The notes under the pieces: model-generated
The model's database searches: none
Told to the model about the DNA's origin: nothing
Seen by the model: the letters and a program-made list of their open reading frames with translations, nothing else
Translations under genes and position numbers: made by a program
Shown: piece after piece, positions 1-32,874 of the stretch
How positions within the stretch are numbered: the stretch's first letter is position 1
Layout: each line of letters starts with the position of its first letter
Virus record (IMG/VR): IMGVR_UViG_3300050821_005534
Location: 1-32,874 of that record
Source: a virus
DNA: 32,874 nucleotides
Strand: one strand, 5' to 3'

Positions 1-290
1 AATAAGTTATCTATCTTACAGAAAATATATTTATTAAATATTACGGGGACAATATTATTGTTTATATGATAAAAAACTTCATCTCCCGTATAGTGATATA
101 AATATGTTTCTGCCTTATCTAATATAATATTTATTGATATTAATTCTTTATAGGACGTAATTATCTTTTGTTTTATTGCAGTCCTATCATGTAACTTCCC
201 TACGGATAATTCAGTTATAATTTCTTTAGGGAAAAATCTATCTTTTTGTGTTAGAGTAGTTTTATATTCAGATAAAAAACCTTTAAACAT
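1..290 (-). CDS. Hypothetical protein, C-terminus cut by window edge
   Basis: An open frame starts at an ATG at 290 and runs off the left edge without a stop, giving 96 codons (begins MFKGFLSEYKTTLTQKDRFF). It starts three bases downstream of the previous gene's stop, so it continues the minus-strand operon. The visible part is soluble and mixed alpha/beta in composition, with no signal peptide, membrane segment or motif I recognise. I do not know its function; the missing C-terminus may hold the informative domain. Confidence 0.6.
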   Translation of the reverse strand, partial: MFKGFLSEYKTTLTQKDRFFPKEIITELSVGKLHDRTAIKQKIITSYKELISINIILDKAETYLYHYTGDEVFYHINNNIVPVIFNKYIFCKIDNL

Positions 291-293
291 TTA

Positions 294-563
294 TTAATCC
301 TTAAATTTCCAAAATTCATTGTATCTTTTAATCGTTTCTTTATTCTTGAGATTCAAATTATATTGCTTAGCAACATCATCCCAAGATTTTTCCGTTAAAA
401 CACGTCTGCCGGTGCAATGGCATCCTGAATCATAAACTATTTCATATCCCCTGAAATCAAAAAGATATGAACATCTATAAGAACAAAAAGAACAATCATG
501 AATTTGCCAACAATGTATATTATTTTCTTTAGATGATTTCTTAAAATCTTCACCACTTTTCAT
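294..563 (-). CDS. Small cysteine-rich phage protein
   Basis: 89 residues from the ATG at 563. A GTG at 572 is in frame, but the G-rich stretch AAGGTGGGG there works better as the ribosome binding site for the ATG, and that ATG overlaps the stop of the upstream 28-codon gene (ATGA). A cluster of cysteines and histidines occupies roughly residues 17-50 (HCWQIHDCSFCSYRC, then YDSGCHC), which suggests metal binding or a small knuckle fold. The same CSxC / YDSGCxC pattern is familiar from small phage proteins without assigned function. Cytoplasmic; role unknown. Confidence 0.75.
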   Translation of the reverse strand: MKSGEDFKKSSKENNIHCWQIHDCSFCSYRCSYLFDFRGYEIVYDSGCHCTGRRVLTEKSWDDVAKQYNLNLKNKETIKRYNEFWKFKD

Positions 564-646
564 TTTCCCCACCTTATAAGTGCATACACTGCAAAAGCAC
601 AGCTAAAACAACAAACAGAAGTTGCTATTGCATCAGGCCAGCTCAT
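560..646 (-). CDS. 28-residue membrane peptide
   Basis: A very short frame, ATG at 646 to TGA at 562-560. Translation begins MSWPDAIATSVCCFSCAFAV and ends YALIRWGK: a single hydrophobic helix (about residues 5-24) with a basic tail. Support is unusually good for its size: a GTGAGGA Shine-Dalgarno six to seven bases upstream, and a stop that overlaps the next ATG as ATGA, like most junctions in this operon. Peptides starting MxWPxA(I/F) followed by one membrane helix are common in small-gene clusters of proteobacterial phages; none has a firm function. Probably inner-membrane. Confidence 0.6.
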   Translation of the reverse strand: MSWPDAIATSVCCFSCAFAVYALIRWGK

Positions 647-697
647 TAAAAATCCTCACATTTTGATAAATTATTTTTCTTTACGCAGACCATTCAC

Positions 698-1066
698 TCA
701 TTTTTTTACCTCAACTTTTTTTATTCCATTAATATATTCTTTTTTATTTGGTTTTTCTAATTTAGCAATTTCTCTTATTCCTTCAATAGCTTCTTCAAAC
801 AATTCGTCTCTATTATTTTCGCAATCAGGAAAGTGAGTTCCAATAAAATGAGCAAATTCTGTTAAGTGAAAGAATATTACTGAATTTACTTTTAATATTG
901 TTGATAATGCACCGGAAAATTCTAAGTGTCCGAAAACTTCATCTGTTTTAAATAATTTTATTAAGTAATCAATTATATCTTGACTTGCTTTATCTCCTAT
1001 TTTTTTTGCTATTCCAAAGGTGTATTTATGAGTAATTGACAAATTTTCATCTTTTTTAATTTTCAT
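698..1066 (-). CDS. Hypothetical protein, 122 aa
   Basis: Starts at the ATG at 1066, which overlaps the stop of the 57-residue gene upstream (ATGA), so it is probably translationally coupled; its own ribosome site (CGGAAAA) is weak. The protein is soluble, with lysine-rich ends and a central stretch around residues 45-80 (EFSGALSTILKVNSVIFFHL) that looks like a buried helical pair. No known motif. It is a member of the small-gene operon; function unknown. Confidence 0.7.
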   Translation of the reverse strand: MKIKKDENLSITHKYTFGIAKKIGDKASQDIIDYLIKLFKTDEVFGHLEFSGALSTILKVNSVIFFHLTEFAHFIGTHFPDCENNRDELFEEAIEGIREIAKLEKPNKKEYINGIKKVEVKK

Positions 1067-1236
1067 TTTTCCGTTAATTTCCTTATAGCCAATCTTAAAT
1101 CATCTATTCTTACAATTGCTGAAATTGCTTCACTTCCAATGATAAATTTCAAATCAACGAAATCATCATTTACACAATTTTCAATTAATAAACATGGTTT
1201 TCCTTCATTGTCAGATAATGTAATTTCCACCTTCAT
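1063..1236 (-). CDS. Hypothetical protein, 57 aa
   Basis: ATG at 1236, stop TGA at 1065-1063. It fills exactly the gap between its neighbours: its start overlaps the stop of the DUF7352-like gene (ATGA) and its own stop overlaps the next ATG (ATGA). The ribosome site is GGAGAAAGGAA just upstream. The sequence starts MKVEITLSDNEGKPCLLIEN and contains alternating hydrophobic strands, consistent with a small beta-rich cytoplasmic protein. I do not recognise a family. Confidence 0.65.
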   Translation of the reverse strand: MKVEITLSDNEGKPCLLIENCVNDDFVDLKFIIGSEAISAIVRIDDLRLAIRKLTEK

Positions 1237-1529
1237 TTCCTTTCTCCATTAATGAAATTATATTTTCCATCAAATAACAGAACAAATAAATGCCATACAA
1301 ACGGATTCATTTGGATTGTTCCTAAATAATCACTATTTTTTGGTAATTGATATCCAGTTCCTATAATTTGAAAAGGAACATCGGCTGTTTCTTCTTCTAA
1401 ATCGCCACCAATCCATATCGTTGGCTTATTATTTTGATTTTGAAAGGAAAAAAATTGCCAATGTAATGGAATTTTTAATGTGAATTTACCCTGTAATATA
1501 GGAATTTCAAATTTTAATATACTTTTCAT
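1233..1529 (-). CDS. DUF7352-like phage protein
   Basis: 98 residues. The pattern is 'lKFEIP...' at the start, a central 'NNKPTIWIGGD' followed by 'IIGTGYQLP', then 'YLGTIQMNPFVWHLFVL' near the end. This matches a widespread small phage family (DUF7352 as I recall it) whose members read 'lP.ga.iL.vq.Q.g...lWalvd...  iyGTG..i......yigT.q...  VwHvFe'. The fold is probably all-beta; function unknown. Start ATG 1529 overlaps the upstream stop (TAATG), with AAGGAACAG as ribosome site. Coupled to the VVA0879-type gene upstream and a 57-residue gene downstream. Confidence 0.75.
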   Translation of the reverse strand: MKSILKFEIPILQGKFTLKIPLHWQFFSFQNQNNKPTIWIGGDLEEETADVPFQIIGTGYQLPKNSDYLGTIQMNPFVWHLFVLLFDGKYNFINGERK

Positions 1530-1855
1530 TACTGTTCCTTTTCATAAAAATTAAAATATCTCTCGCCATCAATTTCCATCGGACTTAGGTTAAATAATCC
1601 ACCAGTAGTATAATCGCATGGTTTTCCTTTAATTACATTTCCTGAAAATGCCTTTTGAGAATCTTTCTTATCAATATAACGCCCAATGCACGAATAGGCT
1701 ATTGCGCCGTCATTAGCACCGTTTTTAATATAATCATCGCATGATATAACTGTTTCACAAACAGGACAAACAAACTTCCAGTACCTTTTATCTTCACCAA
1801 AAAGTTCAGTTCCTTTCTGTAAAAATTCTTTCATTGTCATTTTAATAACATTCAT
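1529..1855 (-). CDS. VVA0879 family protein
   Basis: 108 residues with the family's layout: 'W.FVCPVC..V.....Y...GA..GAIAYSCIGR' (about residues 26-60), then 'KGKPCDYTTGGLFNLSP' and a C-terminal 'YFNFYEKE'. The Cys pair CPVC, a further Cys at 39, the Cys in SCIGR and the Cys in PCDYT could bind a metal. This family is common in small-gene blocks of proteobacterial phages and prophages; its biochemical role is not established. The start overlaps the stop of the ribbon-helix-helix gene (ATGA). Confidence 0.8.
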   Translation of the reverse strand: MNVIKMTMKEFLQKGTELFGEDKRYWKFVCPVCETVISCDDYIKNGANDGAIAYSCIGRYIDKKDSQKAFSGNVIKGKPCDYTTGGLFNLSPMEIDGERYFNFYEKEQ

Positions 1856-2007
1856 TGATTCTTATTCTCCATATAAAACAAATAAAATGAAATAGCACGT
1901 TTTATCACAGTTGTTTGATTTTCGCCAAGCTTTTCCATAAGCTCGGTGATAATCTTTACATCTTCTTTTGTTACAGCAATTGTTATTGTTTTTATTGTTG
2001 TTGCCAT
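1852..2007 (-). CDS. Small ribbon-helix-helix (Arc/CopG-like) protein
   Basis: ATG at 2007, stop overlapping the next start as ATGA. 51 residues: an N-terminal beta strand (KTITIAV, residues 6-12), helix 1 (TKEDVKIITELMEKLG, 13-28) and helix 2 (NQTTVIKRAISFYLFYMEN, 30-48). This is the strand-helix-helix arrangement of Arc/MetJ/CopG repressors, in which paired strands from a dimer contact the DNA major groove. Ribosome site AAAGGG six bases upstream. It is the only recognisable DNA-binding protein in the left operon; autoregulation at the dyad at 3595-3625 is possible but unproven. Confidence 0.65.
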   Translation of the reverse strand: MATTIKTITIAVTKEDVKIITELMEKLGENQTTVIKRAISFYLFYMENKNQ

Positions 2008-2016
2008 ATTTTCCCT

Positions 2017-2232
2017 TTATCTTGATAATGACTCAAGAAATGATGTTAATGAATGTGGATTATAGGTAAGGAAGAAAACTATAACAATGAATACCAATCC
2101 CCACCTGGTAGAGCTTTGAATGTCTTTCCTTATATCAATGAACTGTTGTTCATGGCTTTTCATCTTTTCATTAATCATCGTTATTTCTTTTTCTGTCATT
2201 TCAGATTTTGTTACTGTTGATTGTTCTTGCAT
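2017..2232 (-). CDS. Small coiled-coil protein with one C-terminal membrane helix
   Basis: 71 residues: a polar N-terminal helix with heptad-like spacing (about 10-43, EMTEKEITMINEKMKSHEQQ) followed by one membrane segment (WGLVFIVIVFFLTY, about 44-57) and a short polar tail. Expected topology is N-in, anchored in the inner membrane. Clear AGAGGAAATTAAC ribosome site. Layout is like many short phage membrane proteins, including some near holins and haemolysin XhlA-type proteins, but no lysis gene is next to it. Function unknown. Confidence 0.7.
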   Translation of the reverse strand: MQEQSTVTKSEMTEKEITMINEKMKSHEQQFIDIRKDIQSSTRWGLVFIVIVFFLTYNPHSLTSFLESLSR

Positions 2233-2283
2233 GTTAATTTCCTCTTTGTATGGTTTGTGATTATGGATGTAACTATATTTGAA

Positions 2284-2478
2284 TTATTTTTCCTCCTTAT
2301 AATAAAGTTCGTGAACTTGTAGTGATGCTGCATTACTGATATCTAGCAAACTTTCATAAATATTTTCTATCGATAAACGATTTGAACTAATTTGATTTAG
2401 TAATTCATTTATTTGTCCCAACATAGTTCCTATTAAAAATGACAACTTTTGAGATCTTAAGTTTTCTTCTAAATTCAT
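2284..2478 (-). CDS. Hypothetical helical protein, 64 aa
   Basis: Begins at the ATG at 2478, which overlaps the stop of the 55-residue gene upstream (TAATG). The whole protein looks alpha-helical (LSFLIGTMLGQINELLNQIS then IENIYESLLDISNAASLQ), probably an antiparallel hairpin, with an acidic/lysine tail. Soluble; no known family recognised. Such helical-hairpin small proteins are frequent in phage early operons, several as inhibitors or adaptors, but nothing here shows a partner. Confidence 0.65.
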   Translation of the reverse strand: MNLEENLRSQKLSFLIGTMLGQINELLNQISSNRLSIENIYESLLDISNAASLQVHELYYKEEK

Positions 2479-2645
2479 TATACGATTACCTCGTGTTCTT
2501 CAATCCAATAATTTTCACTTATTTCATCTGTACATCTTTTTTTAATATTTTCTAATTCGTTTTGAGAATCTTTTTGATTTAAAAATATTTTATCTATTGA
2601 ATCAAAAGGATATCCATAATTAGCAAATAGAATATAAACTTTCAT
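2478..2645 (-). CDS. Small phage protein, 55 aa (paralogue of next upstream gene)
   Basis: ATG 2645, TAA overlapping the next ATG. It starts MKVYILFANYGYPFDSIDKI, then FLNQKDSQ, and ends YWIEEHEVIV. It shares MKVY-, the (I)KIFLNQK(D/N) core and the IEEHEVI ending with the gene immediately upstream (2642-2779), so the two are a tandem duplication, this copy having a ten-residue insertion in the middle. MKV-start proteins of this size with a 'sdey..A..y...' pattern are common in phages. The two starts and stops overlap as ATGA, implying coupled translation. Confidence 0.65.
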   Translation of the reverse strand: MKVYILFANYGYPFDSIDKIFLNQKDSQNELENIKKRCTDEISENYWIEEHEVIV

Positions 2646-2779
2646 TCGATCACCTCATGTTCTTCAATCAAGGCGGAAACTTTCTCGCAATAACTTTCTG
2701 CATTTTTTTGATTTAAAAATATTTTAATCATATCTATTTCACCATCCCAATCATAGTTGTAACATAAATAAACTTTCAT
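2642..2779 (-). CDS. Small phage protein, 45 aa (paralogue of next downstream gene)
   Basis: ATG 2779 directly abuts the stop of the coiled-coil/membrane gene upstream (TAG then ATG); the TGA overlaps the start of its paralogue (ATGA). It reads MKVYLCYNYDWDGEIDMIKI, FLNQKNAESYCEKVSALIEE and HEVIE. Shared ends and core with the 55-residue neighbour show duplication. Ribosome site GGAG lies about nine bases upstream. Soluble, function unknown. Confidence 0.65.
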   Translation of the reverse strand: MKVYLCYNYDWDGEIDMIKIFLNQKNAESYCEKVSALIEEHEVIE

Positions 2780-3025
2780 CTAATGACTCCAAAAATGAGT
2801 GATGATGTTTTGAATGATTGGCAAAGCTAAAATTGTCCCAATTATTCCTAACAGCCATCGAAATTGAGACCAAGTAGTTAAATATAATTTTGATATGTCC
2901 TCTTTAATTTCTTTGTGATTGTTATCAATTTTAGTTTCTAATCTTTTTAGAGTTTCATTAATATTTACTATCGATTGTTCTAGTAATGCTATTCGTGTTT
3001 CAGTTGTATTTGAATATGATTTCAT
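2780..3025 (-). CDS. Coiled-coil protein with C-terminal membrane anchor (XhlA-like layout)
   Basis: 81 residues. Residues 8-45 form a strong coiled coil (ETRIALLEQSIVNINETLKR and on), followed by a membrane segment around 56-75 (FRWLLGIIGTILALPIIQNI). The 'TRIALLEQSI..INETL.R.E' start is typical of small phage membrane proteins of the haemolysin XhlA/tail-anchored type. Start overlaps the stop of the 69-residue gene upstream (ATGA). Its role may be membrane-associated; lysis involvement is only a guess. It has the same layout as the protein at 2017-2232, but the sequences are not clearly homologous. Confidence 0.7.
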   Translation of the reverse strand: MKSYSNTTETRIALLEQSIVNINETLKRLETKIDNNHKEIKEDISKLYLTTWSQFRWLLGIIGTILALPIIQNIITHFWSH

Positions 3026-3231
3026 TTTATAGGCTCTTTAATTATTTTATATTCTTTGCTAATTTTTTTTGAAAATGATTCATTTGTAACAGTGACAATT
3101 ATTTCTCCATCTTTTAAATTTTTTAAACTTTTATAAAAACAACTTCTATCAACAAATTTTATATCTTTATTCGGAAGAGTTAATGAGTTTGTTTCTCTAA
3201 TTCCATTTTTAGTGTCAAATATTAAGAACAT
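3022..3231 (-). CDS. Hypothetical protein, 69 aa
   Basis: ATG 3231 with AAAGGAAAATAAA upstream. Lysine-rich small soluble protein with several strands (MFLIFDTKNGIRETNSLTLP, then DGEIIVTVTNESFSKKI). No motif recognised. It lies second in the minus-strand operon and its stop overlaps the next start (ATGA). Confidence 0.6.
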   Translation of the reverse strand: MFLIFDTKNGIRETNSLTLPNKDIKFVDRSCFYKSLKNLKDGEIIVTVTNESFSKKISKEYKIIKEPIK

Positions 3232-3248
3232 TTTTATTTTCCTTTTGT

Positions 3249-3566
3249 TTAATCAATTCTTCCGTAACTATAAATTGAATCAATATTATTTTCTTTTAAA
3301 TATTGAATAATTTCTTCAACTCCTCTTTCCCAATTTAATGAACCTTGGCACTGAGATACTTCATCGGATGAAATGATTGTACTATATCGGGATTTTCTAC
3401 ATCCTTTAGGAATAAATAGAATTTTAATTGCTGCGCCTATTACACATGATCCTTCATCCCCATATTTTTCTAAATTATCTTTGCATATTTGAATCCATTT
3501 TTGTTTAGCAATGTTAACAATGTTTTTAAAATTATCGTTTATATCTTTTTGTTTGTATGTTTTCAT
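3249..3566 (-). CDS. Conserved phage hypothetical, first gene of the left operon
   Basis: 105 residues. The central 'YGDEGSCVIGAAIKILFIPKG' (about 35-55) and the later 'CQGSLNWERGVEEIIQYLKE' with a terminal 'YSYGRID' match a pattern I have seen in small phage proteins from many proteobacterial phages, without a function. Two cysteines (41 and 56) and another in CQGS are the notable residues. It is the first gene after the divergent control region, with a weak ribosome site (GATGG), so it probably lies nearest the operon promoter. Confidence 0.7.
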   Translation of the reverse strand: MKTYKQKDINDNFKNIVNIAKQKWIQICKDNLEKYGDEGSCVIGAAIKILFIPKGCRKSRYSTIISSDEVSQCQGSLNWERGVEEIIQYLKENNIDSIYSYGRID

Positions 3567-3719
3567 GTTTATTTACCATCAATAATGTTGTTTCAATAAG
3601 ATTATAATAACATTGCAATCTTATTAAGTAAACACTTTTATTAAAAATAATTAAAATATTTCTTATTATGTATAATTTTTGATATGATAATATGATTATT
3701 AAATGATCAAGGATTGATT
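3567..3719. promoter_or_regulatory. Divergent intergenic control region with 9-bp dyad
   Basis: About 150 very AT-rich bases between the leftward small-gene operon and the rightward methyltransferase gene. A TATAAT box for leftward transcription reads on the minus strand at 3606-3601; no good -35 is visible (TACTTA at weak spacing). It overlaps a perfect inverted repeat, AATAAGATT at 3595-3603 and AATCTTATT at 3617-3625, thirteen bases apart, which looks like an operator. A rightward TATAAT is at 3671-3676, also without a clear -35. The promoters are inferred from sequence alone. Confidence 0.5.
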
Positions 3720-4940
3720 ATGCAAATTATTGTAAAAAAAATAAACGATTTAAAAGGATATGAAAACAACGCTCGTGTGCATTCTAAAGAACAAATTCAA
3801 GAAATAGTCGATAGTATTAAAAATTACGGTTTTAATGATCCGATCGAAATCGATTCTAACGACACTATTTTATCAGGGCATGCCAGAATTGAAGCTGCAA
3901 AAATGTCTGGATTAACTCAAGTTCCCACCATTTGTCATTCACATTTAAAATATAATAAACAAAAAGGTTACATTCTCGCTGCAAATAAAATCGCTCAAAA
4001 TGCTACATGGGATTATTTAACATTGAAAGGTGAAATGAAATCTTTAGTAGATGCTGGTTTTGATATGAAATCAACCGGATTTTCTAAAGATGAAATTGAT
4101 GAAATCCTTAAAAATAATATAGTCAATGAAACATTTTCAGATCCTGACGAAGTTCTCGAATTGAAACCAGATCCAATTACTAAATTGGGAGATATATGGA
4201 TTCTAGGAAAGAATAGATTATCATGTGGAGATAGTACCGATATTAATTGTATCGATAAATTACTTAATGGGAATAAGCCAAATTTGATGGTGACTGATCC
4301 TCCTTATGGTGTTAATTACGATCCAGAATGGAGAAATAATTCAAGTCTAGGAGGAGAAAAAAGATCAATAGGAAAAGTAAAAAATGATGATTTAATAGAT
4401 TGGACAGAGGCATATTCACTATTTACAGGGAATATCGTTTATATTTGGCATAATGGAAAATTTACGGATATTGTTGCAAATAATATTAAAAATTGCGGTT
4501 TTAACATAATAAGCCAAATAATATGGGCAAAGAATAATTTTGCTATTAGCAGAGGTGATTATCATTGGAAACATGAACCTTGTTGGTACGCTGTAAAATA
4601 TGGTGAAAATCATAATTGGCAAGGCGCAAGAGATCAATCAACCTTATGGGAAATTAGAAGCACTTATCAAAAAGATGAAAATGAAAAAATAGGTCATGGA
4701 ACTCAGAAGCCCGTTGAATGTATGCTTAGACCTATTTTAAATAATAGCAAAGAAAATGAATATATTTATGATCCATTCGGAGGATCCGGCACAACGTTGA
4801 TTGCATGCGAAAAAAGCAATCGTTTTTGTTTGATGAATGAATTAGATCCTCATTATGTTGATATGATAATTAGACGTTGGCAAAAATTCACAGGTAAAAA
4901 ATCAATTTTAGAAAGTACAGGAGAACCATTCAATGGCTAA
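3720..4940 (+). CDS. ParB-like nuclease domain / DNA methyltransferase fusion
   Basis: 406 residues from the ATG at 3720, which has AAGGA six bases upstream; an in-frame TTG at 3714 is less likely because it lies inside that spacer. Residues ~1-75 are a ParB/Srx-type domain (NARVHSKEQIQEIV, then DTILSGHARIEAA, the family's GHxR-like box). From ~155 on is a DNA methyltransferase: DPPY at 193-196 (catalytic motif IV), HGTQKP at 326-331 and DPFGGSGT at 351-358 (AdoMet-binding motif I). The order IV before I makes it beta-class, transferring methyl from AdoMet to adenine N6 or cytosine N4; the target is not readable from sequence. Such fusions next to terminase genes are common in phages and probably protect phage DNA from restriction. 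Overlaps the next gene by eight bases. Confidence 0.9.
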   Translation: MQIIVKKINDLKGYENNARVHSKEQIQEIVDSIKNYGFNDPIEIDSNDTILSGHARIEAAKMSGLTQVPTICHSHLKYNKQKGYILAANKIAQNATWDYLTLKGEMKSLVDAGFDMKSTGFSKDEIDEILKNNIVNETFSDPDEVLELKPDPITKLGDIWILGKNRLSCGDSTDINCIDKLLNGNKPNLMVTDPPYGVNYDPEWRNNSSLGGEKRSIGKVKNDDLIDWTEAYSLFTGNIVYIWHNGKFTDIVANNIKNCGFNIISQIIWAKNNFAISRGDYHWKHEPCWYAVKYGENHNWQGARDQSTLWEIRSTYQKDENEKIGHGTQKPVECMLRPILNNSKENEYIYDPFGGSGTTLIACEKSNRFCLMNELDPHYVDMIIRRWQKFTGKKSILESTGEPFNG

Positions 4941-5328
4941 ACCTGGACTGGAAATTACAGACGAAATTTTATCTCAAATAGAAACAATGGCAGGTAATGG
5001 TCTAACTGAGCAGCAAATATACAGATTTTATGGAATAGGTCATAACTACTGGGCAAAATTAAAAAAGCAAAATAAAGCACTGCGAAGGGCATTTCACAAA
5101 GGAAAATCTCAAACACTTCTCGCTGTCTCAGGAAAATTAATGGAAATGATAAGAAGAAATGATCGAACAGCTATAATATTTTATCTAAAAACGCAGGGGG
5201 GTTGGAAAGAAAAAACTACAATAAATCTTCAAGGTGACGTAAAATCTAAAGATCTGGTCTTAAAGATTGAGACAGTTGACCCCATTGAGGCGTCAAAAAT
5301 ATATCAAAGAATCATGACAGGGAGCTAG
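4933..5328 (+). CDS. Terminase small subunit-like DNA-binding protein
   Basis: 131 residues. The N-terminal half has a helix-turn-helix look (LSQIETMAGNGLTEQQIYRF, YGIGHNYWAKLKKQN), followed by a basic helix (KALRRAFHKGKSQTLLAVSG) and 'IFYLKTQGGWKEK'. The last motif, a lone 'F.LK...gW.ek', is typical of small proteins annotated as TerS-like in phages with a methyltransferase next door. TerS recognises phage DNA and loads TerL; here TerL is about 6 kb away, beyond the fibre cassette. Ribosome site CAGGAG nine bases upstream. An alternative TerS candidate is the coiled-coil gene next to TerL. Confidence 0.6.
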   Translation: MAKPGLEITDEILSQIETMAGNGLTEQQIYRFYGIGHNYWAKLKKQNKALRRAFHKGKSQTLLAVSGKLMEMIRRNDRTAIIFYLKTQGGWKEKTTINLQGDVKSKDLVLKIETVDPIEASKIYQRIMTGS

Positions 5329-5331
5329 TCA

Positions 5332-5601
5332 ATGAGCGAAACAGTACAAGCCAACGATGGCGCGATGTTACCCCTCGACAGCCTAGCAACTCAGTTATTT
5401 TATTCCGGTGGTTTTATTTCTACTATTTCAGTGATATATGCTGGAAAAACATATGTACAAACTTTTCTAAATAATGGCACGAATATTATTTACATTTCAG
5501 GATGGGTGACCTCTTCAGCACCTGCAGGACAGCAAGTGATGGTTGATCAGAGCGGGAATATCATGGTCGATCAGAGTGGAAATATCATGGTGACACAATA
5601 A
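5332..5601 (+). CDS. Small virion protein with C-terminal 8-residue repeat
   Basis: 89 residues, start with GGGAG seven to eight bases upstream. A beta-rich body (residues ~20-62, FISTISVIYAGKTYVQTFLN) is followed by an imperfect tandem repeat of eight residues: QVMVDQSG, NIMVDQSG, NIMVTQ (about 68-89). The DNA repeats too (about 24-base unit). The same type of tail ends the DUF2612 protein at 29676-30500. Placement at the head of the fibre cassette suggests a virion or fibre-associated protein. Function unknown. Confidence 0.6.
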   Translation: MSETVQANDGAMLPLDSLATQLFYSGGFISTISVIYAGKTYVQTFLNNGTNIIYISGWVTSSAPAGQQVMVDQSGNIMVDQSGNIMVTQ

Positions 5602-5618
5602 TTTACAGGAGTTTATAG

Positions 5619-6347
5619 ATGACAATTCAATGGACTGGTTTTCCTTCATCGGTTGTTGCGGGTTCTACAGATATTCTAGTGGGATTAGCCGGTGGAACAG
5701 CTAATGCACGTTTCAATGCTTCATCTTTTCTTTTTTCAGCTAATAATTTGTCTGATTTAACCGATCTTTCTAGTGCTCAGACTAATTTAGGGCTTGGTCA
5801 AGCAGCTTTAGAGAATAATAATTTTTTTCTTCAAGTAAGTAACAATCTTATAGATTTAGCAAATACAGCGACTGCAAGAGTAAATTTAGGTGTAGGTGCA
5901 TCAGGAACTCATGCAGATAGTTTTTTCTTACAAACGGCTAATAACTTAAGTGATCTTGCTAGTTTGCCGACGGCTTTAACGAATTTAGGTTTAAGCTCTT
6001 CTAATAATGTGACATTTGCATCGATCACAACCACTGGTTTAAATATTTCATCTAATGCTAATAATTTAACAGCATTTGCGGGAGGGGGTCAATCTTCAGC
6101 GATTGCTTTAACAAAAGCATTTAATCGTGTGACTACAGTCGCAACTACAGGCGATAGTGTTAAACTTCCAGCAGCTTTAGCAGGTGAAAGCGTTGTTGTA
6201 ATAAATGCAGCTTCATCCAATGCTTTGAATTGTTTTCCTGCGAGTGGAGATGCAATTAATGCATTATCTGCAAATACAGCGATTTCAATCGCAGCCAATT
6301 CAAAATTAACCTTTGTATGCGCGGTTAATGGAACATGGAATAGTTAG
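5619..6347 (+). CDS. Tail fibre protein with NLSDL-type repeats
   Basis: 242 residues, AGGAG seven bases upstream. Residues ~42-126 carry three degenerate repeats of the type 'NNLSDL...ATARxNLGLG' (copies at about 42-60, 75-93 and 108-126), a repeat widespread in trimeric phage tail fibres, where it forms stalk segments. The C-terminal ~110 residues are beta-rich (AALAGESVVVINAASSNALN and on), possibly a small capping domain. Virion-exposed; probably pairs with the larger fibre proteins downstream. Confidence 0.7.
   Translation: MTIQWTGFPSSVVAGSTDILVGLAGGTANARFNASSFLFSANNLSDLTDLSSAQTNLGLGQAALENNNFFLQVSNNLIDLANTATARVNLGVGASGTHADSFFLQTANNLSDLASLPTALTNLGLSSSNNVTFASITTTGLNISSNANNLTAFAGGGQSSAIALTKAFNRVTTVATTGDSVKLPAALAGESVVVINAASSNALNCFPASGDAINALSANTAISIAANSKLTFVCAVNGTWNS
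5742..5996 (+). repeat. Three NLSDL/NLGLG stalk repeats
   Basis: Protein-level repeats within the fibre gene (residues about 42-126). Copies read ANNLSDLTDLSSAQTNLGLG, then NNLIDLANTATARVNLGVG, then NNLSDLASLPTALTNLGLS. The DNA has diverged, so the repeat is old or under codon drift. Confidence 0.7.
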
Positions 6348-6378
6348 TATTTAAACAGTATAAAGGAATTATACTAAT

Positions 6379-9066
6379 ATGATAACCGCCTCAGATTTTT
6401 TGAAATGGTTGGAAATTTTTAATGTTAACTTTGGCGGTAATGTAATAACTATTCCAGTTTCTATAGCTCAAGGGGGAACAGGTGTAACATCCGTTACGAT
6501 TGTTCCAACAGCTAATATGTGGGCAGGATGGGATTCACACAGAGACTTATCGGCAAATAATTTTATTTCTGGATATAACACAACAGTTACAGCAGCAGGA
6601 ACAACCACACTTACAGTCGGAAGTACTTTTCAACAATTTTTCACAGGAACGACAACTCAAACGGTTTTACTTCCTGTTACATCGACATTAGTCGATGGAC
6701 AATCCTTTTTTATCGTTAATAATTCAACAGGTGTTGTTACTGTAGAATCATCAGGTGCGAATACTATTCAAGCAATGGCTGCAGGCACAACTCTTATTGT
6801 TACTTGTATTTCTACATCAGGAACTACTGCTGCATCATGGTCTGCAAGCTATAACGCTCAAAATACATTAGGAATATTTTTAAGATTAACAGGTGGAACC
6901 ATGTCAGGTGCCATCAATATGGGAAGTCAAAGCATCACAAATTTGACAAATCCTGTTAATCCTCAAGATGCAATGACATTGAATTATGCGGGATTGACTT
7001 ATCTTGCATTAGCCGGTGGCACTATGACAGGTGCCATTAATATGGGTGCAAATAAGATAGATAATATGGCAGACCCAACGCTTGCGCAGGATGCTATGAC
7101 GTTGAATTATGCTGGTGGTCATTATCTAGCCTTGGCTGGCGGTACAATGAGCGGTTCTATTAACATGAACAGCAATAGTATAACTTCTCTATTAAATCCT
7201 GTTAATCCACAAGATGCTGTTACATTGAGTTACTTACAAACATATACAGGCTCATATTTACCCCTCGCAGGGGGTACGATGTCAGGTACAATAAATATGG
7301 GATCTAATTTTATCACTAATCTTTTAGATCCGATAAATGCTCAAGATGCCGCGACTAAAAATTATGTAAATAATGTTGCAGCGGGATTAAGTCCCATACC
7401 TGGCGTGTATGCGGCATCAACCGCAAATTTAACGGGTTACATATACTTAAATGGTACAGCAGGAGTGGGAGCTACGTTAACAGCTCCGAGTAATGGGGTA
7501 TTTATAGTTGATGGTGTATCGCCTTCCGTGGGAACAAGATTTTTATATAAAAATGACACCACTTATACAGGCACTGCTAATGGGATCTATACTGTCACTG
7601 TTTCGACTTCAGGATCACCCGCAGTCCTAACACGAGCTACAGATTATAATACGCCTTCTGATATTAGCGCTGGTGATTTAGTTTCAGTTGAATCAGGTAC
7701 TGCTAATCAAAATTCATCATGGTATCAAACAGCCACCGTTGTAACGATAGGAACAAGCCCTATTGCATTTAGTGTATTTTTTAATCCATCTAGTTATGTT
7801 TCAAGCGCACTAAATAGCGCGAATATTTTTGTAGGAAATGGTTCAAATATTGCAACGGGTGTTCCGGTTTCCGGTGATTTAACTTTATTAAATACAGGCG
7901 CATTTACTGTATCAGCAATAAATGGAGTTGCTTTAGGGTCTACAACTGCAACAAGCGGAAATGTTCTAATTGGTAATGGTTCGTCTTGGGTAACTCATGC
8001 TATTAGTGGGGATGCAACTTTATCTTCAACAGGTGCTATAACCGTATCGTCAATCGGTGGAAAAGGAATAACACTTGCTAATTCATTTACAACCAGCGGT
8101 AATTTTCCGGTTATTCAAACTTATACAGGTCCTACAAATGTAACTTTTCCTACATCGGGAACGTTGGCAACAACTTCTCAATTGCCAACTTCCGCAGCCC
8201 TAACAGAATCAAATGATACGAATGTAACATTAACTTTAGGGGGAACACCTTCAACAGCATTGCTGCAAGCTGTTTCTTTAACTTTGGGATGGACGGGACA
8301 ATTAGCTGTCAGTCGAGGTGGATCAGGTGCTGGAACTTTAACAGGTTTATTAACTGGTAACGGAACATCCGCTTTTACAGGTACCTCAATTACTCAATAT
8401 AATATTTTAAGTGGAGGAGCGACCAATCTTCCTAATTCTATTGCTCCAAGTGCTACATCAGGTGTTCCTTTAATATCTCAAGGTAGTGCTTCACAACCTA
8501 TTTTTGGGACTGCTTTGGTTGCAGGTGGTGGGACAGGTGCAACAAGTTTTAATACAAATGGGGTCGTGATATCTAATACTTCAGGTACTGGTGTTCTTGC
8601 TGCATTGTCTTTATCAGACGGTCAAATCGTAATAGGTTCTTCAGCAGGTGCTCCTACTGCTACAACTTTAACAGCCGGTACAAATATAACTATAACAAAT
8701 GGTCACAATACAATTACCATAAATAGTACGGCTGTAGGAACAACAAATGTTAATCAAAATACATCTTCAGCAACATTAGCTCCTAATACTCGTTATATTA
8801 CAAATAATGGAGCCTCATTAGTCACTTATACTTTAGCAACGAGTCCTGCAATAGGTGATACTTATTTTATTGTTGGTGGTTCATCAGGAGGATGGTCTAT
8901 AGCGCAGAATGTATCTCAACAAATAAATTACGGAAATGTATCAACAACTGCCGGAACTGGTGGTTCTCTATCTTCTAGTAATCAAAATAATTGCGTAACA
9001 ATTACATATGTTGGTTCTAATATCTTCACTGCTTATGAAACTCAAGGTAATCTCAATTATGTATAG
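6379..9066 (+). CDS. Long tail fibre protein with four GGTMSG repeats
   Basis: 895 residues, the largest protein in the window. Residues ~168-333 contain four copies of a 41-44 residue repeat (L(A/P)LAGGTMSGxINMGxxxIxxLxxPxxxQDAxTxxY), a stalk repeat common in phage fibres. The preceding part has a QGGTGVTS box (~31-38); the rest is low-complexity, rich in Thr, Ser, Gly and Asn with further GGSG/GGTG boxes (for example VSRGGSGAGTLTGLLTGNGT), consistent with a long beta-helical or triple-stranded shaft. No chaperone or peptidase domain is visible at the C-terminus. Probably the main host-contact fibre. The ribosome site AAAGGA is about 11 bases upstream. Confidence 0.8.
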   Translation: MITASDFLKWLEIFNVNFGGNVITIPVSIAQGGTGVTSVTIVPTANMWAGWDSHRDLSANNFISGYNTTVTAAGTTTLTVGSTFQQFFTGTTTQTVLLPVTSTLVDGQSFFIVNNSTGVVTVESSGANTIQAMAAGTTLIVTCISTSGTTAASWSASYNAQNTLGIFLRLTGGTMSGAINMGSQSITNLTNPVNPQDAMTLNYAGLTYLALAGGTMTGAINMGANKIDNMADPTLAQDAMTLNYAGGHYLALAGGTMSGSINMNSNSITSLLNPVNPQDAVTLSYLQTYTGSYLPLAGGTMSGTINMGSNFITNLLDPINAQDAATKNYVNNVAAGLSPIPGVYAASTANLTGYIYLNGTAGVGATLTAPSNGVFIVDGVSPSVGTRFLYKNDTTYTGTANGIYTVTVSTSGSPAVLTRATDYNTPSDISAGDLVSVESGTANQNSSWYQTATVVTIGTSPIAFSVFFNPSSYVSSALNSANIFVGNGSNIATGVPVSGDLTLLNTGAFTVSAINGVALGSTTATSGNVLIGNGSSWVTHAISGDATLSSTGAITVSSIGGKGITLANSFTTSGNFPVIQTYTGPTNVTFPTSGTLATTSQLPTSAALTESNDTNVTLTLGGTPSTALLQAVSLTLGWTGQLAVSRGGSGAGTLTGLLTGNGTSAFTGTSITQYNILSGGATNLPNSIAPSATSGVPLISQGSASQPIFGTALVAGGGTGATSFNTNGVVISNTSGTGVLAALSLSDGQIVIGSSAGAPTATTLTAGTNITITNGHNTITINSTAVGTTNVNQNTSSATLAPNTRYITNNGASLVTYTLATSPAIGDTYFIVGGSSGGWSIAQNVSQQINYGNVSTTAGTGGSLSSSNQNNCVTITYVGSNIFTAYETQGNLNYV
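6880..7377 (+). repeat. Four ~41-44 residue fibre repeats
   Basis: Four copies beginning at about residues 168, 209, 250 and 293 of the 895-residue fibre. Each has AGGTMSG-type and QDAMTLNY-type blocks; spacing is 41, 41 and 43-44 residues. Blocks such as 'PVNPQDAMTLNYAG' are nearly identical between copies at protein level, and the DNA is still recognisably related (repeated 'atgtcaggtgccatcaatatg'-like segments), so recombination between copies could change fibre length. Confidence 0.8.
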
Positions 9067-9077
9067 GTTAATTTAAC

Positions 9078-9911
9078 ATGGCAACAAATAATTCTACTGA
9101 TAACTATACAGCACTTACAACAAAAGGTGATCTATACGCATATAGTACTTTTGCAACAAGATTACCTATAGGTTCTAATTATTATTTTGTTCAAGCGGAT
9201 TCTACTCAAGCAATTGGTTTAAGTTATCAGTTACCTATTTTACAAGATCAAATAGCTAGCAATACTCATATTGATTTTTTTGGCACAGTAGCTGGTGGAG
9301 ATAGTGCTATATCGACAGCGACTTCAGGAACAGGTTCTAGTGCTGCCCTTGTTAATAGTATAGACAATGCACATTTAGGACTTATTAAGTTAGACATGGG
9401 AACTACGACGACTGGGCATGCATCTTGTTCTAGTAATAATACAGCGACTCCTATTTTATTGAATGGTGCCACCATTACAATTGAAACAGATATTTATTTA
9501 AGCGCATTAAGTAATGGAACAGATACTTACACATTAAATTTTGGAGTATTTGATACGTCTTATCCTTTTATTGCAAGTAATGGTGCTTATATAGCATATT
9601 CAAGTGGAGTAAATTCAGGAAATTGGACAGTTACAATTAATAATGCTACTTCTTTAACCACTTCAAATGGAAGTACTGCTCCAACGGCTGCAACATGGTA
9701 TAAATTGAGATTAGTTATAGGAACAAATACTGTTACAGGTTATGTAGGAGTCGCTGGATCTGATTTTTCTTCTATAGCGACCGTCAATGCAACGTTACCT
9801 ACTGCAAATTTGTTTTTTGCAGTAGGATTATTGAAGTCTGCTGGTACTACAGATACATTTGCATATGTTGACTACTTATCATCAAAAACAATTTATTCAA
9901 CTAAGAGATAA
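9078..9911 (+). CDS. Tail fibre/adhesin protein, MATNNS family
   Basis: 277 residues. The N-terminus (MATNNSTDNYTALTTKGDLY) combines the MATNNSxD start also found in the gene at 10155 with the 'TTKGDLY...RLPIGSN..F.QADS' box that occurs in many phage tail proteins. Residues ~85-277 look like a jelly-roll or lectin-type beta sandwich (for example 'TWYKLRLVIGTNTVTGYVGV'), suggesting carbohydrate recognition. No catalytic motif seen. Likely an alternative or additional receptor-binding protein. Weak ribosome site. Confidence 0.6.
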   Translation: MATNNSTDNYTALTTKGDLYAYSTFATRLPIGSNYYFVQADSTQAIGLSYQLPILQDQIASNTHIDFFGTVAGGDSAISTATSGTGSSAALVNSIDNAHLGLIKLDMGTTTTGHASCSSNNTATPILLNGATITIETDIYLSALSNGTDTYTLNFGVFDTSYPFIASNGAYIAYSSGVNSGNWTVTINNATSLTTSNGSTAPTAATWYKLRLVIGTNTVTGYVGVAGSDFSSIATVNATLPTANLFFAVGLLKSAGTTDTFAYVDYLSSKTIYSTKR

Positions 9912-9914
9912 TTT

Positions 9915-10145
9915 ATGGAATACAAGATTGAAACGGACTTAAATGGCAAAACTCATTTAGTTCATTACAATAATGATGATGGTGCTATCCTGATGACAGG
10001 ATCGTTAGAAGAATGCAAAAATAAATTAATACAATTAATTAAAAATCGTCATAGAATAACACATATTACTTTTTCTGAAAATAGAGTGATAGATCATTCA
10101 AATGGAAACAAAGAATTAAGTTGTAAAGAATTTTGCAATTTTTAG
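9915..10145 (+). CDS. Hypothetical protein, 76 aa, between fibre genes
   Basis: Starts four bases after the preceding stop, with AGAG seven bases upstream. A compact small protein (MEYKIETDLNGKTHLVHYNN and on) with mixed strands and a helix around residues 30-45, and two cysteines in 'LSCKEFCNF' at the end. Its composition is much more polar and charged than the fibres on either side. It might be a fibre-assembly helper, by position only; I recognise no family. Confidence 0.55.
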   Translation: MEYKIETDLNGKTHLVHYNNDDGAILMTGSLEECKNKLIQLIKNRHRITHITFSENRVIDHSNGNKELSCKEFCNF

Positions 10146-10154
10146 GGAATAAAA

Positions 10155-10883
10155 ATGGCAACAAATAATAGTGTTGATGTTCCATTATCCGGTCATACAG
10201 GAACTGGAGCATTCGTTGGTTCTATTTCACCAAGTTTGACGACTCCAACGTTGGGTGCAGGATTTTTTACCTCTTTGCAAACTTCAATTAATGGAGCAAT
10301 TCTTTACGATAATGTCGGATTTCCTTTGTTGAGTTTTTTCACGTCTGGGGGAACCCCTGTTAATTCTATAGAATTTGCAAATGCTATAACATCAAATTCT
10401 CCATTAATACAAGCAATAGGAACTGATAGTAATATTTCTTTAGCAATAAACAGTAAAGGAACGGGGGGAATTCAACTTTCCGGTCAAACAAGCGGTTCTG
10501 CTTTTGCAAGTGGTTATGTGGGCGAAGTGATTTCAAGTATTATACTAACAGTTTCAAGTGTTAGTATAGTATCAGCTACAACAACAAACATGCTTCAAAT
10601 TTCTGTTACTCCTGGAAATTGGGATTTATTTGGAAATTTTGTGATAAGTGGATCTACAGTATCAGAAGTCGCTTGTGCTATTTCATCAGTTTCTGCAACA
10701 TTTCCTGATGAATCATATTGGTCATATGTAAATAATGCATCTGGAGCTGCTCTTTCAGCAGGCCCTGTTCCTACTTTTAATGTAAATATTTCTACTACAA
10801 CAATTTATTATTTGGTAATTAACGCGGTAGTTACAGGTTCGGGAAAAATGTCTGGAGCAATATATGCAAGAAGAAGAGTTTAA
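10155..10883 (+). CDS. Receptor-binding tail fibre protein, MATNNS family
   Basis: 242 residues. N-terminal MATNNSVDVPLSGHTGTGAF and 'SPSLTTPTLGAG' match fibre-type proteins of gammaproteobacterial phages. The C-terminal half, from about residue 120 (SGYVGEVISSIILTVSSVSI, then a 'L.ISVTPGNWDLFGNFVISG' block), matches a recurrent adhesin domain of phage tail proteins that pairs a 'GEVIS' lead-in with a 'LT.G.WDvsG' strand. Likely the tip domain that binds a host surface polymer. Good AGGGA ribosome site. Confidence 0.65.
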   Translation: MATNNSVDVPLSGHTGTGAFVGSISPSLTTPTLGAGFFTSLQTSINGAILYDNVGFPLLSFFTSGGTPVNSIEFANAITSNSPLIQAIGTDSNISLAINSKGTGGIQLSGQTSGSAFASGYVGEVISSIILTVSSVSIVSATTTNMLQISVTPGNWDLFGNFVISGSTVSEVACAISSVSATFPDESYWSYVNNASGAALSAGPVPTFNVNISTTTIYYLVINAVVTGSGKMSGAIYARRRV

Positions 10884-10912
10884 TAATAATATTAATTTTG
10901 GAGAAGTTTTAA

Positions 10913-11248
10913 ATGTCAAATGAAGAATTAAACAAAGAATTAGAAAATTACAAAAATTATTTAAAAATAGCAAATGCTAAAATTGCAGCAGCGAATCATA
11001 CATTGGGTTTATTAATGGGTGAAAATAATGAATTAAAAGCGTCTGTTATTTTATATCAGGAAAAAGAAAAAGAATTAATAAATCATAATAACACTCTTCA
11101 ATTACAAATATCTGAATTAGATATTCAAATGAAACAAGAATTTAAAAAAGCTGAAGAAATGAATACCGAGTTTCAAAATAGAATAAATATTCTTGAAAGA
11201 AATTCACATGGAACTAAAGAAGATAGAGTCCATGCCTATTCCGTTTGA
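10913..11248 (+). CDS. Coiled-coil protein upstream of TerL
   Basis: 111 residues, almost entirely helical with heptad spacing (MSNEELNKELENYKNYLKIA; later EKELINHNNTLQLQISELDI). Ribosome site GGAG nine bases upstream. It overlaps the start of TerL, so the two are probably co-translated. Position directly before TerL is where a small terminase subunit often lies, but there is no helix-turn-helix; it may instead be a fibre- or packaging-associated coiled coil. Function unknown. Confidence 0.6.
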   Translation: MSNEELNKELENYKNYLKIANAKIAAANHTLGLLMGENNELKASVILYQEKEKELINHNNTLQLQISELDIQMKQEFKKAEEMNTEFQNRINILERNSHGTKEDRVHAYSV

Positions 11249-12848
11249 GTTTGATTTTAAAAATCCTGATTATATTTCAGTATTTAATTGGAGAATTAAA
11301 AGACTAAATGAGATAAAAAAAGATAAAAAAGTTTTGATGGGATTAAAGCAACATTATAAAAATAATCCTGCTCAATTTATTATCGATTGGGGAATTACCT
11401 ACGATCCGAGAAATGTAGAAAAAGGACTTCCATCCATGTGTCCATTTCTTTTGTTTCCAAAACAAGAAGAATGGATCAATTGGTTTTTGGACATATGGAG
11501 ACGTGGAAAGCCAGGGTTAACCGAAAAATCGCGTGAAATGGGATTGAGTTGGTTGACGATTGCATTAGCATCAACTATGTGCTTATTCAATGAAGGTTTA
11601 ACAGTCGGATTTGGAAGTCGAAAGCAAGAATATGTCGATAAATTAGGTGATCCTAAATCACTGTTGCATAAATGCAGACAGTTTATTAATTGCTTACCTA
11701 GAGTATTTAAAGGATCATGGGATATTGACAGACATGCTCCCCATATGAGAATAAATTTTCCTGATACGGGTTCAATCATATCAGGGGAAGCAGGAGACGG
11801 AATCGGGCGAGGTGATAGAGCATCTTTCTACATTGTTGATGAAAGCGCATGGCTTCCACGTCCTGATCTAGTTGAAGCATCGTTATCACAGACTACGAAT
11901 TGTCGTGTGGATATAAGCACCCCGCACGGCATGAATAACCCTTTTGCCCGCAAGCGATTTGCAGGCAAAATATCAGTTTTCACGTTCTCATGGCGAGATG
12001 ATCCACGGAAGGATCAAAACTGGTATTTAGAAAAATGCAGAGACATTGATGATCCTGTTGTAATCGCGCAAGAAATTGATCTTGATTATTCAGCATCGAT
12101 GGAAGGTGTTTTAATTCCGTCAGCTTGGGTTCAAGCATCAATAGATTCTCATTTGAAATTAAATATTAATCCAACTGGAAAAAGTGTTGCTGGATTAGAT
12201 ATTGCCGATCAAGGAAAAGATAAAAATGCTTATTGTGCAAGATATGGAATTTTAGTTAATGTGATGGAAGAGTGGAGCGGCAAAAATGATGACATTTTTG
12301 GTTCAGTTGAAAAAGCTTTTCATTTTTGCGACTTACATAATATTGATATTGTTCTTTATGACGGCGATGGTCTTGGTGCTGGCGTTCGAGGAGATGCTCG
12401 TATCGTCAATGAAAAACGACAATCAAATAAACAACCATCGGTGTTATTTTCTCAATTCAGAGGATCAGGATCTGTAATAGATCCAACGCGTGATCCATTA
12501 GAATTTTTTAGTAGCGTTAAACCGGCAGGTCGTGGCAGGACAAATGAAGATTATTTCTATAATGCAAAAGCTCAAGCATGGTGGGATTTAAGATACAGGT
12601 TTCAAGAAACATATAAGGCAATCAATGGAAAAACAGATTTTAATCCTGATAATCTTATAAGTATTTCTAGTAGTATAAAAAATCTTAATAAATTAATAAG
12701 TGAAATATCACAGCCTACTTATTCAGAAAATAATGTAGGTAAAATATTAGTTGATAAAATGCCGGATGGATCAACATCACCTAATTTAGCAGATGCCTTA
12801 ATGATTTGCTTTTCTAGACAAAAACGGATTGCGGGGTTCTGGACATGA
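11232..12848 (+). CDS. terL: Terminase large subunit
   Basis: 538 residues from the ATG at 11232 (earlier in-frame candidates are ATG 11208 and TTG 11193; I prefer 11232 because relatives start only a few residues before the 'F.NPDY..VF..R' box, and it overlaps the upstream gene least). ATPase: Walker A-like KSREMGLSW (residues ~99-107) and Walker B YIVDES (~200-205). Nuclease (RNase H fold): [13 protein letters not shown] (D~323), VLYDGDGLG and the C-terminal ADALM supply the metal-binding acidic residues. TerL uses ATP to drive DNA into the prohead through the portal and cuts the concatemer. The Walker A lacks the usual GK(S/T), ending GLS instead, a variation seen in other phage terminases. 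Confidence 0.92.
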
Positions 12849-14407
12849 TAAAGGAATTTTTTAAACGATTTAAAAAACCAATAGAACAAAAAAAAGAACA
12901 AATAAAAGAAAAACCACGGCAAATATTAGGGTTTAACAGTTTTTCAACAGATGACATGATTTCAAAAATTGAAACTATTTGGGAAAATACTTTTCAAAAT
13001 AGTATTCGTCCAGAAGTTAAATACACGATGGATTCCAATAAGTTCAGTTTTGCAATGGATAATGTTCAAAGTATTAAATCATCATTTTATGGTAATCAAG
13101 TTATCCCTGTGCCTCAAATGCTATGGTATGCAAATAAAACATTTATAGGATATCAATTGTGCGCCATGCTAGCTCAGCAATGGTTAATATCAAAAGCGTG
13201 CCTAATGCCAGCGGAAGATTCAGTTAGAAAAGGTTTTGATGTGACTGTAAATGACGGAACAGATATTGATCCTAAAATTTTAGACAAAATGAGACAATTG
13301 GATATTGAATATAGATTAGAACATAATATGGTTCAATTTTTGCAATTCGGTCGAATATTTGGGATAAGAATTGCAATGTTTAAAATTGAATCAGATGACA
13401 AAGAGTATTATTTTAAACCTTTTAATCCTGATGGTGTTAAACCTGGAAGTTATAAGGGAATATCGCAAATAGATCCCTATTGGATAAGTCCGCAACTTGA
13501 TCCAGAATCAGCCGGTGATCCATCAAGTATCGATTTCTACGAACCGACCTGGTGGAATATTGCTGGTAAATTAGTACATAAATCACATCTCATTTTATAT
13601 CGAACAGAAGAAGTGGCCGATTTATTAAAGCCATCCTATATTTACGGCGGAATTCCAATCCCTCAAAAAATATATGATCGTGTTTATTCAGCGGAACGTA
13701 TTGCTAACGAAGCACCTATGCTTGCGCTCACAAAAAGAACCGATGTCATCAATATTGATCTAGCTCAAGCTATCGCCAATCAACCTAATAATCCCGTATC
13801 CAATCAAGGATTTGCATCTCGTATTCAAGAATGGGTGAATCTTAGAGATAATTATGGAATAAAAATATTAGGATTAGAAGAAAAGATGTCTCAATTTGAT
13901 ACCTCTTTGGCTGATTTAGATGAAGTCATCATGACTCAATATCAATTGGTCGCAGCAGCCTCAAATGTTCCTGCTGTTAAGTTATTAGGAACATCACCAA
14001 AAGGTTTTAATGCAACAGGAGAATATGAAGAGGCAAGTTATCATGAAATGCTTGAAAGCCTTCAATTTCACGCCTTAACACCTTTAATTCAACGGCATCA
14101 TTTATTATTAATTCGATCCGAAATATGCCCTGAATTTAATATTCAGCCTTTCGATACATCAGTTCAATGGAAACCGTTGGATGCAATGACCGCCGAAGAA
14201 TTAGCGATATTAAATAAAACAAAAGCTGAAACCGGACAAATTTTAATGACAAGTGGCGCGATAGACGGAAATGATGAACGACAACGTTTAATAGTTGATC
14301 CTGAAAGTGGCTATAACGGAATGGAAGATGAAGAAATAAATGAAGAAAATGAAGAATTAAATAATCAAAATAAAGAATTTATGGAGGAAAAACCAGGTGA
14401 CAATTGA
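12845..14407 (+). CDS. Portal protein (DUF1073 / Acb1-like N-terminal family)
   Basis: 520 residues, start overlapping the TerL stop (ATGA). Size, position directly after TerL and regions such as '[13 protein letters not shown]' type text (residues ~115-135), '[12 protein letters not shown]' and '[21 protein letters not shown]' (~380-400) fit the DUF1073 portal family, which forms the dodecameric ring at the capsid vertex. Pfam names this family after the anti-CBASS nuclease Acb1, but I see no pair of HxT phosphoesterase motifs here, so I call it only a portal. A C-terminal Glu/Asn-rich tail ([15 protein letters not shown]) is disordered. Confidence 0.88.
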
Positions 14408-14621
14408 TAATTATGAAATAAAAGAAAAAGAACCTATTAATCATGAAAGAATGATAAAAAGAATTCAAATGGAATATAGAAGATTTGAAGATTATTTAAA
14501 AAATATAAATAATCGAGAAATGCAATTATCAATTGTTAGATTGCAAGAATCGGCACACTGGGCATTTCATGCAATAATGAGAGATCAATCAGAAAAAATG
14601 GAAGAAAAAAAAGATGGTTAA
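14397..14621 (+). CDS. Small helical protein, possible Acb2/Tad1-type hairpin
   Basis: 74 residues from a GTG, supported by GGAGGA eight bases upstream. Two helices: one at about residues 15-36 ([20 protein letters not shown]) and one at 39-65 whose pattern [20 protein letters not shown] resembles the 'sRE.SLaiTkLQEA.mW...AI.R' helix I associate with the Acb2/Tad1 hairpin family. Those proteins form hexamers that sequester cyclic di- and trinucleotides and so block CBASS or Thoeris immunity. The assignment rests on pattern recall only. It overlaps the portal and MuF genes at its two ends. Confidence 0.5.
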
Positions 14622-15516
14622 ATCACTCACATTAACCAAAAAAAAGAGTAAATGGGTAGAAAATAGGAATGTTATATTGCGTGGTCAACAATTAAATTAT
14701 AACGTTTCAATACAAAGAAAATATACTTTAGAATTAAAAAAAATGGTTAAGAAAATGGTTTATGAAACAAATAATCAATTAAAAAAATTATTCAAAGGAG
14801 AGATTGCTGATGATTTTTTTGATGATCAAAAAGAAATATCTAAAATAACGATGGATGCTAGTATTTCATCTCAAGCTAGAATTTTAACAAATTATTTAAT
14901 GAATAAATTTAATAAATTATTTTCATTAAAAGCTAAAGATTTAGCTAATAAAATGGTTATAAATTCTAGTGAATCAAGTAAGTCAAATCTTCATAGCAGC
15001 TTAAGAAAATTAAGTGGTGGATTGTCAATAAAAACAGGAATTGTTCCAACAGGAATGGAAGATATTTCAACTGCTATTGTTGCAGAAAATGTTTCATTAA
15101 TAAAATCTATACCACAAGAATATTTTAAAAATGTGACAGGCGCTGTAATGCGTTCAATTACAACAGGAAATGGATTAAAGGATTTAGTTCCTGAAATAAA
15201 AAAATATTCAAGTCAAACACAAAGACGAGCTGAAAATATTGCTTTGGATCAAACAAGAAAAGCTTATAATAATATTAACAAACAAAGATTAGTTAATATT
15301 GGAGTAAAAAAGTTTGAATGGATACATAGTTATGGCGGTGTAACGCCCAGAAAATCTCATATTAAAATAGATAGACATATATTTTCTTTTGAAAATTTAG
15401 AATCTGAGCAAGCAGCTTTAGGTGTTCCAGAATCAGATCGTGGATTGCCTGGAATGCCGATAAATTGCAGGTGTACAATAAATCCAGTTATTGATTTTTC
15501 AGATCAAGATGAATAG
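14614..15516 (+). CDS. Head morphogenesis protein, Mu gpF / SPP1 gp7-like
   Basis: 300 residues. The family's C-terminal block is clear: 'TQRRAENIALDQTRKAYNNI' (~202-221), 'KKFEWIHSYGGVTPRKSHIK' (~232-251) and 'GLPGMPINCRCTI' (~277-289). The N-terminal ~190 residues are lysine-rich and helical. MuF-type minor head proteins bind the portal during prohead assembly and in some phages are delivered with the DNA. Starts in an eight-base overlap with the upstream small gene. No toxin domain is fused C-terminally. Confidence 0.85.
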   Translation: MVKSLTLTKKKSKWVENRNVILRGQQLNYNVSIQRKYTLELKKMVKKMVYETNNQLKKLFKGEIADDFFDDQKEISKITMDASISSQARILTNYLMNKFNKLFSLKAKDLANKMVINSSESSKSNLHSSLRKLSGGLSIKTGIVPTGMEDISTAIVAENVSLIKSIPQEYFKNVTGAVMRSITTGNGLKDLVPEIKKYSSQTQRRAENIALDQTRKAYNNINKQRLVNIGVKKFEWIHSYGGVTPRKSHIKIDRHIFSFENLESEQAALGVPESDRGLPGMPINCRCTINPVIDFSDQDE

Positions 15517-15532
15517 ATAGGAGGCATAGGAT

Positions 15533-16885
15533 ATGCCGTTAAAATCAGGAACAAGTGAAAAAACGTTAGGTAAAAATATCGCAGAATTGGAAAATTCTGG
15601 ATATAAACCTAAGCAAGCACAAGCCATCGCTTTTTCAAAACAGAGAGAATCTAAAGACGATGACAAAGGCGAAACATTCAAAATTTATGATAAAGAACCT
15701 GAAACATCTAGAAATTCAGATTTTAACGGATGGATAGAAATTAAAGGGAATCCCATTAGTAAAGTTGGTGTTTTCCCTTACTCAGGGGCACAAATTAGTC
15801 CTGATTTGGAACCTGATAGAATTTACCAAGTTTATAGACCTGAAGAAGAGCTTTCTAATACAGAAACAATTGAATCGTTTAAATTGTTGCCGTGGACGGA
15901 TGAGCATGCCATGCTTGGTTCCGAAGATGAAGGAATGTTACCTGCAGAAAAAAAAGGAATTCATGGTGTAATTGGTGAAGATGTTTATTTCGATGACGGC
16001 TATTTAAAAGCCAACATAAAGATATTTTCTGAAAAGCTTGCAAATTTAATAGAACAAGGAAAAAAAGAATTATCGATAGGATATAGATGCTTGTACGATT
16101 TAACTCCTGGGGTATATAATGGACAACATTATGATGCAATTCAACGAAGCATAAGGGGAAATCATTTAGCTTTAGTTGATGAAGGACGTTCAGGATCGGA
16201 CGTTGCAGTTTTGGATAAATTCACATTCACACTAGACGGCAAGGAGCTTCTAATGGCTGATCAAGAAAGAAAAGATGAAACCGCAAAAGATGACATGATG
16301 ACTCTAGAGGAATGCGTGGGAGCCATTAGAAATTTGCAAGAAATGCTCGGTAAAATGTCGCCTGCTAAAATTGAGGATGAAGAGGAAGAAGGCAAAAAAG
16401 AATTATCCGAAGAATCAGCAAAAGAAGGCGATGCAAAAGACGAAGAAGGTGAATATAAAAAATTCGTCAATAAAGCCGAAGTTGAAGATGATGACAATGA
16501 TACTTTGGAAGAAGAAGAATTGTCACAAGATGAAAAAGGCGACACTGAAAAGAAAGACGGTGATATGGAAAAGCCTGCTGATAAAAAAGGTAAAGATTCA
16601 AAAGGAATGGATGCAGCACTATTCTTCAAAGAATTAAGCATCAAAACAAAATTGGCTGAAAGACTTTCACGTCATATTGGTACTTTTGATCATACCGAAA
16701 AAACTCATAGTGAAATCGCTAAATACGGAATTAGAAAATTAGGTCTTAAATGCAAACCTGGTTATGAAATTCCTATGTTAGAGGGATATTTGGCAGGAGC
16801 AAAAACGAATTCAATTTCTCGTACCGCACAAGATTCAAGTATTAAATCTAACTGTATTGATAGCTATTTAAAAGGAGTTAAATAA
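15533..16885 (+). CDS. Prohead protease (DUF2213) fused to an acidic scaffold
   Basis: 450 residues, AGGAGG eight bases upstream. Residues 1-38 are a small basic module ([20 protein letters not shown] then [16 protein letters not shown]) found as a separate small protein in many phages. Residues ~60-228 are a DUF2213-type protease: candidate catalytic residues H125 (WTDEHA), S181 (KKELSIGY) and H211 (GNHLALV). Residues ~255-360 are very acidic and disordered ([14 protein letters not shown] and on), as in scaffolds that template the shell and are removed by proteolysis; a helical end (~360-450) may bind capsid. It probably matures itself and the prohead. It combines protease and scaffold in one chain. 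Confidence 0.82.
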
Positions 16886-16886
16886 C

Positions 16887-17408
16887 ATGGGTTTTCAAAG
16901 TGCAGTATTTATAAATCAAGGTGCGGGTGTTCCTGGAGAACAATATTCTGATAGCCCGTGGAGAGCGCAATCTTATACGATTGATTCAGCTTTGGCATCT
17001 TATAATGTCATTGGATCAACATTTTGCTCTATTACATCACAAGGTTTTGTTGCAGCAGGAAATACCGGCGGTACTGGAGTATTTGCAGGTCTTTTAGTTG
17101 ATCCTAAAGATATTGCATTGTTTGGAACAGGCGGTATTCCTTTAGCACCTACTTTAGTTGTTCCTAATTTTACTCAAGTTGAATGTGCAACAATGGGTAG
17201 TTTCTTTGTGACATTACCAGGTGCTGCAAATATCGGTGATTGGGTTATCTATGATCAAACGACTGGCGCAATTTCTACCGTTGCACCAACGACATCTTTA
17301 CCGAGTGGCAAGTCATGGGCAAATGCTTTCGTGGATTATTTCACGGTAACAGGTGCCGGACTTGGTGTAATTACTTTAAATCCAGGAGTCGGTCAACCCA
17401 CAGCTTAA
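16887..17408 (+). CDS. Structural protein, probable head decoration
   Basis: 173 residues, directly before the major capsid gene, where decoration (cement) proteins usually lie. The composition is glycine- and beta-rich (for example 'GVFAGLLVDPKDIALFGTGG') and the pattern 'GFVAAGNTGGTGVFAGLLV.PK' matches capsid-adjacent structural proteins of myophages with DUF2184 capsids. Likely outer-shell cement; not proven. Ribosome site AAAGGAG ten bases upstream. Confidence 0.65.
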   Translation: MGFQSAVFINQGAGVPGEQYSDSPWRAQSYTIDSALASYNVIGSTFCSITSQGFVAAGNTGGTGVFAGLLVDPKDIALFGTGGIPLAPTLVVPNFTQVECATMGSFFVTLPGAANIGDWVIYDQTTGAISTVAPTTSLPSGKSWANAFVDYFTVTGAGLGVITLNPGVGQPTA

Positions 17409-17446
17409 TCAATGAATGATTAACTTTTAGAAAAGGACATTTTATT

Positions 17447-18574
17447 ATGATGAGTCATGCACGTTCTGAACGATGCTATATCCCTGGAAAAAATTTTAAA
17501 GCACTTGATGATTTTAATGCATCAGAATTTCGATCTTTACCCAAAATAGGAATTAATATCAGCCATCATTCTGTTAAAAATATGATGGATGGATATAAGC
17601 AAGCTCTCGATAATTTGTATGCAATGGATGCTGTTCAACCTACAGTTACCGTAGGATCAGTTGGCACACCCGTACAATTTTTGCAAAATTGGCTGCCAGG
17701 ATTTGTGTTTGTAATTACAGCAGCTCGTAAAATTGATGACATTATTGGTCTGATGATTACGGGATCTTGGGAAGATGAGCAAATCGTACAAGGTATTTTA
17801 GAACGTACAGGTGCAGGTCAAGTTTATGGTGATTATACGAATGTGCCATTATCGAGTTGGAACGTAAATTTTAACTATCGTACTGTTGTTCGTTTTGAAG
17901 AAGGTATGAAAGTTGGTGTTTTAGAATCAGCTCGCGCTGCACGTATGCTTGTTGATGATTCAGGCATGAAGCGTGAAGCTGCAGCTTTAAATTTAGAAAT
18001 TAATCGCAATGCGGTAGGTTTCTATGGTTTTAATTCAGGTGACAATAATACTTACGGATTTTTAAATGATCCAGGTTTATTAGCTTATACAGAAGTTGCA
18101 GTCGGTGCATCGACATCAACGCTATGGTCAACTAAAACGTTTTTAGAAATATGCAAAGACATTCGTACGGCTATTGTTACATTAAGAACACAATCGCAAG
18201 ATACGATTGATCCTGAAAAAGTTGATTTGACGTTGGCTATTTCTACCGATGCTGTTGACTATTTATCAACCACTTCTGATTTTGGTATTTCGGTTCGCGA
18301 TTGGTTACGTGTCGCTTATCCTCGTATTCGCGTTGTATCGGCTCCTCAGCTTAACAATGCATACACTAGCGATAATGTTTTCTATCTTCAAGCAGACAAA
18401 ATTGATGATATGTCAACCGATGGCGGGCGTGTATGGATTCAACCTGTACCTACAAAATTCCAAGTTTTAGGTGTTCAACAATTAGCCAAGGCATATGAAG
18501 AAGATTATTCTAATGCAACTGCTGGCGCAATGTGCAAAAGACCATTCGCTGTAACGAGATGGTTCGGAATATAA
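17447..18574 (+). CDS. Major capsid protein (DUF2184)
   Basis: 375 residues, AAGGA upstream of the first of two adjacent ATGs. Typical parts: 'TPVQFLQNWLPGFVFVITAARKIDD' (~70-95), 'WEDEQIVQGILERTGAGQVYGDYTN' (~107-131), 'RAARMLVDDSGMKREAAALNLEINRN' (~164-189) and 'VRDWLRVAYPRIRVVSAPQL' (~285-304). These are the DUF2184 family, HK97-fold capsid proteins of myovirus-type phages. Hundreds of copies build the shell; the likely N-terminal arm may be processed by the protease encoded upstream. Codon use looks richer in G/C-ended codons than the left operon, as expected for a highly expressed gene. Confidence 0.87.
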   Translation: MMSHARSERCYIPGKNFKALDDFNASEFRSLPKIGINISHHSVKNMMDGYKQALDNLYAMDAVQPTVTVGSVGTPVQFLQNWLPGFVFVITAARKIDDIIGLMITGSWEDEQIVQGILERTGAGQVYGDYTNVPLSSWNVNFNYRTVVRFEEGMKVGVLESARAARMLVDDSGMKREAAALNLEINRNAVGFYGFNSGDNNTYGFLNDPGLLAYTEVAVGASTSTLWSTKTFLEICKDIRTAIVTLRTQSQDTIDPEKVDLTLAISTDAVDYLSTTSDFGISVRDWLRVAYPRIRVVSAPQLNNAYTSDNVFYLQADKIDDMSTDGGRVWIQPVPTKFQVLGVQQLAKAYEEDYSNATAGAMCKRPFAVTRWFGI

Positions 18575-18593
18575 TTTTTAAATGGAGTTTTAA

Positions 18594-19007
18594 ATGGTTG
18601 CATATGTCTATAGTACGGCGACATGTTCCGGTACGTATGTTGAATATCAAAAAGTACATGCAATAAGTGAAAATAAATCGACTCCTGGCCATAATACGAT
18701 TGTAAGGAGAGTAACAATCAATGGTGGTCATGGCGTGGCTACCAAGCATTTATTTACACCCAAAGGGGTTGTGACACAAGTCAGTGATGATGATTTAGAA
18801 TTTTTACTTCAAAATAAAAGTTTTCAAAGACATATGAAAGCCGGATTTTTAACTTACGATAAGAAAAAAATTGAACCAGAAAGAAAATCGGCAAATATGG
18901 CACAAAAAGACGGATCAGCACCCATGACACCTAAAGATTTTGAACCAGGTGATCTAGGTGATGAATCTACCCCGACATTTAAAGGATTGCCCAAAAGCAA
19001 GAGATAG
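18594..19007 (+). CDS. Conserved head-region protein
   Basis: 137 residues, GGAG about nine bases upstream. The pattern 'VTINGGHGVATKHLFTPKGVVTQVSDDDLEFLLQN.SFQRHMKAGFLT' (about residues 41-85) is a conserved signature of small proteins found next to major capsid genes in many phages. The last ~45 residues are disordered and proline/charge-rich. Perhaps a minor head or head-fibre component; the biochemical role is not known. Confidence 0.65.
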   Translation: MVAYVYSTATCSGTYVEYQKVHAISENKSTPGHNTIVRRVTINGGHGVATKHLFTPKGVVTQVSDDDLEFLLQNKSFQRHMKAGFLTYDKKKIEPERKSANMAQKDGSAPMTPKDFEPGDLGDESTPTFKGLPKSKR

Positions 19008-19010
19008 ATA

Positions 19011-19499
19011 ATGCCTTATACATTGCTAACGTTCGATTATGCACTTTTTCAAGCGCAATGTCCGGCGTTTGCAAATCCTGTTACATATCCCGAAGCATTG
19101 ATGCAAATGTATTGGGATATTGCCATTAATTATATTACGAATGTTGCAAATTGGGGTGCATTACAAGGAACCACTAGGCAATATGCAATAAATTTAATGG
19201 TTGCTCATTTAGCATTTTTAGCCGGAATAATTGCGTCAGGTGCGGGAAACACTCAAGTACCTGGAATGATGCAAACGGCAACAATTGATAAAGTTACTGT
19301 TGGTTTAACACCTCCTCCACTCCCTAATCAGTTTCAATGGTGGCTTGGTTTAACGCCATATGGACAAATGTTATTATCACTTTTACAGGTTAATTCGGTA
19401 GGTGGTTTTTACATTGGTGGAAGTCCTGTTCGTGCTGAAATGGGATATCCAGGATATGGAAATTGGTTCGGATGTGGAGGAGGTGGTTGGTGGAGATAA
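19011..19499 (+). CDS. Head-tail connector protein, DUF4054-like
   Basis: 162 residues. An all-helical N-terminal half beginning 'TFDYALFQAQCPAFANPVTYP' followed by 'YWDIAINYITNVANWGAL' and 'NLMVAHLAFLAG' fits DUF4054 adaptor proteins, which bind below the portal. The C-terminus is unusually Gly/Trp-rich (YPGYGNWFGCGGGGWWR). That ending is encoded by the same bases that supply the ribosome binding site of the next gene. Confidence 0.78.
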   Translation: MPYTLLTFDYALFQAQCPAFANPVTYPEALMQMYWDIAINYITNVANWGALQGTTRQYAINLMVAHLAFLAGIIASGAGNTQVPGMMQTATIDKVTVGLTPPPLPNQFQWWLGLTPYGQMLLSLLQVNSVGGFYIGGSPVRAEMGYPGYGNWFGCGGGGWWR

Positions 19500-20047
19500 A
19501 ACAAATCCCTGGCGAATCAGGAAAACTATTAGAATCAGCATTAAAAAAATTGCAGGATAAAATATGCAAAGTTGGATGGATTGAAAAATCTAAATATCCG
19601 TCTACAAAATACCAAAAAAATCCTGCATTCGTTGCAGAAGTTGTTGTTTCAAATGAATTTGGAAATCCATCAAAGAATGTGCCTGCTCGCCCTTTTATGC
19701 GTCCGACTATTGTTCGAGAAGAAAACGCATGGAAAAAAATAGGATCAGATGGTGCGAAGAAATTATTAAAAAATCAATTAAAATTAGAAGACATTTTAGA
19801 CGCTATAGGTGCTAAATCATCTGCTGATATTAAAAAAACAATTAGTCAAATTTGGTCGCCATCATTAAAACTGTCTACTATAAGAAATAGAATATCAAAA
19901 TATTCTGAAAGTCCAGATTTAGCCCAATCAACTAGAAAAAGTCGAAAAGAAAAACTTAAAAAATTTGTTCCGGCAGGATTATATAAACCATTGATTGATA
20001 CAGGTCTTATGTTAGCTACATTGACTTATAAGGTAGAAAATGAATGA
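19490..20047 (+). CDS. Neck / tail-completion protein, HK97 gp10-like
   Basis: 185 residues from a GTG at 19490. That start is chosen because AGGAGGT (19478-19484) lies five bases upstream, a full consensus ribosome site; earlier TTG 19463 and ATG 19472 lie before it. The segment 'AFVAEVVVSNEFGNPSKNVP' and 'ARPFMRPTI' (about 45-80) is typical of the HK97 gp10/Mu gpG-like completion family; the C-terminal 'YKPLIDTGLMLATLTYKVEN' also fits ('LIDTG.L..SI'). It probably helps attach tail to head. Confidence 0.78.
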   Translation: MEIKQIPGESGKLLESALKKLQDKICKVGWIEKSKYPSTKYQKNPAFVAEVVVSNEFGNPSKNVPARPFMRPTIVREENAWKKIGSDGAKKLLKNQLKLEDILDAIGAKSSADIKKTISQIWSPSLKLSTIRNRISKYSESPDLAQSTRKSRKEKLKKFVPAGLYKPLIDTGLMLATLTYKVENE

Positions 20048-20505
20048 TACCTGGCGCAAATCTTTTAAATATGGCATTTCGAATCATTGCGCAAGAAAAT
20101 GTTGTTTATTATAGAGATTTAGGTCGTATTCAAAATATTATAGGTCAAGATGTCACGGAATATGATCCTGGCACAAAAATGAGCGGAAGCTTTCAACCCG
20201 TCCCTCGAAATCTTTATACAGTTTATGGTCTTGATTTTCAAAAAAGTTATTACACATTTTATACAAGTAATAATTTATTGGATCTTGCGAGAAACATTTC
20301 TGGTGATCAAATCGCATTTAATGGTCAACGGTATCAATGTGAATCAGCTAATGATTGGTTCATGATTGATGGCTGGAAAGGTGTTTTATGCATACATATT
20401 GGAAATGATAATGCAGATCAACAAGTATGGGGATTTAGTTCAAAAAACAATCCTAATACTTATTTGAATTTTGGCAATGGGAATTTCTTGGGAGGGAATG
20501 AATGA
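20044..20505 (+). CDS. Phage neck/collar-type structural protein
   Basis: 153 residues, start overlapping the previous stop (ATGA). Beta-rich with several Tyr/Phe-rich strands (DFQKSYYTFYTSNNLLDLAR, then 'DQIAFNGQRYQCES'). The text 'VYGLDFQKSYYTFYTSNN' and 'QRYQCESANDWFMIDGWKGVLC' matches hypothetical proteins consistently placed between gp10-like and gp12-like neck genes. The C-terminus NTYLNFGNGNFLGGNE recurs in part in the DUF2612 protein at 29676-30500. Probable head completion or neck protein. Confidence 0.6.
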   Translation: MIPGANLLNMAFRIIAQENVVYYRDLGRIQNIIGQDVTEYDPGTKMSGSFQPVPRNLYTVYGLDFQKSYYTFYTSNNLLDLARNISGDQIAFNGQRYQCESANDWFMIDGWKGVLCIHIGNDNADQQVWGFSSKNNPNTYLNFGNGNFLGGNE

Positions 20506-21044
20506 CTACTCTCAATGATAATCAATTAATACAGATATTTTTACCCATTATTCAAAATGGATTAACTGCTGATGGTTTTTTGAATGTGATTGTCAAACAA
20601 TCAAATCAACCGACACAGCAAGGTATTAATACATCTTCAACGGTTTATTTCTTTAAAGTTGCAAGCAAAAGATATGGTTTTTTGGGTCGTTATGACAAAT
20701 GGAAAAATAGTCAAATGACTCACACAGAAGTTCAATACATGGAAACAACTTTTCAAGTTTCAGCGTTAGTATTGCAATATCCTATTACACCAAATCAATA
20801 TACCGCATCTGATTTGGTTTATGAAGTATCTAGCATTATGCAAAGTGATAACACTAGAGATATACTGAACAAATCAGGAATAGGAATATTGAGAGTTACA
20901 GACTTATTGAATCCTTATTTTTTAGATGATAGAGATCAATTTGAGGCATCTCCGTCATTTGATTTTGTATTGACTTATGAGAATACAAGGCAATCAACAA
21001 GTCCTATAATCACGAATTATGATTATAATATTATCCCTGTTTGA
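20502..21044 (+). CDS. Neck terminator protein gp12-like (LIC_12616 family)
   Basis: 180 residues, start overlapping the previous stop, ribosome site GGGAGGG five bases upstream. The first ~35 residues (NQLIQIFLPIIQNGLTADGF), 'QPTQQGINTSSTVYFFKV.SKRYGF.GR' (~36-63) and 'ETTFQVSALV' (~81-90) match the neck-terminator family that joins the head-tail connector to the contractile tail. It closes the neck block just before the sheath gene. Confidence 0.75.
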   Translation: MTTLNDNQLIQIFLPIIQNGLTADGFLNVIVKQSNQPTQQGINTSSTVYFFKVASKRYGFLGRYDKWKNSQMTHTEVQYMETTFQVSALVLQYPITPNQYTASDLVYEVSSIMQSDNTRDILNKSGIGILRVTDLLNPYFLDDRDQFEASPSFDFVLTYENTRQSTSPIITNYDYNIIPV

Positions 21045-21079
21045 TGATAGGGAAGATTAATTAAAAGGGAGTTTTAAAT

Positions 21080-22867
21080 ATGGCTATTTCTATCACGAAT
21101 TATGTCGATATTACATCAGGCGTAGGTGGTGCCTCAATTGTTGTGACTCGATCATTGGTCGCTCGTTTATTTACCGCAAATCCTTTATTACCACCACAAA
21201 CAGTAGTTTCATTTGATAATGCAGCAGAAGTCGCAAGTTACTTTGGTTTTCAATCCGAAGAATATTTAAGAGCCGTATTTTATTTTTCATGGATCAGTAA
21301 AAATCAAACACAACCACAATCTATTCAATTTGCAAGATGGGTTCAAACGGCTGTTGCACCTGTTATTATTCCTTTACAAAATAATGGAAGTCTGCTTGCT
21401 AATTGGACGTCTATTAGTTCTGGATCATTTATTTTAACGATGGGCGGATTTACTTTTACTCTAAGTGGTTTAAATTTTACAGGTGCAGGAAGTCTTGCTG
21501 CAGTGGCGACTATTATTGAAAATGCAATTCAAGCAGAATCTGGTGGTGGTGCTATGTGGACATCTGCGACTGTTACCTATCAATCATCATTTGATGGTAT
21601 TAATTATAGTGGTTTTTTCCTAACAGGTGGAGCAAATGGTTCTGTTTCAAATCCAATTAATGTTGTTGTGGGTGGTGGTGGGACGGATATAACAGGTATT
21701 GGACTTCTCGGTTGGCTTCCTGAATCATCCAACATTAACGGTAATTTTTTAGCGGGTGCTATATGGTCCACCGGATCTGCGGTTGAAACGATTACTCAAA
21801 CTTTAATTAACTCATCTGATGCATCAAACAATTTTGGTTCATTTGCATTTTTAACAAATTTAAACATTACTTTACAGAATGTCTATGATGCAGCGATTTG
21901 GAATCAAACGCAGAATGTCGTTTATATGTTTTCTGTTGCCGTATTACCATCCAATGTTAACACATGGACATCAACAACGCCTCCTGGTGTTGGCGCAATA
22001 GAAGGTGTTGGATTAACATTATCGCCAGCTATTACAACCGTTTTATTGGCAACTCTAGTTAGCAGCTCAAATCTTGTAACGCTCGATAGTAATTCAGGTT
22101 TAACGATTGGGATGCCGATTTCAGGAACGGATATTCCATCCGGTACTGTTGTTCAAAGTTTAGTAGGAACAACTCAAATTACAATGTCAAATGCCGCCAC
22201 CGGAAGTATTACAGAAAATATTACATTTTCAACTCTTCAATTTCCAGAAATGTTTCCAATGATGATTGAGGCTGCAACAGATTATAACGGAACTAATACA
22301 GTCCAAAATTATGAATATCAACAAGTTGCAGGTTTAACGCCTAGTGTTAGCACAGATGCTAGTAAAGCTGCATATGATAGCATTAATGTGAACTATTATG
22401 GCGTGACACAACAAGCCGGTCAACAAATTGCTTTTTATCAAAATGGCAATTTACAAGGAGAATCCATAACTACGAATTTAATTGGCATGAATGTTTATGT
22501 TAATGAAATTTGGCTAAAGGATGCAGAAACTGTTGCCTTAATGAATTTATTATTATCTGTTACTGAAGTGCCTGCAAACAATCAAGGAAGAAGTCAGATT
22601 TTAGCAACGTTACAAACGGTAATAAATCAAGCACTAAATAATGGTGTTATAAGTGTAGGTAAACAATTAAATTCAACGCAAAAAGCATTTATTTTTGATG
22701 AAACAAATGACCCATTAGCTTGGTATCAGGTACAAAATAATGGTTATTATGTTAACTGCGTTATTACATCTTCAGGAAATCCTGCTGTTTATACCGCAAC
22801 ATATACATTAATTTATAGTAAAGATGACGTAGTAAGCAAGATTACAGGGACGCATACGTTAATATAA
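21080..22867 (+). CDS. Tail sheath-like protein (DUF3383) with inserted beta domain
   Basis: 595 residues, AAGGGAG upstream. The family's parts are clear: 'NYVDITSGVGGASIVVTRSL' (~7-26), 'VASYFGFQSEEYLRAVFYFSW' (~51-71), 'QQAGQQIAFYQNG' and 'AVTLMNLLLS'-type C-terminal helices. DUF3383 proteins are taken to be the contractile sheath of such myophages, which encloses the tube and drives it through the envelope. Between the central and C-terminal parts (residues ~322-385) lies an extra ~60-residue beta domain, GMPISGTDIPSGTVVQSLVG with TQITMSNAATGS, that also occurs in the J protein and the collar protein. Expected to be on the outer surface of the sheath. Confidence 0.82.
   Translation: MAISITNYVDITSGVGGASIVVTRSLVARLFTANPLLPPQTVVSFDNAAEVASYFGFQSEEYLRAVFYFSWISKNQTQPQSIQFARWVQTAVAPVIIPLQNNGSLLANWTSISSGSFILTMGGFTFTLSGLNFTGAGSLAAVATIIENAIQAESGGGAMWTSATVTYQSSFDGINYSGFFLTGGANGSVSNPINVVVGGGGTDITGIGLLGWLPESSNINGNFLAGAIWSTGSAVETITQTLINSSDASNNFGSFAFLTNLNITLQNVYDAAIWNQTQNVVYMFSVAVLPSNVNTWTSTTPPGVGAIEGVGLTLSPAITTVLLATLVSSSNLVTLDSNSGLTIGMPISGTDIPSGTVVQSLVGTTQITMSNAATGSITENITFSTLQFPEMFPMMIEAATDYNGTNTVQNYEYQQVAGLTPSVSTDASKAAYDSINVNYYGVTQQAGQQIAFYQNGNLQGESITTNLIGMNVYVNEIWLKDAETVALMNLLLSVTEVPANNQGRSQILATLQTVINQALNNGVISVGKQLNSTQKAFIFDETNDPLAWYQVQNNGYYVNCVITSSGNPAVYTATYTLIYSKDDVVSKITGTHTLI
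22043..22234 (+). repeat. Shared beta module, copy 1 (in sheath-like protein)
   Basis: About residues 322-385 of the DUF3383 protein: a lead strand 'SNLVTLDSNSGL', the core GMPISGTDIPSGTVVQSLVG and the close TQITMSNAATGSITENITFS. Related to the two copies in the J protein and the one in the collar protein. Confidence 0.7.
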
Positions 22868-22886
22868 TTTCATGGAGTGAAATAAA

Positions 22887-23333
22887 ATGCAAAATATTTC
22901 AGGTTTTGGTTTATTAATTAATATTATTGCGTCAAACAGTTTTCCAGTTGGTCTTTTAATTACTGAATTTGCTGATGATTCAGATCCTTTCGATTTACCA
23001 TCTATCCAAATTGCTGACAAAGCGATGGGATTAAATGGCGATCTAATCATTTGGTCAAAAGCAAATCCTATTATTGTAACATTAAATGTCATTCCAGGAA
23101 GTTTCAGTGATCTCAATTTAGCCGTTTTATTAGAAGCTAATCGTGTCGGTAAAGGTAAAACAGGCGCGAGAGATATTATTACAATGACAGGTATATATCC
23201 TAACAATACACCTATTACTTTGATTAACGGCGCAATTACGGATGGTCTACCAGGAAGTGCCGTTTCAAGTGCTGGAAGATTGAAGTCGAAGTCATATCAA
23301 TTTGCATTTGAAAATAAAATAGGCGGATTATGA
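22887..23333 (+). CDS. Tail tube protein
   Basis: 148 residues, GGAGTGAAATAAA upstream. Follows the sheath, where the tube gene lies in contractile-tail phages. The sequence is strand-rich ([20 protein letters not shown], then [20 protein letters not shown]) and ends '[18 protein letters not shown]', matching the small tube-like proteins of DUF3383 phages. It should form the inner hexameric tube around the tape measure. Start of next gene overlaps its stop (ATGA). Confidence 0.7.
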
Positions 23334-23755
23334 TTGAACCGAAAGAAATAGAAATTGATGGAAAAAAATTTATTATCTCCAAGTTTCCGGCAGTTGCGGG
23401 ACGAGAAATTATCGCACGTTATACTGGATCGGCAATTCCTAAAATTGGAGAATATAAAACAAATAATGAAATAATGCATAAGATGATGTGTTATGTGGGT
23501 GTTAAATTAAATGAACATGGATCACCGTTAATGTTAACAACCACATCGTTAATTGATAATCATACGGGAAATTGGGAAACATTGGCAAAGCTTGAAGTTG
23601 CTATCATGGAGTATAACTGCTCTTTTTTTCTGAGCGGGCGAGTCTCGACTTTCTTTCAAGATATCGCCCAGAAAATACCGGAATCGATTTCAAAAATATT
23701 GATCCTTTTATCGCAACAATCATCGCAGACGGAAAAGCCACCCTCCATGAATTAA
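23330..23755 (+). CDS. Tail assembly chaperone, unshifted product (gpG-like)
   Basis: 141 residues in frame 0, placed between tube and tape measure. Begins [20 protein letters not shown], with '[20 protein letters not shown]' (~22-41), a recognised tail-chaperone pattern ('kfPA..grei..qy....iPk.g.Y..n'). It coats the tape measure during tail assembly and is not in the virion. At codons ~98-100 it crosses a T_TTT_TTT slippery site; staying in frame gives this product ending [13 protein letters not shown]. Confidence 0.8.
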
Positions 23756-23865
23756 GGACTATTTACAGTTTAGAAGATGCATTTAACTTGTGGGAAATTA
23801 TCGCAATAACACGATACAATGAATATCTAGCAATGGAACGTGCTAAAAAAAATAAGGGTCGATAA
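23330..23865 (+). CDS. Tail assembly chaperone, -1 frameshift product (gpGT-like)
   Basis: Joint of 23330-23629 (100 codons, frame 0) and 23629-23865 (78 codons plus stop, -1 frame), 178 residues in all. The -1 frame is open from 23617 to the TAA at 23863-23865 and has no plausible start codon with a ribosome site. Its text is protein-like and domain-like: '[20 protein letters not shown]', '[20 protein letters not shown]', '[20 protein letters not shown]'. Its stop overlaps the tape-measure ATG (TAATG). This is the lambda G/GT arrangement, in which a minor fusion bridges chaperone and tape measure. I infer the frameshift; the site and open frame are seen directly. Confidence 0.8.
23623..23629 (+). 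other. T_TTT_TTT slippery heptamer for -1 frameshift
   Basis: Seven T residues in the correct phase: frame 0 reads TCT TTT TTT CTG, so X_XXY_YYZ is T_TTT_TTT. The -1 frame opens only nine bases before (after a TAA at 23614-23616), so slippage is possible only in a short window and this heptamer lies in it. The following bases, CTGAGCGGGCGAGTCTCGAC, are locally G/C-rich for this genome and may form a stimulatory structure. Confidence 0.75.
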
Positions 23866-25184
23866 TGTCAATACTTGAAACTTTTTATATATTATTTAAA
23901 AGTGACACATCCGATATAAAAAAAGGATCAGATGAGGCATTTAAAACAACAAAAAAATTAAATGAATCTTTAAAAGAAACTGATCAAGCAAGCGAAAAAC
24001 TAGGAACAAAGTTTTTTTCTATGGTTCAATCTATTGCAGGTCTTTTGACGGGATTTGCATCCATTCATGCGGTTGTTTCAGGATTTAAAAATACTTTAGA
24101 TTTTGATATTGATCTTGGTAAAACATCACGTGCTTTAGGCGTTAATGTAGAACAATTGGATACATGGGATAATGCTGTTAGACAAGCAGGTGGAACTGCT
24201 GAAGGTTTTCAAAACTCTCTTAAAAATTTATCTGAACATTTTAATACAAATCCATCAGTCGCTTTAAGATTCCTACCTCAATTGGCCGATGTTTTCAGTA
24301 AAATAAGTCGATTTTCAGCATTCAGATTGGGTAAGTCTCTAGGATTAGATGAAGCCACTATTCTTTTATTGCAACAAGGCAGGCGTGAGGTTGAAGCTGT
24401 TTTAAAACAACAAAGAGAATTAGGAGTTGTTAGTACAAAAGATATAGAAATAACGACTAAATATAATCAGTCTCTTATGAATTTAGAACATGCTTTTAGG
24501 ACATTATATAATGTTCTTATTAATTCATCATTGCCCGGATTTACTAAATTTTTTGATGTTTTGACAAAAGGATTAGGATATTTAACAGCGCATAAAGATT
24601 TAGTCATCGGTGCAATTGTCGGAATCGCCGCTGCTGCAATTTCCGCAGCATTTGCTTTCGAATTAATTTCATTTCCTGTTATTGGATTAATTTTATTAGT
24701 CACAACATTGATTGGAGCTTTTGCACTTTTGTGGGAAGATAATGCTGTTCGACTCAGAGGTGGAAAATCATTATTAGGTGAATATCTTGATGAATGGAAA
24801 AGAGCGGGAATTGCAATAGATGATATCATAAAAAAATGGGGAAATGAATTATTAGATTTTTTAGACAAATTTGCTTTATTGAAACCTATATCAGATTATT
24901 TAAGAAATCATGATAATAGTTTTGTAACCTTTTTAAATACTGATGAAGGTAAAAAATTTACAGATTTTACATCTCAATCTCCAATAAACAATCAATCATC
25001 AAATGTTATTAATTCTTCATTATTCAATAAAAATCACGCGATTAATGTTGGTCCTATTAATATGGAAATACAAAGTAATGATGCTCAGGGAGTTGCTTAT
25101 GGATTAAAAGCAGAATTGGAGAGAATCTTTAAAGGATACACTGATCACGCCAGCGGTAATTTTTCGGATATGGTTTATGTCTAA
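23865..25184 (+). CDS. Tail tape measure protein
   Basis: 439 residues, ATG within the TAATG overlap of the shifted chaperone frame. The N-terminus is a helical, lysine/serine-rich coil (SDTSDIKKGSDEAFKTTKKL); a phage tape-measure block lies at ~83-125 (DLGKTSRALGVNVEQLDTWD then NAVRQAGGTAEGFQ). A long hydrophobic stretch of two membrane-type helices is at ~246-291 (LVIGAIVGIAAAAISAAFAF then IGLILLVTTLIGAFALLWED). It is ejected with the DNA and may help cross the inner membrane. It is short for a tape measure, implying a short tail (of the order of 65 nm at the usual 0.15 nm per residue). Confidence 0.85.
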   Translation: MSILETFYILFKSDTSDIKKGSDEAFKTTKKLNESLKETDQASEKLGTKFFSMVQSIAGLLTGFASIHAVVSGFKNTLDFDIDLGKTSRALGVNVEQLDTWDNAVRQAGGTAEGFQNSLKNLSEHFNTNPSVALRFLPQLADVFSKISRFSAFRLGKSLGLDEATILLLQQGRREVEAVLKQQRELGVVSTKDIEITTKYNQSLMNLEHAFRTLYNVLINSSLPGFTKFFDVLTKGLGYLTAHKDLVIGAIVGIAAAAISAAFAFELISFPVIGLILLVTTLIGAFALLWEDNAVRLRGGKSLLGEYLDEWKRAGIAIDDIIKKWGNELLDFLDKFALLKPISDYLRNHDNSFVTFLNTDEGKKFTDFTSQSPINNQSSNVINSSLFNKNHAINVGPINMEIQSNDAQGVAYGLKAELERIFKGYTDHASGNFSDMVYV

Positions 25185-25752
25185 TCCAATCAATATTATT
25201 AATACATTATTGCCATCTGCATCAGTCGATACAGTTGCTATATTTGATCAAAATTATCATGAATTATTTTCACAAGCAAAATCTATAAAAGCAGTTGTAA
25301 AAGAACAATCTAAATTGATGGAGCATCCAATAGAGACAGGTGCAATTATTACAGATCACCGAATAGTTTTACCTATAGAAATTGATTTGTCTATGATATT
25401 GGCATCGTCTGATTATCAAGATGTTTATAAATCAATAAGACAATATTTTTTTGATGCGACATTATTAATTGTTCAGACGAGAGCGGCTATTTATAAAAAT
25501 CAAATTATATCAGCATTACCACATGAAGAAGATCCAACCATGTATGATGCGTTAACTATCGCTCTAAGTTTAAAACAAGTTTTATATGTTAGTGCTCAAT
25601 ATACGAATACACCTAAATATGCTAATAATTCATCAACTATTGATCGTGGTCAACAACAAGGTACACCTGCTAATGCACAAGAAACAAGTACTCTACAAGG
25701 CGATATTTATGAACCTTTAGCAAAGACCGCAAAGGCATACATACATCTTTAA
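25177..25752 (+). CDS. Baseplate protein, Dit-like N-terminal domain
   Basis: 191 residues, eight-base overlap with the tape-measure gene. The segment 'KLMEHPIETGAIITDHRIVLPIEIDLSMIL' (about residues 47-76) is the signature of Dit-like tail proteins of contractile phages ('.hPvE.GA.I.DHr...P..i.l'), and 'LIVQTRAAIYKNQIISALPH' (~93-112) continues the core. C-terminal ~45 residues are polar and probably disordered. Forms part of the hub between tube and spike. Confidence 0.78.
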   Translation: MSNPINIINTLLPSASVDTVAIFDQNYHELFSQAKSIKAVVKEQSKLMEHPIETGAIITDHRIVLPIEIDLSMILASSDYQDVYKSIRQYFFDATLLIVQTRAAIYKNQIISALPHEEDPTMYDALTIALSLKQVLYVSAQYTNTPKYANNSSTIDRGQQQGTPANAQETSTLQGDIYEPLAKTAKAYIHL

Positions 25753-25766
25753 TTTTGGATAATTAT

Positions 25767-26102
25767 ATGATAGTGATTCCGTTGCAAAATATAGCAAATC
25801 AATCTTTATCTATTCAATTAGACCAAAATCAAATTGATCTTAATTTTCATGCAACTCAGGATAATCCTGATGGGACAAGTGGAGTCACGGGTGTTGATAT
25901 TATAATAAACAATGTTGTTATCGTTTCAGGAATGAGAGCAGTATTTGGAACCCCATTAATTCCTTATCGATATTTAGAAGATGGTAATTTTGCATTTGTG
26001 ACACAAAATGATGATTATCCCGATTGGAGACAATTTGGAATAACACAATTTTTAGTATATGCATCACAATCTGAATTGGACGCAATCTATGCCAATGCCT
26101 AA
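25767..26102 (+). CDS. Baseplate plug protein (DUF6983-like)
   Basis: 111 residues from the ATG at 25767 (TTGGAT acts as ribosome site; an in-frame TTG at 25755 lies in that site). It opens MIVIPLQNIANQSLSIQLDQ, which matches the baseplate plug family ('miviPL..ipnQ.lsv.Ldgq...i......'), and keeps 'Y.LEDGNFAFVTQNDDYPDWR.FG.TQFLVYASQSEL', the family's closing motif. The family closes the distal end of the tail tube near the hub. Confidence 0.78.
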   Translation: MIVIPLQNIANQSLSIQLDQNQIDLNFHATQDNPDGTSGVTGVDIIINNVVIVSGMRAVFGTPLIPYRYLEDGNFAFVTQNDDYPDWRQFGITQFLVYASQSELDAIYANA

Positions 26103-26928
26103 TGAATTAGATCCACGAATTATTAGGGCATCTTTTGAGATAAGCGGAAGAACTAAAGTTTATTCATCACCTTTTTACATACAAGCAACAGGTACCAAAT
26201 TTGCTAATTCTTTACAAAATGAAGCAAATATCGTGATAGCTAATTTAGATAAACAAACTCAGGATTATATACTCACAGAAACGACGCCTTACAATACAAA
26301 TAACACCATAAAAAGCATAACACTTGAGGCAGGGAGGCAATCATATGGAACTGCTGTTATTTATACTGGTAACATTGTCTATTCTAGCTTGTCGCAACCC
26401 CCCGATGTCGGGATAACATTAAAATGTTTAACTGGAAATTTTTTAAAAACTCAAGTGATAGGAGTGAATCAATCAGGGCAAGCATCAACCCAACAAATTG
26501 CTGTAGCTGTTGCGAATTTAACAGGATTGGTATTGAGGTATGAAGCAACAAATAAAATTGTTTCAAATTATAATTTTTCTGGATCAGGCATAAGTCAAAT
26601 TGCGCAATTAAATGCTATCGGTGGTATTAACGCTTTTCAAGATGATGGTGTTTTAGTCGTTAAAGATGCGGGAGTTCCTTTGAAAGATACGCTTAAAATT
26701 GTGAGTTCAAGTACGGGAATGATTGGAATACCTGAATTTACAGAGCAAGGACTTAGAGTAAGATTTTTACTCGATAATGGTGTCGTGATTGGTGGTCGGA
26801 TTCGAGTCAAAAGTACAATAAATCCTGCTGCAAATGGTGAATATATTATCTATAAACTTTCTTTCGAAATAAGTAGTCGTGATACGCCTTTTTATTACAT
26901 TGCAGAATGTCAGAGGATAGGCAATTGA
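26089..26928 (+). CDS. Baseplate hub protein
   Basis: 279 residues from the ATG at 26089 (GGA eight bases upstream; 26059 and 26095 are other in-frame ATGs). The text 'RASFEISGRTKVYSSPFYIQATGTKFANSLQNEANIVIANLDKQTQDYILTETTP' (about 12-65, broken here for the pattern only) is typical of hub proteins in DUF2612-type myophages: 'sG...y....i.a.GtK.......n.a.I.I.NL......lL...sP'. Likely related to Mu gp44/T4 gp27 hubs that hold the spike. Confidence 0.75.
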   Translation: MPMPNELDPRIIRASFEISGRTKVYSSPFYIQATGTKFANSLQNEANIVIANLDKQTQDYILTETTPYNTNNTIKSITLEAGRQSYGTAVIYTGNIVYSSLSQPPDVGITLKCLTGNFLKTQVIGVNQSGQASTQQIAVAVANLTGLVLRYEATNKIVSNYNFSGSGISQIAQLNAIGGINAFQDDGVLVVKDAGVPLKDTLKIVSSSTGMIGIPEFTEQGLRVRFLLDNGVVIGGRIRVKSTINPAANGEYIIYKLSFEISSRDTPFYYIAECQRIGN

Positions 26929-27641
26929 CTACACCTAACGCACCGGACATTGATCCCGCAAATAATGGAAGCTTAGCCGGAACCTTACAATTTTGTTTTA
27001 AAAAATTTATTCAAAATATTAATGGGATGCTTCCGGCAAAAGTTATTGCGTATGATAGGAACACAAATCGTGTTCAAGTGCAATTATTAATCTCAATGCT
27101 TATGACGGATGGCACCATCGTGCCAAGATCTCAGATTGCAAGCTTACCAGTTTTACAATTTGGCGGTGGAGGGTTTTTCCTAGGGTTTAATTTGAATACT
27201 GGGGATCTTGGTTGGGTTTTAGCAAACGATAGAGATATATCCCTCTTTCTTCAAAATTACGAACAGGCAGCCCCTAATACGGCAAGAATAAAGAATTTTG
27301 CTGATGCTTTATTCATTCCTGATATTATGACCGGATATCAAATTGCGGAAGAAGATAAAACCAGTGTCGTTCTACAAAATGCAGATGGAACGATTAAAAT
27401 CAGCTTACAATCTGATAGAATCAAATTAACCGCGCCACTCGTCGAAATAACAGGGGGGCTGCAGGTTGATGGTGTGATTAGTTCTGAGGGTTCTAATCCA
27501 TTGACAATTAATAGTCCTCTTATCGCAAGCAATGGCGTTTCGATAAGTGGGGGCGGTACTAATTCATTGACCGTGACAGGAAATGAAAGAGTCGTTGGAA
27601 ATATTACGGCATCAGGATCAATAACGCCGTTTGTGCCATAA
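26925..27641 (+). CDS. Baseplate spike, Gp138 N-terminal-like
   Basis: 238 residues from TTG 26925, which has AGAGGA seven bases upstream and overlaps the previous stop; an ATG at 26907 is possible but has no ribosome site. N-terminal OB-like domain: 'LPAKVIAYDRNTNRVQVQLL' (~36-55), 'GGGGFFLGFNLNTGDLGWVL' (~80-99), 'ANDRDIS'. This is the Gp138-type spike domain. The C-terminal part from ~145 is a series of short strands ('TIKISLQSDRIKLTAPLVEI', 'GLQVDGVISSEGSNPLTINS') that should form a trimeric beta-helical tip. It ends without a PAAR or lysozyme domain. Pierces the outer membrane. Confidence 0.82.
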   Translation: MTTPNAPDIDPANNGSLAGTLQFCFKKFIQNINGMLPAKVIAYDRNTNRVQVQLLISMLMTDGTIVPRSQIASLPVLQFGGGGFFLGFNLNTGDLGWVLANDRDISLFLQNYEQAAPNTARIKNFADALFIPDIMTGYQIAEEDKTSVVLQNADGTIKISLQSDRIKLTAPLVEITGGLQVDGVISSEGSNPLTINSPLIASNGVSISGGGTNSLTVTGNERVVGNITASGSITPFVP

Positions 27642-27650
27642 AAGGATTTT

Positions 27651-28019
27651 ATGCAAACATTATCAGCAAATGTTAATAATAATATTCCAGGCGTTGCCTA
27701 TGATGATATCTATTTAGATTCTAAAAATAATATTTCTATTAGTTATGATTTAGAAGCGGTGCTAGAGGCATGCGCTCAAGCTGCTCAAACAGTATTAGGC
27801 GAAATCATTTTTAATATAAATCAGGGTATCCCATTTTTTCAAATCGTTTGGGTCGGTGTTCCTAACATTCAACAATACAATGCAGCATTACGCTTAGCAT
27901 TTTTAAATGTTCCAAATGTTGTTGAAGTAGTTTCTTTAATGATATCTCAATTAAATGATACTTTGTCATATACAGCAGTCATAAGAACTAATTTCGGATC
28001 AGGAGGTATCAGTGGCTGA
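27651..28019 (+). CDS. Baseplate wedge protein, gp25-like
   Basis: 122 residues, AAAGGA upstream. The pattern 'DDIYLDSKNNISISYDLEAVLEACAQAAQTVLGEIIFNINQGIPFFQIVWVG' (residues ~18-68) matches the wedge family that precedes gpJ genes in many myophages ('G.i......dleAv.Qa......t..gE..y....GiPy'), and 'SYTAVIRTNFGSGGI' closes the domain. Role: assembles the wedge that joins hub and J protein at the sheath base. Confidence 0.78.
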   Translation: MQTLSANVNNNIPGVAYDDIYLDSKNNISISYDLEAVLEACAQAAQTVLGEIIFNINQGIPFFQIVWVGVPNIQQYNAALRLAFLNVPNVVEVVSLMISQLNDTLSYTAVIRTNFGSGGISG

Positions 28020-29679
28020 CGTTTACAATTATATAGATAGTACAGGAATTATTACATCAGATGCTAATACTATTCAAACAGAAGTACAAAATGAATATTT
28101 GAATACATTTGGTTCTGATTTAAATATTGATCCTAGCACTCCTCAAGGGATGTTAATAACAATTGAAACATTATCACGAATAGCTGTTGCTGATAATAAT
28201 GTTAATTTAGCGAACCAAATAAATCCTAATCTTGCAGGTGGTGTGTTCCTGGATGCCTTAATGCAATTAATGGGACTGCAAAGAACGCCTGCATCTAATT
28301 CAACAGTTTTATGTACTATTACAGGTGTTGTAGGAACATCTATTCCTGCAGGTGCAGAAATATCAACATCAGATGGTACAGTTCTTTTTGAGATAATTTC
28401 TAATACTGTTATACCTTTGGGAGGAAGTATTTCTAATGTCCCCTTCCAATCTGTTCTAACAGGCTCAATTCCTGCATCAGCTAATACATTAACAACTATT
28501 GTAAGTAACATATTAGGATGGGAAACCGTCACCAATCCGTTAGCAGCATCTCAAGGAACTGCAACTCAATCCGATACGCAAGCTAGATTATTAAGACAAA
28601 ATGCACTAGGTGCGCAAGGAAATAGTATTGCAGCAAATGTTATTGCTGCATTATATCAAATTCCAGGAGTTTCAAGCGCAGGGGTTACTTTTCAAGAAAA
28701 CGTAAGCAGTGTATCTCAAACCATCAATGATATTTTGATGGTTTCACATTCAATATATGCGGTCGTTGGTGGAACTGAAGATTTACATGCTATTGCTAGC
28801 GCATTAACTTATAGTAAAGCTGCGGGTGCCGCATATAATAATGGTTTAGGAATACCGATTTCATATCCATTTTTAAATCAATATTCTATGCAAGTGATTA
28901 ATGTCTTATTTGATTTACCGTCATTAGTAAACATTAGCATTCAAGTAACAGTTCATGCACTAACGACTGTACAAAATGTAACTACTGCAGTACAAAATGC
29001 TATTCTTCAATATGCATCAGGTAATTTGCCAGGACAATCAGGATTTGTAGTCGGTGCATCTGTTTCACCTTTTCAATTAGCTGCAGCTATAAATATTTTA
29101 GTTCCAGGATTATTTGTTCAAGAAATACAAATAGGAATTGAATCATTTACTCAACAAGGCGTTATAACAAATGGCGCTAATACCGTGACCGGATTAACTT
29201 ATAATGCTCCCATATCACCTTATATTGGCATTGCAACTGGAATGATTATAACAGATGAAGGTGGAAATATACCCACTGGAACGACTGTTGCATCGTTAGT
29301 CGGTAGTAATGCGATTACAATGTCTGCAAATGCTGTTTTTGCATCATTTGGCTTGCAAGGTACTATTTCTAATGGATTTAATACTGTTACAGGTATGACA
29401 TCTAATGTAGGTATCGTAGTCGGAATGGGGATAACGGGAACCGGAATTCCAGGATCAACGACCGTTGCATCTCTTGTTGGATCAACAGGTATTACGATGT
29501 CTGCCAATGCGACCTCATCAGCGACAGAAACATTAACATTTACACCTGCATCAGGTGCAACATTAATTGACATTTTAACTTTTTCAACGACTCCCATTTA
29601 TCAAACAACAGAAATTCCAATAGGCGTATGGCAAGAAGCCATCACATCGGCACCTTATATTTCGGTAGTTTCTGTATGA
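28012..29679 (+). CDS. Baseplate J protein with two inserted beta modules
   Basis: 555 residues from a GTG with AGGAGGT only four bases upstream, inside the end of the wedge gene. Main parts: 'IQTEVQNEYLNTFGSDLNID' (~21-40), 'TPQGMLITIETLSRIAVADN' (~43-62), 'GGVFLDALMQLMGLQRTPAS' (~76-95), 'QSDTQARLLRQNALGAQGNS' (~186-205) of the baseplate J family (Mu gp47 / T4 gp6-like). From ~382 to 511 two tandem copies of the beta module seen in the sheath and collar proteins interrupt the J domain; its last part (EIPIGVWQEAITSAPYISVV) resumes at ~534. The insertion probably projects from the baseplate edge. Confidence 0.85.
   Translation: MADVYNYIDSTGIITSDANTIQTEVQNEYLNTFGSDLNIDPSTPQGMLITIETLSRIAVADNNVNLANQINPNLAGGVFLDALMQLMGLQRTPASNSTVLCTITGVVGTSIPAGAEISTSDGTVLFEIISNTVIPLGGSISNVPFQSVLTGSIPASANTLTTIVSNILGWETVTNPLAASQGTATQSDTQARLLRQNALGAQGNSIAANVIAALYQIPGVSSAGVTFQENVSSVSQTINDILMVSHSIYAVVGGTEDLHAIASALTYSKAAGAAYNNGLGIPISYPFLNQYSMQVINVLFDLPSLVNISIQVTVHALTTVQNVTTAVQNAILQYASGNLPGQSGFVVGASVSPFQLAAAINILVPGLFVQEIQIGIESFTQQGVITNGANTVTGLTYNAPISPYIGIATGMIITDEGGNIPTGTTVASLVGSNAITMSANAVFASFGLQGTISNGFNTVTGMTSNVGIVVGMGITGTGIPGSTTVASLVGSTGITMSANATSSATETLTFTPASGATLIDILTFSTTPIYQTTEIPIGVWQEAITSAPYISVVSV
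29155..29352 (+). repeat. Shared beta module, copy 2 (in J protein)
   Basis: About residues 382-447 of the J protein: 'GVITNGANTVTGLTYNAPIS', GMIITDEGGNIPTGTTVASL and 'GSNAITMSANAVFAS'. Slightly diverged from copy 3, which follows without a gap. Confidence 0.65.
29356..29544 (+). repeat. Shared beta module, copy 3 (in J protein)
   Basis: About residues 449-511 of the J protein: 'GTISNGFNTVTGMTSNVGIV', GMGITGTGIPGSTTVASLVG and 'STGITMSANATSSATETLTF'. This copy is closest to the consensus and to copies 1 and 4. Confidence 0.7.
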
Positions 29680-30500
29680 ATATTCAAGAATTTAATTATT
29701 TAGTTAACTTATTACAAGCAATATTATGGCAATATGATGAGTCTACTAATTTATTAAGTTTGATTAATCAAAAACAACAATGGTATAACACATATCAAAC
29801 TCAATTTTGGCAAAATTGGTATACCAATGTTTTTAATCTATTAACTGCAAATGAATTCGGATTGAGTGTTTGGTCTTATATTTTATTTGTTCCTTTATTT
29901 TTGGAAAATACGCCTGAACCTGCTGATGCGCCTATATGGGGTTTTAATCAAATAATCAGTTTTCCAACATTAGAAAATACTTATCTTAATTTTCAACATG
30001 GTAATTTCTCAACTAAAGGTTTAATTATTTCTTTAACTGTTGAAGAACAAAGATTTTTATTACGATTAAGATATTTTCAATTGAGCGATAGAGGATCAAT
30101 AACTGTTATCAATCAATTTTTAAATTATTTATTAGCTACATCAAATATTAATTATTCAGGCAGTATTTATGCATTAGATGGTTTAGATATGACAATGACA
30201 TATATTTTTACTGCATCTGGATTTTCAAGTAATTTACTTAATGCGATACAAACATTAGATTTATTTCCAAGACCGACAGGTGTTCGGATAAGAATTCATA
30301 TCAATTATGGATTTCAATTTGGATTTAATGCCGGTACTTTTGGACATTATGAAAATACGAATAAAAATTTTGGAAATGGAAATTTTGTAAATCCTTTTAT
30401 ATTTCCATTATCAGAAACAGAAGATGAAGATCAAGTCATGTTTTCTGAAAGTAATCAAGTTATGCTATCAGAAAGTGGACAAGTCATGGTAACAGAATGA
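29676..30500 (+). CDS. Baseplate-associated DUF2612 protein with C-terminal repeat
   Basis: 274 residues from the ATG at 29676, which overlaps the J stop (ATGA). 'ILWQYDESTNLLSLINQKQQ' (~16-35), 'FGLSVWSYILFVPL' (~68-81) and 'LLRLRYFQLSDRGSITVINQ' (~130-150) are typical of DUF2612, a family next to J proteins that probably attaches fibres or caps the wedge. The last ~24 residues repeat an 8-residue unit: QVMFSESN, QVMLSESG, QVMVTE. The same unit type ends the protein at 5332-5601. It also has NTYLNFQHGNF and NFGNGNF strings shared with the neck protein at 20044. Confidence 0.8.
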   Translation: MNIQEFNYLVNLLQAILWQYDESTNLLSLINQKQQWYNTYQTQFWQNWYTNVFNLLTANEFGLSVWSYILFVPLFLENTPEPADAPIWGFNQIISFPTLENTYLNFQHGNFSTKGLIISLTVEEQRFLLRLRYFQLSDRGSITVINQFLNYLLATSNINYSGSIYALDGLDMTMTYIFTASGFSSNLLNAIQTLDLFPRPTGVRIRIHINYGFQFGFNAGTFGHYENTNKNFGNGNFVNPFIFPLSETEDEDQVMFSESNQVMLSESGQVMVTE

Positions 30501-30528
30501 TTTATTAATTTTATAAGGAAATAAGAAT

Positions 30529-31581
30529 ATGCCATCCCCCTATTATTATTATGTTTATCCTTTCGGACAAAATGCCGATGATTTAACATCGATTCCAACG
30601 AATGCTGCAGGTGACGGATCAGTTAGTTATTATGCAGGATGGACTGATCCTTACGAATATAATCTTTTAACAAATCCCGCAGCATTGCCAATCCCACGGG
30701 GCCAAATGAATCAATTATTTTTTGATATAACAAATAATTTGCAAGAATATCAGCAATATGGTACGCCACAATGGGTCACTGGAAATACTGTTTCTTATCC
30801 TATCTATTCTCGCGTTTATTATACTGGCTTAGTTTATGAAAGCCAAATATCAAATAATACAAATACACCTGGTTCTGATTCTACATGGTTAGTCACAAGT
30901 GGAAATAACGGTGGTGTTCCCATTGGAACTATTATTGATTATGCTGGTGCTTTCCCTCCAGCTAACTATCTTTTATGCGATGGGTCGGCAATTAGTAGAA
31001 CAACTTATGCAGCATTATTATCCGCTATCACACAAACACAAAATGGAACTACAACAAATACAATGGCAACAGTAAGTGGTTTATCGACAACATCTAATAT
31101 GTATCCTGGAATGTCTATTGAAGGTGTTGGAATTCCATCTGGTACGACTATATTATCAATTACAGATTCAACCGATATTGTGATGTCGCAAAATGCAACG
31201 GCAAGTGGAACGGTATCAATACAATTTTTTAATTGGGGAAATGGTAATGGGACAACAACTTTTAATATCCCTCAATGTCGAAGATGTACCAATGTAGGAT
31301 TTGGTGGCTTTGGATCAACTCAATTAGGAAATAAAACAGGTCAAACGGGAGGCGAAGAATCACATACACAATCAATATCTGAAATGCCATCGCATAATCA
31401 TCCTGGTTCAGTTATGCCTTATCAATCATTTAATGCTACAGCAGGCGCAATAGCAGCCGTTGAGACTCCAGGGGGGGTTAGCGGAAATTATCCTGTTACA
31501 GTTGCACCACAAGGTGGTGGTTCTGCTTTTAACGTTATTCAACCTTCAAACATTGTTACAATGTGTATTAAATATAAATAA
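30529..31581 (+). CDS. Tail collar-domain fibre protein with inserted beta module
   Basis: 350 residues, AAGGAAATAAGAAT upstream. A phage Tail Collar domain begins at ~131: PIGTIIDYAGAFPPANYLLC, DGSAISRTTYAALLSAI, then resumes at ~235 as 'NWGNGNGTTTFNIPQCRR'. Between these halves, at the point where family members usually read 'lfa.iGt.yG.GdG.tTF', sits one copy of the shared beta module (about 176-233). Downstream is a C-terminal strand-rich part with 'SHTQSISEMPSHNH' (a His-rich loop usual in collar proteins) and 'VIQPSNIVTMCIKYK', the standard closing of collar fibres. Last gene of the late operon; likely attaches to the baseplate. Confidence 0.85.
   Translation: MPSPYYYYVYPFGQNADDLTSIPTNAAGDGSVSYYAGWTDPYEYNLLTNPAALPIPRGQMNQLFFDITNNLQEYQQYGTPQWVTGNTVSYPIYSRVYYTGLVYESQISNNTNTPGSDSTWLVTSGNNGGVPIGTIIDYAGAFPPANYLLCDGSAISRTTYAALLSAITQTQNGTTTNTMATVSGLSTTSNMYPGMSIEGVGIPSGTTILSITDSTDIVMSQNATASGTVSIQFFNWGNGNGTTTFNIPQCRRCTNVGFGGFGSTQLGNKTGQTGGEESHTQSISEMPSHNHPGSVMPYQSFNATAGAIAAVETPGGVSGNYPVTVAPQGGGSAFNVIQPSNIVTMCIKYK
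31054..31227 (+). repeat. Shared beta module, copy 4 (in collar protein)
   Basis: About residues 176-233 of the collar protein: 'TNTMATVSGLSTTSNMYP', GMSIEGVGIPSGTTILSI and 'STDIVMSQNATASGTVSIQF'. It interrupts the collar domain in one loop, so its ends can be placed within a few residues. Confidence 0.7.
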
Positions 31582-31591
31582 AATATATTTT

Positions 31592-31617
31592 TATAACGCC
31601 ATGAAAATGGCGTTATA
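31592..31617. terminator. Perfect 11-bp hairpin with GAAA loop between convergent genes
   Basis: TATAACGCCAT, GAAA loop, ATGGCGTTATA: an 11-bp perfect stem with a GNRA-type loop, ten bases after the last late gene's stop and ten bases before the stop of the leftward gene. By position it is a bidirectional transcription terminator. The T-tract expected of an intrinsic terminator is weak on both sides (TAATTTA rightward; AAAAATATATTTT leftward), so it may work with Rho or as an mRNA 3'-end stabiliser. Confidence 0.65.
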
Positions 31618-31626
31618 TAATTTACA

Positions 31627-32097
31627 TTAAGAAACAGTAACTGTATTTGAATCTTGAACCATGCAAGTAGATGATCCATCTAATACTATACTTGCTTGAT
31701 CAACGTAATTGCCCGCTTTCTTAATATTTTGCATAGTAAAAATTTTTGCATCATTATATCCGGTCGTATGAGGAAGAACAGATCCGCTTTCTTGAATATG
31801 TGTGCAACCAAAATTGAGAATACACATATATTCATCAAAATTATAATTTCCAACATTATCCGAATCATTTGTTATTACATAACTTACCTCTCCAGTGGCT
31901 GTAATGTTTTGACCTGCTTGTCCAGATGCCGGATCAGCCGATGCTTTACACATCGCATTTTTAGTAGTAATATGTTTAATCTGTGATTGATATTCAGACC
32001 AAGAAATATTTTTAATTGTGTGACTTTTAATTGTTAAACCATTTGCAAATACTAAATTTGATGCTAATAAAGATAAAACGATTAGATTAATTTTCAT
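31627..32097 (-). CDS. Secreted four-cysteine protein, paralogue 1
   Basis: 156 residues from the ATG at 32097 (AAGGA eight bases upstream; longer in-frame starts would add a non-signal extension). Sec signal peptide MKINLIVLSLLASNLVFA, likely cut after residue 18. Mature part: ISWSEYQ (31-37), CKASADPASGQAG (50-62), VSYVITND (71-78), DEYMCILNFGCTH (88-100), YVDQASIVLDGSSTC (131-145) and SNTVTV. Cysteines 50, 92, 98 and 145 match the tandem gene upstream exactly, suggesting two disulfides in a periplasmic or extracellular beta-rich protein. Family not recognised. Probably a phage-carried cargo gene or the first host gene next to a prophage. Confidence 0.7.
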   Translation of the reverse strand: MKINLIVLSLLASNLVFANGLTIKSHTIKNISWSEYQSQIKHITTKNAMCKASADPASGQAGQNITATGEVSYVITNDSDNVGNYNFDEYMCILNFGCTHIQESGSVLPHTTGYNDAKIFTMQNIKKAGNYVDQASIVLDGSSTCMVQDSNTVTVS

Positions 32098-32122
32098 TGT
32101 TATATTCCTTAAAAAAATTATA

Positions 32123-32593
32123 TCAATTAACTGTAACAGTATTGCTTCCCTGTTTGAAACAAGCGGATGATCCACTTATTTGCATGGTTGCTTCATCAAC
32201 ATAAGTACCTTTTGTTTCAATATATTGTTTTGTCCCAATAACGCCTTCTCCACTTCCTGAAAGATGAGAATCCAATGTGACATAATCTCTAAAATGCGTA
32301 CATCCGAAAGTATTAATACACATATATTCATCAATAGAATATGTCTGAGCATCATTTGCATCGTTGTAAATAGAATAACTTACATTTCCAAATGCTGAAA
32401 TCTCATCTCCTGCTTTTCCACTAGCAGGATCAGCAGATGCCTGACATGTTGCGGTGGTTGTTTTCATTAGTTTTACAGCATCTTTATATTCAGACCAAGA
32501 AATATGTGTTTCTTCATGGCTTATGATTTTTAGATTATTTGCATAAACAAAATTACTTGCTAATAAAGATAAAATGATTAATTTGATTTTCAT
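32123..32593 (-). CDS. Secreted four-cysteine protein, paralogue 2
   Basis: 156 residues, with signal peptide MKIKLIILSLLASNFVYA. It aligns with paralogue 1 without a single gap (about 82 of 156 identical by hand). Conserved blocks: ISWSEYK, ASADPASGKAG, VSYSIYND, DEYMCINTFGCTH, KGTYVDEATMQ, GSSAC and SNTVTV; Cys 50, 92, 98 and 145 are shared. The most divergent part is residues ~100-125, a loop that may carry specificity. Twenty-five bases separate it from paralogue 1, so the pair is probably co-transcribed. Function unknown. Confidence 0.7.
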   Translation of the reverse strand: MKIKLIILSLLASNFVYANNLKIISHEETHISWSEYKDAVKLMKTTTATCQASADPASGKAGDEISAFGNVSYSIYNDANDAQTYSIDEYMCINTFGCTHFRDYVTLDSHLSGSGEGVIGTKQYIETKGTYVDEATMQISGSSACFKQGSNTVTVN

Positions 32594-32643
32594 TTATTTA
32601 TTCCAGAAAAATTATTGATAGGATCTTTAAAGAAAGAAAATTA

Positions 32644-32778
32644 TTATTTTATATATTTAATTAAATTAGATATAACAACAAAACAAAATGATAATAATCC
32701 AATCGATAAAGATATTAAAAACAAACTCAATGTAATATTTTGAGTTTTTGTTACAAATCGTCCTAGATTAAATTTCAT
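32644..32778 (-). CDS. Small single-span membrane protein, 44 aa
   Basis: ATG 32778 with AAGGA five bases upstream, stop TAA at 32646-32644. Begins MKFNLGRFVTKTQNITLSLF and continues with a hydrophobic segment (about residues 16-37) and a short basic tail (SNLIKYIK). Single membrane span. Size and topology would allow a holin- or toxin-type role, but no endolysin is next to it. It lies upstream of, and could share a transcript with, the two secreted genes. Unrecognised. Confidence 0.55.
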   Translation of the reverse strand: MKFNLGRFVTKTQNITLSLFLISLSIGLLSFCFVVISNLIKYIK

Positions 32779-32797
32779 TTTATCCTTAATATTAAAA

Positions 32798-32874
32798 TCA
32801 TATTTTTTTGAGTGAGATTATATATAACATTCCATAAATAGTTCCTAAAATATACATGATATATTCTTTAAATG
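32798..32874 (-). CDS. 3' end of a hydrophobic frame running off the window
   Basis: Open from the right edge to a TGA at 32800-32798; visible text FKEYIMYILGTIYGMLYIIS then LKKI. Hydrophobic, so it may be the last membrane helix of a larger protein. An ATG inside (MYILGTIYG) has no ribosome site. Too little is visible to name it, and it could be chance. Confidence 0.3.
   Translation of the reverse strand, partial: FKEYIMYILGTIYGMLYIISLKKI

Follow-up and report, generated by a model that had tools for sequence, protein, structure and literature searches.

We identified four copies of one small beta module in three virion proteins of a contractile-tailed phage. Sequence comparison indicates that the segments are insertions of a single module, and we consider it probable that this autonomous inserted unit is a surface-decorating add-on of the virion, most likely serving weak adhesion at many points. 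The window, that is, the whole 32.9 kb stretch of DNA analysed here, comes from a single virus record. The arrangement of its virion genes resembles that of Pseudomonas phage E217: portal, cement, major capsid, neck, gateway, sheath, tube, baseplate and fibre.

Four copies of one module

The first copy (22040..22237; residues ~321-386) lies in the tail sheath, a DUF3383 protein of 595 amino acids (21080..22867; PF11863, E 3e-93; phrog_205 tail sheath) that is homologous to the sheaths gp31 of phage E217 and gp32 of phage Pa193. Copies 2 (29149..29346) and 3 (29350..29550) stand in tandem in the 555-residue baseplate J, or wedge, protein (28012..29679; PF04865, E 2e-12 over residues 78-338; phrog_6), the homologue of E217 gp44. 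Copy 2 is distinguished from the other copies by an eight-residue internal insertion. The fourth copy (31036..31236) sits inside the collar domain of a fibre protein of 350 residues (30529..31581; PF07484 Collar, E 1.5e-13; phrog_19618 tail collar). All of these features are on the + strand. The first-pass annotation had described four copies in three unrelated proteins; both statements hold, as the hosts belong to separate families and only the module boundaries, here given as HMM envelopes, differ slightly from those it proposed. Three further virion genes on the + strand are module-free in the window and belong to families that carry the module elsewhere: a DUF2612 baseplate protein (29628..30500; PF11041, E 2e-30), a capsid cement protein of the E217 gp24/Pam3 gp6 family (16887..17408; PF22758) and a neck gateway or tail terminator protein of the E217 gp29 family (20502..21044; PF22756).

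The copies are about 62-70 amino acids long, and pairwise Smith-Waterman scores between them lie 6.5 to 15.4 standard deviations (z) above composition-matched shuffles, with none of 1000 shuffles reaching the observed scores. A profile built from 72 modules of other phages, excluding the window and its closest relatives, matched the four copies with domain E values of 4e-11, 1e-22, 7e-24 and 1e-20, and found no fifth copy in the window proteins. With the full profile, the real copies score 46-84 bits vs at most 10.7 bits for shuffled window proteins. At the nucleotide level, the copies are diverged, as first noted, with 53-59% identity over the aligned modules. A rough consensus read from the alignments is GTTTxGSxTVTGLSSTxxLxVGMxVSGTGIPSGTTVxSIxxxTxITMSANATxSxTxTITF, in which the conserved residues (GM, GTGIP-GTT, S-NAT) look structural in role. 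A single profile underlies all module calls, and it may miss divergent copies.

The module does not correspond to a named family. Searches of the 72 modules against Pfam-A and NCBIfam (E <= 1 or 0.1) returned no Pfam or NCBIfam family, including no Ig-like or FN3 model and no carbohydrate-binding module (CBM) family, and a text search of the literature for the motif gave no relevant match. PHROGs 17105, 5838, 6002 and 6005 contain the module, each matched by 22 to 38 of the 72 modules; they are unnamed or labelled ‘virion structural protein’ and, being whole-protein clusters that lack a domain definition, neither name nor describe it. Copy 3 used alone in tblastn against phage records had no match, probably due to the low-complexity filter and to divergence, and a better-conserved module relative matched cyanophages and the Bordetella phage PHB04.

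Insertion into the host proteins

Alignment of the window sheath with those of two relative loci, L089 and L090 (49% identical), leaves a clean 69-residue gap in the relatives at the position of the module, and sheath homologues of isolated phages align as two blocks that flank it. The module is likewise absent from the solved sheaths and J proteins of E217 and Pa193. Phage homologues of the J protein lose their match at residue ~380, where the module region starts, and module-less relatives align again over the final ~44 residues. The window collar protein reads ‘..LLSAITQ’, followed by the module and then by ‘GNGNGTTTFNIPQ..’, where L089 reads through as LFAAIGITWGSGDGSTTFNLPD. The J and collar proteins of many relative loci have no module at the corresponding place. 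Module-less relatives exist for all three proteins, and homologues therefore do not always carry these segments. The cultured Bordetella phage vB_BbrM_PHB04 (L170, 87768-93950) has two paralogous genes for collar proteins, of which one carries the module and the other lacks it at the corresponding position.

The claim that the module interrupts a recognizable domain in both the J and the collar protein stands for the collar protein only. There, positions 1-47 of the 57-position PF07484 model match up to the module, and the remainder, GNGNGTTTFNIPQCRR, is found downstream of it, so that the Pfam domain is split. In the J protein, the site is a loop after the Baseplate_J match and ahead of the final ~44 residues, and the module breaks a conserved C-terminal region rather than an annotated domain.

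Predicted fold and structural relatives

Folded alone with 72 relatives, copy 3 gave a six-stranded model of high confidence (pLDDT 96.4, pTM 0.81), which points to an autonomous fold rather than to an integral part of each parent. The full-length sheath model (mean pLDDT 84.6, pTM 0.82) contains the same six strands at residues 318-385, with pLDDT of 83-95 in this block, and matches the E217 sheath 8env with a TMt of 0.84. In this model, the parent sheath fold is retained with the module in place.

When the 72-sequence profile was searched against all PDB chains with hmmsearch, the only match was 8ECI (E 4.3e-5), the decoration protein of Arthrobacter phage Bridgette, with profile positions 4-64 of 67 aligned to residues 13-74. 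The same structure ranked first in Foldseek (probability 1.00, TM 0.84 over the query, rmsd 1.8, 34% identity). Weaker structural matches were the phi92 endosialidase and F1-ATPase chains, and no Ig domain was among the top matches of the six-stranded model. These weaker matches suggest that the module may be a small barrel. We conclude that the module and the N-terminal part of the Bridgette capsid decoration protein are members of one superfamily, a homology seen both by profile and by structure. The Bridgette protein is described as a dimer that bridges the P-hexon capsomeres around the penton (PMC13033339). It is a free-standing capsid protein of 126 residues, whereas the module is inserted in sheath, baseplate and fibre proteins here. 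Since the copies in the window lie within tail proteins, the module is a relative of the Bridgette domain and not itself a decoration protein.

Distribution and evolution among relatives

With the four copies as queries, IMG/VR yielded 206 loci, and sheath searches added up to 80 more; these relatives are mostly metagenomic contigs and are often partial. Counted only over loci fetched by the sheath query, and not by the module, the module occurs in 62 of 322 distinct homologues of the sheath, J, DUF2612, collar, cement and gateway families, vs none of 892 homologues from 17 other virion and packaging families, which include terminase, portal, protease, major capsid, neck, tube, tape measure and spike. 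The corresponding Fisher test (p about 1e-38) is overstated, as the families were grouped post hoc and the genomes are related. As a distribution across these sequences, the module is kept mainly in outer proteins, namely cement, sheath, baseplate wedge and fibre. Given the established functions of its carriers, we infer that it is exposed on the particle. The gateway copy of one locus (L148) would sit where head and tail join, and its exposure there is uncertain.

Beyond the loci fetched by sheath, other phage carriers include a nozzle protein, a Phage_tube_2 tail tube, head proteins, fibres and cyanophage structural proteins, and a gammaproteobacterial (pro)phage collar protein has the module at the same site. 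The module is also present in secreted-looking bacterial proteins from Taibaiella, Planctomycetota and Granulicella, the last with about eight significant copies. The large, probably secreted bacterial proteins lie at L165:3628-7347, L168:5554-8910, L167:5452-7593 and L164:1-12150. The scan of the genome collection with the four-copy alignment found 7 loci, so the cellular distribution is a lower bound.

Within this virus group, six proteins have about ten insertion sites between them, and the majority of these lie on the particle exterior. On module-stripped alignments, the sheath has three (backbone positions 325, 158-163 and 95), the J protein two (~388-404 and 289) and the DUF2612 protein one (~125-130), and the collar protein has one at 173 with a single case (L026) at 206. 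The DUF2612 proteins of L085, L018/L131 and L134 carry one to three copies, and single copies are found in the cement proteins of L111 and L112 and in the gateway protein of L148. On a tree of 65 sheaths, the minimum number of changes is three for sheath site 325, three for site 160, four for J, two for DUF2612 and six for collar.

The adjacent gateway and sheath genes of L148 encode copies that are far nearer to each other than to any other module (77% amino acid and 72% nucleotide identity), and neither is present in its sister L151. This comparison among relatives shows a module that has been gained, lost, tandem-duplicated and copied between virion genes over evolution. In the window, the nearest relative of each copy is the orthologous site in another phage, and the copies are therefore old, with vertical inheritance. 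The earlier suggestion that the module spreads by recombination is supported by its recurrence at several sites and by the recent copying in L148; the window itself has no sign of recent recombination. We also considered recent gene conversion among the four window copies and rejected it, as they are diverged and each is nearest to an orthologous site elsewhere.

Some relatives carry other inserts. The L151 sheath (5649-7556) has an insert of ~124 residues that resembles a tandem duplication of its own beta-rich domain (SGSF.LT.GG...), located in the part of the protein that receives the module in other sheaths. Four J proteins (L096:10562-12373, L099:16808-18589, L109:13239-14768 and L112:17276-19024) seem to contain one or two additional copies of their own internal beta domain, with the pattern ..GTLTGVATTSVPAGTQVSSNGNVF..VVIP..G... 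This looks like a second route to a larger J protein.

Comparison with known phage domains

The Ig-like domains of phages have long been viewed as mobile, optional adhesion domains, and direct proof of this is scant. The module resembles those of tailed phages (Big_1, Big_2 and FN3; Fraser et al. 2006, as cited in PMC9230969) in being a small beta domain that occurs in several virion proteins, is optional and is exchanged between phages; for the Ig-like domains, weak sticking to cell-surface carbohydrates has been proposed. It differs from them in matching no Ig or FN3 model and in being placed mostly in loops rather than as a C-terminal addition. The likeness to Ig-like domains drawn in the first-pass annotation thus applies to behaviour (optional, mobile, in several virion proteins) and not to family, as the nearest neighbour is the Bridgette protein. 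Our best reading is that the module may work like phage Ig-like domains while coming from another family.

Additional domains of phage sheaths are also comparable, as extra beta domains on a conserved core, away from the tube; they are described as mostly Ig-like and particular to sheaths, whereas the module turns up in five further virion proteins within the same phage group. For these domains, adhesion or stabilization has been proposed, with neither proven (PMC9230969), and a weak interaction of tail-tube Ig domains with carbohydrates is likewise proposed and not proven (PMC8718954). E217 and Pa193 share the virion architecture of the window phage and provide solved homologues of its sheath (gp31/gp32) and J protein (gp44/gp45), and E217 also of the gateway (gp29) and cement (gp24) proteins; they differ in the lack of the module from sheath and J.

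Overall, the module constitutes an independent, unnamed family with Ig-like behaviour, versions of proteins with and without it, and a solved relative. A new Pfam-type family would be justified, and would name part of many ‘hypothetical’ virion proteins. Since the same protein is found with and without the module, even as paralogues in one Bordetella phage, a decorating role is testable by deletion.

Proposed role

We propose that a six-stranded autonomous module of ~65 residues sits in loops of virion proteins, where it would leave the parent folds intact and display many copies of the same small surface. A sheath as long as that of E217, which has 204 subunits (PMC10329688), would present roughly 200 modules per tail, in addition to the baseplate and fibre copies. 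The most likely benefit would be weak multivalent adhesion to glycans of the cell envelope or to other surfaces. Adhesion is suggested as the likely benefit by the analogy with Ig-like domains and by the presence of the module in secreted-looking bacterial proteins; glycan or cell-surface binding, as put forward in the first-pass annotation, would follow from this analogy. The post hoc grouping of six families and the non-independence of related genomes count against the decoration reading, as does the function of the Bridgette domain, which may be capsid bridging rather than adhesion.

The main rival to adhesion is a cement-like stabilization, in which modules contact neighbouring subunits of the sheath, baseplate or capsid and so bind the virion and not the cell. 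The only solved relative is a capsid decoration protein described as bridging capsomeres (PMC13033339), a stabilizing role has been proposed for domain II of the phage 812 sheath (PMC9230969), and the cement proteins of L111 and L112 themselves carry the module. However, sheath, wedge, collar, cement and gateway would offer one and the same module quite dissimilar neighbours to fit, close relatives freely do without it, up to three tandem copies occur in one protein, and fibre proteins bear it as frequently as lattice proteins do. We therefore regard mechanical cement as unlikely, though worth serious attention.

Alternatively, the module could be a near-neutral domain parasite, compact and with ends that fit loops, which spreads through recombination and, bringing the phage no benefit, is tolerated wherever virion assembly is left undisturbed. 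Patchy gain and loss, the use of several sites and the near-duplicates in adjacent genes of L148 would all be expected of such an element, as would its absence from internal proteins, where it would be intolerable. We find this improbable, because intact conserved folds have long been kept at the same site (325 in 24 of 65 sheaths), which suggests selection, because the window copies are nearest to the orthologous site in other phages, and because useless insertions are usually lost from small phage genomes. Finally, the idea that the segments are integral to each parent fold and that convergent Gly/Thr/Ser-rich beta repeats only look alike, for which the Thr/Ser/Gly-rich composition and the failure of copy 3 to match any phage by BLAST with the low-complexity filter might be cited, can be dismissed given the similarity beyond shuffles, the independent high-confidence predicted fold, the several insertion sites and the module-less relatives of all three proteins.

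Returning to surface decoration as the preferred reading, a wider version of it is that tailed phages and some secreted bacterial proteins share the module as a general, so far unnamed surface tag. Such a tag would be mobile among the virion genes of one phage and either free-standing, as in Bridgette, or inserted, and it would place one binding surface on all outer parts. We put this extension forward tentatively, as a possibility with rather more against it than for it.

Other features of the window

The gene that follows the sheath (22887-23333) matches PF22764, for which the Pfam label of E217_Gp32 is ‘tail fiber protein’; contrary to this label, gp32 is the tail tube protein according to the E217 paper (PMC10329688). 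Downstream of the collar gene, two adjoining paralogous genes (31627-32175 and 32123-32593, - strand) run opposite to the virion genes and encode apparent signal peptides (MKIKLIILSLLASN...). A Pfam match was sought for one gene of the pair and none was found. They are possible cargo genes.

A block of fibre-like genes (5332-10883) lies between a putative small terminase (4933) and the large terminase (11193), a position that is unusual for tail genes. The unrelated proteins encoded at 5332-5601 and 29628-30500 share similar short terminal repeats (...MVDQSGNIMVDQSGNIMVTQ vs ...QVMFSESNQVMLSESGQVMVTE).
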